A stretch of DNA of 64,000 nt from Bombyx mori (lineage: Eukaryota; Arthropoda; Insecta; Lepidoptera; Bombycidae): contig NC_085135.1 in NCBI RefSeq assembly GCF_030269925.1, positions 9,672,753 through 9,736,752 on the forward strand, in the 5' to 3' direction. The notes under the pieces were generated by a model. It was not told the DNA's origin. It did no database searches and saw only the letters and a list, made by a program, of their open reading frames with translations. Position 1 is the stretch's first letter. Each line of letters opens with the position of its first letter. This document shows positions 1-64,000 of the stretch, piece by piece. A program made the position numbers and the translations under genes.

Positions 1-168
1 AGGTAAAATACTTAAAATATTTTTAAACGACGCATATAAGTTCTTAGCTTCTAAAATCTTGTTCTCAAAATTACTACCTACTCTTCTTGAAGGACCTAAC
101 TTAGAAATAGAATCCGTACAATGTTTTAATTGTTTATAAATATCTGATAATTTTAATTCTATACTCAT
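1..168 (-). CDS. Partial ORF of unknown family, cut by left window edge
   Basis: A frame starts with ATG at 166-168 (read leftwards) and stays open for 56 codons to the edge of the window, beginning MSIELKLSDIYKQLKHC. It is rich in Lys, Leu and Ser and looks helical. The surrounding DNA is AT-rich, unlike the GC-rich LINE that starts near 241. I do not recognise a family. A gag-like N-terminus of an LTR element is possible given the neighbourhood, but that is inference; chance openness of 56 codons in AT-rich DNA is also possible. Confidence 0.35.
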   Translation of the reverse strand, partial: MSIELKLSDIYKQLKHCTDSISKLGPSRRVGSNFENKILEAKNLYASFKNILSILP

Positions 169-240
169 AGTCTAATTCAATAAGTAAGTATTAAGTGCCG
201 TAACATTACAAAATAAATAAATAAAACAACTATATAGGTA

Positions 241-2140
241 AAATTACTTCCCGAGGGACCTGGGCGGGCCCCCCGGCGCGCACTCTGCGTGGCCGGGGGC
301 TCCGTCTGTGGGGGAGTTTTGCTGGACTTCCACCGGGCGCGTCCGTAGGTGGCGGATAACGGGATCCTCTGGGAACAGTCCCACTCCCAGGGGTATCGTC
401 CGGTCTTTTTCGTTGCAAGGATTTCTAGGTGTTAGGTAGGTAGGCTAGGTGTAGGAGTAGGGTAGCCTAGTTAGGCTTTGCAACGAAAGAGATCGGATGA
501 CGCGGACCAAAACCAGCAGGGGGAGTTGCGGGCTCTCCACGCCCTTCACTCGCTGAAGGGTGTTCCTCCTGGAGACGCTCGGGCTCCCTCTCTCTTCCCC
601 CTTCTTCCCCCTTTTTGTTTTTGGGTCACGTCCGACCCGTTTCGGATGTAACCCACGGGAGATGGTGGGCCACTTTTGGCCTACCTTTCGATGGAGAAGT
701 GAGCCGGCGTTGCTTACGCATCTTCCGGCCGCTGGTCGCCATGTCCCCGGCTTCGGCTACAGGGGCACGCCCTCCAGAGGGGGGTACCGGTATACCGGCG
801 TGGCTTCGTGGTTGTTGCTCTTTTGAGCGTCGGGCGGTGGTCTGTCGTGTTGCTCGTTGCACTCGGCGGGCCGCCGGCCAACCCGTAATCCTCACCGCGT
901 GGGGGACGGGGGCCGCTGCCGCGAGGCACGGAGCCGCGAGGACGTAAACCTCTTTAAAAAATGCCCCAATCCTAAGCTCTGGTGCCCGGCGATGGGATGA
1001 ATGGCTGGAGGGAGTCCAGTCCCAAGGGTACCAACCAGACCCCAGGGGACCGACCCCTGGTTAATAAAAAAGGAAAAAATGAATAATGGCATCTGTTAAA
1101 AAGTTATTACCCCAGGAGGGTACCTCCCGCTCCGCGGGGGGACGCTACCCCACCGTTTCTGGGGGGGGGCAAACACTGCCACGAGGAAGGGGGCGACAAT
1201 ACGGGTCGTGTAAGGGACAGAGTCCCAACCGTAGTAATTGAGCGCTGCGAGAGCTTAATCTCGCTGTACTCGGCGCGGAGCTCCGCAAGGGGCGACGCGT
1301 CTAGTGGGCGGGAGACGCCAGCGCTGTTTGCCGATTGCGATCGGCAGCGGACTCGGCGGAAGCGGAAGTCGGCTCGTCGGCCGGCGTCCTCCGCTCCGTC
1401 CGATTCATCGGAAGGAGAGCCTGCCAGCGCCAAGTACATGGCGTTGGCGGAAGGGCCGGCGGCTGCTGCGGCGCCGCCCGCCACTGATTTTGACAAGCCG
1501 TCGTCTTGCGGACTGGACGCTGCCTCCTCGGCGCAGTCCAGGGCCGCCTGCCGTGAGGCGATAAAAAAGAATAGGAAGCTGGAGGAAATCGAGCGCCTAC
1601 AGCGATCCCTGACGAAGGTGGGACCCTCTGACCCTCTCCGAGCTTGTGGAATAGTCGGGAGAATAGTCGCGACCATTGCGGCTAAATCCACTGCAGGCCT
1701 CAAGGGCTCGGAATTGTCGGCCATGAAATCGGCGGCCGCCACGCTCGAAGAAAGGCTGCAGGACGTTGTGGACTGCACCACAACCGTGGAGACTGCGGGA
1801 TTGCGACAAGAAGTGGCCCTGCAGCACGCCCGCCTCGAACAACTGGCGGATGAGAATGGCCAACTTCGGGCGGAGAACGGACAGCTCCGCGTCGACATGG
1901 CCGAGCTGCGAACAATGGTTGCCGATCTCATCGAGCAGCAACGCAACTCGTCCCCTGTCCCTCCTCCGCCCGAAGCAGAAGGCCTCACTGAGGTCGAGGA
2001 GCTGAGGCGGCAGCTCCTTATACAGGAGGCAAGGAGTTCGAACGTTGAGCGCGCAAGACCGCCCCTCGCTCATGAGGTGAAAAACGGAGCTCCTACACCG
2101 GCACCCCGCAGGACTGTGGCCGCGTGATTCCGATAGAGGC
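241..2140 (+). mobile_element. 5' part of an R1-like non-LTR retrotransposon
   Basis: A GC-rich block begins abruptly at about 241 after AT-rich flank. About 845 bases without a convincing ORF (probable 5' UTR) lead to an ORF1 with a coiled-coil gag-like protein (1086-2127). No zinc knuckles, ORF2 or tail follow, because another LINE begins near 2141. The 5' end is therefore present and the 3' part is missing. Assignment to the R1 clade rests on base composition, the long GC-rich leader and the gag style, so the clade is uncertain. Confidence 0.55.
1086..2127 (+). pseudogene. ORF1 (gag-like, coiled coil) of R1-like LINE, frameshifted
   Basis: A start ATG at 1086-1088 opens a frame reading MASVKKLLPQEGTSRSAGGR that hits a stop soon after. 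The neighbouring frame is open from 1087 to TGA at 2125-2127 and carries the rest of the protein. The switch between frames fits one extra G in the G9 run at 1161-1169. The body contains a basic stretch (TRRKRKSARR) and, near 1800-1930, a leucine-rich coiled coil with repeats of ENGQLR and LEQLADENG. LINE ORF1 proteins of the R1 group normally bind element RNA and end in CCHC knuckles; these are missing here because the element is cut by the next LINE. The first in-frame ATG after the shift is at 1438. Confidence 0.6.
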
Positions 2141-3941
2141 ACCCGTCACGTGCGGACGTGCTCATCGACCACTCGATCGCCCGGTCTTTGTTCGCCCGGC
2201 TTTTGTTAGCCCGGCCATTGTTCGCGCGGCCTGTGTTCGTGATACATCTGCCGACCAAGTGTTTTTCCTGGAAGCTTTTATTTGTTTTGTTTTAGTTATT
2301 TTTGTGTTCGTGGAACATTTGCCGACAAAGTGTTTTCCTGCAAGTATTTATTTGTTTTGTTTCTTTTTGTAATTTCTGTTTTGCTGTGCTTTTTCTTTGT
2401 CCTGTAGTTATCGCGCCGCATTGCCACCTGTGTTCAATAGAACCGCTCAGGTCCGAGATGTTGGGGCCTCGCCGCAAGGCGAGTGTTTTCAAGACCCGGG
2501 GCCGCCCCACCTGGGTACTCAGCGATCATGGACGCTGTATTCGCGGAATTCCTCCGACTTCGCCACCCACAGCTCGCCTCAGAGTTTCTGGCCTTCAAGG
2601 CCAATCACACTGCGAGCCCTCTCGAGGACTCCGCCGCGCTCGCTGCTCCTGCGTCGCCTGTACCTGCGTGCAAAGCTTCTGCATTGAGCACCGCATCCTC
2701 TGTTGTGCCTGCCGCTCCCGTATCGCCTATACTGGCGAGTAAAGCTGCTGCGTCGTCCGCTGTGACCATCGTTTCAGCTGAGCGATCATCCGCGGCCTCC
2801 GTCGCCCCCTCTAAAACACCTACACTTGCTCGTAGGTCGCCTGCACCCGCCTCCTCGTGCTCCGACTCTGACTCGGACATGGAGGTCAACCTCGCCCCCG
2901 CCTCATCGACGGATGGATTCACCCTGGTACAAAAGGGTAAGAAGCGTGCTGCGGAGCCCCGAGCTCCCGCGGCCGCTAAAATTAGCAAAGCCGCGAACGC
3001 GTCCCGCCCCCGCTTTCAGACTCCCGTTGCGCCCCCAGCCCGTGCCACTCCGTCGCCGCGTCCGGTGGCACAAAATAAAACCCAGACCCCTCCCCCGGTT
3101 ATCCTTCAGGAGAAGGCAGCTTGGGATCGAGTTTGCCTGGCCCTTAAGGCCAAAAATATAAATTTCACGAATGCCCGTAACCTCGCGAACGGCATTCAAA
3201 TTAAGGTTCAAACACCCGACGACCATAGGGCCCCCTGTTCTTACCTCCGTAAGGAACGTATAAGTTTCCGTACTTATACGCTCCAGGAGGAGCGCGAACT
3301 CCGCGTTGTAATACGCGGAATCCCTAAAGAGTTAGATGTAGAGCTCGTCAAGGCCGATGTGTTAGAACAGGGCTTTCCAGTGAATTCTGTGCACCGTATG
3401 CACACCGGTCGCGGTAGGGAGCCATATAATATGGTTCTAGTCACCCTCCAGCCTACCCCCGAGGGTAAGAAAATCTTCAACACACAGACCGTCTGTAAGC
3501 TCTCCGGTATCGCCGTCGAAGCCCCCCATAAAAAAGGCACTCCTAGCCAGTGCCATAACTGTCAATTGTACGGGCACTCTTCCCGTAACTGTCACGCGCG
3601 CCCCCGATGTGTTAAGTGTTTGGGCGATCACGCCACGGCCCTCTGCGCTCGCGACCAAAAAACCGCGACGGAACCGCCTAGCTGCGTCCTGTGTCGAACA
3701 CAGGGTCACCCCGCGAATTACCGTGGTTGCCCCCGAGCCCCTAAAATAAATCGCCGAGTCGCCCGCCAAAACCGCCTCCGAGCTTCCGGCCCAGACATCA
3801 AAGCCTCGGCACCCTCTGTGTCGCAGGCTAAGCCAGCGTTCGTTCCGGCCTCGTGTCTCGGCCTGGGCGAAACCGCTACCGTACATGAACACGGCTACAA
3901 CTCCCTCCTCCGCGATTCGTCCCGCCCCCGCAACTCGTCCC
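2141..3941 (+). mobile_element. 5' part of a Jockey/CR1-like non-LTR retrotransposon
   Basis: The element starts near 2141, directly after the stop of the upstream LINE ORF1, with a T-rich 5' UTR containing an imperfect 70-bp duplication, followed by an ORF1 with three zinc knuckles. It is cut at 3941, where the LTR of a gypsy element begins. ORF2 is absent, and the DNA beyond the gypsy element (from 8718) does not resume this ORF. Confidence 0.65.
2231..2363 (+). repeat. Imperfect tandem duplication in LINE 5' UTR
   Basis: Two copies of a roughly 60-70-bp unit, starting at 2231 and 2301/2302, share CTGCCGAC/TTGCCGAC, GTGTTTTTCCTG and TATTTGTTTTGTTT. They lie just upstream of the ORF1 start. 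Repeated 5' UTR monomers are known as promoter units in some LINEs; that role here is inference. Confidence 0.6.
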
Positions 3942-3964
3942 TGTCAGGTAAAGAATGTACCTAA
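2528..3964 (+). CDS. Jockey-like LINE ORF1 protein with three zinc knuckles, C-terminally truncated
   Basis: The start is taken at ATG 2528 (MDAVFAEFLRLRHPQLASEF); the frame is open further upstream without an ATG. The N-terminal third is Ala/Ser/Pro-rich with an acidic SDSDSDME patch. A region of the PRE_C2HC type (about residues 270-340, around VLEQGFPVNSVHRM) precedes three Cys/His knuckles: CHNCQLYGHSSRNC (about 342), CVKCLGDHATALC (about 361) and CVLCRTQGHPANYRGC (about 386). This is the layout of ORF1 proteins of Jockey-superfamily elements, which bind the element RNA. The last seven or so codons and the stop come from the inserted gypsy LTR, so the native C-terminus is lost. Confidence 0.8.
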   Translation: MDAVFAEFLRLRHPQLASEFLAFKANHTASPLEDSAALAAPASPVPACKASALSTASSVVPAAPVSPILASKAAASSAVTIVSAERSSAASVAPSKTPTLARRSPAPASSCSDSDSDMEVNLAPASSTDGFTLVQKGKKRAAEPRAPAAAKISKAANASRPRFQTPVAPPARATPSPRPVAQNKTQTPPPVILQEKAAWDRVCLALKAKNINFTNARNLANGIQIKVQTPDDHRAPCSYLRKERISFRTYTLQEERELRVVIRGIPKELDVELVKADVLEQGFPVNSVHRMHTGRGREPYNMVLVTLQPTPEGKKIFNTQTVCKLSGIAVEAPHKKGTPSQCHNCQLYGHSSRNCHARPRCVKCLGDHATALCARDQKTATEPPSCVLCRTQGHPANYRGCPRAPKINRRVARQNRLRASGPDIKASAPSVSQAKPAFVPASCLGLGETATVHEHGYNSLLRDSSRPRNSSLSGKECT

Positions 3965-4077
3965 TCTATGGCAACAGAGTCAGACTACTTCCGCCAATAA
4001 AACAAGTCACACGCAGAGCTCGTCGTTTTAATATAAAATATATATATGACACAACCCGGCCATCCTATGACTTCACA
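3942..4077 (+). repeat. 5' LTR of Mag-like gypsy element
   Basis: 136 bp, TG...CA ends, same length as the copy at 8582-8717 and apparently identical by eye, suggesting recent insertion. Confidence 0.9.
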
Positions 4078-4095
4078 TGGTGTCAGAAGCAAGGA
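4078..4095 (+). promoter_or_regulatory. Primer-binding site of Mag-like element
   Basis: The sequence TGGTGTCAGAAGCAAGG begins immediately after the LTR, as expected for pairing with a tRNA 3' CCA end. Which tRNA is used cannot be decided here. Confidence 0.65.
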
Positions 4096-4139
4096 ATTTG
4101 AAAAATATTATATAAAAATACGAAAATATCCGAGAAATA

Positions 4140-6808
4140 ATGTTTAAAATGGATAAAGTCGAAGACACACAACATGGCGGACAGGGACGCGCAAGTAAGT
4201 CACAATATAAAGCTACATCAGTCACATATGGACTCCAACCCTTAGATATGAGAAGCTCAAACATGCCCTTAACTTGGAAAAACTGGTATACTCAACTTAA
4301 AATATACATGCGAGCTAATAATCTGGAAGATGAATGCGATCAACGCAAAGTCGCCATCTTGTTACATCACATTGGACAAGACGCGTTAGTGATATTTTAT
4401 TCATTTAATGTCGATATAGATACAATATCCTTTGAAGAATTAGCGTCGAAATTTAGTAATCACTTCATTCCTCAAATAAATGTGACAATGGAACGTCATA
4501 AACTATTCAATCGAAGACAAAATCTCGAAGAATCGATAGACAACTATGTAACAGATTTAAAAAATATTGGCAGACAATGTAACTTTGATTCATTGGAAGA
4601 TGACCTAGTTAGAGATATATTTAGCTGGAATCTACATGCAAAAAACCAATACATAAAAGAAAAAATTCTTATACAAAAGCCGGAGACACTTGACCAAGCT
4701 GTTCAATTAGCCAAGCAGTTGGAGACGACCAGGCAACAAGCTAAATTATTGGAAGAAACTTCATTCATCGGGCAGGTCCAGTCTAATTCCAGTTATAGAA
4801 GACAAAGGCAGTCAACTAGTTCTTCACATGCAAGAGATCTACAGTCAAGCCAGAGCAGACATACGTCTAGTTCCAGACAACAGTCAAATAACCAAGTAAA
4901 CAGAAAATGTGGTAGGTGCTTACAAGTACATAGGTATAAATGTCCAGCCTTAGGGGTAAAATGTAAAAATTGTGGCAAATATAATCATTTTGCAGTAGCA
5001 TGTAAGAATAAAAATGTCCATTTTGTAGAAACTGAAGGCCATAGTCCCAATATAGACACAAATAATAGGCTACATATGGGAACAATTTATGTCAATAATG
5101 TAAACAAAGAGTCATGGCAGATAAATTTATCAATAAATAGTCATAATGTTACTTTTCTACTAGACACAGGTGCTGATACTAACATATTGAATTTAAAAAC
5201 TTTTCATCAGTTAGGATCTCCCTTAGACAGTATATCAAAGAGTATACATAAATTATCATCATACAGTGGTGAAATAATACCCACAGTAGGTCAATGCACT
5301 TTAAAAGTATATCACAATGCACAAAGTTATAATATTACTTTTCACATTGTTGATCTGTATACACAAAATGTCCTAGGTCGAGACAGTTGTAAAGAGATGA
5401 ATCTTATTAAGAGGCTGTATAAAGTCAATTTTGTCCCAAGTCAAATATTAGGTAATTATAGTGAACTTTTTGTAGGACTAGGGTGTCTAAAAGATTTTGA
5501 GTGTGAATTAAAACTTAAGCCTGATTGCAAGCCTTCTGTGGATGCATGCAGACGCATTCCATTTCAAATAAAGAATAGATTGAAAAAAGAACTTGATGAG
5601 TTAGAAAAGGATGGTGTTATTTGTCGTGTAGAAGAGCCAACTGAATGGATAAGTTCTTTAGTCATTACTACCAAAAAAGATGGTTCATTAAGGTTATGTA
5701 TAGACCCTCGTAAACTTAATCAGGCAATTTTAAGGTCTCATTACCAATTTCCTACTATAGATGAAATAAAGTCAGATCTCACAGGTGCAAAATATTTTTC
5801 AACCTTAGATGCTAATAAAGGTTACTGGATGATGCGTCTCACAGAGACCACATCAAAGCTCTGTACATTCATTACTCCTTTTGGAAGATATAGATTTACC
5901 CGACTTCCATTTGGTATTAATGCTGCTCCAGAAATTTTTCATCGCGAAATGGTTAAACGGTTTAGTGATATAAATAATGTCAAGGTAATGATGGACGATT
6001 TTCTAATTTTTGGAAAAACTATGGAAGAACATAATGAGGCACTTCAAAAAGTATTAAATAGAGCTCGTAAATTAAATATTAAATTTAACAAAGAAAAATC
6101 TTCAATATGTTGTAAAGAAGTTAAATATTTAGAACATATCTTCAGTCAAGAAGGAGTCAAAGTTGATCCTTCAAAAGTCAAAGCAATTTGTAAAATGTCA
6201 ATTCCGACTTGTGTCAATGAGTTACAAAGATTTATGGGTATGGTCAATTATCTTAGTCCTTTCATACCTCATTTGTCTAAAGAAAACAGTCTTCTTAGAT
6301 CACTTTTGTCAAAAAATAGTGATTGGATTTGGTCTGAAAAACATGAAGCTGAATTTAATAAAATTAAGCTGCTTATAACAGACAGTCCAGTGTTGGCATA
6401 TTATAATCCCAATAAAGAAATTACATTATCAGTCGATGCATCTAAAAACGCCATGGGAGCAGTCATATTACATGATAATCAGCCAATAGCATATGCCTCA
6501 GCTTCATTAACTAAAAGTCAACAAAATTATGCACAAATAGAAAAAGAACTCCTATCTATTTTATTTGGTTGTATAAAGTTCCACCAGTATGTATATGGGA
6601 GACAAATTAAAGTTGAAACTGACCATAAGCCACTGATAAGTATGTTTAAGAAATCATTACAGGATATTCCACCTAGGCTACAGAGAATAATGTTGCGTTT
6701 ACAGCCATATGCTCTTAATGTTGTATATAAATCAGGCAAATATCTATATATTGCTGATACTTTGTCCAGAGCACCTCTTCCTGATAATACATTATTAGAT
6801 TTAGATAG
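4140..6808 (+). CDS. Gag-Pol polyprotein of Mag-like gypsy element (gag, PR, RT, RNase H), 3' interrupted
   Basis: One frame from ATG 4140 (or ATG 4149, MDKVEDTQHGG) runs through gag and pol without a frameshift. Gag has the usual gypsy capsid-type region and two knuckles (CGRCLQVHRYKC and CKNCGKYNHFAVAC). The protease has LLDTGADTN (about residue 340). RT shows YFSTLDANKGYW and the catalytic VMMDDF (about 616), a variant of YxDD. RNase H shows LSVDASKNAMGAV (about 763) and TDHKPLISM. The frame ends in ADTLSRAPLP plus residues encoded by the retroposon inserted at 6809. Integrase continues at 7135. The protein would copy the element's RNA in cytoplasmic particles; this copy cannot make full-length Pol because of the insertion. 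Confidence 0.88.
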
Positions 6809-7042
6809 ACTGGTGGTAGGACCTCTTGGGAGTCCGCACGGGTAGGTACCACCACTCCGCCTATTTCCGCCGTGAAGCAGTAATGCGTTTCGGTTCGAAG
6901 GGTGGCGGTAGCCGTTGTAACTATACTGAGACCTTAGAACTTATATCTCGAGGTGAGTGGCGCATTTACGTTGTAGATGTCTATGGGCTCCAGTAACCAC
7001 TTAACACCAGGTGGGCTGTGAGCTCGTCCATCCATCAATGCA

Positions 7043-7134
<92 letters not shown>
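6809..7134 (+). mobile_element. 5'-truncated BMC1-like LINE 3' end (or derived SINE) with 90-nt poly(A)
   Basis: About 235 bp ending in GTGAGCTCGTCCATCCATC, an AATAAA-like CAATAAA and an uninterrupted A run from 7045 to 7134. Similar units lie at 19157-19415, 23886-24075, 28437-28620 and 33961-34146 (reverse). It interrupts the gypsy pol frame between RNase H and integrase. The short sequence AGATAG occurs on both sides and may be a target duplication. The BMC1 label is from memory of the family's 3' end and needs a search. Confidence 0.7.
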
Positions 7135-7136
<2 letters not shown>

Positions 7137-8432
7137 TAGTGATATTGATTTACATATTAATCTAATTGTATCTGATTTGTCAATAAGTCAAGAAAAACTT
7201 CAGGAACTTCAAGAGTCAATAACTAAGGATCCAACATTGTCTAAAATTGTAATTTATTGTCAAAATGGATGGCCTGAACATAAAAAGTCAGTTAATCAGT
7301 CAATTAAACCTTATTTTTCTTTAAAAGACAAATTGCATGTAGTCAAAAATAATATTATATTAATGAGTGATAAGATAGTAATTCCTGAAAATATGAGAGA
7401 TTATGTTATAAAATTAGTACATGAAAGACACTTAGGTATAAACAGTTCCATACGTCTGGCAAAATCTTCAGTCTTTTGGTCACAAATGAGGTCAATATTG
7501 AAAAATATATTAACCAATGTCATACATGTCTTACTTATAGAAGAAATAATTCCAAGCAACCTATTATTCATCATGACTATAAACTTTTGCCTTGGAATAA
7601 AGTAGGAATAGATTTATTTGATTTTGATAGTAAAAAGTACTTAATTGTAGTTGATTATTTCTCAAAATATGCAGAAATAGCCATATTAAATAGTAGCTCA
7701 AATGCTATATCAGTCATAACTCAATTAAAGTCAATTTTCTCTAGACATGGCATACCTGAAACTATGATTAGTGATAATGGTCCACCTTTTAATTCCAAAG
7801 AGTTTCATTTATTTACAATTGATTGGAATATTAAGCATATAAAGTCAAGTCCATATTTCAGTCGGTCAAATGGTATGGTTGAAAGAACAATTGGTACAGT
7901 TAAGCATATATTGAATAAATGTAAAGCAGACAATACAGATCCTTACATTGCATTGCTTATGTACAGGAATACACCAAAACAAAGTGGTTATTCTCCAGCA
8001 CAATTATGTATGTCTAGATGTTTACGCACTAAAATACCAGTCACAGACACTCAATTATCACCTTCACTAGTCGATATTAAAATATTATCTAAAAATATTG
8101 AAAAGCAGAAAGAATATTCAACGTTTTATTATAATAAACACACAAAACAATTGTCAGATTTACAAGTTGGTGATAAAATATATTTCAAACACAAGCCCAA
8201 TAGTTCATGGGTTCCAGGTCGTATAAAACAAGCAGAAAACGAACCTCGTAGTTATACTATTCAGTCCCCAGAAGGAACATTCAGGAGAAATCGGGAGCAC
8301 ATACTAAAACCTGTAGTTCCAGTCTCCAAAGAAACAGTGATACCTAAAAAAGGAAAAGATATTAGTCAATTACCCAAAACAACACGTTCCGGACGTATTA
8401 TTAGACCTCCTCAACGCTTTTGTAATTATTAG
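7135..8432 (+). pseudogene. Integrase part of Mag-like Pol, frameshifted
   Basis: Resumes the Pol frame after the retroposon (DSDIDLHINL). The HHCC zinc-binding region begins with HERHLG in one frame and ends with QCHTC in the other, so a frameshift lies near 7505-7520. The second frame (open to 8432) carries the catalytic core: Asp in LIVVDYFSKYAEI, Asp in MISDNGPPF, and Glu in SNGMVERTIGTVK. The C-terminal part has QVGDKIYFKHKP. Integrase joins element cDNA to the chromosome. This copy is inactive unless the shift is a sequence error. Confidence 0.85.
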
Positions 8433-8581
8433 TCATAAGTTCATAAGATATTAATTTAAGTATTGTTTGTAAATAGTCAGTCATATTTCATAATGTCTTA
8501 GCTACTAAGAAAATTAGTCATATAAGAAAAGTATTGTACTTACCTTAAAAATAAGTTTAGTCTATAACTTAAAAGGGGAGA

Positions 8582-8717
8582 TGTCAGGTAAAGAATGTAC
8601 CTAATCTATGGCAACAGAGTCAGACTACTTCCGCCAATAAAACAAGTCACACGCAGAGCTCGTCGTTTTAATATAAAATATATATATGACACAACCCGGC
8701 CATCCTATGACTTCACA
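8582..8717 (+). repeat. 3' LTR of Mag-like gypsy element
   Basis: 136 bp matching 3942-4077, preceded by the purine-rich AAAAGGGGAGA tract (polypurine primer site). Confidence 0.9.
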
Positions 8718-9216
8718 GTGGGCAATACCCTATTATACATATTAATTATATACGCTGATGCGAAAATTATTTCTTTACTGAATTATTTAAGAATGATAGG
8801 CATAATATAATATTTTAATACACTTTCTTTATAATCTACATCTTTGTTTATAATTTTTAATCTATTATTTAAAAATAAGTTATCTTTAATATTTTTAATT
8901 TTGTGATTTATGGGGTCACAGTCATTATTATAAAAATAGAAATTTTGAGGAAATACAAATGTTTAATACAAATTATTTTGATAATCGAAATAAATGCATA
9001 TCAATCCAAATTCATATTTGAACGATGAAAATTGTATAGTATGTAAACAGAAATATATTTTATAATTATAATGATTATTTATTCCATGCAGTGTCGGTTA
9101 GAGAAGCTGTGCAAACTAGAATAAATTCTAATAAAGAATAAGAATAAACTTTGAAGAGAAGAAGAAAAGAGCTTTCTTCGAAGCTCAATTCTACAAGGTA
9201 TGTATTCAATCAGATA
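8718..9216. other. AT-rich flank, no gene seen
   Basis: About 500 bases of AT-rich DNA between the gypsy 3' LTR and the pogo TIR. ORFs here are short and unconvincing. The last two bases (TA, 9215-9216) are the pogo target dinucleotide. Confidence 0.6.
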
Positions 9217-9232
9217 AGGTGCGTTGGGGTAA
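9217..9232 (+). repeat. Left terminal inverted repeat of pogo-like element
   Basis: Sixteen bases exactly inverted at the right end. Similarity continues imperfectly inward (TACCGG against GTTCGG). Confidence 0.85.
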
Positions 9233-9590
9233 TACCGGATGGATTTTCGAATAGTTACAAGGATGTTGCAAAATCTTAATTTTCTAAATTCTAGTATACA
9301 CCACATTAATGAAAAATGGTGCAAATTGATAATGATTAAATGTAGTATCATTTAAATTTATTTATTTACATAAACATTCAACATTTTTGGCCCTGTAAGC
9401 CTGTAAAATCAGGACACATTTTTTTGAGTATAATGACATTTTGGCCATGAAGGGGTAAGTTCGGAGAACAATTTAAAACTACTTCTATTGATAGGAGGAC
9501 AAGGTGCAAAACAAGAATATATCCGATCTTTCCTGTTCCTTGACATGAGAGCAAAAAAATCTATCTAATGCTACAAACATAAATGTTCCA

Positions 9591-10175
9591 TTTTTTTTTT
9601 TTTTTTTTTTTCGGGTAGAGGGCCGAACCTCCTACGAGGTCCCCGCGCAAAAGGGGCGCGCGGGGTATGTGAGACTCAACGATCTGCATGGTGCTGTGAG
9701 CAGACCGCGGGCCCAAGGATTTTAGGACCCACCCACTAAACGACTCCCCTGCACTCTTACACCCGACGTCCGATCCCCTCCGAGGTCAGAACCCGGATGA
9801 GGTAAGGGGGGCTACCGCGGTCAACACTACAACCAGACGGCGCGGCTCACCCCAAGGACGCCCAGCCGACGGAGCCTTCGAGGCGAATCGAAGGCTCTGA
9901 AACGTCGGCCGTCTCGGTACGGCAGCCCGTTGGGCCGCCCAGACGGTGCCGCTGGTGTCCCGGAATACCCCGCTAGACCAGAACCAGCCTGCCGGGTCGG
10001 GACGCGATACACCGTCGACCGGTCGCTCTATTCACTCCACGGCAGCGCGCTAGAGTGCTGGTAGCGCGCCGCGCGGCCTCACCCTCTCAGGTCGCCCCTT
10101 GACCTTCACCGGGGGGAGGCCGCCACCTACAGGGGCCGGGACGTGCGGGCGTATTCCCGCACGTCCCGGCCCCTG
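9591..10175 (-). mobile_element. R1-like LINE 3' UTR fragment, 5'-truncated, with foldback end
   Basis: A T21 run (9591-9611) is the poly(A) tail on the minus strand. The following sequence is nearly identical to 52844-53385 and similar to 56588-57190, both 3' ends of R1-like LINEs with ORF2. Only 3' UTR is present. The truncated 5' end is not a clean break but folds back on itself (10130-10175). Confidence 0.8.
10130..10175. repeat. Perfect 20-bp inverted repeat with 6-base loop
   Basis: Arms 10130-10149 and 10156-10175 are perfectly complementary; the loop is CGTATT. In the sister copy at 53361-53400 only the inner CGGG...CCCG is complementary, so the right arm here is not native LINE sequence but a copy of the left arm. 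Confidence 0.9.
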
Positions 10176-10361
10176 CATGTTTACTTTCAAATAATTTTCT
10201 TTGCTTGCTCGAGTTTTTTTTCCTACTTGTTTGCCTTCTTGAGAAGACACGTCAGTGCTGTTCTTATTAGTCAAAATCGATACATTCGTTATGGTTTCTT
10301 CTATTTTTTAATTTTGATTTTGAATTCCAGATGGTCCTGGTATAGGATCAATTGTATAATT

Positions 10362-11966
10362 TTAAGATTGAGATACTGTTTTTTGTTTCCGTTTTGTTGT
10401 CTTTTTTACTGCTTTTTTCGCTGGTACTTCTATAGCTTGCTGTTTTTCTAAAAAAGTTTTTGTAATTACTTCTGCACCTTTCGCGATCCTTTTTAACTTA
10501 ACAGCTATATTGTTTTTAGTGTTCTGAGGATGTTGGGAAACTTTTTCTAGAAGTAATTCTTCGAAAGTGGCAAGTGGTTGCGGCAGGCTGTCTCTATGTT
10601 TTAAAGTGTTCGGTGAGTCCAAAATTTCAGTGTAAATAATGTTATTGTTTGGTATAGAAGTAGAGCTGTCATACCATATGATCTTATTTATTTTATCAAC
10701 ACATATCTGTTTTAAAGATTTCACTTGTAAAGTCACTGAAACCATGTGTTTTTGCCATCTCGCATAAGCTGCTGGATCATATTTGTGCTTTGGTATAACC
10801 GCAGGATTAAAAGGGTAAATACCACCTTTTTTAAAGCCATTTCGGATTACTTGTGGTTTGGTTTCCTGCCACGCTTCAGCAAACATTTTAGCAAAACTTT
10901 GTTTTCTTAATTTGATTCCAACGTTTTGTCGTTGCCATTTTACAAGGTTTTTATCCCAAATTGTTTTAAAAGATTTGAACACAGCCAAGTCTAGCGGTTG
11001 CAATAAATGTGATGTATGTGCAGGAAGCTTTAATATGGTGATGTTGTTTTCCACTGCTAAAGCTACCACTTTGTCATCGACATGACTGACATGTCCATCA
11101 TACAGCAATAATACGGGCCTGGCTTTACCCAAATTAGGTATAATTACTTTTAACATGTAATCATAAAAAATATTTGTTTCCATCCGGCCTCGTTTGCTGG
11201 CTGCATACGCAAGATCGAAATCGTATTTTTCAGGATTCTCTAACATCCATTGTTCGTACATGTGTTTGCCCTTAAATACGATCAGGGGGTCCAATTTTTG
11301 TCCCGCTTCATTTACAGTAGTCAACACTGTAATATTTTCTTTAGCGCTTCCACATGTTGTTCGTGTACAAGGCTCCCCTGTGGCACCTACAACTTTCGTT
11401 TTTGTGGGATCGAGACAAACAGATGTTTCATCGAGATTCCAAATTCGCTTGGGATCTGAAAGATTTAATTCGTGGAGTGTCTTTTCGAGAAGAGTAAAAT
11501 ACTCATTAATGATAAATGGATCAGTCATTTTTTTTCTTAGGTATTCAACAGGTTGCGGCTTTTTTATTGACAAATTGTGGCGCTGTCGAAAAGATATAAA
11601 CCAGTCTGATCCCGGTCTGTCATTCTTAAAGGGGGTTTGTATTTTATTTCTTTTTATAAAATCCTGTGTTACATCAAGTACCTCTTCTCTTGATAAACCC
11701 CACCCCCACTTTTCCAGTGTTCGTAGGCAGTTTGCCAGCTTAGCTTCTAAAGCCACTGGGGTAGCTGTCGGCCTACCAAGGGTGTTACTTACTATTGCTG
11801 TTTTCTTTAGGATTCTATCACTAAGTGTGGATGTAGGTATGCCGTACATTTTTGAAGCGGCTGCATAGGTGAGCTCCTTATTATTTATTCTTTGCATGGC
11901 TAATTTCAGCGCTTCTTTTGTATAGGAAGTGGCCCGCGAGGAGGTTCGTGAGTATTTACGTGGCAT
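10362..11966 (-). CDS. Pogo-family transposase (HTH plus DDE superfamily endonuclease)
   Basis: An intact frame with ATG at 11972 or 11966; the second (MPRKYSRTSSRAT) is the likelier start. The N-terminus has a Psq-type helix-turn-helix (ALKLAMQRINNKELTYAAAS...YGIPTSTLSDRI), followed by a second DNA-binding, CENP-B-like part. The catalytic domain has the acidic residues in IWNLDETSVCL, LLLYDGHVSHV and LLQPLDLAVFKSF, the DDD pattern of jerky/tigger/pogo proteins. Length (534-536 aa) is normal for the family. The C-terminus is Lys-rich (KKAVKKTTKRKQK). It would bind the element ends and cut and paste the element at TA. The gene is between matched TIRs and looks functional, though two LINE fragments now sit in the element. 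Confidence 0.88.
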   Translation of the reverse strand: MPRKYSRTSSRATSYTKEALKLAMQRINNKELTYAAASKMYGIPTSTLSDRILKKTAIVSNTLGRPTATPVALEAKLANCLRTLEKWGWGLSREEVLDVTQDFIKRNKIQTPFKNDRPGSDWFISFRQRHNLSIKKPQPVEYLRKKMTDPFIINEYFTLLEKTLHELNLSDPKRIWNLDETSVCLDPTKTKVVGATGEPCTRTTCGSAKENITVLTTVNEAGQKLDPLIVFKGKHMYEQWMLENPEKYDFDLAYAASKRGRMETNIFYDYMLKVIIPNLGKARPVLLLYDGHVSHVDDKVVALAVENNITILKLPAHTSHLLQPLDLAVFKSFKTIWDKNLVKWQRQNVGIKLRKQSFAKMFAEAWQETKPQVIRNGFKKGGIYPFNPAVIPKHKYDPAAYARWQKHMVSVTLQVKSLKQICVDKINKIIWYDSSTSIPNNNIIYTEILDSPNTLKHRDSLPQPLATFEELLLEKVSQHPQNTKNNIAVKLKRIAKGAEVITKTFLEKQQAIEVPAKKAVKKTTKRKQKTVSQS

Positions 11967-12616
11967 CTGCAAGTGAATTGTTTATGTAAGTAATATGATA
12001 CCCCGAAGAAAACAAACGCAAACCCTAAAATCTGAGTAAAAGAGGTGTAATATGTGTGATACTATTAGTAAAAGTATTGGCGAAACCCTCAAATGGTATA
12101 TAAAAGCGTTTTCTGTTGAATTAGGCAAATTATAGTAAATTGGGTACGGAAAATTTTATTGAGCTTTTTTATACGGCGTATTTGTAACAGTAAGATATCG
12201 CAGTAACATCCAAGAATACGCGAGATAATTGTAAGTATATCTATTGAACAGTCATATAAGCGGGGAGACAAGAAAAAACTTTACAAAACCATTTTACTTT
12301 AAATTTAACTGTAACCAGTGTTTTAAAAATATTGGAGGAACTGACAAACGTTTTTTTGGTGTTTTGAATATAATTATATCTTGTTAAAGTAATTATTAGT
12401 TTATTCAACAAAAAACAATTCAGAATCACAAGAATATTCTGTTTCTTTACATTCGACGACGAAACAGTGACAGATAAAGAAGACGACGCAAGAACATCCA
12501 ATTATACAGCACACAAGGTATGATAGTCCAATCGCAAAAAGTTTAATATTTATGATAACAATTCAAAATTAAACGGTTTGCAATAGATACGTTATAAACA
12601 ATCATAACGAAAGTAA

Positions 12617-13905
12617 TTTTTTTTTATTGCCCTTGTATGCAGACGAGCATACGGCCCACCGATTGTGAGTGGTTAGCGTCGCCCATGGACTTCAGCAATG
12701 CCAGGGGCAGAGCCAAGCCGCTGCCTACCGCTTAATACTCTCCACAAGCCTCGTTTGAAGAAGGACATGTCATATCGTTCGGAAAACACCGTGGAGGGGA
12801 GCTCATTCCATAGCCGGATGGTGCGTGGCAAAAAAGACCTCTGGAAACGCACTGTGGATGACCGCAGACTCGCTCCAGGTAGTATGGATGAACTCTACTC
12901 CGGTGACGGGCGGTGCGATGGTAAAAACGAGATCCCGATATCATCTCGAACATTTTTTCAGAGCACTCCCCATGGAACATCAGTACAAAATACAAAGGGA
13001 ACCAAAGTCCCTCCGCAGACTCATAGGTTCCAAACAATCCGTGAGAGTGGGATTACCGACAATCCGAACGGCCCTCCTCTGTATGGAGTCAAATGGAAGA
13101 AGCTGGTAATTGGGAGCCCCGGCCTAGAGATGGGAGCAGTACTCCACGCGATGCCGGACTTGTGCTTTATAAAGCAAAAGTCTTTGTCCAGGCGTGAAGT
13201 ACCGCTTCACTCTGTTGAGGACTCCCAGCATTTTGGACGCCAACTTGGCTTTGCCTTCCAAATGACTCCGAAACTGGACGTCGCTCGAAATGTCGACCCC
13301 AAGTATCCCGATACTCTTGGAAGGCTGCAGGGATACTCCTTAGAATTGCGGCGCCATGACAAAGGGGTCCTTCTTGGCAGTGAACGCGCAAACTTGTCTC
13401 TTTAACGGGTTGAATTGAACCAAGTTGACAAGTCTCTCTTGCACCACGTTCCGATAGAGACTCTGATGGCTGATATATCGCGCATCCCCCGTGCTGTCAT
13501 CCGCATAGCAATGCATGCCATCAATAGACAGCATGTCATTGATATACAAGATGAAAAGTGTGGGGGAGAGCACCGAACCTTGTGGAACGCCAGCGTTAAT
13601 GGAAATGGTATCGGAACAGCAACCGTCTACAACGACAGTGATGCTCCGCCCATCTTAAAAGCTAGCGATCCACTTGCAGAGTCCTTCAGGGATAACGTAA
13701 GATGGTAACTTCGACAGAAGTGCCCTATGCCAGACCCTGTCGAAGGCCTTTGCGATATCAAGGCTTACAGCGAGAGCCTCGCCCTTGCTCTCCAAGGCTT
13801 CAGCCCACCTGTGTGTAAGGTATACAAGAAGATCGCCAGCTGAGCGACCATGACGGAAACCGTACTGTCGGTCACTGATCAGCTGGCGATCCTCAAGATA
13901 CTTCA
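12617..13905 (-). mobile_element. Jockey-like LINE 3' fragment with decayed RT, inside pogo element
   Basis: Starts with a T9 run (12617-12625) and the 3' end ATTGCCCTTGTATGCAGACG, the same 3' end as the LINEs at 20201-22346 and 61325-64000. Pieces of RT are readable on the minus strand, including RQYGFRHGRSAGDLLVYLTH and LDIAKAFDRVWHRALLSK, followed by the YADDS region, in several frames. 5'-truncated at about 13905 within the RT fingers. Beyond it the pogo sequence resumes. Confidence 0.8.
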
Positions 13906-14666
13906 ATCGAAGATTGGACCTCCAGATTAGACTACGTCCGAGACAGCCGTGGCGGTCATATGCCAGAAGTCATATGTAAATTATAATGCCAAAAGATTAT
14001 CTTTCAAATAAAGTAAATTTCATGACAATTTAAAAATTCATCTTTGTTTTATTCCATTTTAAAGTTCTATACCTCTATAAAAACACCCTTTATATACAAC
14101 TATATTTAATACGGTGACATATAGGTACATTTGTCTTCTTTCTCCTGAAGTACCTATTTTACTGCAATAATATATCTTACATAAACTCCATATTAAAGCA
14201 AATACGAAAACAATTAAGTATAATAAAATAAAAATTATGTAATAAAACTTTGACAATCACTACCGATTTCGAAACGGGTTAAGACCGGATACTTTTGTCC
14301 GTACTTCACTCGGGAAGGGAAACACCGGATTTCAGCCTACAGAGACAGTAGATATTTCTGCATTAGTTCTATCGGGCTATCACTGGTTAAAACTTAGTAT
14401 TTAGGCAAAAATATAACAAAAAGAGCCATATTTCTGCTAATATATGCAAATAAAAATGAAGGTGAAAGACCGGATAGACAATATTTTATAAAATTAACCT
14501 TGTTTTCTCTAAGTACGCGTAGTACACGTCCGACTTGTTGGAGCCATTGGCGGCCACTGCGGACGGGGTGGAACATAACGGCGTGACACGCAATGTGGCG
14601 AGCATTAAAAATTATGGTCGAATAAATTGAAAATTTGATTTCTACGTACTTACCCCAGCGCCGAAC
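13906..14666. other. Noncoding right part of pogo-like element
   Basis: AT-rich DNA upstream of the transposase gene. It holds several ACCGGAT motifs (near 14285, 14322 and 14470), also found at the left end (9235), and the subterminal CCGAACTTACCCC at 14661-14673. No gene seen. Confidence 0.5.
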
Positions 14667-14682
14667 TTACCCCAACGCACCT
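14667..14682 (-). repeat. Right terminal inverted repeat of pogo-like element
   Basis: Exact reverse complement of 9217-9232, followed by TA. Confidence 0.85.
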
Positions 14683-14939
14683 TAGCTATCTATCTCTGTC
14701 TTTCCTGTATGAAATTTTGGTATGTCGAAATCTTGGATAAATCCAGCAAAGCTAAATAAAGTATTTACCTAAAAAATATGTTATGCTTAAAGACACATGT
14801 TTATGTTATTCGAAAATATTAACCAATTTTTCAATCGAAGATTAAAACAACATTAATACTGAGAATGAATATTTATTTATAAAATACACAATATATATGT
14901 TTTGACCACAAATTTTGCACGATAATTTCAATTAATATT

Positions 14940-15216
14940 ATAGCAACCCTAACGCCTGCCGCGTCTGATCGCGCGCCGCGACCAATCAGGGGTTCTCGTT
15001 GTCGGCTCCCAGCGCGATTCAAAGAGTAGCGACCGAGGGGCTTTCCTTTTGGCAAGCCGCGCGTGCGCCTTTACTGGCGCCGACAGTTCACCCGCAACCA
15101 CCGAAGCATACACACGAGAATACGTCCGCACCTCGCTCGCTACCATTCCTTTTCGAACTTGTTTGTGGGACCCTCTGGAGTATTCATACCCAGTGCTCCA
15201 GCTGGTCAACACAAAA
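14940..15216 (+). repeat. 5' LTR (277 bp) of deleted gypsy element
   Basis: Matches 18115-18391 with very few differences (GGTCAACAC against GGACAACAC near the 3' end). Confidence 0.88.
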
Positions 15217-15217
15217 C

Positions 15218-15270
15218 TGGCGCCCAACGTGGTAAGGACAACACAAAACTGGCGCCTCAACGTGGTAAGG
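15218..15270 (+). promoter_or_regulatory. Primer-binding site, tandemly duplicated
   Basis: TGGCGCCCAACGTGG at 15218 is followed about 33 bases later by a second copy, TGGCGCCTCAACGTGG, with the same upstream CAACACAAAAC and downstream TAAGGA. Only the first abuts the LTR. Confidence 0.8.
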
Positions 15271-15327
15271 AAAATCTAGCGGTGAGTCGACGAATCGTAT
15301 CGGTTTTGCAAATAAAATTGTGAACTC

Positions 15328-16787
15328 ATGATCATGGTGAACACTCGAAGTGATAACCGTGCTAGCCGAAATCGCAGGGATGATGATGCAACGGACCCGT
15401 CGTCTGTCCGCGTCCCGCGATCGGTCTCCCCGAGCGCGTCCGCCGCCCAAGAAAATGGCGCCGGTGACGCCTCGCGCATAATCTACGAGTCCTTTCGAGA
15501 AGCATCTACGAGCGCGTCTCCCGCCTGCGAAATCGGCGCTGCTGACGCCTCGCGCTCCAATCACCACAACCGATCCGGCGACAGCCACGTGGCCCCCGCC
15601 GAAGCCACCTTCTCCAGCGAGCACGTGTCAACAATAGTAGAGGCACTACAGCGGAGCCAAACAGAGGTTTTGAAATCATTATTTGAAACGATACGGCACA
15701 ACACATCAACACCAGTGCCCGCATCACATGCACACGCGAACTTCGCCCGATGTACCGCGCGCTTTAGTGGGACAGCAGGTGAGTCGCTTGATGCCTTCCT
15801 GGATGCGGCTGAGGCGTATCGCGACTGCTCCGATATCTCGGATGAGAATGCCGTCCGGGGATTGTCCATGATGTTGTGCGGCGACGCTGCCGTCTGGTGG
15901 CTGGGTGTGAAGTCCTCCATATCTTCGTGGTGCGATGCCGTATCAGCCCTACGAGACGCTTTCAGTGACCTCCACACCGTATATACGCTCAACTATTCAA
16001 ACGAGGTCAACAAAACGATGAAAGAACGGACCGTTTCATCGCTGCGACGCGCGCTCTTCTCGCGAAGCTACCTGCCGGCGACCTAAGCGAGAAAGTCCAG
16101 CTGGACATGATCTACGGACTCCTCAGCCGCCGCGTACGGGAGAGACTTCGCCGCGACGAAGTAAGTTCATTCGACGTGCTCCTGCAAAGAGCGCCCCAAA
16201 TTGAAGACGCGACGGACGAACTTCGCTACGAGCACGATGCCTCAAGACCGACGGGAGAATTTGCAAGAAAACCATACGAGTCGACGACCGGCACCGGACG
16301 CACCCGCCCTCCGCCAGCAACCGCAGCGCGCACGGCCGCGTGCGCTCCGAGCGGCGCCGCCCCCGGCCACGAGCCCGCGACGCAGCCGCCGCTTGTTCCC
16401 GGAACGCCGCGTGTATTTGACTCCGTCGAAAGGAAGCGACGACCGAAATGTTCGTATTGCCATTTCTTCGGTCACGAGAAGAACCAGTGTAGTAAGTTAG
16501 ATTCAAAACAAGGTGATCAATCTCATACTAACATATTTAAAAATAAAACTCACTCAAAATCTAGTGAAAGTGAAATTAAAAGTGATCAGTCATTTTATTG
16601 TGTCGATTCAAAAGTGTGTTTTAAATTTGAAAACGACAAATCAGTAAAAGACCGTATTCATAGTTCTAATTTAGTGCATGAAACTTGTATACCTATTTTG
16701 CCAAATAGTGATGCATGCACTGATACCTACACACAGTATAAACAGCGGCGAATTCCACAAAATTATAATTTTGCTGCCCATAATTAA
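15328..16787 (+). pseudogene. Gag of deleted gypsy element, frameshifted
   Basis: ATG 15328 (MIMVNTRSDNRASRN) opens an Arg/Ser/Ala-rich N-terminus followed by a capsid-type region (FSGTAGESLDAFLDAAEAYR, GDAAVWWLGVKSS). The frame breaks near 16050-16086 and continues in another frame with LDMIYGLLSRRVRERLR. The nucleocapsid has a zinc knuckle CSYCHFFGHEKNQC near 16448. After that the composition turns AT-rich and the frame runs to 16787. Gag forms the particle that packages the element RNA. The frameshift disables this copy. Confidence 0.75.
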
Positions 16788-17009
16788 AATCGTTCGCGGT
16801 TTAAGGTTATTGATAACAGTGATAATGCCGATCGACCTCGTATTGATCGCCCAGGTTCTTCTCGAGAAAAGAACCACAATATCACTGCATGCAACACGAA
16901 ATGCATAACATGTAATCGATCGAGTAACGATAGCCAAAATAATGATAGTCCGAGCGAAAACATTACTCATGTTAACCCTTCAGCCGCCACAACTGAAAAT
17001 GTTAACTCT

Positions 17010-18110
17010 TTGGTTGCCGAACCTAAAAAAGAGAATTTTTATTTCAACAAAAATAATAATTTGGATATGTTTTCTAGCGTCGACGGATATCTTTGCCGCA
17101 ATGCCAATGCAAACGGGCAATGTCAAACATTGACCTGCGCGGTCGCAGAGGATTCAAATTTTGTTCATCAAAGATGTCCGGGCGACAGTAAGATTTGTAT
17201 ATCATTATTTGAAAATTATTGTGATAAAAACGGGATAAACCCGAATTTTCCGAAATATGGGAATAAGCGTGATGTAATGGGATTTGATTGTTTTTATGGT
17301 TGCGGCGGAGATGACGATCTTGCGGGACTTCCTATTGGTCGTGACGTACGGCCGATTTTTAACATAAATATACTGGGTTTTGACGGCACCGCTTTAATAG
17401 ACACAGCTGCAAAGCACTGCATCGCGGGTCATACGCTATACGCTCTCCTCCAGCAGAACAACCACCCTCTCCGCGTTTCCTCTCAACGAGTCAGACTTGC
17501 CGACGGTGTGGTGCGCATTATGGACGTTTTTACCACCACACTCGATGTACGCCTAGAGACGAAAATTATTTCACTCCATTCCTCATATTTCCTGAATCCA
17601 CCAATAATGAAACGTTATTAGGAATAGATTTTATTACCGCAGCTGGAGTAGTAATCGACTTCAAAGAAGAGGTTTGGTTCTTCAGTGATGATGCGATGGT
17701 AAAGTATAATATGTGTTTCGAACCTAAGTCGCGCAAAGTTTCCTGCGCCGCTACAGACACCCTTAGGGATGACGAAGGTACTCACCTTACGCCAGCTGAG
17801 CGGCAAGCGCTCGCTGACGTACTGGACAGGCACGCACACATCTTCAGAGCAGGGGGAGGTCCAACACCGTTTGCTGAGCATCGCATCGAAACAGGTGAGC
17901 ATGCACCAATTTCAGTACCTCCTTACTGTTTGAATCCTTCGAAGAAACCGCCTGATATTATATTAGGAAAATACCATACCCAAGACCTTGCCTGTTGCCA
18001 CGGTAACAAATACCCAAACCTGTGATTCCTAAGAGGAAACGTGAACGCCCAGCTAAGGCTGATAGTGTCCTAGTCCAGGAGCGAGGGCGTTCTCCAGGAC
18101 TAGAGGGGGA
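17010..18110 (+). pseudogene. Protease and Pol termini of deleted gypsy element
   Basis: The frame to 17621 contains a retroviral-type protease with ALIDTAAKHCIAG (active-site DTA) and downstream LLGID (GxD flap-end motif) in the next frame. The start of the RT linker follows (HRIETGEHAPISVPPY...LNPSKK, about 17880-17950). At about 17955-18020 the reading jumps to a basic C-terminal tail (PKRKRERPAKADSV) just before the LTR. About 2.5-3 kb of RT, RNase H and integrase are missing, so the copy could move only with proteins from an intact relative. Confidence 0.75.
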
Positions 18111-18114
18111 GTAT

Positions 18115-18391
18115 ATAGCAACCCTAACGCCTGCCGCGTCTGATCGCGCGCCGCGACCAATCAGGGGTTCTCGTTGTCGGCTCCCAGCGCGATTCAAAGA
18201 GTAGCGACCGAGGGGCTTTCCTTTTGGCAAGCCGCGCGTGCGCCTTTACTGGCGCCGACAGTTCACCCGCAACCACCGAAGCATACACACGAGAATACGT
18301 CCGCACCTCGCTCGCTACCATTCCTTTTCGAACTTGTTTGTGGGACCCTCTGGAGTATTCATACCCAGTGCTCCAGCTGGACAACACAAAA
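18115..18391 (+). repeat. 3' LTR (277 bp) of deleted gypsy element
   Basis: Direct repeat of 14940-15216, followed by the target duplication ATATT. Confidence 0.88.
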
Positions 18392-18769
18392 ATATTCATT
18401 AATTTTAATTTAAATAAATATTAATTAATCTTCTTCTATAACTCACAGTCAACTGTTGATCCTTCTGTTGCTGGTGCATTTGACTCATCACTGTCAAATT
18501 TGTCCTCAGGAACAAGTTTTCTTTTTGCTGGTTCTGATTGTTTACTTGTACTTGCTTCAGATATATTAAGGGGTGATGTGGCAATACACACTTGCCTTGC
18601 CTTTGTGTTCCTGTGCTGGAGCTACTTGGATAGCTTTGTCATTACTACACCTATTTTCAAGTGGCTGGACATCTGGAAATATGAAATAATGTTAGCAATT
18701 TCTAGGTACCCAACAAACTTATAGTTTGTAAATATATAGGATTATATGTGTACTGTAGTAGTAGTAGTA

Positions 18770-19010
18770 GTATGTAACTTCCTAGTCACCATCATCAGCC
18801 CATATAATATATCCCCTTACTGGACACTGGCCTCCACTACCATTGAGAGGGTTTTAGGCCTTAGTCCACCACGCTGGCCTAGTGCTGGTTGGTGGATTAC
18901 ACACCTAAGAAAATCCTAAGAACATTTAGGTGTGCAGGTTTCATCACAATGTTTTCCTTCACTGTTAAAGTAAGTAAGTGATATTACACTGTGATAAATT
19001 TTCATTATCA
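18770..19010. repeat. Interspersed repeat of a type common in Lepidoptera
   Basis: Contains TAGTCCACCACGCTGGC and TGCAGGTTTCATCACAATG, followed by TTTTCCTTCACTGTTAAAG. I recognise this as a widely dispersed lepidopteran repeat, probably the 3' region of an RTE-type LINE or a SINE. It lies in the intron of the THAP-like gene. Confidence 0.55.
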
Positions 19011-19156
19011 CAAACTTCATAGTACCTTATGTAATAGGAACTAAAGTCCACTTGCCCATTTTAGCTGCTTCCACTAACTAACAAACTATTATTCTTTTTT
19101 CTGATTATTTGATTATGAGATCTGTGAGTGTTACTAATTATTGACAGTTACACTTC

Positions 19157-19415
19157 ACTGGTGGTAGGACCTATTGGGAGTCCGCACGGGTAGGTACCAC
19201 CACCCCGCCTATTTCCGCCGTGAAGCAGTAATGCGTTTCGGTTCGAAGGGTGGGGTAGCCGTTGTAACTATACTGAGACCTTAGAACTTATAAGTATCTC
19301 ATGGTGGGTGGCGCATTTACGTTGTAGATGTCTATGGGCTCCAGTAACCACTTAACACCAGGTGGGCTGTGAGCTCGTCCACCCATCTAAGCAATAAAAA
19401 AAATAAAAATAAAAA
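19157..19415 (+). mobile_element. BMC1-like LINE 3' end / SINE beside a splice donor
   Basis: Very similar to 6809-7044, ending GTGAGCTCGTCCACCCATC, AGCAATAAAAAAAATAAAAATAAAAA. Its A-rich tail ends within about six bases of the GTAGGT donor of the THAP-like gene, in the intron. Confidence 0.75.
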
Positions 19416-19667
19416 CCTACCTTGACTACAAGATGGCAAAGGTATAATAATATAACACATCTCATTTTTAGTCGTCTCTTCAATCTCCTTGACAATAATG
19501 AGTCTTTCCCGTTTCACATATGCAGGCCGAGGTTCACTTTGGGTGAATTTTCGTTTTCTATCTGCCCGACAATCGAATTTGGATGGTAAACAGTTTGGTT
19601 TCATTCAAATTTATTTGATGGAGCCCATTATCTTGTATTGCATATAATTCTCCATGTCGTTTTCCAG

Positions 19668-20200
19668 CTAAAACATGAAATAATTTTCCAACACTTTCAA
19701 TACATAACATATAAAAAATAATTAAAATGTTATTTTACTAATGTTATGAATATAATTTCGACTGTGTAAAAAAGTTATTATAATGTATACCTACATTATC
19801 TCTTGAAAGATAATTAATGAACATATTTACTTATTTGTTTATATTACCTATGTGAACTCCCTATCTTTGTTATACCTTCATAACGATAAGTAGGAGGATG
19901 GAAAAAATGTATTTGGTCTAACTTTACGCCAATGCACATTATTTCATTTAATTATTTTTTAATTTTTTTAATTAAACTGTATACCAATTAATTGCTCCTT
20001 CAGGATTTATATTTGTTTTTTTTTTCACGTACACATATTTTGCATACATTTATTCAAGTAATAAAAATAGTAAATTAAACAAAAAACGAGTAAATTCGAA
20101 AGAGAACAAACGTGTTTTATATAAGAAGAATCGAAAATGAATATTTACGAGTCATTAAGGACGAAAAAATATAAAAAATTGCAACTTGTAGGTACATACA
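19668..20200. other. AT-rich DNA, no gene seen
   Basis: About 530 bases of AT-rich sequence, probably intron or upstream DNA of the THAP-like gene. No domain or repeat recognised. Confidence 0.5.
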
Positions 20201-22346
20201 TCGTCTTAAAGACGTGGTGCTCGTCTTAAAGACGTGGTGCTCCAGGGGATGGAATTGTTTATCCCCTCCTCTGAAGTGCCCGTTGGGGGTCGCAGCAGAC
20301 CCTAGTATAACAATGCCAGCAGGGATGCTGCACACCTCAAGCGGTCCGCATACGTTGCATGGGATGATGCCAGGAGACGTCGGGATCCTAACATCTCAGA
20401 GGAAAGGCGGAAATATAACGCCGCTTCCAGGTCCTACAAGAAGGTTATTGCCAGGGCGAAATCGGAGCACGTTGCTAGAAGTGGCGAGCGACTGAAGAGC
20501 TATCCCTCTGGGAGCCGTGCTTTTTGGTCGCTCGCCAAAGCTGCAGAAGGAAACTTTTGCAAGTCTAGTCTCCCACCACTACGCAAGTCCGATGACAGTC
20601 TGGCCCATAGTGCGAAAGAGAAGACTGACCTTCTGGTCAAACTCTTCGCCTCGAACTCGACTGTGGACGACGGGGGTGCCACACCACCGAACATCCCTCG
20701 GTGTGATAGTTCCCTGCCGGAGATCTGCTTTACACAGTGTGCAGTCAGGCGGGAACTCCGACTCCTGGACGCCCATAAGTCGAGTGGGCCAGACGGCATC
20801 CCTGCGGTGGTTCTAAAAACGTGTGCCCCTGAGCTGACGCCTGCGCTAACGCGTTTATATCGCCTCTCTTATTGCGCTAACAGGGTTCCGTCTTCATGGA
20901 AGACCGCCCACGTCCACCCTATCCCCAAGAAGGGTGACCGGTCGGACCCATCGAGCTATAGGCCTATCGCGATAACTTCCTTGCTTTCCAAGGTGATGGA
21001 GCGAATAATTAATATACAACTCCTGAAGTATCTGGAGGATCGCCAGCTGATCAGTGACCGACAGTACGGTTTCCGTCACGGTCGCTCAGCTGGCGATCTT
21101 CTTGTATACCTTACTCACAGGTGGGCTGAAGCCTTGGAGAGCAAGGGCGAGGCTCTTGCTGTGAGCCTTGATATCGCGAAGGCCTTCGACAGGGTCTGGC
21201 ATAGGGCGCTTCTGTCGAAGCTACCATCTTACGGAATCCCCGAGGGTCTCTGCAAGTGGATCGCTAGCTTTTTGGATGGGCGGAGCATCACGGTCATTGT
21301 TGACGGTGACTGTTCTGATACCATGACCATTATCGCTGGCGTTCCACAAGGTTCGGTGCTCTCCCCCACGGTTTTCATCCTGTATATCAATGACATGCTG
21401 TCTATTGATGGCATGCATTGCTATGCGGATGACAGCACGGGGGATGCGCGATATATCGGCCATCAGAGTCTCTCTCGTAGCGTGGTGCAAGAGAGACGAT
21501 CAAAACTTGTGTCTGAAGTGGAGAACTCTATGGGGCGAGTCTCCAAATGGGGTCTTGATTCAATTCAACCCGTTAAAGACACAAGTTTGCGCGTTCACTG
21601 CGAAGAAGGACCCCTTTGTCATGGCGCCGCAATTCCAAGGAATATCCCTGCAACCTTCCGAGAGTATTGGGATACTTGGGGTCGACTTTTCGAGCGATGT
21701 CCAGTTTCGGAGTCATTTGGAAGGCAAAGCCAAGTTGGCGTCCAAAATGCTGGGAGTCCTCAACAAAGCGAAGCGGTATTTCACGCCTGGACAAAGACTT
21801 TTGCTTTATAAAGCACAAGGCCGGCCTCGCGTGGAGTACTGCTCCCATCTCTGGGCCGGGGCTCCCAAATACCAGCTTCTTCCATTTGACTCCATACAGA
21901 GGAGGGCCGTTCGGATTGTCGATAATCCCATTCTCACGGATCGTTTGGAGCCTCTGGGTCTGCGGAGGGACTTCGGTTCCCTCTGTATTTTGTACCGTAT
22001 GTTCCATGGGGAGTGCTCTGAGGAATTGTTCGAGATGACACCGGCATCTCGTTTTTACCATCGCACCGCCCGCCACCGGAGTAGAGTTCATCCATACTAC
22101 CTGGAGCGAGTTTGCGGTCATCCACAGTGCGTTTCCAGAGGTCTTTTTTGCCACGTACCATCCGGCTATGGAATGAGCTCCCCTCCACGGTGTTTCCCGA
22201 GCGCTATGACATGTCCTTCTTCAAACGAGGCTTGTGGAGAGTATTAAGCGGTAGGCAGCGGTCCCTGGCATTGCTGAAGTCCATGGGCGACGGTAACCAC
22301 TCACCATCAGGTGGGCCGTATGCTCGTCTGCCTACAAGGGCAATAA
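20201..22346 (+). mobile_element. Jockey-like LINE, 5'-truncated
   Basis: Begins within ORF2 with a 20-bp direct duplication of its own sequence (20201-20220 and 20221-20240) and ends in GTCTGCCTACAAGGGCAATAAAA. It is the same family as 12617-13905 and 61325-64000. An (AT)n tract and an LTR element follow. Confidence 0.85.
20221..22284 (+). pseudogene. ORF2 (linker, RT, C-terminus) of Jockey-like LINE, broken
   Basis: Readable from the region between endonuclease and RT (RLKDVVLQGMELFIPSSEVP). An early TAG replaces a Trp codon found in the sister copy at 61396-64000. RT motifs are in one long frame from about 20663: SSGPDGIPAVVLKT, YRPIAITSLLSKVMERI, LDIAKAFDRVWH, GVPQGSVLSPTVFILYIND and MHCYADDSTGD. 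Near 21555 the frame breaks. The C-terminal part continues in a second frame (AKLASKMLGVLNKAKRYF, ...GECSEELFEM...) with more breaks to about 22284. In a working element this enzyme nicks DNA and reverse transcribes LINE RNA at the nick; this copy is dead. Confidence 0.85.
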
Positions 22347-22359
22347 AAATATATATATA
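22347..22359. repeat. (TA)n tract, target of LTR element A
   Basis: ATATATATATATA directly before the 5' LTR of element A. The matching TATATATA follows its 3' LTR (26567-26574). Confidence 0.8.
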
Positions 22360-22733
22360 TGACGGCGTTAACGATATTTATGTTATATAGCACGTGCAAT
22401 AGGAGTGACTCACACAAGCCAGGTGCGCCGGCAGTGTCGTTCCACTCGTAAACAACAGCTGCAACAGAAGTGACTCATAAGCCAGCTGCGCCGGCTAGTA
22501 TAAAAAGGCGGAACGTGCCTTGAAATGAACATTGGTTGGACTGCGTTTGCCTGGTGCACTTACTATATCCGTGTTACGTTGTGTGATTCAGTGACTGTTG
22601 TATGTACTGGTTAAAGTTGGACAAGTGGTAAAGTGAATTGTTAAGATAACATATTGTTGATTAAATCAGGAATCAAAAAGTGACATCGTTTTACTTGGTG
22701 TTCAACAAGATAATATCTACCCTCAAGCTTACA
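22360..22733 (+). repeat. 5' LTR type 1 (374 bp), element A
   Basis: TGACGGCG...AGCTTACA. Contains a TATAAAAAGGCGGAACG promoter-like stretch near 22497. Unrelated by eye to the LTR of element B. Confidence 0.85.
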
Positions 22734-22782
22734 TCAGAAGTGGGATCAGGACTCTACTCTCACTGGCGTGACGTGTTTGAAC

Positions 22783-23047
22783 ATGTTCGAAGTACAGCAA
22801 AAAAAACATGATGCAGATCAGAATACTAGTAGTGGTACAAGAGCGTGAATGCAGCATACGTAAGTCGTGTAATAACGTTTCTGTTACCTCGATGGAAGAT
22901 CTGAGCCACGAAGAAATCGTCACATCTTACGTTCTGGCTCATGTTGCCCAGTTTGACTGTCGACTTCATCACATGGCATTTACTAACGGAAATACAACAC
23001 GTAACAAGCTATTGCAAGAAATTAAGGCAAGTGCAAATCTCAAGTGA
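22783..23047 (+). pseudogene. Gag start of element A, frameshifted
   Basis: ATG 22783 begins MFEVQQKKHDADQNTSSGT, then stops because five bases present in copy B (near 27481-27485) are missing. The rest is readable in another frame: MEDLSHEEIVTSYVLAHVAQ...LLQEIKASANLK, stop at 23047. No known domain is visible; position after the leader marks it as gag. Confidence 0.6.
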
Positions 23048-24077
23048 AACTTCGATCGCAATAATGGATCTGTCATGACGAGTGGGTAGTTCCGACACGG
23101 ATCGTTTTTAAGCCATTGACTACTGCTAGAGTTACATGGCACTAGTACAGTAAACCAGGACATGAGACTGTGAATTGTCGCTGAAATTTTAGAATCTACT
23201 CTATTCAATACCAATAACACTACACGTTCGATGACTTCGGGCTCCAGCAAGCAAGCAAACAAGAAAGCAAGCAAGTTTCCGTGGGGAAGAAAAATTGACA
23301 CATCTGAAGTCGTCGTGACCTGTAAGATAAGACGTCCGGTGCGTTCGTGTCTGGCGATGCGGCGGTGTTCGGGTTCCGCTGGCGGATGCAGGTTTTTCCG
23401 GTGAAGTGCGTGCTTGTGCGTGCTTGACATGTGTTCGCGGTTGGCTTCCTCAGTGTGGGAGTAACATCGTGTAAGAGAGGTGGAACCCGTAAAATTGTAG
23501 TTTGCGTGGTGGCTGGTAAGATTTGTTGCGGTAAGAAGTTTGCATGGTGGTAAAATGTCTTGTGAGTCTGCACAGGTAGCCGGAGGTGAGACTTCCGCGG
23601 TCGCGGCCCACCCAGTCCGCGAGAACCGGGCAGATCGCCTCGACGGTACGGAGGCCGGCCGACGGGTCCGCCAAACAACGAGACCACGCCTCCAGCACGG
23701 ACTGCCGATATTGGAGCCCCCGCGCTCCGGCTGCACTTGCGCTAGGGCGCGCCGCCTCGTAGGAGACTGTGAGGTATCATTGAATAACTCTGACTGCGAT
23801 CGCGCGCTGCCGGCGTCGCAGCGCGGCGACGTTCTAGTGGGTAAGGACGTGGCACCAGACGGGTGCTCCCTATAGTGCCATCGACCACACGGGTACCATC
23901 ACCCTGCCTATTTCTGTCGTGAAGCAGTGGTGTATTTCGGTTTGAAGGGTGGGGCAGCGGTTGTAACTATACTGAGACCTTAGAACTTCTATCTCAAGGT
24001 GTGTGGTGCGTTTACGCTGTGGATGTCTATGGTAACCACTTAACACAAGGTGGGCTGTGAGCTCGTCCACACATTAA
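23048..24077 (+). other. Captured block in element A: small ORF, 96-bp intron-like segment, antisense R1 RT piece, BMC1-like 3' end
   Basis: Three parts lie together. First, about 530 bp of unknown origin including a 57-codon ORF (23231-23404). Second, 23577-23886 is the antisense of an R1-like RT C-terminal region (minus strand reads SVLEAWSRCLADPSAGLRTV and ADWVGRDRG). Third, a 5'-truncated BMC1-like 3' end on the plus strand (about 23886-24075). The R1 piece and the BMC1 piece are joined head to head at their truncated 5' ends. The same arrangement is found in B (27695-28622) and inverted in C (33961-35000). A 96-bp stretch (23480-23575) starting GT and ending AG is absent from B. Confidence 0.8.
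23231..23404 (+). CDS. Small conserved ORF in captured block (element A)
   Basis: Begins MTSGSSKQANKKASKFPWGR, 57 codons, basic and Ser-rich with Cys in the second half, ending TGA at 23402-23404. The same ORF is at 27877-28050 in B and, longer, at 34585-34803 (minus) in C. I do not recognise the protein. Its conservation across three copies may simply reflect recent common origin rather than selection. Confidence 0.4.
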   Translation: MTSGSSKQANKKASKFPWGRKIDTSEVVVTCKIRRPVRSCLAMRRCSGSAGGCRFFR

Positions 24078-24868
24078 TACGAAGAGCATAATCAAACGAA
24101 ATTAGATACGAAGTTTAAAGGGCCGTTTAAAGTAGTTGAAGTATTGGATGGTGTCGATTTAATTTTGACTCTCACACATTCGCTTAAGGCTCGAGCTGCT
24201 ACTTGCCTCGCAAAAATACAGCCTGGTAAGATATCGTGGCCTACTATTAAAGAGATGCTGACAAAATTATCTAATGATGCAAGACCACTTCGACCTGGTT
24301 ATTAAATTTGAAATGGAAAGCAAAAAGGGACCAGCTGAAGCCGGTATCCGGCTATGGCAACTTATAAAGAAGATTCCCGACGCTAATGTGCCAGAACAAA
24401 TAGCCACCGGATTTGTTATATCAATACTGTCGCAGTGTGATGAAAGAATCCGTCGGGAATTGAACTCTGTCGTTATTACCACAAAAAATCGTCTATTTCA
24501 CACATTACGTGGCTTTACCCTCAAAAGAAAAAACGAAGATCCTGATAAAGGACCAAAACGCTCTCGAAGTTTTTTTCCGTGGAAGCTGCCATTTCTGCGG
24601 AAAATCTGGGCATCGTGCCGAAGGGTGTTGCGACAGATACTGCTCTCAAACTTTTTTCGATATTCCAGCAAAACCTGAACAACCTCCTCATCCGTGGGCG
24701 CCCGGCTCTCGTCTGCAAGTCAGCTGTTACGTGTGCGGTGATGCGAGTCATGTAGCTTCTGGGTGTTCCATGCGCTACAAGAAGAAAAACGACACTGCTC
24801 CAGGTGCTGTGGCAGGTGCAACCAGAGACGTCAACGTGTGTTCCAGAGCTTCAGTGTGTTACAGATAA
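24078..24868 (+). pseudogene. Integrase C-terminal scrap fused to gag with two zinc knuckles (element A)
   Basis: From 24078 the frame reads YEEHNQTKLDTKFKGPFKVV (GPF/Y module of a gypsy integrase C-terminus). It then passes in frame at about 24147 into gag-like sequence (VDLILTLTHSLKARAATCL). Gag continues around DHFDLVIKFEMESKK and IRLWQLIKKIPDANVPEQIA. A T7 run near 24570 marks a frameshift, after which two knuckles are readable: CHFCGKSGHRAEGC and CYVCGDASHVASGC. Normally gag precedes pol, so the integrase scrap before gag shows recombination between element copies. Confidence 0.7.
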
Positions 24869-24879
24869 GTGGTTTTGGC

Positions 24880-25569
24880 TTCCCCTTTATGTTCCATTCA
24901 GGGTCAGAATGTAGTCTTATAAAACAAAGTCATAGTAATTTATTCAATGGTAAGCGGTTTCATGAACAAGTCACTCTTTGATCTGAAAGTAACTTAGACC
25001 AATCATGATGGTAAGAGCACTTAGGGGATATTCAACTCGCCCTTAATAGTGCACGTTGTCGAGTAACAGGGTTTACTCCAATAGAATAGACGTTTGCCGT
25101 TCAGGGTAGTTCACTTGAAATATCTTAAAGTTTCAACAGAGTGATAATCCCTCTAGATTAGATCTTGATTTAGCACGGTCGAAGACCGGCGAAAACATAA
25201 AAAAAAGGGCACAAACAGAAGCTTGGTTTAGTCGAGGCAAAGCTAAAGTCAACCTCTTTTCCGCTGGGGATTTTGTTTTCGTAAGTTGACCGAAAATGTA
25301 AAGGTCCCTTCAACATTACTGCAGTTTTGGAAAACGATAGGTATAAATTGAGACATGTAAATAGTTCTAATAGAGTGTACAAATTTCCCCATGAAAACTT
25401 ACGTGAAATACCTCGAGGCCCGTCAGGCCTACTAGAAATTTCTGAAAATTATAGTGACGATGACGTGACGGCGTACACAGATGGGTTAATTAATCTTGTT
25501 CATGAAACTGATCTTAATGATGACGACTCTATCACTGACAATAGAAGCGACATTTTTGTCCGCAAATAG
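24880..25569 (+). pseudogene. Protease and integrase remnants of element A
   Basis: MFHSGSECSLIKQS (about 24889) is the protease active-site region with a degraded DSG. At about 25027 DIQLALNSARCRVTGFTPIE is an integrase core end, so protease C-terminus, RT and RNase H are deleted between. QAWFSRGKAKVNLFSAGDFV (about 25215) and DRYKLRHVNSSNRVYKFP (about 25335) are the integrase C-terminus. An acidic tail (DLNDDDSITDNRSDIFVRK) ends at 25569. Several stops and shifts interrupt it. Confidence 0.7.
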
Positions 25570-25739
25570 CGATACAGCAAACATAGTCTGTGGGTAGTGA
25601 TACAATGTCTGTAAGCTCAGGCACCTCAGGTGCAGGTGTTGGAAATGTAGAAAACGATGGTCGGTCTCGCACTATTTCTGAAGAAATTCCGTATAAATGT
25701 TCTGGTTTAAGAAATGTTTTAACAAACGCTACCGTACAC

Positions 25740-26192
25740 GCAGATTAAAAAAAAAAAAAAGAGAAAAAAAAAAAAAAAAAAAAAGTGTGAAGTAATTGAA
25801 GGGTCTGCCCGGTCCAATGGCTTGGCTATAGGGATTTTCATCCAGATTAGCCACAACAATTAGCTACAGGGATTGCGATTCGGTCTAGCATTATCCGGTC
25901 CAGTTCGAAAAACTGAAGGGATAACAATTCCGGTCTAAGTTAAAAGGGACATACTTACATACCTGAAGAGTTTTAAATGAACTGGCCCAGGTATGTAAGC
26001 AGTCTGAAGGTTAATTATAGCCGGTATAGGATTTTCTGAAGAATTATGCGAACCGAACCGTACTAGATTGTTAATATCATAGACCACGTTTTAAGTTGCA
26101 TCCGTTAATGTCAGGATGAACGAACACGTTTGTTGTTCACAGACATACCATAAGAATGCGCGCACGAGGACGAGCGCACGTCAGTATGGCCG
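25740..26192 (+). repeat. A-rich tract and hairpin-prone 3' noncoding region of element A
   Basis: An A-rich tract (25745-25783) is followed by short inverted sequences around AGGGAT-type loops, for example GGCTATAGGGATTTTC...TAGCC (about 25824-25853) and TAGCTACAGGGATTGCG...TAGC (about 25861-25890). The region ends GTCAGTATGGCCG next to the 3' LTR, the same as in element B. Confidence 0.5.
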
Positions 26193-26566
26193 TGACGGCG
26201 TTAACGATATTTATGTTATATAGCACGTGCAATAGGAGTGACTCACACAAGCCAGGTGCGCCGGCCGTGTCGTTCCACTCGTAAACAACAGCTGCAACAG
26301 AAGTGACTCATAAGCCAGCTGCGCCGGCTAGTATAAAAAGGCGGAACGTGCCTTGAAATGAACATTGGTTGGACTGCGTTTGCCTGGTGCACTTACTATA
26401 TCCGTGTTACGTTGTGTGATTCAGTGACTGTTGTATGTACTGGTTAAAGTTGGACAAGTGGTAAAGTGAATTGTTAAGATAACATATTGTTGATTAAATC
26501 AGGAATCAAAAAGTGAAATCGTTTTACTTGGTGTTCAACAAGATAATATCTACCCTCAAGCTTACA
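26193..26566 (+). repeat. 3' LTR type 1, element A
   Basis: 374 bp, almost identical to 22360-22733, followed by TATATATA. Confidence 0.85.
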
Positions 26567-26574
26567 TATATATA

Positions 26575-26936
26575 TGTTAGCTTGAGGGTAGATATTATCT
26601 TGTTGAACACCGAGTAAAACGAAGTCACCTTTGGTTTCTGATTTAATCAACAATATGTTAACTTGACAATTCACTTTAACACTTGTCCAACTTTAACCAG
26701 TACGTACAACAGTCACTGAATCACACAACGTAACAACGATATAGTAAGTGCACCGGGCAAACGCAGTCGAACGAATGTTCATTTCAAGGCACGTTCCGCC
26801 TTTTTATACTAGCCGGCGCAGCTGGCTTATGAGTCACTTCTGTTGCGCGAGTGGAACGACACGGCCGGCGCACCCGGCTTGTGTGAGTCACGCCTGTTGC
26901 ACGTGATGTTTATTAGAAATATTGTTAACGCCGTCA
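26575..26936 (-). repeat. Inverted solo LTR of type 1
   Basis: Reverse complement of the element A LTR with scattered changes and about 12 bp shorter; flanked by TATATATA (26567-26574) and a (TA)n tract (26937-26954). A solo LTR usually forms by recombination between the two LTRs of an insertion. Confidence 0.85.
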
Positions 26937-26954
26937 TATATATATATATATATA

Positions 26955-27375
26955 TGTCGTGGATAACGACTTTAGTTGTCGTGGATAACGACTTTTAGTA
27001 ATATTAAGACGGTGGTTTTGATTATTATTTTAAATGATGAAATGTTGTTTTGGTAAATATCACAAAATGAAGGGTAGACTACGTAACGCCACAGTATAAA
27101 ATGGCGGTACGTGGACAGAGTCGTGGCATTCCGTGTCAGACAGTCATTCCGTCCGTCTCAGTCGGTGAGTCTCTGACAGTCAGTCAGTCAGTCAGTCGGT
27201 CTGTCGGTATGTGCAACGAAACTGTCGGTTTATCCTGTCATTGTGAAAGTTGTGTGTGTTGAGTTTCAATAATTATTATTCAAAAGGTTTTATTGACTTT
27301 TTATAAACTGTGCTCAATCAAATACGAGTGATGACGGAAACTACCGCTCAGCCATCCCTGGCGTGTGAGCCGACA
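26955..27375 (+). repeat. 5' LTR type 2 (421 bp), element B
   Basis: Begins with a tandem TGTCGTGGATAACGACTTT pair, contains TATAAAATGGCGGTACG near 27097 and (CAGT)n repeats near 27178, and ends GTGAGCCGACA. Preceded by (TA)n. Confidence 0.85.
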
Positions 27376-27424
27376 TCAGAAGTGAGATCAGGACTCTACT
27401 CTCACTGGCGTGACGTGTTTGAAC

Positions 27425-27694
27425 ATGTCCGAAGTACAGCAAAAAAAACATGATGCAGATCAGAATACTAGTAGTGGTACGCCACAAGAGCGTGAATGCA
27501 GCATACGTAAGTCGTGTAATAACGTCTGTGTTACCTCGATGGAAGATCTGAGCCACGAAGAAATCGTCACATCTTACGTTCTGGCTCATGTTGCCCAGTT
27601 TGACTGTCGACTTCATCACATGGCATTTACTAACGGAAATACAACACGTAACAAGCTATTGCAAGAAATTAAGGCAAGTGCAAATCTCAAGTGA
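27425..27694 (+). CDS. Gag start (89 codons) of element B
   Basis: ATG 27425 begins MSEVQQKKHDADQNTSSGTP and stays open to TGA at 27692-27694, ending LLQEIKASANLK. It is the unbroken version of the frameshifted copy in A. No Cys/His knuckle or capsid motif is visible; it is probably the N-terminal part of gag left after the rest was replaced by the captured block. A second copy, degraded, lies inverted at about 34990-35480 in C. Confidence 0.6.
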   Translation: MSEVQQKKHDADQNTSSGTPQERECSIRKSCNNVCVTSMEDLSHEEIVTSYVLAHVAQFDCRLHHMAFTNGNTTRNKLLQEIKASANLK

Positions 27695-28622
27695 AACTTC
27701 GATCGCAATAATGGATCTGTCATGACGAGTGGGTAGTTCCGACAAGAATTATTTTAAGCGGCTGACTTCTGCTAGAGTTACATGGCACTAGTGCAGTAAA
27801 CCAGGACATGAGACTGTGAATTGTCGCTGAAATTTTAGAATCTACTAGATTCAATACCAATAACACTGCACGTTCGATGACTTCGGGCTCCAGCAAGCAA
27901 GCAAACAAGAAAGCAAGCAAGTTTCCGTGGGGAAGAAAAATTGACACATCTGAAGTCGTCGTGACCTGTAAGATAAGACGTCCGGTGCGTTCGTGTCTGG
28001 CGATGCGGCGGTGTTCGGGTTCCGCTGGCGGATGCAGGTTTTTCCGGTGAAGTGCGTGCTTGTGCGTGCTTGACAAGTGTTCGCGGTTGGCTTCCTCAGT
28101 GTGGGAGTAACATCGTGTAGGAGAGGTAGCCGGAGGTGAGACTTCCGCGGTCGCGGCCCACCCAGTCCGCGAGAACCGGGCAGATCGCCTCGACGGTACG
28201 GAGGCCGGCCGACGGGTCCGCCAAACGACGAGACCACGCCTCCAGCACGGACTGCCGAGATTGGAGCCCCCGCGCTCCGGCTGCACCTGCGCTATGGCGC
28301 GCCGCCTCGTAGGAGACTGTGAGGTATCCTTGAATAACTATGACTGCGATCGCGCGCTGCCGGCGTCACAGCGCGGCGACGTTCTCGTGGGTAAGGACGT
28401 GGCACCAGACGGGTGCTCCGTATAGTGCCATCGACGCACGGGTACCATCACCCTGCCTATTTCTGCCGTGAAGCAGTGGTGTATTTCGGTTTGAAGGGAT
28501 GCAAATATACTGAGACCTTAGAACTTCTATCTCAAGGTGTGTGGTGCGTTTACGCTGTGGATGTCTATGGGTTCCAGTAACCACTTAACACAAGGTGGGC
28601 TGTGAGCTCGTCCACACATTAA
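27695..28622 (+). other. Captured block in element B (lacks 96-bp GT-AG segment)
   Basis: Same order as in A: unknown sequence with the small ORF (27877-28050), antisense R1-like RT piece (about 28126-28436), BMC1-like 3' end (about 28437-28620). At 28125 GAGAGG joins TAGCCGGAGG directly, where A has 96 extra bases that start GT and end AG. Confidence 0.8.
27877..28050 (+). CDS. Small conserved ORF in captured block (element B)
   Basis: Starts MTSGSSKQANKKASKFPWGR, the same length (57 codons) as in A. Unknown function. It lies upstream of the intron-like position, so it would be in a first exon if the block is spliced in this direction. Confidence 0.4.
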   Translation: MTSGSSKQANKKASKFPWGRKIDTSEVVVTCKIRRPVRSCLAMRRCSGSAGGCRFFR

Positions 28623-28778
28623 TTCGAAGAGCGTAATCAAACGAAATTAGATACGAAGTTTAAAGGGACGTTTAAAGTAGTTGAAGTATTGGATGGTGAC
28701 CGTTACACATTGAAAGCTTTAAATTCAAAACGTACTTACAAATACCCACATGATAGGCTAAGAAAAATGCCAGCATGA
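28623..28778 (+). pseudogene. Integrase C-terminal remnant of element B
   Basis: Reads FEERNQTKLDTKFKGTFKVV, then LNSKRTYKYPHDRLRKMPA and a stop at 28776-28778. This is the GPF/Y-like end of a gypsy Pol. It abuts the 3' end of the captured BMC1-like piece, marking the downstream edge of the capture. Confidence 0.65.
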
Positions 28779-29574
28779 CACATACCAGTCGAGGTTGATG
28801 TAAATGATGATGATGAAGAGCAAGCTTAAATTGTGGTGAAAACTCGAGTAAGGATAGTCTATCGGCCGTATTGTGTTCGACCGTACCAGTAGCTATTACG
28901 TAGTCGTAGCCCGGTAGAAATCGGTGTCTCTTGAGGCAACTCAAGTAGTCCGTGGGTGCGCGGTGCGCGTTTGGCTCTGGCGGAGGTCGGGGTCTGTAAA
29001 GACCATCGTGTGTAGTCAGCGGGTGATGCACACGGGCGATCCACGCTGTGGATGCGCATCATGAGGGCAATTGCGATTGCTGGTCGGCTGGAGAGCCGTG
29101 GCGTTAGATATTTTTACTCGGAAGTTTTCTTTGATCTGAGTTCCTGTAAGCTATGCCTGATTTGTACAGAGTAAATTTGAAGTTTGATGAACGACTGTGG
29201 TACGTGCTCTGGCTGCTGAATAGTGAACTTTGTATACCCTATTGTTTGATATGGTTAAAATGGTATTAAAACAGTTTAAAGCTTTGATGACTTTAAAGTT
29301 TCCGATAAGTCGTAAAGTGTAGTCAGGAGTGATCGAGCGGAACAAGTGTTCTCGTGGATGTTTTTGATTGTAGGTTAACCATCACACGAGGACATGTACA
29401 ATCAGGAAGACCATGTCGCAATCAACACGTGATTGCTGCAGCCAATACGAGATATGGGACGCAAGCACAGTCTGTCGGCGCTCGATGGGTCAACTATTCA
29501 CCGGCCGAGCGGAGCGACGTGCCGGTAGCTGCGTAATATCGGGCAATTTTGGTAAATAAGAACAATCTGGTGAG
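28779..29574. other. Unassigned internal DNA of element B
   Basis: About 800 bases after the Pol stop with no recognisable coding sequence; an acidic run (about 28800-28830, DVNDDDEEQA) resembles the Pol tail of element A. Confidence 0.4.
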
Positions 29575-29787
29575 TCGTATTATTTTTATTTGGATTCGGG
29601 TGCCGAATGCTCTCTTGTCAAGAAATCTATTAGTAGTAGCTTAATAATTCAGCAATTTTATACGATGGTTCTCATAAAAGGTTTCTGTTGTTTTGACTCA
29701 AAACTGTACGGGACAAATCCTATGTTGTATGTCATGTACTACCTGATAGTTGTTTTAATCGGTTCAGTGAGATTGAGCATTCAGTGA
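29575..29787 (+). pseudogene. Protease scrap of element B
   Basis: FYLDSGAECSLVKKS (about 29583-29630) is an aspartic protease active site (DSGA). It lies downstream of the integrase end, the wrong order for an intact element. The same scrap is inverted in C at about 33690-33830. Confidence 0.6.
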
Positions 29788-30204
29788 AATAGAACACTTA
29801 AATCTAGTGTCCTTATTCGAAGCCCAGACTTGCGTTATTGATGACCAAGCTCGCGATGAGCTCATGGAATTGTTCTTGACAAGAAGTGCTAGAAGCCGTA
29901 CATCTTTTTAAAATTATTCTACCATAAGAATAACAGAGGCGAGCCCCTTCGAATTCTTAATAGTTCGCGTACCATATCCCTAAAGGTTTTTACTTAAAAT
30001 GATACTGAAAGTAAGAGATTAACTTTGACGAGACCAGAACATTGGAAAGTTAGTAAAATTTGATGTTGAATTTTGTTGAAATGAAGATAGATGGCTTTAA
30101 CTGGTAATAGAACCTATGATTACATAAGTTGCCTCTAAGTAGTGCTACTGACGAGACTGATCAGTGAGGTGAGAGTATCTCCATCGATTGGTACAGCGGA
30201 GACC
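29788..30204. other. Unassigned AT-rich internal DNA of element B
   Basis: About 400 bases without a recognisable gene or repeat. Confidence 0.4.
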
Positions 30205-30760
30205 TGGGTCTCAATGGAGACTATTGTTGTGTTGGTCTAGTAATGACTTTGACTCTATATTGTGAAATGATGTGTATTGGTTTTATCATTTGTTTTAATG
30301 ATAATGTGGGTGGCAATGTCACTAGCTGCGCCGGCAGCCAGGCCAGGAGCGTTCTATAGATGTAGGATCAAATAACCACGATACAACTGACTGATTAAAT
30401 TAAGGATTTTGTTGTCCTATTTTGCGTGATTAGTAAAGAACAGTATTCAGTGTTATTTATGACTGGTAATTGAACACCTCGCTCGATTTAGGTGATGTGT
30501 TCGTTTTATTGCCGGATGGAGGCATTGTGATGTGTTTTATGGTTGAAGTGGGTACTGGATGGAAGTTCCACTTGCGTGCCGGATGGAGGCATTAGTGTTT
30601 TGTGTTCAAGTTGGGTACCGGATGGAGGTCCCACTTATTTGCCGGATGGAGGCAATAAGTAATCAAGAGCTACTCGATGGAGGTGGCACTTGAATAGGGT
30701 TATCGTCACTCGATATAGGTGGCATGAGTTACTCTCACTAGGTGGAAGTCATTGTAACGA
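30205..30760 (+). repeat. Array of short hairpins with GGATGGA-type loops, 3' region of element B
   Basis: At least six units share a loop GGATGGA or close variants between complementary arms: GTCTCAATGGAGAC (about 30211), TTGCCGGATGGAGGCA (30520s), GTGGGTACTGGATGGAAGTT (30550s), TGCCGGATGGAGGCA (30580s), GGGTACCGGATGGAGGTCCC (30610s) and CTTATTTGCCGGATGGAGGC (30630s). The arms differ between units but remain complementary within each. Confidence 0.7.
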
Positions 30761-31058
30761 TAGTTTGTGGTTAATACAGAATACTGATGAAATACTGCTC
30801 AGATTGAGTTGTTTTGTAATAACTCGGGTTTCTAATGCTTATTGAGCATTAATGAAATTTTTCAGTTTAGATCACAGGTTAACATAGTCTGTTAAAGATC
30901 TTGTTGAGAGCTAACGTTATGCTTTGTAATGAAAGGAATCCCAATCCTCAATCGTGAATGTATCAGGATTGGCCGAGACGAAACCTGTTTAATATTGCAA
31001 AAGGTTGTTTTCCTTGCAGGAGCGTCACACAGGGACGTGTAACATGTCAGTATGGCCG

Positions 31059-31379
31059 TGTCGTGGATAACGACTTTAGTTGTCGTGGATAACGACTTTT
31101 AGTAATATTAAGACGGTGGTTTTGATTATTATTTTAAATGATGAAATGTTGTTTTGGTAAATATCACAAAATGAAGGGTAGACTACGTAACGCCACAGTA
31201 TAAAATGGCGGTACGTGGACAGAGTCGTGGCATTCCGTGTCAGACAGTCATTCCGTCCGTCTCAGTCGGTGAGTCTCTGACAGTCAGTCAGTCAGTCAGT
31301 CGGTCTGTCGGTATGTGCAACGAAACTGTCGGTTTATCCTGTCATTGTGAAAGTTGTGTGTGTTGAGTTTCAATAATTA
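31059..31379 (+). repeat. 3' LTR type 2 of element B, truncated
   Basis: Matches the first 321 bases of 26955-27375, then passes into CACACTTCACACACACAC at 31380. The last 100 bases are missing. Confidence 0.85.
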
Positions 31380-31404
31380 CACACTTCACACACACACACA
31401 CACA
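31380..31404. repeat. (CA)n junction between two truncated, facing LTRs
   Basis: CACACACACACACACA separates the truncated ends of the B LTR (plus) and the C LTR (minus). Confidence 0.8.
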
Positions 31405-31754
31405 ATAATTACACAATTACAACTTTCACAATGACAGGATAAACCGACAGTTTCGTTGCACATACCGACAGACCGACTTGACTGACTGTCAGAGACTCAC
31501 TGACTGAGACGGACGGAATGACTGTCTGACACGGAATGCCACGACTCTGTCCACGTACTGCCATTTTATACTGTGGCGTTACGTAGTCTACCCTTCATTT
31601 TGTGATATTTACCAAAACAACATTTCATCATTTAAAATAATAATCAAAACCACCGTCTTAATATTACTAAAAGTCGTCAACCACGACACGGCCATTCTGT
31701 CACTTTGACGTTTGTGTATCGTTGATATTCCGAACTATTGACCCGGATGCGACA
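31405..31754 (-). repeat. 3' LTR of element C, truncated
   Basis: Inverted type 2 LTR. Its outer end is lost at the (CA)n junction; the inner end GGATGCGACA is present. Confidence 0.75.
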
Positions 31755-31920
31755 CGGCCATCCTGTGTTACACACGTCCTCGTGTGTTAATCTGAAACAA
31801 AAGCCAATACCGCACAGTATCATTCACGCTCGGCCATATCTGACCACTCTACTAAAATAAAAGTAGTGATTTACTACTGCTGCAAGTTCTCCCCGTACAA
31901 TTCATGTACACAGTAACTAA

Positions 31921-32656
31921 GTCATCCCTGTGACTACAAGTGTTCAATGATAGTCATCCCTGTGACTACAAGTGTTCAATGATAGTCATCCCTGTGACTA
32001 CAAGTGTTCAATGATAGTCATCCCTGTGACTACAAGCGTTCAATGATAGTCATCCCTGTGACTACAAGCGTTCAATGATAGTCATCCCTGTGACTACAAG
32101 CGTTCAATGATAGTCATCCCTGTGACTACAAGCGTTCAATGATAGTCATCCCTGTGACTACAAGCGTTCAATGATAGTCATCCCTGTGACTACAAGCGTT
32201 CAATGATAGTCATCCCTGTGACTACAAGCGTTCAATGATAGTCATCCCTGTGACTACAAGCGTTCAATGATAGTCATCCCTGTGACTACAAGCGTTCAAT
32301 GATAGTCATCCCTGTGACTACAAGTGTTCAATGATAGTCATCCCTGTGACTACAAGTGTTCAATGATAGTCATCCCTGTGACTACAAGTGTTCAATGATA
32401 GTCATCCCTGTGACTACAAGTGTTCAATGATAGTCATCCCTGTGACTACAAGTGTTCAATGATAGTCATCCCTGTGACTACAAGTGTTCAATGATAGTCA
32501 TCCCTGTGACTACAAGTGTTCAATGATAGTCATCCCTGTGACTACAAGTGTTCAATGATAGTCATCCCTGTGACTACAAGTGTTCAATGATAGTCATCCC
32601 TGTGACTACAAGTGTTCAATGATAGTCATCCCTGTGACTACAAGTGTTCAATGATA
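31921..32656. repeat. Minisatellite part 1: 23 units of 32 bp
   Basis: Unit GTCATCCCTGTGACTACAAG plus TGTTCAATGATA, in exact 32-bp register from 31921 to 32656. Units 4 to 12 carry GCGTT instead of GTGTT, so the variant is clustered in one block. The core GTCA-TCCCTG-TGAC is self-complementary at its ends. Confidence 0.95.
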
Positions 32657-33686
32657 GTCATCCCTGTGACTCTAATCGACAGTCATCCCTGTGACTCTAA
32701 TCGACAGTCATCCCTGTGACTCTAATCGACAGTCATCCCTGTGACTCTAATCGACAGTCATCCCTGTGACTCTAATCGACAGTCATCCCTGTGACTCTAA
32801 TCGACAGTCATCCCTGTGACTCTAATCGACAGTCATCCCTGTGACTCTAATCGACAGTCATCCCTGTGACTCTAATCGACAGTCATCCCTGTGACTCTAA
32901 TCGACAGTCATCCCTGTGACTCTAATCGACAGTCATCCCTGTGACTCTAATCGACAGTCATCCCTGTGACTCTAATCGACAGTCATCCCTGTGACTCTAA
33001 TCGACAGTCATCCCTGTGACTCTAATCGACAGTCATCCCTGTGACTCTAATCGACAGTCATCCCTGTGACTCTAATCGACAGTCATCCCTGTGACTCTAA
33101 TCGACAGTCATCCCTGTGACTCTAATCGACAGTCATACCTGTGACTCTAATCGACAGTCATACCTGTGACTCTAATCGACAGTCATCCCTGTGACTCTAA
33201 TCGACAGTCATCCCTGTGACTCTAATCGACAGTCATCCCTGTGACTCTAATCGACAGTCATCCCTGTGACTCTAATCGACAGTCATCCCTGTGACTTTAA
33301 TCGACAGTCATCCCTGTGACTCTAATCGACAGTCATCCCTGTGACTCTAATCGACAGTCATCCCTGTGACTCTAATCGACAGTCATCCCTGTGACTCTAA
33401 TCGACAGTCATCCCTGTGACTCTAATCGACAGTCATCCCTGTGACTCTAATCGACAGTCATCCCTGTGACTCTAATCGACAGTCATCCCTGTGACTCTAA
33501 TCGACAGTCATCCCTGTGACTCTAATCGACAGTCATCCCTGTGACTCTAATCGACAGTCATCCCTGTGACTCTAATCGACAGTCATCCCTGTGACTCTAA
33601 TCGACAGTCATCCCTGTGACTCTAATCGACAGTCATCCCTGTGACTCTAATCTACAGTCATCCCTGTGACTCTAATCGACAGTCAT
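32657..33686. repeat. Minisatellite part 2: 41 units of 25 bp
   Basis: Unit GTCATCCCTGTGACTCTAAT plus CGACA, in 25-bp register from 32657 to 33681 plus five bases of a further unit. It shares the first 15 bases with part 1. Rare variants: CATACCTG in two adjacent units near 33135, GACTTTAAT near 33294, ATCTACA near 33650. Confidence 0.95.
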
Positions 33687-33960
33687 GGTCAAAGCAACAG
33701 ACCCTTTATGAGAACCATCGCATACATTTCCTGAGTTATGAAGCTACTACTAATAGATTTCTCGACAAGAGAACATTCGGCAACAGATTCCAAATAAAAA
33801 TAAAACGACTCACCAGATTTTTCTCATTTACCAAAATACCCGATGCTACGCAGCTACCGGCACGTCACGGCGTCGCTCCGCTGCTGCGTTGCTCGCGGTC
33901 GTCGATGACATCGCGCCATCAATTTGCCTCGGCGGCAACTCGAGGCAATGTTTTTGCTTA
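33687..33960 (-). pseudogene. Protease scrap and adjoining DNA of element C
   Basis: On the minus strand the protease scrap known from element B (29583-29700) is recognisable with substitutions (near 33690-33800). The flanking DNA also matches B around 29500-29575. Confidence 0.5.
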
Positions 33961-35000
33961 GATGGGTGGACTATGCACGAGCTCACAGCCCACCTGGTGC
34001 CATGTAGTTACTGGACCCCACAGACATCCACAACGCAAACGCGTCATCCACCCCGAGATACAAGTTCCAAGGTCTCAGAATAGCTACAACCACTGTCCCA
34101 CCATTCAAACTGAAATACACACTGCTTCACGGCAGAAATAGGCAGGGTGATGGTACCCGTGCGGTCGATGGCACTATACGGAGCACCCGTCTGGTGCCAC
34201 GTCCTTACCCACGAGAAAGTCGCCGCGCTGCGACGCCGGCAGCGCGCGATCGCAGTCAGAGTCATTCAAGGATACCTCACAGTCTCCTACGAGGTGGCGC
34301 GCCCTAGCGCAAGTGTAGCCGGAGCGCGGGGGCTCCAAACTCGGCGGTCCGTGCTAGAGGCGTGGTCTCATCGTTTGGCGGACCCGTCGGCCGGCCTCCG
34401 TACCATCGAGGCGATCTGCCTGGCTCTCGCGGACTGGGTAGGCCGCGACCGCGGAAGACTCACCTCCGGCTACCTGTGCAGACTCACAAGACATTTTACC
34501 ACCACGCAAACTTTTTACCACAGCAAATCTTACCAGCCACCACGCAAACTACAATTTTACGGGTTCCACCTCTCCTACACGATGTTACTCCCACACTGCG
34601 GAAGCCAACCGCAAACACTTGTCAAGCACGCACAAGAAAAACTTGCATCCGCCAGCGGGACCCGAACACCGCCGCGTCGCCAGACACGAACGCACCGGAC
34701 GTCTTATCTTACAGGTCACGACGACTTCAGACGTGTCAATTTTTCTTCCCCACGGAAACTTGCTTGCTTTCTTGTTTGCTTGCTTGTTGGAGCCCGAAGT
34801 CATCGAACGTGTAATGTTATTGGTATTGAATCTAGTAGATTCTAAAATTTCAGCGACAATTCACAGTCTCATGTCCTGGTTTACTGCACTAGTGCCATGT
34901 AACTCTAGCAGTAGTCATTGACTTAAAAACGATTCGTGTCGGCACTACCCACTTAGCTTGTTACGTGTCGTATTTCCGCTAGTAAATGCCATGTGATAAG
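33961..35000 (-). other. Captured block in element C (retains 96-bp GT-AG segment)
   Basis: BMC1-like 3' end on the minus strand (33961-34146), joined to an R1-like RT C-terminal piece on the plus strand (34160-34480, SMALYGAPVWCHVLTHEKVA and VLEAWSHRLADPSAGLRT). Then the intron-like segment (about 34480-34577), then the region with the small ORF (34585-34803). The order is the same as in A and B. Confidence 0.8.
34585..34803 (-). CDS. Small conserved ORF in captured block (element C), 72 codons
   Basis: Starts MTSGSNKQANKKASKFPWGR. It lacks the stop that ends the A and B versions because of a small length difference near 34640 and runs to ...CLRLASAVWE. Function unknown. Confidence 0.4.
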   Translation of the reverse strand: MTSGSNKQANKKASKFPWGRKIDTSEVVVTCKIRRPVRSCLATRRCSGPAGGCKFFLCVLDKCLRLASAVWE

Positions 35001-35501
35001 TCGAGAGTCAACTGGGCAACATGAGCCAGAACGTAAGATGTGACGATTTCTGCGTGGCTCAGATCTTCCATCGAGGTAGCAGACGTTATTACACGACTTG
35101 CGTATGCTGCATTCACGCTTTTGTGGCTTACCATTGCTTAAATTGATAAGCGTCGCAGCAAGAATTTTGCATAACGAGCGAGAAATAAGTCGCAAATGCC
35201 TCCATGTGACACTTACTTGTGAAATCCGCGACAACATGATAAGGCACCGCTTTTCAGGGCCCCACTGAAGACTACAATGAGCTATGCACCATCCAGTAGA
35301 CGTTCATCGAGGTACATATCAACCGTAGCGCACCAAGCACATGGATCGGCATCTGTCTGTTCCCGATGAATTTCCGACCCGTGATCTCACATACCGTTAC
35401 TGGTATTCTGATTTCTGATCTGCATCATGTTTTTTCGCTGTACTTCGAACATGTTCAAATACGTCACGCCAGTGGCAGTAGAGTCCTGATCTCACTTCTG
35501 A
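35001..35501 (-). pseudogene. Degraded gag start and leader of element C
   Basis: Read leftwards from the leader at 35501, it resembles the gag start of A and B (FEVQRK..., QERECSIRKSCNN) with insertions and stops. About 200 bases (35140-35400) are not in A or B. Confidence 0.5.
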
Positions 35502-35961
35502 TGTCGTAGGCGGTGGGGCAGGGATGGCTGAGCGGTAGTTTCGTCATCACTCATATTTGGTTGAACTCAGTTTATAAAAAGTCAATAAAACCTTTTGAAT
35601 AATAATTATTGAAACTCAACACACACAACTTTCACAATGACAGGATAAACCGACAGTTTCGTTGCACATACCGACAGACCGACTTGACTGACTGTCAGAG
35701 ACTCACTGACTGAGACGGACGGAATGACTGTCTGACACGGAATGCCACGACTCTGTCCACGTACCGCCGTTTTATAACTGTGGCGTTACGGAGTCTACCC
35801 TTCATTTTGTGATATTTATCAAAACAACATTTCATCATTTAAAATAATAATCAAAACCACCGTCTTAATATTACTAAAAGTCGTCAACCACGACACGGCC
35901 ATTCTGTCACTTTGACGTTTGTGTATCGTTGATATTCCGAACTATTGACCCGGATGCGACA
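35502..35961 (-). repeat. 5' LTR of element C (type 2 variant, 460 bp)
   Basis: Inverted. Shares the (CAGT)n and TATA-like parts of the B LTR but its 5' end is longer and starts TGTCGCATCCGGG. Flanked by TATATATATA at 35962. Confidence 0.75.
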
Positions 35962-36348
35962 TATATATATATTTAATTTATTACTTTTTTAAAATAAATA
36001 AATGCAGAACAAACAATTATTAACAGTGAACAATCAAGAACAAATGATGAACAAATGAATGAATAGAAAATAAGTATAAAATAGGAAAAAAAAATTTTTT
36101 TAGGGGCTAACTTAATTCACCTAGTTTTTGACCGTTCTACTAAGGAAAAGAACAGTAATTAATAAATTAAACTAAATACAATATTAATTATATATATAGG
36201 TATGTACCATGGAGTTAATGGGTATGTACTTACTTATAATTGTATATTATTTACAGTAAGAAATAAACATAACTTTTTATATACATTATGATTTAAAGAT
36301 GAAAGCAAAACAGGAACAGATGTAGGTAACGGAATACTCGAAGAAGGA
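35962..36348. other. AT-rich 3' UTR-like DNA of an I-like LINE
   Basis: Starts with (TA)n and continues AT-rich up to the RNase H ORF; probably the 3' UTR of the minus-strand LINE fragment. No gene seen. Confidence 0.45.
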
Positions 36349-37300
36349 TCAGTGATCAAATAACATGGAGTGGTCATACCGAGGACAGGACAGAATGATA
36401 TGATTTAAATCATCAATATTCAGCCCACACTCACATATTTCATTATCAATAATATGAAATCTGGTAAGATGTGCTGGGGTACACACATGACCCAATCTCA
36501 TACGAATAAGAGACGATGTTTCCTTTTTATTAAATTTCATTTTAAAACACCATGGTTTCAGTGGTATTGTGGGCTGTATGGATGAAAAACGTTTACCCTT
36601 AATTAAACTGCTCTGAATCCAAAGACCAGCCCAAGATTTTCGAAGAAAAGAAACAGGAAGTGAGGCCAAATCATGATAATAATTTTTATACGAATTAGCA
36701 TCGCCATCTTTAACAGCTTCATTTGCTAGTTGGTCTGCTATGTCGTTACCAAAAATACCAGAATGTCCAGGTATCCAACCAAATGACACAGACAACCCTA
36801 ATTGCTTACATATATACAGCAAACTCCTCATCTCAATAATGATAGGAAAAATTAATTTGTTTTTTAATGGATATTTTTGGAGAGCTTGAAGAGCACTAAG
36901 TGAATCTGTAAAAATAATTGATTTCTTGAGTTTCTTACTCAAAACTAGTTTTAAAGCTTCAAAGACACCGTAACATTCCCCTGTGAAGATCGAGGATTCT
37001 GGAGGAAACTTTATTTTTATTGTAGTTTTACTTTGTAAGTGAAACACTCCTATGCCTACATTTCCAGACGTACCGTGTTTAGAGGCATCTGTAAATATGT
37101 AATTGTATTCAGGGCAGTCTTGCTCACAGAAGTAATTAAAAGTAATATTTGAGTGGGAATCGCCCTTATTTATACCAATATTGAATCTAATGTCGTTTCT
37201 TCGGGTGACGTCGAGTGTGAACACAAGTGTCTTCGAAGTTTCCCGGTGTTTTAATTGATAATATTCGTTTAAATTGCTGTTGCTTGAGCGATTCATTGTT
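36349..37300 (-). pseudogene. RNase H and C-terminal region of an I-like LINE ORF2 (fragment)
   Basis: On the minus strand the frame carries a cellular-type RNase H: YIFTDASKHGTSGNVGIGVF (first Asp), FTGECYGVFEAL (Glu), IIFTDSLSALQAL (Asp), GWIPGHSGIFGNDIADQLAN (His and last Asp). It continues into a C-terminal Cys/His motif (CECGLNIDDLNHIILSC), as in LINEs of the I group. The upstream EN and RT are missing: near 37300 the sequence meets a plus-strand LINE. The first ~95 codons of the long open frame (37578-37300) are antisense of that neighbour and not part of this protein. Confidence 0.8.
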
Positions 37301-39826
37301 GTAAGTGTGTACAGGCCCCCGAATTCGTTATATGATTTTTTTGAAAATATAATGGAAAGTGTTTTATTAAAGCTTTCTGTTTCTAATAAACATGTTTTTA
37401 TTTGTGGTGATTTTAATATAAATTTATTAGAAAATACAAATGCCACTATTAGACTCAGAACATTGTTAAAATCATATAACCTTAGCAATCTATTTTCAGA
37501 GCCCACAAGAATAACTAGCACATCGGCAACCTGTATAGATAATATTTTCACAAATGTAAAACCTTTACATAAATGCATTATTAATCATTTAAGTTCAGAC
37601 CACAGTGGACAATTCTTATCTTTTAAAATTAAATCTGTTTCAGATGTTAATAGTACAAGAAAGCTACCGTTTGTTCCTATTAATATTAGACGTTTGGAGA
37701 AGCTTAGAGGTAAAGTTTTGGCAAAAATTCCGAATGTTTGTTATAGTGAAGATCCTAATGTTCATTACATGGATTTATTTAATGTTATTAGTTCTGAATT
37801 TAGTGCCATCTTTACTTCTAAAACTCTGATCTTACATAATAAAAGATCATTCAATGAATGGGCGACTGTTGGAATTCACAAAAGTAGGCAGAGATTATAC
37901 GATCTCTATCATGAAAAATCATATAATCATAATAAGTCATTTCATGAGTATGTCTCTAAATATTCCAAGCTGTTTAAAAAAGTCTGTACATTGGCCAAGT
38001 CATTGCACTTAGGCAATCTTATAAAAAATGCACCTGACAAAATTAAAATGACTTGGAATATCATTAATAGGGAGACTGGGAATGTCAGAAACAGCAATGC
38101 TGAATTAACTTTAAAAATCAATAATCAAATAATAACTTCTCATCAAGAAGTGGCCAGTGCCTTTGAGCACTACTTTGCTGATATCCCAGCTTCTACCACA
38201 AAATCTTTAATTTCATCTCCTACCGTCGCCGAATCATTACTGCAAAATCATGTTGATAAATGCAGTGTTAACTTTAAGTTCACAAATATTGATATAAAGG
38301 ACATAATTGATAATTTCAAGCTCATTAATATTAAGAAAACTGGTGATTTATGGGGAATTTCAATTAATGTTATAAAATCCATTATTGATATAATTGCACC
38401 TTACCTTGCTACAATATTTAATTACTGTATTGATGGTGGTGTGTTTCCTGATCTAATGAAATATAGTAAAATAATACCGTTATTTAAATCTGGTAGTACT
38501 TTTGACCCCTCTAACTTTAGGCCCATTTCAGTACTACCTACATTGAGTAAAATTTTTGAAAAAATTATTCTGGAACAACTTTTGAACCACTTCAATTCCA
38601 ATAACCTGCTTCATAACAAACAATATGGATTCACTAGAGGTCGGTCAACTATTGATGCAGGTGTAGATCTCATTAAAAATATTTTTCAGGTTTGGGAAGA
38701 GTCGCATAATGCCCTTGGGGTTTTCTGCGACTTATCTAAAGCTTTTGATTGTGTTGAGCATAATACATTGTTGAGGAAATTACACCATTATGGTATTAGG
38801 GGCGTTTCATTAGAACTTATTAAATCTTATTTATCCGGAAGAATCCAAAAGGTAGACGTTAAAGGAACGAGATCTTCCGGTGTCTTACTTAATATGGGTG
38901 TTCCTCAGGGTTCCATATTGGGTCCCTTCCTATTTCTTGTATATATCAATGATTTACCTAAGTTTATTGAAACCCGTCACGAGGTCGTATTATTCGCTGA
39001 TGATACATCATTATTGTTTAAAATTAAACGACATTTGGAAGATTATGACGATGTGAATGATGCTATCTCGCGCGTGGTACATTGGTTTAGTGTTAATAAT
39101 CTGTTATTAAATAACAAAAAAACAAAATGTATAAAATTTACTACACCTAATGTTAGACAAGTTGACACTAATATTACTGTAAGTGGAGAGACACTGGAGC
39201 TTGTGGATTCGACAGTTTTTCTTGGTATAACAGTTGATTCTAAGCTGCAGTGGGGTCCTCACATATGCAAGTTAGCGAGTAGGCTTAGTTCTGCAGCGTT
39301 TGCGGTAAAAAAAATACGAATGTATATTAATGAAGATACGGCACGCTTGGTTTATTTTAGTTATTTTCATAGTGTTATGTCCTATGGCATTTTGCTATGG
39401 GGCAATGCTGCCGATGTCGAAACGATTTTCATCCTGCAGAAGAGGGCTATTCGTGCTATTTATAATATGCACCCGAGGGAATCCTTGAGGGACAAGTTTA
39501 AGGAAATCAAAATTCTAACTTTAGCGTCCCAATACATTTTTGAAAATTTATTGTACGTGCGTAAAAACATTGGAGAATTCCCCAGAGTCTGCGATTTGCA
39601 CAATGTGAACACTAGGAACAAACATAGGCTTGCGTTGCCGGCGGCTCGAATTAAGAAAATAAGCAACTCTTTTAGGGGGCTGGGTGTACAGCTTTTCAAC
39701 AAGATCCCACTAAACGTTCAACTACTACCTGTTCATAGATTTAAGAAAACTGTTAAGGAACGTTTGTGCAACAAGGCATATTATAAAGTTAAGGATTATT
39801 TACTAGATGGCACTACGTGGGAATGA
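37301..39826 (+). CDS. LINE endonuclease/reverse transcriptase (ORF2), N-terminally truncated but open
   Basis: About 840 codons without a stop. The apparent start at 37274 is TTG and lies in foreign sequence, so the true N-terminus is missing. APE-type endonuclease motifs: VVSVYRPPNS, FICGDFNINLLE, SSDHSGQF. RT motifs: FRPISVLPTLSKIFEKII, YGFTRGRSTIDAG, VFCDLSKAFDCVEHNTLL, GVPQGSILGPFLFLVYINDL, VVLFADDTSLLF. The C-terminus has YSYFHSVMSYGILLWG and ends DYLLDGTTWE. The enzyme nicks target DNA and primes cDNA there. The open frame suggests a fairly recent insertion; truncation should make it inactive. Confidence 0.85.
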   Translation, partial: VSVYRPPNSLYDFFENIMESVLLKLSVSNKHVFICGDFNINLLENTNATIRLRTLLKSYNLSNLFSEPTRITSTSATCIDNIFTNVKPLHKCIINHLSSDHSGQFLSFKIKSVSDVNSTRKLPFVPINIRRLEKLRGKVLAKIPNVCYSEDPNVHYMDLFNVISSEFSAIFTSKTLILHNKRSFNEWATVGIHKSRQRLYDLYHEKSYNHNKSFHEYVSKYSKLFKKVCTLAKSLHLGNLIKNAPDKIKMTWNIINRETGNVRNSNAELTLKINNQIITSHQEVASAFEHYFADIPASTTKSLISSPTVAESLLQNHVDKCSVNFKFTNIDIKDIIDNFKLINIKKTGDLWGISINVIKSIIDIIAPYLATIFNYCIDGGVFPDLMKYSKIIPLFKSGSTFDPSNFRPISVLPTLSKIFEKIILEQLLNHFNSNNLLHNKQYGFTRGRSTIDAGVDLIKNIFQVWEESHNALGVFCDLSKAFDCVEHNTLLRKLHHYGIRGVSLELIKSYLSGRIQKVDVKGTRSSGVLLNMGVPQGSILGPFLFLVYINDLPKFIETRHEVVLFADDTSLLFKIKRHLEDYDDVNDAISRVVHWFSVNNLLLNNKKTKCIKFTTPNVRQVDTNITVSGETLELVDSTVFLGITVDSKLQWGPHICKLASRLSSAAFAVKKIRMYINEDTARLVYFSYFHSVMSYGILLWGNAADVETIFILQKRAIRAIYNMHPRESLRDKFKEIKILTLASQYIFENLLYVRKNIGEFPRVCDLHNVNTRNKHRLALPAARIKKISNSFRGLGVQLFNKIPLNVQLLPVHRFKKTVKERLCNKAYYKVKDYLLDGTTWE

Positions 39827-40116
39827 GGCGCTCGCTCCTGGCCTTTTCATTTTTCATTATTATTATTATTTTTTTAGACTTGTTTTTTCTTTTATTGTGA
39901 ATATTTCTATTTATTTAAAAAAAAGAATATATTTGAGAAAAAACAAAAAGAAAAAAAAGCCCGCTGAGTTTGTTTCGCCGGTTCTTCTCAGGACTGTGGC
40001 TTTTTTTGGAACCGGTGGTAGAGTTAACATTGTTATTTGTATTTTGACATTCAACAAGTGTGTCATACTGACATCTAAGTTGAAATAAATGATTTTGAAT
40101 TTGAATTTGAATTTGA
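37301..40116 (+). mobile_element. Jockey-like LINE, slightly 5'-truncated, with TTTGAA-repeat tail
   Basis: Contains one long ORF2 and ends in GAATTTGAATTTGAATTTGA instead of poly(A). The 5' end lies inside the endonuclease domain, facing the minus-strand I-like fragment. Confidence 0.8.
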
Positions 40117-41640
40117 GTTGACTTGCGCTACTGATTCGTGTTGGTATATATCTGTTGTGCCGTGAGTGTAAATATATTGTGTTTGTTATATTATTAAAAG
40201 GTAAGAATCATGGATGACCCGCACGATCCCGGGGGAGGTTATAAAGGACCACGTGCGCCCCACTCACAAAACTTTTCTTCTCAGATGGATATTGATCCAC
40301 CCAATTCCAGAAAACGACCACCACAAAAAAACGATTACTAATCTTTCACAAACTTCGCCGTCGATTCAGTCTACGTACACACATCCCGATTTTGTTGAAC
40401 GTAAGACCCGATACTGTGAAGATGACATTGCCCCTTTTCTAGTCCACGTTAGTAAGACGGTAACAGATGTGTCTGCTGGTTCCACCTTGAAACCCATCAA
40501 ATTCGGACACTTTCTATTCAGAAACAGCATAAAAAATGTAATACAGGATGGTGTGAAACGCATTGGCCGCAACAGGGTTTCAGTGGAATTTAAATCTGAT
40601 GCTGCGGCTAACGCTTTTCTAGAACACCCAGCACTTCAGCCGGCTAAATTTGAAGCGAACATCCCATCTTATAATGTTACACGAATGGGAATTGTGCGTG
40701 ATGTTCCAGTAGAATGGACTTTAGAGGAGCTGGTCCAATCGGTAGAAGTTCCTGCTGGCTGCGGTGCAGTCATTAAAGCACGCCGCTTGAATAGGAAGAA
40801 AATAGAAAATAATGTCCCTACCTGGATACCTACCCAATCTGTAGTTTTAACTTTCTCTGGTCAAAAACTTCCAAATCGGATTTTCTGCTTTTTTACTTCT
40901 CTCCCAGTTGAAGTTTATGTCCTTCCCATTATCCAGTGCAACAAGTGCTGCCGATTCGGCCATATTTCAACGCAGTGCCGATCCGCCCCTCGCTGCTTTA
41001 TTTCCTCCCAACCCCACGAAGGAATTACCTGCTCGAAGTCATCCCCTCTATGCCTGTTCTGTTCCGGCCCCCACTCTGCCACTGACAAGTCCTGCCCAGA
41101 GCACAGTCGACAAAAATCGATCAAATTAGTTATGTCACAGGAAAGCATCTCATATTTAGAAGCATCGGCTAGGTTCTCACAGGTGAGAAGATCATTTGCA
41201 GATACTGCCCGAATGACTCAATCATTTCCGTCCACGTATCCTCCGACAATCCACACTAATCTCTCTCAGCCACTCCATCCCAATTCTCAGTCCTCTTCTT
41301 ATAAGAAGACTGTTAATATAGCCCGACGCCCATATTCTGCTGCCCTAAGCCCAGGCTACGATAGAGAAGCCCACTGTCGTATTGTAGATACTCCAGCCTC
41401 CACCACCCCCAATGGATGCGCTCTGTTATCCCCCCAACCCCCCTCAACAAGAAAATCAACTAGAACTTCTCTTGTCCACCCTCATCAACATCATTTCGAA
41501 AATGAATGATGTAGCCCTACCGAACAACGTCTATCAAAAACTGACTCAGCTGATTTCGATTTTCAACAATGTTCCCAACAATCCTACAGCGGAATTGTCG
41601 CAGCATTAGATTTATTTAATAATGATATTTATTATAAAAA
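40117..41640 (+). mobile_element. 5' part of an I-like LINE (UTR plus ORF1)
   Basis: A short 5' UTR precedes ORF1. The 3' side is lost near 41640, where the tail-side DNA of a minus-strand element begins. No ORF2 is present. Confidence 0.65.
40210..41609 (+). pseudogene. ORF1 (gag-like, zinc knuckle) of I-like LINE, two frameshifts
   Basis: The natural start is ATG 40210 (MDDPHDPGGGYKGPRAPHSQ). Its frame stops soon after, but the neighbouring frame continues from the A7 run near 40324-40330, fitting one extra A. The main frame has an RNA-binding-like region (FGHFLFRNSIKNVIQDGVKR, SVEFKSDAAANAFLEHPAL) and Cys/His knuckles (CNKCCRFGHISTQC and CLFCSGPHSATDKSC). The frame changes again near 41405-41450, close to C runs, and the C-terminus (QLELLLSTLINIISK...) ends at 41609. 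Such proteins coat LINE RNA. Confidence 0.75.
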
Positions 41641-44600
41641 AAAAGAACACAATATTCCTAACCTAAAAGTACATGTTATTATCCGCAACATGCTTCGTCA
41701 GATTACAGAAATAAAGTTATCAGCAACATGCTTCGTCAAAAAGTACAATACTTACTTTTAGCTGCAAGCGTCGTCATAAGTAACATAAAGGTCCACGCTA
41801 ACAGTAATGCGCGCGTAGGCATCGGCTAGTCAAACAAGCCACTCTGGATCGCACCCGGCCCGAAAGTACCCATTACGCTAGCAGCATTGCCACGCTGTAT
41901 GGCAATGGATAATCTCTGAACCAGGTACGACCCAGACCGAGGATCGTGGCCTTGCCCTCCGAGGCGGTGGCCAATTGCGGCAATAAACTTTTTGGCCTCC
42001 GAACTCCACACACCCGTCGTTTCCACTGCCACTGGAACAAACAGGTATGTAGATTTCAGAGCATCGTACTTGGCATGCTTCGTTTTAGCCGACGCCTCAG
42101 CAGCAAAGCCCGCACATTGTCGGGTCCCAGATAAATGACACGCCGCGTACGTACAGCTACAGGTTGCGTCCCATAATAAGCAGCGTCCCTTCTCCCAAGG
42201 AATCAGAGTCAAACCATCCGGCCTCTTACCATCCGACCTGCTGAGGCCTGGTGGTTCCAACACACACGGGATATTTGCGGTGACCAAAGCACGTCGAATA
42301 ATATCATTAAGTGCATGGTGTCTCGGGAAGCGGCCAGCCGATCTAACACAACTCAGTCCATGCTGTCCGGCGGCATCCACCATACTACCACAGACACATC
42401 GATGGGGCTCGCAAATGCTGCAACCGAGTCTCAAAGCTGTGGCCACTCTCAATGAATTATTATCGAGAAGTGTCCCCAGCTGTGGTGAAGGCAATGCTTG
42501 CAACCAAGCACCAGATTCCGGACAGGAGACCGCTTTCAGGCGTGCTAATTCAACTCCAGTGGCGTCTCCCAGAAAAGTTGACAAAGTCAGCTTGCACAGC
42601 ACATCATCCCAACACCTCTGCGAGCTCCTGTTCACCGGGAGCGCCTCATTCGGACATAAAAGGCCCCAAGCCGCCAAAGCCTCGCTCGCAAACGGAATCG
42701 TAGATCCATCACCATTCGTACCCAGTCACTTAGCAACAAAGTCTACAACCCCATAACACGAAGCCAGGAAAGCAGCGAGCCCAGTACGCTCCATTTGTCG
42801 CACCCCCAGGCCGCCATGACGTATAGGTAAAACAGCCTGGCACCATTGTCTGTCATCCAAGCTTACGTTTAAAATAGTCTCCAGTGTATACCTCAACAAA
42901 GCATCAAGCTGGGCCACATCTTGAGTGAAAAGCCACGTTGGACAAGTTCTCACCAAATACGTCAAACGAGGCATCGAAAAGCAACAACGAAACAAGACGA
43001 GAGCCACGTGAGATGATAAGCTCAATAGGTTGCCGCGCAATGACGACAATAACTGCCTTTTTATTTCCAGAGAACTTGGTACTCCATCCTGAAATATTGG
43101 AGAACCAAGCAAAATGAAATTACTTTTAATCAAAACTTAGATACCTGGAACCAACTCCTGAAAATCTTTAACTACGCTTGCTGATACTCCAGTAGAAAAG
43201 TATACCTCACATTTCCCAGTATTAACCTCCAAGCCGACATCTCGCAACTTCGGAAACAAAAGTCTGATGTCGTCTAGCACGGAATCTGGGGGACCACCTA
43301 TTGTGCCGTCATCTAAATACCATAGGTTTAAAGGTGACTTGACGGTCTTTATAATGCTGTAGATAGCAAGACTAAAAATTAATGGGCCAAGAGGATCGCC
43401 CTGCAGGGCACCTACCTCTGAGTCAATGGAAGATTCCATAAAGAACAACTTGCTGGAAGAGCTGTAACACTGATACAAGAATGGGTATAAAGCCGGAATC
43501 TTTTCCTTGATTTCATTTAAAATTATATCTCTCTCTAAGCTATTAAAAGCATTCCTTATATCAAGCTTTACAATTGCACTGTTACAGTTCTCCCTGTTCA
43601 TAGCAAATGCACGGGTAGCATGAATGGCGGCCTCACACCCAAGAGCAGTCCCGAAGCCCAGCTGGTGGGGCTGCAAGTACGAGGCCATTTCATTCCTTAC
43701 AGACCGACACCCAAGCTTGGCAGCGAGACGACGCAGCACAGACCCCACCGCAATTGGTCTCACACCGCCGTCCTTCTTAGTTAGAGCGCATAAGCTACCT
43801 CCGTACAAATAAGGACACACCTGTACATTAACCATACCTCTTAGTATGAAATTGCATAAGTCTGTAATTGAGTGCAATAGACGAACACCAGGTGCAGAGC
43901 CGCTATAAAAGGAACTAATTGCGTCTGCAACATCCTCCGAGTTGACAGTCAAAAAAGGGCAACTAGAATCAGGCGCTGGCGGCAATGATAAGGGACGAAA
44001 AGGAGTAGGATGTTTATCACGTAATGCGCTTAAGGTCTCATCGTTAAAAGGTGCTAAAGAATCCTCCGACACTAAAAGACGGACAGCTCCACGCAAATCA
44101 CCCTCATGAACCTTGGCTTCGATTCTTTTGACAACGGATCGTGGCTTGTGTTTGAAGTCCTCTAAAAAATACGGGCTATTATTGTATGCATTCTCCTTAA
44201 CCTTTGCAGTAAGCGAACGGGGGTCACCACGATCTGGAATTCTCAGAGTCGTGTAAGAAAATGACAACAAGGAAACCCAGTCCTCCACACCGTTATTGTT
44301 TATGCAGCCGTCCATAATCACTCTGAGCTTTCCTGCGACTAAATTCCTGGCCCCCTTAGGGGTGTGCTTAAGCACAGGAATTTTATGTTTGTAAGATGCC
44401 AAATCATCTAGAGTATGGATAACACTCTGGGCTTGTGGATGAGCATCAGCAGTTACAGCACACGGCACCCGAGGCAGTATCGACGGCTGTATCTGGCTGT
44501 CTTTATGCATATGAGAAATATGCACATTTAGACCCCGGGGCACCACAAAAAGGCGTGTGGAACCCGGACAATGAGGGCATGTTGCCCTTGTGGGACTATT

Positions 44601-44720
44601 CATTATTTAAAATCGTTATAAATAATTATAAAATATGTTATATAACATTAATAACAACAAAATTCACTTTATCATTTAATATTATCCACCAGCAGTTTCG
44701 TCAATTGCACAAAAAATAAG
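41640..44720 (-). mobile_element. Restriction-like-endonuclease non-LTR element, near full length
   Basis: One long minus-strand ORF (44603-41826) with a short 3' region. The 3' region has a 16-base repeat (GCAACATGCTTCGTCA at 41685-41700 and 41724-41739). Neither a poly(A) tail nor a clear target duplication is visible. Confidence 0.7.
41826..44603 (-). pseudogene. Zinc-finger / RT / restriction-like nuclease polyprotein with two in-frame stops
   Basis: ATG at 44603 (MNSPTRATCPHCPGSTRLFV). The frame is continuous for about 925 codons apart from TAA at 43137-43139 and TGA at 42726-42728; no frameshift is seen. N-terminus: C2H2 finger CPHC...HISHMH. RT: GGVRPIAVGSVLRRLAAK, VKLDIRNAFNSLERD, GALQGDPLGPLIFSL and the catalytic LWYLDDGTIGG (LDD rather than ADD). 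C-terminus: a Cys/His motif (CVCGSMVDAAGQHGLSC...RHHALND) followed by a PD-(D/E)xK-like nuclease (KRPDGLTLIPWEKGRCLLWD). This domain order is that of R2/NeSL-type elements with a restriction-like endonuclease, but the LDD variant and the QRLSIAIQRGNAASVMG tail are different from R2 as I know it. The exact clade is unknown. Confidence 0.75.
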
Positions 44721-45308
44721 ACAAAAGTAGGTAGAGGTAAATAATTTTGGCATTTGCAAAAGTAAAAAGTAAATAAAAAAATAATAATAATAATTAAAAA
44801 GTATTTAAAAAAAAAAAAAACGATAAGTACATTCATTCATAATAAAACAAAATTAAATTATAAAAACAACAGACAAAAAAATTTTTTGAGTACCTATCTA
44901 CCAAATCCACAAAGGTGCGATAGCACAAAGAATATTAACATCAAGATTACATAAAATGTCATACAGGCTAAAATAAAATAAAACTAATTCCACAAATAAT
45001 AATTAAATAGAATCAATTATCCAATATATTTTTTTATATCTATAACGTTACAATAAAATGACGTCCACACTAAAATCTAAAAAAATAAAATAAAAAAATA
45101 AAATAAAAGTTTAAGACAGCGCCCTTTTAACTTCCGCCATAAGTAGGATCGAACTCTCAACCTTCGGTCATCAACGCCGCGACGTCAACCGCTAAGCCAT
45201 GAAGTGTACACGATTAGTTGACGAAATATTGCTTCTATATACTCGAGCCATTCCGCAAATTAACAGTAATGTTACCCACATTTGAGAGTTAGCAAATTTG
45301 TACCCAGT
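44721..45308. other. AT-rich DNA with a tRNA-like segment
   Basis: A/T-rich with several A runs; no ORF of note. See the tRNA-like segment at 45133-45215. Confidence 0.45.
45133..45215 (-). repeat. tRNA-like segment (tRNA-derived SINE head or tRNA pseudogene)
   Basis: On the minus strand TGGCTTAGCGGTTGACG resembles a pol III A box and GAGAGTTCGATCCTAC a B box, 30-40 bases apart, and ACTTC near the start can pair with GAAGT at the end. The T stem pairs poorly, so a working tRNA is unlikely. Confidence 0.4.
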
Positions 45309-45526
45309 AGTTAAGTTACGGCGAACGAGATAATTATAAAAAAAAGAATTTATTTAATTAAAACGATGTTTATTCGTTTGAATGTACTACAAGACTAATT
45401 TATAATTACAATATATTTATTAAAGTAAACTTATTGCTAAATCTGCAATGGTGCAGTTTCTGTTATGACGCACGGGGTCATCCGATGTGGATTCAGCAAA
45501 TACGGGCATCGGGCGATTGCCTAACT
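45309..45526 (-). repeat. 3' LTR of errantivirus
   Basis: 218 bp, intact; the end of env lies inside it. Confidence 0.9.
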
Positions 45527-47160
45527 CCTCCCTCCTTAAGATAGAAGCGCGTCCCGCAGCTTCCAGCAGCGTCCTCGGTGCTAGTGTTCTCGGGGCTCTC
45601 GTTCTTTGATTGTAGTCGTCGCTGTCTCCACTGCCACAGCTTCCAGATGATTATTGCTATCAGAATGAGGTAGAGTCCCAGTGTTGACCAACTTGGGGTA
45701 GTCATCATAGTCTGCCAGTCGATGATAGGTTGTTGAATGTTTTCGACCCGGTCCATCAGTTCGTGGATGCTATCCAGAGATATATCTTTCAGTTGTAGGT
45801 TATAGCGAATATTCCCTTCTAGAATAGTGGTTTCGCTGGGAATGGGTACGATTTCATCAGCTGTAATAGTGTCCGTGTTTGTCTTCAGTGTTCGGTTGAA
45901 TATTTCCACTTGACAATCGCTTGTAATGCTGGCGATGTATATTCCTGACATCTTTTTATAGTCAGATTTCCTTCCGCAGCGAGATTTCAGGATTTGTTCG
46001 TCTTTCAAGATGATAAGCCATTTGTTGTCTTCTAGTCTCTGGATCTTGCCTTGTTTCAGGTTCATCCTGGCACGGGTGCAGTTTGTGCTCTCGTGTTTTA
46101 TAAGAGTTACTATGCAGTCTTCAGAGTTCTCCACAGGTTGGGTATTCAGCGATGTGCAGAGTTGGACGTCTTGTGTGATCTTCTTGCAATCTTCCTCCAG
46201 GTATGAGTACTCGTTGGTTCCCAGTGCTAGGTATTTGGATTTAGGAATAATGGTGAGGTTTTGTTTATCTGGTATGGAGTATAGATGGATAAGGTCATAA
46301 AGGTTTTCATCTATGGAAGGGATATCTAGTATGAATGTTAGTGCGTCGTTTGTGCTATACGCTTTTACGCTAATAGAGCTCTCTATACTATGAATATTTT
46401 TAATACTTATTCTATCAACGGGTCTAAATTGGTAAAGTTTTTGAATAGCTGTTATTTCACTTATAAGACTGTGTGGAGCTATAATGCTAGGATGCATTAC
46501 TTCTAGTTGTGCAAAGGTCATGGCGTCTTCTAATATAACTAATTTATCTAAGAGTAATTGCAAACTAAAATATATTTGGATATATAAATCTAAAAAGTGC
46601 AATCTGCTTATTACTACGTTATTACTTAAAGTGGCGTTTTTTAACATTGAACCTATCTTTTTCTGATTTTCGTCTAATAACTTGATCTGTTTACTAAATT
46701 CTTCAACTGCGTGCTTTGCTATGAATAAAGTTTGTTTTTGAGATATTTTAATATTATGGACTGAATTACGTAGATTAGATAATTCATTTTCAAACTTAAT
46801 AGCGTCTTCATAATCCAGATTACCTGTAATAGTTTTAACTACTGAACCTAAACCGTTAATTAAGCCACGTCTAAATCTATGGTGCGGTGCAATAAATGCT
46901 AACTTCTTCCCTATTAAATGTAAACTATTTTCTATTTGATCCTTATATGCTCTATGCAACTCTTCGTTACCTTCAGCAGCTTTAGTACTGGCATATAAAG
47001 ACATAAGCTTTAAGGTTGTTTCATGTAAATACGATACGTTATATACGCAGGCCAGACTAAAAGTGTCTATCTGCTTCAAAATTTGTCCTTGTTTTAACAA
47101 AAGGATGCCATTAGTATTGTCTATAGGATTAAGGGTCAAGTCGGCGGCTGTGTAGAGCAC
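45493..47160 (-). CDS. Errantivirus envelope protein (F-like fusion glycoprotein)
   Basis: About 555 open codons. The first codon shown is GTG. The frame continues upstream over the pol end with a hydrophobic stretch (TLIAGAFVLYTAADLT) that may be the signal peptide; in errantiviruses env is made from a spliced mRNA, so the true start is likely outside this frame. A furin-type site RFRR is followed by GLINGLGSVV (fusion-peptide-like), as in baculovirus F-type envelopes. A transmembrane segment (LGLYLILIAIIIWKLW) lies near the C-terminus. The last codons run through the polypurine tract into the 3' LTR. The protein would sit in membranes and mediate fusion. No stop or frameshift is seen; function is untested. 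Confidence 0.85.
   Translation of the reverse strand: MLYTAADLTLNPIDNTNGILLLKQGQILKQIDTFSLACVYNVSYLHETTLKLMSLYASTKAAEGNEELHRAYKDQIENSLHLIGKKLAFIAPHHRFRRGLINGLGSVVKTITGNLDYEDAIKFENELSNLRNSVHNIKISQKQTLFIAKHAVEEFSKQIKLLDENQKKIGSMLKNATLSNNVVISRLHFLDLYIQIYFSLQLLLDKLVILEDAMTFAQLEVMHPSIIAPHSLISEITAIQKLYQFRPVDRISIKNIHSIESSISVKAYSTNDALTFILDIPSIDENLYDLIHLYSIPDKQNLTIIPKSKYLALGTNEYSYLEEDCKKITQDVQLCTSLNTQPVENSEDCIVTLIKHESTNCTRARMNLKQGKIQRLEDNKWLIILKDEQILKSRCGRKSDYKKMSGIYIASITSDCQVEIFNRTLKTNTDTITADEIVPIPSETTILEGNIRYNLQLKDISLDSIHELMDRVENIQQPIIDWQTMMTTPSWSTLGLYLILIAIIIWKLWQWRQRRLQSKNESPENTSTEDAAGSCGTRFYLKEGGVRQSPDARIC
45527..45541 (-). promoter_or_regulatory. Polypurine tract of errantivirus
   Basis: On the minus strand AAGGAGGGAGG directly precedes the LTR start AGTTAGGC; this is the primer site for plus-strand DNA. 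Confidence 0.75.
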
Positions 47161-50100
47161 GAAGGCTCCTGCGATGAGGGTCCTGGAACAAGATGTGGTC
47201 TACGTAAGAGTTTGAAATGAACTCGAATCGATTTAGAATTTGGGTGGTGCCCTATAATTTCTGCGACATTATTAGGGTGTAAATGAATGATTTTATACGG
47301 ACCTTTAAATACTGGTTTTGTCTTGTCACTCCTGGTGGTTTTGGCGACCTGTTTGTAAACGGTTTCACCTACCTTAAACGTGATTGTTTCCGCTGCCTGG
47401 TTTCTCTTTTCTATTACCTGCTCTTTGTTCTTAGACACGTGGGCTGCTATACATTCCTGTACTGCTTCTGCATTCTTGCGGTGATTGAGGACATAATCTT
47501 GATAAAATTCTTTAGGATAATATAGCTCTAATGGATTTCGGGATGCCGTATGACCGAATAAAAGCTCACGTGGTGTATAGCCTGTAGTAGAATGAATAGC
47601 GTTGTTATAGGCGATGATAGCGTATTTCATGATCAATTGTATGGGGTCGTCTTTATTTGTCATTCTTTGAATTCTTATTATTTCTGCGATGGTTGAATGA
47701 AATCGTTCAATGGGTGAGTTAGAGTTTGGGTTGTAAGGCGTCGTGAAGTGAATGTGGATATCATGCGAAGCACATATCTCTTTTATGACGTCATTATCGA
47801 ACTTTGTATCTGAGTCTGTGGTGATTTTAAGAGGTAGTCCTAGTACAGAAAATACTTGTAATAGAGCTTCTGCGATGTGAACACTACTAGAAGCATTCAG
47901 AGGTACCGCCTGGGCAAATTTAGAGAAATTGTCGATAATTGTTAAAAACGTTGCACCTCCAGTACTATAGAGATCCATGAACAAGTGTTGAAATGGTTTC
48001 GTAGGTGTCTCTGTTATAATCAATGAAGGTTTTAAGGGATTTCTTTCATATTTGGCCTTTAGGCAAAGGTCGCATTGATTAATGAACCTTTGAACTGTCA
48101 ATAACATATTAGGCCAGTGATAATTCCTATGCAGATGCTTAAAGGTCTCTTGGATACCGCGATGCGATGATTTACCTTCGTGATATCGCTTAATGAGTTC
48201 TTGTTGTTCAGTTTTATTTTCAACAAGTGTGACCCGCGAAGTACATCTTATTAATTTAGGTCCTCTGTCATTAAAGATCGTAGTATACACTCTTGAAAAG
48301 GCTAAGTATAGATTTTCGTCGTAAAAATAACAATGAAAAACACGGTCAGCTATTGTGTGTTCCTTTAAAAATTTGATAATTTCTGATTCAGTGTTATTTA
48401 CTGGGATGAAAACATCCTTAATAACTGTCCTAGAGTTTGTTGACCTGTCCTCTACTCTGTATGTAGAACCTGGTGTGGACCTAACGTAAAATTGTTTCAA
48501 CTGTCTATCAATAGCGTCGGATATTATAGGGATACCGTTATTTTCATTATCAGGTTGGGTATGATTTGTAGAAACTAATTGATCGGGGTCGACTGTTGTT
48601 GCACTCCTTGTGTCTGTCTCTTCGTCAATTTGAGAGGGATAGATACTGGTCATTTCTACGTCATTGTTGTTATAAGGTTGGTCGTTATTGTCAGTATTGT
48701 TACGTTCATTGTCTTGGTTATTCGGGTCATTAGTTTCTATCTCTGCCTGTCTACGGGCGTTTTCGAATATTCTATTTATTATGTTGTCGTCACTATTGTC
48801 ATCAACATTAACAGCTAGAGAATCTATACTATTATGAAAAATTTTTGCTCGGGATAGTGCATCTGCGTTAGTGTTTTGTTTGCCCTTTTTATAAACAACT
48901 TTGTAATCATACTCTGCTAACTTTAGTTTCCATCGTGTTAATTTAGAGTTAGGGTCCTTTAGACTCATTAACCATGTAAGGGGTCTATGGTCCGTATAAA
49001 TTGTAAATTTACGGCCATATAAGTAAGGTCTAAAATACTTAATTGCCCATACTATCCCTAACAGTTCTTTCTCTATGGTAGAGTAACGGATCTCAGTATC
49101 TGATAATGTCCTTGAGGCATAGGCTACTGGTTTATCTGAGCCCACATTGCCTTGGGAAAGTACTGCTCCTAAAGCAAAGTCAGATGCGTCTGTCGTTAAA
49201 ATAAACGGTTTGTCGAAGTCAGGGTATTGCAGGATTGGGGCGTTTGTTAGGATTTGTTTGCATTTATCAACTGCGTCTAAAAATTCGTTTGTATGTTCAA
49301 CCTTTGCGTTCTTTTTTAGACATGCTGTTAAAGGTTTCGTCAACTTCGCAAAGTCCTTAATAAACTTCCTATAGTACCCGACTAGTCCTAAGAAAGCTTT
49401 TATGTCTTTTTGCGTTTGTGGTATAGGGAAATTTAATACTGCTTTAATTTTGTCCTTGTTAGGATTTAGTCCTTGGTCAGTCAATTCATGTCCTAGAAAG
49501 TTAACGAGCTTCTGTAGAAATTCTGATTTGTCTAACTGAACTTTCAGATTATGCATTTTGAATCGCTGAAATACTAATTTCAGTTTTTCATTGTGGTTTT
49601 GTAGGGACGTCGCGGCTATTATGACGTCATCTAAGTACGTAAATACGTTGTCTATACCTCGGAGTATATGGTCCATAAGACGCTGGAAAGTGCTCGGGGC
49701 ATTTTTTAGTCCGAAAGGCATTCTTAGGAACTCATAATGGCCTCTTTCAGTAGTAAACGCTGTTTTCTCTACGTCTTTAGGGTGCATTTCTAATTGATGG
49801 TAGCCGCTTGCTAAATCTATGGTCGTGAAATATTGTGCGCGCCCTAATCTGTCAAGGATGTCGTTAATGTTTGGTAAGGGGTACTTGTCTTCTATAATTC
49901 TGTCATTAAGTCTTCTATAGTCAATAACAAGTCTCCATTTAACTTTTCCTGATGCATCCGGTTTTTTTGGAACAATGTGTACCGGGCACGACCAAGGGGA
50001 GATACTTTCCCTAATGATTCCTTGTTTTAATAGACTATCTACCTGTTTTTGTATCTCTGTTCGTTGTTGGGGAGCCTGTCTATAACTTCGTACAAAGATG

Positions 50101-50965
50101 GGGGTGTCGTCGGTTAGTCTTAATTCGTGTTTTACTGTATGGGTAAACGATAAAGGAATGTTTTCCGAGTAGAATATGTCACGGTACTGATAGCAGATTT
50201 TAGTAATTTCCCGTTTTTCTTCCTCGTTCATGTGGCTGGTACGAATTTTCTTTAAATTTTCACAAAGTTCTTTATCTATGTCAGTTTCCGTCTCAATTTT
50301 ATTAATTTCGTACTTCTGACTGCTTTCTATCAACTGTGACGGTAGTGGGCTTAGGGCTAACATACGATTGTTACTCACTATTTGTTGTGTATCATTATAA
50401 TTGATTATAGATGTCCTGAAAGTCCCGTTTTTTACTGTCACTATCGCGGCTGGTGACTTTAATCCTTTAGACCAAGTGAAATCGTCACAAATATAATAAC
50501 CGTCGGTGTAATTTGTTTTAACCGTTATAAACCTCTCGCAGTTCGGTTCTATCTTAACTTGCTTTACCGGATAGTCGAAATAGATTGGTATTTCAGTATT
50601 AAATGTTCGCAACACTTTGTTTTTGAAATCTATATTACAGCCTAATTTTTTAAACAAGTCCATCCCAATAAGGCCCTTATATTTTGGGTCAAAATCGAAC
50701 AATAAAAATTTGTGGTGTATATCGGTGTTGAACAGGTAAGGTAAAGGTAAAATTGCAACGTGCTCGTGACGAGTAGTAGCATGCGCGGTTTTTACTGTAA
50801 ATGGCTCACGCTCTATGCAGTGTTCGAGGCTAGTACCGGCTATTACATCCGGTGATATCATACAACGTGAGGCACCAGTATCTAATAGAAATTTACCTTG
50901 AAACTCCGGTAATTCGATGTAAGGGAGGTGGTCTTTGCCGTGGTGGTTGAGGTTAACAATATTTA
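47136..50965 (-). CDS. Errantivirus Pol (protease, RT, RNase H, integrase)
   Basis: Open without interruption. The frame overlaps the end of gag and lies -1 relative to it, so Pol is probably made by a -1 ribosomal frameshift; the first ATG (50861) is after the protease active site and is not the start. Protease: LLDTGAS (about 50880). RT: YFTTIDLASGYHQLEM and YLDDVIIAAT. RNase H: LTTDASDFALGAVL and TDHRPLTWL. Integrase: HHCC zinc region (HEGKSSHRG... CDLCLKAKY), catalytic Asp in LTIIDNFSKFAQAV, Asp in ITTDSDTKFDND, Glu in NSPIERFHSTIAEI. Length matches the family. It ends 25 bases inside the env reading frame. Confidence 0.92.
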
Positions 50966-52039
50966 TCAGCTGGGGTTCGATTGGTCCTCGTCCTGAAGAA
51001 AATCCTGTTGATTTGATTCTTCTCCCGACATATCTGGCATATACTCGTAGTTTTGGCCACTGTATTGCATATTATGGTTATAGTACTCACCACTGTAATA
51101 TGGGTCGTAACTGTCAGGGTAATACTGCTCCTGGCTATGCTGTGTGTAGAACATTTCTTCCGGTGCAAAGCGCGGTTTTTCGGGCTTGTTTACTGACCTC
51201 ATAGTGACGTCGGATACTCTTTGTGGTGGGTTTATTTGCTGTCGAGGTACATTTAGTTGTGGTCTAAAGTTACCTGTATTCCTAAAGGTACCTGATCCGC
51301 TAGGTCTCACATTACCTGACGCCGGACCACTCCTCCAAGACGGCATGGTTGGCCCTCGTTGTGGTTTTAGCTCCGGGTTCCAACTATTACGCGGGGGAAG
51401 GTTACTTACCGGGTAAGAGATTTGGTTAGACTTAGTTATTTCCTTTTGCTTATGCTGTATATTTAATGAACTAAAACTATTATTAAATCTATTAAACGCT
51501 AATCGCGCCTCCTCTTGTCTAGCCGTTACTATAGCTGCTTCCAGAGTCGAGGGTTTTGAAATCCTCACCCCAATAGATACGTGAAAGTCTAAGTGACTTA
51601 CATACTGATCTATTACCATATTTTCGTAGTATGACTTATCTGTGTGTCTACCTACCACGTTTAATGTGTCTAATATTTCTCGCAAACGTTTACCAAAAGA
51701 CTCTGCGTCTTCGTTGTTATTACGACGCAACCTTATTAATTCTTGCATCAATTGTATTTCGTTGCGTGGTTCGCCTAATCTACGCGTTAGCGCTGTTTTA
51801 ATTGATTGCCAACTATCCACGTTTCCCTCTGAAGCTATTGCACAAATTGCAGTATCGCTCAGTTTACTCTTAATTAAGCTAATAAGAGCGGGGTGTACCC
51901 TAACTGGTTGATCCAATAATGATATAACATTTTCTACTTCTTTAATAAAATAGTTCAATGTTTTAGGGTTACCATCGTACTTAGGTAACAGTTCAGAAAT
52001 GAACTTAAAAGTTGCTAGTTCGATGTTTGCCATTGCCAT
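50966..52039 (-). CDS. Errantivirus Gag
   Basis: ATG 52039 (MAMANIELATFKFISELLPK), 357 aa, ending at TGA 50966. The N-terminal two thirds fit the gypsy gag family: LNYFIKEVENVISLLD, IKTALTRRLGEPRNEIQLMQ, ESFGKRLREILDTLN. The C-terminal third is Pro/Arg/Asn-rich and Tyr-rich, with no CCHC knuckle, as is usual for errantivirus Gag. It forms the particle core. The reading frame is intact and overlaps pol at its 3' end. Confidence 0.9.
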   Translation of the reverse strand: MAMANIELATFKFISELLPKYDGNPKTLNYFIKEVENVISLLDQPVRVHPALISLIKSKLSDTAICAIASEGNVDSWQSIKTALTRRLGEPRNEIQLMQELIRLRRNNNEDAESFGKRLREILDTLNVVGRHTDKSYYENMVIDQYVSHLDFHVSIGVRISKPSTLEAAIVTARQEEARLAFNRFNNSFSSLNIQHKQKEITKSNQISYPVSNLPPRNSWNPELKPQRGPTMPSWRSGPASGNVRPSGSGTFRNTGNFRPQLNVPRQQINPPQRVSDVTMRSVNKPEKPRFAPEEMFYTQHSQEQYYPDSYDPYYSGEYYNHNMQYSGQNYEYMPDMSGEESNQQDFLQDEDQSNPS

Positions 52040-52587
52040 CTTTATAAGCTATACAACACAAAACTATAAAACTCACAATTAAATAACTTTGTAATAATAT
52101 TTTACGTAAGATTATTAGCTAGTACTCTGCTTATTCTGTACGATAAAAGCGTGAAAATGAATTATCAGCAACGTTATATGATCCGCGATTTTAGCAAACA
52201 ATAAAACGTACCGATGATTTATAATATTGCTATCCAAGCGAATTACAACCGTGTTATTGACATATGCATATAAAAAAAAATACCTATCAGATTCACCTAC
52301 TCTAGTGTATGTAGTACTTTGTTTATAACGATTTTAGTCTATACACAAACACATAACATTCAGGATATAACGGCAGGAAATATAGCACAGGAAACTGGGA
52401 ATACAACTTGCACTCACCCCAATGTCCTTTGCATCTCCAACCGGGCCTTGTAGTACAGCAGGACTCCCAATTCTCCGGAACTCCCGCTTGATGATAGTCG
52501 CCGTTCGTAGATCCGTTGTATGAGCTCGCGAAAATAACGGTTGATACCGTTCACTCAAGCCTGAAGAGTTATATTCAAGGCGAGTGT
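52040..52587. other. Errantivirus 5' leader, noncoding
   Basis: About 550 bases between primer site and gag. No long ORF is convincing; it should hold the splice donor for env mRNA and the packaging signal, neither of which I can pinpoint. Confidence 0.5.
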
Positions 52588-52609
52588 CGCGATCCTACCG
52601 ACTGCGCCA
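52588..52609 (-). promoter_or_regulatory. Primer-binding site of errantivirus
   Basis: On the minus strand TGGCGCAGTCGGTAGGATCG starts at the last base of the 5' LTR. I recall this type from 17.6/297-like elements, usually assigned to tRNA-Ser. Confidence 0.7.
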
Positions 52610-52821
52610 GTTAAGTTACGGCGAACGAGATAATTATAAAAAAAAGAATTTATTTAATTAAAACGATGTTTATTCGTTTGAATGTACTACAAGACTAATT
52701 TATAATTACAATATATTTATTAAAGTAAACTTATTGCTAAATCTGCAATGGTGCAGCTTCTGTTATGACGCACGGGGTCATCCGATGTGGATTCAGCAAA
52801 TACGGGCATCGGGCGATTGCC
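52609..52821 (-). repeat. 5' LTR of errantivirus (213 of 218 bp)
   Basis: Identical to the left copy except GCAGC for GCAGT. The outer five bases (TAACT) are found at 54160-54164, beyond the inserted LINE. Confidence 0.9.
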
Positions 52822-54159
52822 TTTTTTTTTTTTTTTTTTTTTTTCGGGTAGAGGGCCGAACCTCCTACGAGGTCCCCGCACAAAAGGGGCGCGCGGGGTA
52901 TGTGAGACTCAACGATCTGCATGGTGTTGTGAGCAGACCGCGGGCCCAAGGATTTTAGGACCCACCCACTAAACGACTCCCCTGCACTCTTACACCCGAC
53001 GTCCGATCCCCTCCGAGGTCAGAACCCGGATGAGGTAGGGGGGCTACCGCGGTCAACACTACAACCAGACGGCGCGGCTCACCCCAAGGACGCCCAGCCG
53101 ACGGAGCCTTCGAGGCGAATCGAAGGCTCTGAAACGTCGGCCGTCTCGGTACGGCAGCCCGTCGGGCCGCCCAGACGGTGCCGCTGGTGTCCCGGAATAC
53201 CCCGCTGGACCAGAACCAGCCTGCCGGGTCGGGACGCGATACACCGTCGACCGGTCGCTCTATTCACTCCACGGCAGCGCGCTAGAGTGCTGGTAGCGCG
53301 CCGCGCGGCCTCACCCCCTCAGGTCGCCCCTTGACCTTCACCGGGGGGAGGCCGCCACCTACAGGGGCCGGGACGTACGGGCGTATTCCCGCCTCCGGCC
53401 CCCGGCTCGACGGCGACGGATCGGTGCGGAAAGGGAAGAGCTCTCCCTCTCTCGCTCCGCCGCCTCCTTCTGCGAGATGGTGGACTCGCAGAAGTCGAGC
53501 ATCGCCTTCCAGGACGCGTCGCTGCCGAGCATCGTAGCCACGACGCGCGGCAGCGAGAGGTCCTCTCCAATGACCGCGACGAGGGCGGCGCGTTGCTCGT
53601 CAAATCCAGAGCAACGCGCCAGCGTGTGTTCCGCTGTATCTTCCTCGTCGCGGTCCGCGCAGTGGTGGCACTGCGCCGTCGGTTCCCTTCCGGCTATCTT
53701 GTGCAAGTACCGGCCGAAACAACCATGGCCGGTAAGCATCTGCGTTAGCCGGAAGGTGAGGCATCCGCGGTCGCGGCCCACCCAGTCCGCGAGAACCGGG
53801 CGGACCGCCTCGACGGTTCGGAGGCCGGCCGACGGGTCCGCCAAGCGGCGAGACCACGCCTCCAGCACGGACCGCCGAGATTGGAGCCTCCGCGCTCGAA
53901 CTACTCCTTCGCCGGGGCGCCCTTCCCCCCTAGAGCGAAGGTCGCTACGCCACCGGTAATCGGCAGCGAGCGCCTCCGCCTCCAGGTCCCAGGGTGGGGT
54001 CCCGGCGAGCAAGCACGCCGCCTCGAATGAGACGGTGCGGTATCCTCGGATCGCCCTGACCGCAATCGCGCGCTGCGGACGTCGCAGCGCCGCTACGTTC
54101 TTGCGGGTCAGGGCGTGGCACCATACGGGAGCCCCGTATAGTGCCATCGACCGCACCAC
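52822..54159 (-). mobile_element. R1-like LINE, 5'-truncated, inserted in the errantivirus LTR
   Basis: Poly(A) tail seen as a T run from 52822, 3' UTR identical in type to 9591-10149, then the ORF2 C-terminus up to 54159. It sits between base 213 and the last five bases of the LTR, with no obvious target duplication. Confidence 0.88.
53359..54159 (-). CDS. C-terminal part of R1-like LINE ORF2
   Basis: 266 open codons from the truncated 5' end: VRSMALYGAPVWCHALTRKN, then a region shared with the copies in 57392-57889 and in the captured blocks (SVLEAWSRRLADPSAGLRTV, ADWVGRDRGCLTFRLTQMLT). Then comes the Cys/His motif CHHCADRDEEDTAEHTLARC typical of R1-clade C-termini. It ends in a basic tail. 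RT itself is missing. Confidence 0.8.
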   Translation of the reverse strand: MVRSMALYGAPVWCHALTRKNVAALRRPQRAIAVRAIRGYRTVSFEAACLLAGTPPWDLEAEALAADYRWRSDLRSRGEGRPGEGVVRARRLQSRRSVLEAWSRRLADPSAGLRTVEAVRPVLADWVGRDRGCLTFRLTQMLTGHGCFGRYLHKIAGREPTAQCHHCADRDEEDTAEHTLARCSGFDEQRAALVAVIGEDLSLPRVVATMLGSDASWKAMLDFCESTISQKEAAERERESSSLSAPIRRRRAGGRRREYARTSRPL

Positions 54160-54164
54160 TAACT

Positions 54165-54499
54165 CTCAGTTTTTTTTTTTTTTTAAATAAAATCAAAACC
54201 TTTTGTTTCAAAGTCTCAAATTGCAAAATCTTCCAAAATATGTCCGGTTTGTCGTCTTCTTGATGGATCTCACTCACTATTGTACCATTCACAGAACAAA
54301 AGCAGCCGGGTCAAGTCAAATTCAGTTTGATAAAAGTTTCTCACATTATAGGAGTCGAAAAACCAACCAAAATCAACAATAATAATTGTCACAAACAATG
54401 TCACTAGACACTTGTCCCACAAACAATAAGGCTTCACTGTTTTTATATTCAAACTGCTGATATTTAATTTTAAAATAATTTGTGTTATCACTTAAGCCG
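54165..54499. other. Flank of errantivirus insertion, no gene seen
   Basis: A T-rich start (54171-54184) and AT-rich DNA up to the next LINE. Confidence 0.45.
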
Positions 54500-56567
54500 C
54501 GTCCGCTACACGCCCCGCGCGCCCGCCAAGAAGCCTTAAATTAAAAAAAGCTGAACTGATTTTTCTCATAAATAAGCATAACCCCTTGATTTTTGCTGTC
54601 CAGGAGTCACGCCTACTCCCGGGCTCCCGCTTTAGGGTTCCCGGTTTTGCGTGCCTCCGGGATGATAAGAACAACGGAAAATGCGGTAGCTGCATTTTAG
54701 TTTCGAGATCCATCCCATATTCCCAGATCACCCTCCCTCCACATGACAGTAACTGCTTCAATGTAGTGGCTGTTAGAGCCTTAGATATATCTTTTTTATC
54801 CGTTTATATACCTGATCCTAACATGTCCATCCTAACAAATCTATTCTCAATCATTGGTGCCCTCCCCTCTCCTGTTGCTGTATTGGGTGACTTTAACATC
54901 CACCACAGTTCATGGGGTTGTTATCAGAATGATTCCCTATCCTCCGCCTTCCTTGACCTAGTTGATGACCACAACCTCTGCATCCTCAATGACGGCTCCC
55001 CCACACGTAGAGTTCTTCCTGGCCAAAACCCAAATCCGCTGTAGACCTTTCTCTATGCACTCCAGCCACCTCTTCGCGCCTCACATGGTTTACGCTGTGC
55101 AATACGCATGGTAGTGATCATTTCCCCATCCTTTTGTCCTTTCCTGACTCCTCTAATTATATACTCCCCCCTCGCAACCCTCGACTTAAATTTAATTTGT
55201 CTAAGGCGGACTGGACCCAGCTCTCTCAGTCTGTTGACGCTCTTTTGGTTAATCTTCCCCCAGTCCCCCATGAGAACACCCATTCTGCTTAATCCATCTT
55301 TAGGAATGCTTTACTTTCAGCAGCAGAGACAGCGATTCCTACTAAAAACGCTTCTAGGGTTAAAATCCCATCACTTCCCTGGTGGGACTCTGACTGCTCT
55401 GATCTATGTAAACAACGTAAAGAAGCCGAGAAGGAGTACGCGTTACACATGTCTTCAGCTAATTACATAAGTTATAAAGAAGTAGCTGCAAGGACAGTCA
55501 GAACACTATCTGAACGAAAGAGACTGGGCTGGAACATGTTTTGTGAGTCTCTTTCTCCCAGTTCCCGCCCTTCTTTGGTCTGGAATAATGTCAGGAGATT
55601 TCGCGGATCTGTATCTGTAGACCACAATTCTTCTTTGAACGACCCATCGGTTTGGATCGATTCATTCTCATGTCGACTTGCTCCCCCTTACGTTCCCACC
55701 TTAGCTAAGTCCTCTTCCCTTCCCCCTCCGCTTTCACCTACTCCTGATACTCTTGTGGCCCCTTTTTCTCTGGACGAACTCACTGCAGTTTTGGAGTCTC
55801 TTAAGGACTCGTCCCCGGGAATCGATGGAATACCTTATTCATTCATTGTCAAATGTAGCTTTACGTCCAAATTAATATTTCTAAACATATTAAATAATAT
55901 TTATTCTTTAGGAATCCCTCCAGATGAATGGAAAAGTCAAATAATCGTCCCTATCCTCAAGCCAGCAAAACTTAATAACGAGTCAAGTAGCTACCGTCCC
56001 ATCGCCCTATCATGTACCATGAGCAAACTTTTAGAACATCTTGTTAAAAATAGATTGGAGTGGTTTGTGGAGAGTAGAGGCATCCTCCCTGCAAGTCAAT
56101 TTGGCTTTAGGAAGGGATTGAGCACTATGGATAGCGTAGGTTGCCTTGCAACGGATATACGCATTGCTCTCTCTAAAAGAGAGTCCTTGGTCGGGGTTTT
56201 TCTTGACATTGCATCCGCATACGATAATGTCCTTCTTCCTGTACTCAGGCAAAAAATGCTCCAGCTGAGTATCGAAGATGGTTAACTTCATATCTAATCT
56301 ATTTTCATCTAGAGCCATTTTAATTTCTTGCCAAAATTCTTTACTTCCTCCTAGACTTCTATGGAAGGGCCTCCCTCAGGGATCAGTTTTAAGCCCACTA
56401 CTATACAACTTGTATACCTACGACCTAGAACTTTCGGTAAATTCATTCTGCAACGTACTACAATATGCGGATGATTTGGCTCTATACGTCTCAGCCAGGG
56501 ACTTAGGGGATGCCTCTGCTCGCCTCAACTCCGCTATTAACTATCTCCATGACTGGTTAGGTAATCA
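54500..56567 (+). mobile_element. I-like LINE ORF2 segment, interrupted by R1-like LINE
   Basis: Endonuclease to mid-RT is readable on the plus strand; at 56568 the T run of a minus-strand R1-like LINE begins. Remaining RT and any RNase H are not found in the window. Confidence 0.75.
54560..56567 (+). pseudogene. Endonuclease and RT of I-like LINE, several frameshifts
   Basis: APE endonuclease: KHNPLIFAVQESRLLPG (about 54570), VAVLGDFNIHHSSWG, and, after a shift near 55035, NTHGSDHFPILLSF. The linker holds PSLPWWDSDCSDLCKQRKEA (about 55360). From 55449 the RT fingers are open: SSPGIDGIPYSFIVK, SYRPIALSCTMSKLLEHLV, FGFRKGLSTMDSVG, VGVFLDIASAYDNVLLP. Another shift near 56280 leads to GLPQGSVLSPLLYNLYTYDL and NVLQYADDLALYV. 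The frame ends in the T run at 56568. Dead copy. Confidence 0.8.
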
Positions 56568-57189
56568 TTTTTTTTTTTTTTTTTTTTCGGGCCGGGGGCC
56601 GAACCTCCTACGAGGTCCCCGCGCCTAGGGGGCGCGCGGGGTATGTGAGACTCAACGATCTGCAGGTGTTGAGAGCAGATCGCGGGCCCAAGGATTTTAG
56701 GGCCCACCCACTAAACGACTCCCCTGCACTCTTACACCCGACGTCCGATCCCCTCCGAGGTCAGAACCCGGATGAAGTAGGGGGGCTACCGCGGTCAACA
56801 CTACAACCAGACGGCGCGGCTCACCCCAAGGACGCCCAGCCGACGGAGCCTTCGAGGCGAATCGAAGGCTCTGAAACGTCGGCCGTCTCGGTACGGCAGC
56901 CCGTCGGGCCGCCCAGACGGTGCCGCTTGTGTTCCGGGATACCCCGCTGGGCCAGAACCAGCCTGCCGGGTCGGAACGCGATACACCGCCGACCGGGTTG
57001 CTCTTCAACAGTATGTTCGGCGACGACAGCGACGACGAAAATGCGGACCGCATCGCAGTCCGCAGCCGCCGACGCGCCGTCCCGTCCTCCTGGTGCCAGC
57101 GCGCTAGAGTGACGGTAGCGTGCGGCGCAGCCTCAACCCCCTTAGGTCGCCCCGTGACCATCACCGGGAGGAGACTGCCTCCTCATAGG

Positions 57190-60087
57190 GGCTGGAGCTG
57201 GACAAACGCCCTCCTCCGAACCCCGGCTCGACGGCGGCGGCACGGCGCCGAGAGGGAAGAAGAGCTCTCCCTCTCCCGTTCCGCCGCCTCCTTCCGCGAG
57301 ATGGTGGACTCGCAGAAGTCGAGCATCGCCTGCCAGGACTCGTCGCTGCCGAGCATCGTAGCCACGACGGTCGGAAGCGACAAGTCCGGTCCTATTTTTG
57401 CAACGAGGACGCGGTGCAGTACGCGAGCGCGTGCTCCGCCGTGTCCTCGTTGCAGCCACTGCAGTGGTGGCACTTCGGCGTCGGCTCCCTCCGGGCGACG
57501 AGGTGCAGGTAGCGACCGAAACAGCCGTGTCCCGTGAGCACCTGCGTCGCTCGGAAGGTGAGACGTCCTCGGTCGCGATTCACCCAGTCCGAGAGGACCG
57601 GGCGGATCGCCTCGACGGTCCGTCGCCCGTAGGCGGGGTCCGCCAGGCGGCGAGACCACGCCTCGAGCACGGCACGCCGAGATTGAAGATTCCGCGCTCG
57701 AACTTCCGCCGCGTCGGGACGCGGCTCCCCCCTGGAGCGGAGATCGCATCGCCACGCGTAATCCGCAGCGAACGCCTCCGCTTCCAGGTCCCAAGGAGGC
57801 GTCCCAGCTAGCACGCACGCCGCCTCAAACGAGACGGTGCGGTATCCACGAACCGCCCTGACCGCAATCGCGCGCTGCGGACGTCGCAACGCCGCAACGT
57901 TGTCGCGGGTCAGGGCGTGGCATCACACGGGAGCCCCGTACAGTGCCATCGACCGCACCACCCCCGTGTAGAGGCGGCGCACCACCACGTCAGGCCCCCC
58001 GACGTTCGGCAACAGCCGACTCAGCGAGCCGGCAGCCGCCATTAGTCGGGGACCTAATCTTTCAAAGTGAGCGCGGAAGCTCCAACGACCGTCCAGTACG
58101 AGACCGAGGTACCGCAACCCAGTTGCCTCGATCTCGACGCGAACGGATCCGATCACGAGGTGGGCCCCCTGAGGCGGCGCTCTCCGGGCCCCGTGAAACA
58201 ACAGGGCCTGGGATTTATCAAGCGCCACCTCCAGACCCAACCGTCGGATCCTGCCGATGACGAAGGCCACCCCCGCGCAGGAAAGACGAGCAGACTCGCG
58301 CAAATCCTTCCCCCGGACCACGACCAAAGTGTCGTCCGCGTAGCAAACTATGCTCAGACCCGGGAGAGGAGCGCTAAGGGCGCTCCGCAGGACCCAATCA
58401 TAGCCGATGTTCCACAAGAGAGGGCCAAGGACCGACCCCTGTGGAACACCGCGCTCAACGGGGAAGCGGAGCACCGTTCCACCGTGCCCGGTGCACACGA
58501 CCGACCTATCCTCGAGGTAGGACCCGATCAGCCGACGGAGATACGCAGGGACGCCATGATACTGCAGCGCCCCCGCGATCACCGACCAGGGCAGGGTGTT
58601 GAACGCATTGGCGATGTCCAGGGACACCGCCAGTGCAACCCCACCCCGGCCGACAGCCTCATCAGAGAGGGCGTGCACCCGCATCACCGCGTCGATGGTC
58701 GAGCGGCCCTCCCTGAATCCGAACTGCTCCGCTGACAGATCAGGACCCACTCCCGTCAGGTGCTGAACGATGCGGGCGGCCACCACCCGCTCGAGCAGCT
58801 TTCCCGCTTCGTCCAGCAACACGATGGGACGATACCCCGCAGGTGAGTCCGCAGGGCGTCCCTCCTTCCTTAGCAGAACAAGTCTGCCCGTCTTCCACTG
58901 CTTTGGAAACCGCCCCGACTTCAAAGAGCCGCACGAGCCGGTCCCCAAGGGCACCGAAGGCCAAATCCCAAACCCGACCGTAAACATCGTCAAGGCCGGG
59001 GGCCGCGTCTTTCCTCCGCATCCTCGACACGGCCGCACGAATCTCCTGCTCCGATATGCTCGGAGGAACCACCTCAGCAGGGGCATCACCGCTCACGTCA
59101 AGGCGTGGCGGCACGCCCATGAAGGGGGGCTCAAAGTCCCTCTCCATCCGCGGGAATAGCCCGGAGACAATATCCCGCAGCTGCTGAGGCTGGAGACGCT
59201 CCGTCACCGGGAGCGCCCACGGTCGCAATTTCTTGCGTACCGTCTGGTACGGGCGCCCCCAGGGATCCTGATCGAGCGTCTCCAGGAGCGTCTTCATGCT
59301 CTGAGACTTGGCCTCGCCGATGGCCCGCCGCAGAGCCTCCTGCTTCTCACGGCAGTCGACATGTAAGCGGGCCGCCACCTCCGTGAAATCCATACCGTGA
59401 AGACGGCGACGGCGGTGGCGGGCGCTTCGGCGGCGTGCCCGCACGCACTCCTCTCTGAGGAGTGCGATCTCGGGCGTCCACCAACACGCACCGCCACGTG
59501 GAGCGCGGCCGCTGACCCGGGGCATCGCACGACACGTCCGACACGTCCGACACGTCCACGTGTGATTCCCCGTTCCACCGCACGCAGGTCGCGACCGAAC
59601 CTCTGTTCAGAAGACAGAGACCGGTCGCGAAAGCCCACTCCGACAGGAACTCGCCGCGCGAGTCCGTGCGGGGGGAGCCCCACGCTGTACATTTAGCGTT
59701 GAGGTCCCCCGCCAGTATCACCGGGCGAGACTCGAAGCGATGAACCAACGCCTCGAGCCCACCCAGGAACCGTTCGAACTCAGCGAGACTCCTGTTCGGT
59801 GAGAAGTACACCCCGATCACGACGGTTTCGTTGACCCTAACTACGACGTACCCGGATCCCCTGGCCACCATTCCAAGGGGGGGTAACGCCGCTGACTGTC
59901 GCATCACGATCGCCACGGAGCCATCAACATCTCCGGCCCAGGAATCCTCCCGGTCGGGAGGTACGAAGTATGGCTCCGCAACGATCGCGATGTCGATGAA
60001 CCACTCCGCCATGGTGTGGACGAGGAGATCCTGCGCCCTGGCGGAGTGGTTCACGTTCGCTTGGAGGAAGCGATGGACGTGATCCAT
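57190..60087 (-). pseudogene. ORF2 (endonuclease, RT, C-terminus) of R1-like LINE, frameshifted
   Basis: ATG 60087 (MDHVHRFLQANVNHSARAQD), the usual start style of R1-clade ORF2. APE endonuclease: VVIGVYFSPNRS, VILAGDLNAKCTAWGSPRTD; a shift follows near 59530-59560, around a triple GACGTGTCC repeat that may have slipped. The linker is open to about 58840; another shift near 58880 leads to the RT: GYRPIVLLDEAGKLLERVV, FGFREGRSTIDAVMR, LAVSLDIANAFNTLPWSVI, RGVPQGSVLGPLLWN, VCYADDTLVVV. At 57923 a TGA replaces the Trp of GAPVW, and the rest is open from 57889 (RAIAVRAVRGYRTVSFEAAC) to a CHHCSGCNEDTAEHALAYC motif, then shifts again. Confidence 0.85.
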
Positions 60088-60174
60088 TATTGAGGTGTCA
60101 CTTCCATCGCTCCCTCGTCTTCCGTCTCACCTTGCGGCCCGACTGCCGCGGCGGGAACTGACTGGCCGGCTGCT

Positions 60175-61209
60175 TTACACGCAGCCGGCTCTTCCTCTGC
60201 TATTTTCTTCTTTTTCCCGCCACTCCTCCTCTTTGTGGAGGAGGGGGCGGAAAGACAGGCCGGGCCCCCAGCCCGATGATCGGCCCGCCGCGTCGCATAG
60301 CACGCAGTGTGGCGCGGCGGCTGTGCAGGAGACCGCTTTGTGTCCGGGCTGGCCGCAGCGGAAACAAAGCCCGCTGCGGTCCACAGCCGATGGGCACATG
60401 GCGAGGCCGTGCCCGGTGCCGAAGCACCGGAGGCATCGCCAGGGGCGGGCCTTCTGTAACTGCACGTGGGCCATCACCCAGCCTACGCGCAGCCTCCCTG
60501 GTGAGTCGGCGGGCCGACCTTGTGGAGGCGTAGCCAGGAGCGTGGCCGCCTGCATAGGGCAACACGCCCACGCAGTGAAGGCTCCAGAGTAAGAGCTTCG
60601 CAGCTCTCCCACCCTGACCTGCGTGAGGGCGCAATTGCCCTGCGATGCAATGGCGGTGGCCACTTCCTCCTTTGTGGCGCATTCATCCAGGCCCGTCACT
60701 TTGACTTCTGCCATTTTGACGGGCCTGTCTATACGCACCACTTCTGGGTCCGGCAGGATTTCACGGAGCCGGGTTGCTAGCTTGTCCGCGGCCGCACTGG
60801 TGTTGGCACCAGGACACTCCAGCAACCGGGCCCCGTTGGCGGTGTGCCGGACTCGGAGGCCACCCTCCACGCCCATGGTATCCACGTCGACGCTAGCGCG
60901 CGCCCGGGCCATCACCTCCCCATAGGTGAGGCCCTTTTCCTTGGCAGCCGGCAGCAGCTCCAATACGACAGCCGCCGACCGCGGGGCGCGCGGTTTTCTT
61001 GCCTTGCGCCCTCCCTTTCTTTTCCCTTCAGTTGCTGCTCGACCCACTACCTGGGGAGCCTTGACTGTCGGGACGGGACGGGGGTTAGGTACGTCTTGCG
61101 CCTTCCTTCGACCCCGCTTCACTACCGTCGTCCAGGCTGCGTCCATGTTGGACGGCGCGGGAGGCAATGGACGGGGCTGGGGGTGTTGCGCTGGCTGGGC
61201 GGCATTCAC
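60175..61209 (-). CDS. ORF1 (gag-like, three zinc knuckles) of R1-like LINE
   Basis: 345 open codons. The first codon shown is GTG; the frame is open upstream, and MDAAWTTVVKRGRRK (about 61146) may be an alternative start. Basic N-terminus (KRKGGRKARKPRAPR), a central region typical of R1-clade gag (LLPAAKEKGLTYGEVMARAR, VVRIDRPVKMAEVKVTGLD), then CLRCFGTGHGLAMC, CFRCGQPGHKAVSC and CVLCDAAGR. It binds LINE RNA. It is followed after 87 bases by ORF2. Confidence 0.85.
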   Translation of the reverse strand: MNAAQPAQHPQPRPLPPAPSNMDAAWTTVVKRGRRKAQDVPNPRPVPTVKAPQVVGRAATEGKRKGGRKARKPRAPRSAAVVLELLPAAKEKGLTYGEVMARARASVDVDTMGVEGGLRVRHTANGARLLECPGANTSAAADKLATRLREILPDPEVVRIDRPVKMAEVKVTGLDECATKEEVATAIASQGNCALTQVRVGELRSSYSGAFTAWACCPMQAATLLATPPQGRPADSPGRLRVGWVMAHVQLQKARPWRCLRCFGTGHGLAMCPSAVDRSGLCFRCGQPGHKAVSCTAAAPHCVLCDAAGRSSGWGPGLSFRPLLHKEEEWREKEENSRGRAGCV

Positions 61210-61324
61210 ACACCCCTTCGGATTGTTGCCGCTTCTGCCAGGCCCCGCCTTCGCAGGCTGGGGCGGGGCAGAAGCAGCAGCCTGAGGCCTCGCAGGTTGG
61301 GTGGGTGTTCGTCGCCCAGCAGTC

Positions 61325-64000
61325 TTTTTTTTTTTTTTTTTTTTTTATTGCCTTTGTAGGCAGACGGGCATACGGCCCCACCTGATGGTGGGTGGTTACC
61401 GTCGCCCATGGACTTCAGCAATGCCAGGGGCAGAGCCAAGCCGCTGCCTACCGCTTAATACTCTCCACAAGCCTCGTTTGAAGAAGGACATGTCATAGCG
61501 CTCGGGAAACACCGTGGAGGGGAGCTCATTCCATAGCCGGATGTTACGTGGCAAAAAAGATCTCTGGAAACGCACTGTGGATGACCGCAGTGGCTCCAGG
61601 TAGTATGGATGAACTCTACTCCGGTGGCGGGCGGTGCGATGGTAAAAACGAGATGCTGGTATCATCTCGAACAATTCCTCAGAGCACTCCCCATGGAACA
61701 TACGGTATAAAATACAGAGGGAACCGAAGTCCCTCCGCAAACCCAGAGGCTCCAAACGATCCGAGAGAATGGGATTATCGACAATCCGAACGGCCCTCCT
61801 CTGTATGGAGTCAAATGGAAGAAGCTGGTATTTGGGAGCCCCGGCCCAGAGGTGGGAGCAGTACTCCATGCGAGGCCGGACTTGTGCTTTATAAAGCAAA
61901 AGTCTTTGTCCAGGCGTGAAGTACCGCTTCGCTCTGTTGAGGACTCCCAGCATTTTGGACGCCAACTTGGCTTTGCCTTCCAAATGACTCCGAAACTGGA
62001 CATCGCTCGAAATGTCGACCCCAAGTACCCCGATACTCTCGGAAGGTTGCAGGGATACTCCTTGGAATTGCGGCGCCATGACAAAGGGGTCCTTCTTCGC
62101 AGTGAACGCGCAAACTTGTGTCTTTATAGGGTTGAATTGAACCAAGTTCAATTCACCCCATTCGGAGACTTGCCCCAGAGAGTTCTCCACTTCAGACACA
62201 AGTTTTGATCGTCTCTCTTGCACCACGCTCCGAGAGAGACTCTGATGGCCGATATATCGCGCATCCCCCGTGCTATCATCTGCATAGCAATGCATGCCAT
62301 CAATAGACAGCATGTCATTGATATACAGGATGAAAAGCGTGGGGGAGAGCACCGAACCTTGTGGAACGCCAGCGTTAATGGTCATGGTATCAGAACAATC
62401 ACCGTCCACAACGACCGTGATGTTCCGCCCATCCAAAAAGCTAGCGATCCACTTGCAGAGACCCTCGGGGATTCCGTAAGATGGTAACTTCGACAGAAGT
62501 GCCCTATGCCAGACCCTGTCGAAGGCCTTCGCGATATCAAGGCTCACGGCAAGAGCCTCGCCCTTGCTCTCCAAGGCTTCAGCCCACCTGTGAGTAAGGT
62601 ATACAAGAAGATCGCCAGCTGAGCGACCGTGACGGAAACCGTACTGTCGGTCACTGATCAGCTGGCGATCTTCAAGATACTTCAGGAGTTGTGTATTTAT
62701 AATTCGCTCCATCACCTTGGAAAGCAAGGAAGTTATCGCGATAGGCCTGTAGCTCGATGGGTCCGACCGGTCACCCTTCTTGGGGATAGGGTGGACATGG
62801 GCGGTCTTCCATGAAGACGGAACCCTGTTAGTGCAATAAGAGAGGCGATACAAACGCGTTAGCGCAGGTGTCAACTCAGGGGCGCACGTTTTCAAAACCA
62901 CTGCGGGGATGCCGTCTGGCCCACTCGACTTATGGACGTCCAGGAGTCGGAGCTCCCGCCTGACTGCACACTGTGTGAAGCAGATATCCGGCAGGGAGCT
63001 ATCACACCGGGGGATGTTCGGTGGTGTGGCACCCCCGTCGTCCACAGTCGAGTTCGAGGCGAAGAGTTTGACCAGAAGGTCAGCCTTCTCTTTCGCGCTG
63101 TGGGCCAGACTGTCATCGGACTTGCGCAGTGGTGGGAGACTAGACCTGCAAAAGTTTCCTTCTGCAGCTTTGGCGAGCGACCAAAAAGCACGGCTCCCGG
63201 AGGGATAGCTCTTCAATCGCTCGCCAACTCTAGCAACGTGCTCCGACTTCGCCTTGGCAATTATCTTCTTGTAGGACCTGGAAGCGGCGTTATATTTCCG
63301 CCTTTCCCCTGAGATGTTAGGATCCCGACGTCTCCTGGCATTATCCCATGCCACGTATGCGGACCGCTTGAGGTGTGCAGCATCCCTGCTGGCATTGTTA
63401 TACCAGGGTCTGCTGCGACCCCCAACGGGCACTTCAGAGGAGGGAATAAACAATTCCATCCCCTGGAGCACCACGTCTTTAAGACGGTCCGCACAGACGT
63501 CAGGATCAGCAGAGGAAAAGCAGAACCGCCCCCATGGGTAGGATGCGTAAAATTCACGCAATCCATCCCAATCTGCTGACATATACCGCCAAACTCTTCG
63601 ATACCCGGTCGTCGTTCGACGATCAGGACGAGAGAGTGGTACGGCAGCACGAATAAGGCAGTGATCAGACGATCCAAGCGGAGCGTCGACCACCACACTG
63701 TATCCGGCCGGATCTGTGGTCAGCAGAAGGTCCAACAAAGAAGGCTCGTGCCCCTCGACATCTGGGACACGGGTGGGCTGTGTCACCAGCTGGGAGAAGC
63801 CGTAGGCCAAGGCGAAATCGTAGGCAGTCCGACCCGGGAGGTCAGTGGTTCTGGACCCCAACCACTCTTGGTGGTGAGCGTTAAAGTCTCCAAGAACCAC
63901 CACCTCCGCAGATGGGTACTGCTCAAGCACGCGGTTAGTCCCCTCTTGCACATGCTCAAACAGAGCTGAACCTGCATCACTGCTGTGGGACCTGTACAGG
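61325..64000 (-). mobile_element. Jockey-like LINE running off the right edge
   Basis: T run 61325-61346 (poly(A) tail), 3' end GTAGGCAGACGGGCATACGG on the plus strand, then a long open ORF2 to the window edge. It is inserted in the 5' part of the R1-like LINE. Confidence 0.88.
61396..64000 (-). CDS. Jockey-like LINE ORF2 (endonuclease and RT), open, partial at window edge
   Basis: Open for about 868 codons from the right edge to the stop at 61396; no ATG start is visible because the N-terminus lies beyond the window. Endonuclease: LYRSHSSDAGSALFEH at the edge, VVVLGDFNAHHQEWLGS, LGSSDHCLIRAAV. RT: HKSSGPDGIPAVVLKT, YRPIAITSLLSKVMERI, QYGFRHGRSAGDLLVYLTH, LDIAKAFDRVWHRALLSK, GVPQGSVLSPTLFILYINDM, MHCYADDSTGDARY. 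The C-terminus ends GIAEVHGRR. This is the intact sister of the broken copies at 12617-13905 and 20201-22346. It may come from an active or recently active element. Confidence 0.88.
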   Translation of the reverse strand, partial: LYRSHSSDAGSALFEHVQEGTNRVLEQYPSAEVVVLGDFNAHHQEWLGSRTTDLPGRTAYDFALAYGFSQLVTQPTRVPDVEGHEPSLLDLLLTTDPAGYSVVVDAPLGSSDHCLIRAAVPLSRPDRRTTTGYRRVWRYMSADWDGLREFYASYPWGRFCFSSADPDVCADRLKDVVLQGMELFIPSSEVPVGGRSRPWYNNASRDAAHLKRSAYVAWDNARRRRDPNISGERRKYNAASRSYKKIIAKAKSEHVARVGERLKSYPSGSRAFWSLAKAAEGNFCRSSLPPLRKSDDSLAHSAKEKADLLVKLFASNSTVDDGGATPPNIPRCDSSLPDICFTQCAVRRELRLLDVHKSSGPDGIPAVVLKTCAPELTPALTRLYRLSYCTNRVPSSWKTAHVHPIPKKGDRSDPSSYRPIAITSLLSKVMERIINTQLLKYLEDRQLISDRQYGFRHGRSAGDLLVYLTHRWAEALESKGEALAVSLDIAKAFDRVWHRALLSKLPSYGIPEGLCKWIASFLDGRNITVVVDGDCSDTMTINAGVPQGSVLSPTLFILYINDMLSIDGMHCYADDSTGDARYIGHQSLSRSVVQERRSKLVSEVENSLGQVSEWGELNLVQFNPIKTQVCAFTAKKDPFVMAPQFQGVSLQPSESIGVLGVDISSDVQFRSHLEGKAKLASKMLGVLNRAKRYFTPGQRLLLYKAQVRPRMEYCSHLWAGAPKYQLLPFDSIQRRAVRIVDNPILSDRLEPLGLRRDFGSLCILYRMFHGECSEELFEMIPASRFYHRTARHRSRVHPYYLEPLRSSTVRFQRSFLPRNIRLWNELPSTVFPERYDMSFFKRGLWRVLSGRQRLGSAPGIAEVHGRR

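Follow-up and report, generated by a model that had tools for sequence, protein, structure and literature searches.

Three LTR elements and a shared block

The window, a stretch of 64,000 nucleotides from Bombyx mori, contains three neighboring LTR elements, A (22360-26566), B (26955-31379) and C (in reverse, 35961-31419), that have a block of about 1 kb in common. How did one piece of foreign sequence come to lie in three elements, and by what route did it multiply? An earlier note on this DNA had proposed that LINE and SINE pieces were captured once, in the manner of a transducing retrovirus, and then copied by retrotransposition in trans. The features concerned are listed here, with the evidence for each in brackets.

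22360..22733, plus strand: element A 5′ LTR, type LTR_A, family F1 (TGACGG...TTACA; differs from the 3′ LTR at 2 of 372 sites)
22733..22742, plus strand: crossover 1, presumed primer-site word ATCAGAAGTG, common to F1 and F2 (cargo-free F1 copy L080)
22734..23047, plus strand: leader of F2 type with a truncated start of gag (in two parts, 97.7-99.1% similar to B)
23048..23283, plus strand: pre-SINE stretch, not A-poor (A 32% over 23081-23283)
23284..23579, plus strand: left part of a SINE, A-to-G hypermutated (relative to the majority of 16 free copies, A>G 30/61 versus T>C 2/55)
23580..23886, minus strand: R1-type ORF patch, antisense, internally deleted (window 53746-54156 at 92% and 82%)
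23887..24069, plus strand: right part of that SINE, a BMC1-like 3′ end (comparison with free SINE copies)
24070..24153, plus strand: F2 pol-end piece (3 differences from B over 84 sites; translation)
24143..24153, plus strand: crossover 2, ATTGGATGGTG, common to F2 pol end and F1 gag (native F1 gag in L075 and L079)
24154..24900, plus strand: remnant of F1 gag, two CCHC-like knuckles being recognized by eye (includes 24226-24668)
25281..25580, plus strand: F1 pol-end remnant (translation)
26193..26566, plus strand: element A 3′ LTR (paired with the 5′ LTR)
26575..26936, minus strand: lone inverted LTR of LTR_A type in the same TA-rich tract (7.5% different from the A LTR over 360 sites)
26955..27375, plus strand: element B 5′ LTR, type LTR_B, family F2 (identical to 31059-31379 over 321 bp)
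27376..28830, plus strand: element B leader, gag start, SINE/R1 block and pol end (lacking the GT-AG stretch 23480-23575 of A)
29499..29707, plus strand: element B gag end and protease remnant (84% like C 33886-33679)
31059..31379, plus strand: element B 3′ LTR, cut short (match to the B 5′ LTR)
31380..31418, no strand: CA-rich filler between the truncated 3′ LTRs of elements B and C, which meet tail to tail
31419..31754, minus strand: element C, truncated 3′ LTR (differing from the 5′ LTR by 4 substitutions and 1 indel over 336 sites)
33960..34953, minus strand: element C block, with the right SINE part A-to-G hypermutated too (A>G 12/38 versus T>C 0/51)
35502..35961, minus strand: element C 5′ LTR, LTR_B-like (LTR comparison)

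Alignment of the three blocks, as the earlier note had proposed, gave K2P divergences of 0.033 (A-B), 0.069 (A-C) and 0.072 (B-C), with a single R1/BMC1 junction at about 23887 in A, 28437 in B and 34158 in C. The observation of a shared block was thereby partly confirmed: the claim that all junctions are identical holds for this one, but the transition from SINE to pol-end piece found in A and B is missing in C, and there are indels in both B and C. In element C, the 69 bp that correspond to 23012-23080 of A are missing and a segment of about 280 bp is added; in B, 96 bp of A (23480-23575) are missing, and this is the GT-AG gap. Nor are the three one kind of element, as had been assumed, since the LTR of A differs in type from those of B and C; downstream of its pol-end piece, A continues with a gag, a protease and a second pol end from another LTR family (F1).

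A family of a few hundred copies

The block of A, B and C is part of a mobile family: a genome search with the word spanning the R1/BMC1 junction found 332 places at no more than three mismatches, and none with the reversed word as control, which is more than chance would give. An LTR lies directly 5′ of the block in all 56 sampled copies with enough flank (20/20, 7/7, 14/14, 6/6 and 9/9). All 20 of the top copies start with an LTR or part of one, and both ends were read in 17. A few dozen copies were read among the hundreds, 27 of them being the best matches to the block. Together they look like a family of defective LTR retrotransposons, present in a few hundred copies, with the same piece of mobile DNA. 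Element A has no ORF longer than 134 amino acids on its coding strand and no reverse transcriptase was noted in its frames; the other copies have a similarly short layout. Knuckle and protease words and a GPF-type pol end were recognized by eye in translations, and of two A gag pieces searched against Pfam one had matches below the cut-off and the other none; family F2 is probably Ty3/Gypsy. In a search with the F2 pol end for a helper, all six fetched places were cargo elements again and no helper was found among them. We found no description of this family in the literature surveyed, mostly by titles and abstract openings, and a term search of part of PMC2999431 gave no match.

Two LTR families and a recombinant

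The LTR of A has no match to those of B and C save for a 22-nt stretch around a TATA-like box. The cargo-free F1 copy L080 runs from LTR_A through ATCAGAAGTG into another leader, whereas A goes on with the F2 leader; this 10-nt word, the presumed primer site, stands at the right place in both families. At the second crossover, 11 nucleotides (ATTGGATGGTG) are shared between the F2 pol end and the F1 gag. The comparison uses the two cargo-free F1 copies that were read, which are alike over 188 letters and of which one has an LTR. A word from the F1 gag occurs at 138 places. In a tree, the LTR_A copies form one group (34 versus 16 rows; support 91/89, below the level starred by the tool), with one change. 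That A is a recombinant of F1 and F2, in which the F2 5′ part with its cargo moved into F1 in one later event, is well supported.

Alternatively, the LTRs could have been exchanged at the DNA level, if separate insertions underwent gene conversion or recombined unequally; the window does hold neighboring copies of the two families, and the short shared words would be able to guide DNA exchange too. We regard this as unlikely, because crossover 1 lies at the presumed primer-site word, as strand transfer in reverse transcription predicts, and because A has the same type of LTR at its two ends.

A SINE split by an R1 patch

The block had been described as DNA of no known kind next to an R1-like and a BMC1-like piece joined head to head. 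Comparison with free SINE copies contradicts this: 23284-23579 and the supposed BMC1 end are two halves of one SINE with the R1 patch between them, and 23048-23283 precedes the SINE. The free copies, with thousands of first-look candidates in the genome, were aligned to a 439-bp majority of 16 (one copy and 15 of the best matches to it). The head of the SINE is tRNA-like by eye, and we take the head and BMC1-like tail of the cargo SINE and the free copies to be those of the Bombyx SINE Bm1 and LINE BMC1. The right SINE part is missing in four of ten copies fetched by an edited word described below.

The antisense R1-like piece was borne out by its match, at 92% and 82%, to the region of the window ORF 53359-54159, and a similar window copy beside ORF 57923-59089 (RVT_1) matches it at 78-80%; the name R1 is that of the earlier note. 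Both seams of the patch have shared letters, seen by eye. A target-primed insertion with a GCACRGGTA duplication was considered and set aside, because the patch lacks the R1 3′ end and the seam letters suffice to explain the repeat.

A burst of A-to-G substitutions

Relative to the majority of 16 free copies, A is replaced by G at 30 of 61 sites in the left half of the SINE and T by C at 2 of 55 (p = 1.3e-8). Among the 16 free copies themselves, each has 0-2 A>G relative to the majority of the set. The excess persists with nine aligner settings and when the free copies serve one by one as reference. The 30 sites carry G in 44-50 of 50 copies (a few of which are mutual duplicates); being nearly equal in all 50, they show that the copies read go back to a single changed molecule. 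Variants that arose later in the family, counted in 28 copies, comprise 21 A>G, 14 T>C, 51 G>A and 29 C>T, so that A>G is not dominant. As far as composition tells, the burst is limited to the SINE, where the left part has 19% A and the flanks (leader and preceding stretch) have 32-33%. The right part in element C shows A>G at 12 of 38 sites and T>C at none of 51. In A, B and most other copies the right part is little changed (A>G at 4 of 42 sites in A), so that either it was replaced or the presumed RNA duplex was partial. Further A-to-G sets occur in the C lineage and in L021, L022, L039 and L040. The burst looks like the trace of one founder RNA edited by an enzyme that would be ADAR. A genome pattern search for an unedited ancestor of the cargo gave three places, all with three mismatches, which we read as chance SINE matches.

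Biased hypermutation from nucleotide pool imbalance is known in principle, and reverse-transcription errors of this kind might have produced the burst in place of ADAR. ADAR prefers U or A before the edited site and avoids G; the edited share by preceding base is T 8/13, C 5/10, A 12/26 and G 5/12, few sites with no clear preference, which leaves room for pool imbalance. However, the leader and the preceding stretch keep their A and the C burst also lies in the other SINE half, so the limits of the burst fit a duplex partner and not pool imbalance, which we consider improbable. Quite improbable, too, is an old or divergent SINE subfamily that was never edited. Such a subfamily would account for the roughly 10% of other differences between the cargo and the majority of 16 free copies, but the excess is one-sided (30 versus 2, and 35 A>G versus 3 T>C against a more divergent free copy), and the G-rich edited word occurs at 364 places in the genome, of which ten fetched from 100 listed all lie in this family.

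Copies of spliced RNA

Among 11 distinct internal gaps, five are exact GT-AG introns and six are not GT-AG; random gaps of matching sizes have a 0.8% chance of being GT-AG. One of these stretches, 24226-24668 of A (GTAAGA...TTCCAG), is missing in nine other copies. In A coordinates, splice junctions would lie at 24225/24669, 23479/23576 and 22859/22952. The GT-AG gaps are precise and occur in different copies, and several copies were therefore made from spliced RNA. Evidently, processed RNA returned to the genome in the form of copies that were then passed on.

Probable passenger cargo and separate insertions

The cargo is probably a passenger. Its retention for a function, such as a supply of antisense R1 sequence for small RNAs directed at R1 elements, is very unlikely: the R1 patch is indeed antisense to the element RNA, and the silkworm W is a piRNA source according to the title of a reference cited in PMC3849828, but the patch varies at 45 of 309 columns against 40 of 319 in the leader (raw variants, 28 copies) and part of it is lost in several copies.

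Every one of the 17 copies read at both ends is flanked by a 4-bp target duplication, the LTR pairs of 16 of these differ at 0-3 sites, and 18 5′ flanks of 600 bp are mutually unlike save for two short weak matches. The separate LTRs and insertion sites that had been claimed are thus upheld, as is, together with the precise loss of introns, a single capture followed by spread through retrotransposition. Three pairs of the sampled copies on contig C29 (L004/L005, L006/L007 and L008/L028) are probably duplicates, because their blocks are identical or near-identical and, in the latter two pairs, the final flank letters agree as well. These pairs could suggest that a single locus gave rise to A, B, C and the others by segmental duplication. 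Such an explanation has next to no chance for the three elements and for most of the 17 two-ended copies, in which it is contradicted by differing 4-bp duplications, 5′ flanks that are unlike (no matching flanks were found around A, B and C), differing LTR types and a block divergence greater than the LTR divergence.

Proposed course of events

A defective F2 element would have gained, in its gag region, a copy of a SINE carrying R1 sequence in antisense, the R1 patch perhaps through template switching by the element's reverse transcriptase. The SINE RNA may have paired in the nucleus with antisense SINE RNA and been edited by ADAR. Since one crossover coincides with the presumed primer site and the other with a word of 11 nucleotides common to both families, we infer that F1 and F2 exchanged parts by template switching in reverse transcription; and since A has no reverse transcriptase and the other copies read share its short layout, the spread was presumably driven in trans by the proteins of a helper. 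We give this whole account, from capture in F2 through an edited founder, spliced copies and exchange with F1 to helper-driven spread, a probability of roughly 80%. It is also likely that RNA editing acted here as a heritable mutator, in that ADAR-edited retroelement RNA was reverse transcribed, founded hundreds of copies and reached a second LTR family.

If editing was such a mutator, the extra A-to-G sets of the C lineage and of L021, L022, L039 and L040 mean that it happened more than once. The DNA of one lineage would then preserve several steps: a patch was captured, RNA was edited and spliced, two LTR families recombined, and copies spread. This makes testable the rate at which nuclear-processed (edited, spliced) RNAs re-enter the genome, and the inheritance of ADAR mutations in retroelements, as reported for APOBEC. 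By titles and abstract openings, with most subscription literature outside the survey, we found no report of a multi-copy retroelement with a fixed scar of A-to-G editing.

Comparison with known systems

The first interpretation, a likeness to transducing retroviruses and maize Bs1, is partly supported. As in those systems, foreign sequence lies in a defective LTR element and was multiplied by reverse transcription, and template switching, here between two RNAs, is the likely route of capture. They carry a host gene, however, whereas the identified cargo here is mobile-element debris, a SINE with an R1 patch, and two LTR families are involved. Non-autonomous LTR families of the LARD kind likewise keep their LTRs and ends, have apparently lost their coding capacity and reach many copies, but differ from this family with its mobile-element cargo, editing-type scar and two LTR types. 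Within this family, the SINE with its Bm1-type head and BMC1-like tail is split by R1 and hypermutated. A parallel to the scar itself is APOBEC "DNA editing", for which the part of PMC2873906 consulted describes clustered one-strand substitutions in genomic retroelement copies; the APOBEC clusters in retrotransposons are G-to-A, whereas here they are A-to-G, of the type expected of ADAR acting on RNA, and in the copies read they go back to a single fixation that was then multiplied.

A dispersed family carrying the block

A blastn search of the region against the window and a three-copy alignment bore out, with corrections, the foreign block that the earlier note had described in three defective LTR elements, and the object is real and unusual. 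The parts are as follows.

22360-26566, element A, with LTR_A (family F1)
26955-31379, element B, with LTR_B/C (family F2)
35961-31419, reverse strand, element C, with LTR_B/C (family F2)
23048-23283, stretch before the SINE in A
23284-23579, left SINE part in A
23580-23886, antisense R1 patch in A
23887-24069, right SINE part in A, with the BMC1-like end

The window maps to G000:C29:9672753-9736752, in a genome with 30 contigs and 461.7 Mb in all; C29 (11.2 Mb) may be the W, and the window itself is rich in nested repeats. The block matched at full length and 97-100% identity on C29 and many other contigs in 40 cases, the 40 that were scored of 6106 first-look candidates. The mobile family proposed earlier was recovered: a word across the R1/BMC1 seam, the junction word, matched 183 + 149 places (332) with at most three mismatches and its reversed control none, and the edited word, a G-rich word from the A-to-G changed SINE, matched 364 places (controls 0). 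LTR_A or part of it was present at 20 of 20 top block matches and 7 of 7 in a second sample, either LTR type at all 14 junction-word places read (LTR_A at 6, B/C type at 8), the B/C type at 6 of 6 pol-end places, and an LTR at 9 of 10 edited-word places, the tenth having been retrieved without its 5' side. Across the five samples read, cargo was never seen outside an LTR element. The shared block is part of a family that extends beyond the three window copies.

Four junction-word matches at G000:C10:12897047-12911025, spaced exactly 4649 bp apart, form a tandem array of family copies. One element (L035, G000:C6:12836159-12839091) repeats part of the R1/SINE junction about 1 kb further on, beyond the pol end and the stretch that follows it, which is a partial internal duplication.

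Structure of the block

The cargo had been read as unknown DNA, R1 and BMC1 in one kind of element. The R1 piece and the BMC1-like tail stand, but comparison with free copies elsewhere shows 23284-23579 and 23887-24069 to be the two halves of one SINE, whose head is tRNA-like by eye, and the LTR types differ. We take Bm1 and BMC1 to be the names for the SINE/LINE parts. The antisense R1-type piece between the halves matches the R1-like copy at 53746-54156 and has an internal R1 deletion (96 bp in the alignment); by eye, TAG and CCGCAC at its seams also occur in SINE copies, for instance at 6815 and 19160. The patch would have arisen when reverse transcriptase left and then rejoined its template.

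The junctions, said to be the same in all three elements, are identical in A and the 27 best matches fetched, but B has a gap, agreeing with A elsewhere, and C diverges after the SINE. The right SINE part is absent from 4 of 10 edited-word copies, where R1 runs into other element parts. Four copies (L068-L071) break near the same point of the R1 patch and continue into differing 3' parts, one gap being GT-AG. In some LTR_B/C copies the leader contains a segment of about 280 bp, either native or inserted: it is seen at 35134-35412 in the window, in L059 and in part in L029.

Independent insertions

Identical 4-bp target duplications (TATA, TACA, AATA, CATA, TGTA, TATG, TATC, TACC, CACT) flank all 17 copies read at both ends, and LTR pairs differ at 0-3 sites in 16 of the 17 (some partial, 90-373 sites). 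The exception, L028, has 19 differences over 368 sites although it and L008 have the same block; the 5' LTR of L008 also matches LTR_A at just 91%, and a mixed LTR may have been duplicated later. In the window, K2P distances within LTR pairs (A 0.005, B 0, C 0.012) are exceeded by those between blocks (0.03-0.07), so the block predates the insertions.

Segmental duplication of one locus, the alternative named in the earlier note, would leave matching flanks; 18 5' flanks of 600 bp each gave short weak matches in two pairs only. TA-rich tracts (22345-22359, 26567-26574, 26937-26954, 35962-35975) surround element A, a lone LTR and the B-C pair alike, so their clustering may be due to target preference instead of duplication. 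On C29, the blocks of L004/L005, L006/L007 and L008/L028 are identical or nearly so within each pair, and each pair probably represents one duplicated insertion. Members of the first two pairs are oppositely oriented, and large inverted duplications are possible.

Exchange between two LTR families

Outside 22 nt at a TATA-like box, the LTR_A and LTR_B/C sequences are unlike each other, but internally the elements match in their 5' parts. A branch in a tree of 50 blocks sets the 34 LTR_A copies apart (support 91/89; 94% of 200 bootstrap trees), and the LTR label changes a single time, with the root uncertain.

An F1 gag word matched 138 genome places. Six, picked from those without a block match among the matches listed, were read: three have an F2/F1 seam, two on C29 (L075, L079) have native F1 gag with an open frame, lacking cargo and alike across the 188 letters read, and one differs. 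This last, L077 (G000:C29:2807588-2807775), joins F1 gag to another sequence, a further chimera. Upstream of the L075 gag lie LTR_A (95%), ATCAGAAGTG and a leader unlike that of A. This layout and the seams indicate that A consists of an F1 LTR, then an F2 part made up of leader, cargo and pol-end piece, and F1 sequence again from gag onward.

At the presumed primer site, 10 nucleotides common to both families hold the first crossover; the second lies in ATTGGATGGTG (11 nucleotides). Strand transfer between two RNAs would predict the former and fit the latter; exchange at the DNA level could use the same shared words but does not predict a crossover at the primer site. Directly before the 3' LTR, A and B have CAGTATGGCCG and C has GATGGCCG, which would fit common machinery.

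An A-to-G scar in the SINE

Against the majority of 16 free SINE copies, the left SINE of A carries A>G at 30/61 sites, T>C at 2/55, G>A at 4/46 and C>T at 2/39, with 12 transversions (Fisher p 1.3e-8). The A>G and T>C counts are 21/42 versus 2/42 in B and 28/56 versus 2/55 in C; free copies have 0-2 A>G apiece over their whole length. The burst persists under nine aligner settings (A>G 24-31, T>C 1-4), with each of the 16 free copies as reference (27-32, 1-5) and in all 50 cargo copies (21-31, 1-3). Thirty sites are G in 44-50 of the 50, so the copies read all descend from a single changed molecule.

In the right SINE part, A>G and T>C number 12 and 0 in C and 11 and 0 in L029, versus 3-8 (mostly 4) and 0-3 in the other 48 copies. 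L021, L022, L039 and L040 carry a further A>G set in common (sites 32, 77, 121 and, where read, 157) and few changes of other kinds; a second editing event may lie behind this, or recombination with the C lineage. Since C departs from A most here (29/185, versus 4-6% in other parts), the right part may have been replaced in A and B.

Nucleotide A makes up 33% of the leader, 32% of the stretch before the SINE and 19% of the left SINE. A>G does not predominate among the variants of 28 LTR_A copies (21 A>G, 14 T>C, 51 G>A, 29 C>T). Judged from DNA, a past burst limited to a repeat able to pair with antisense copies would match ADAR action, but no clear ADAR neighbour preference appears at these 30 sites, which counts against that reading. 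A mainly nuclear silkworm ADAR is described in PMC7469206.

Spliced forms

With A as ruler and a 40-bp threshold, 13 gaps of 69-1035 bp were found, three being alternative placements of one, leaving 11 distinct. An exact GT...AG placement is possible for five of them and impossible for the other six; by chance, gaps of these sizes would permit one in 0.8% of cases. The exact gaps show that spliced RNA was copied back into the genome.

Gaps placeable as GT-AG (A coordinates) and the copies carrying them
22859/22952: L017
23470/23576: L069, L070
23479/23576: B
23768/24804: L069
24225/24669: 9 copies, which may stem from one or a few events; the gap in L019 and L023 appears to match this one to within 1 bp

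Other features of the window

CA-rich filler (31380-31418) links B and C tail to tail at their cut 3' LTRs; read-through RNA from B into C would fold into a long hairpin, a candidate ADAR substrate. Inside C, between protease remnant and 3' end (about 31890-33685), are two tandem arrays of 32-bp and 25-bp units. By eye, three adjoining long minus-strand ORFs at 45493-52039 (357, 1241 and 555 aa) have the appearance of the gag, pol and envelope-like genes of a further LTR element, and a 536-aa minus-strand ORF at 10362-11972 resembles a pogo/Tigger-type transposase.

Comparison with known elements

No sign that the cargo has a function emerged from the sequence analysis. LTR families that are defective and carry captured sequence are a known kind, to which this one adds three features: an A-to-G editing-type scar that is inherited, spliced forms that were retro-copied, and the exchange between the LTR families F1 and F2.
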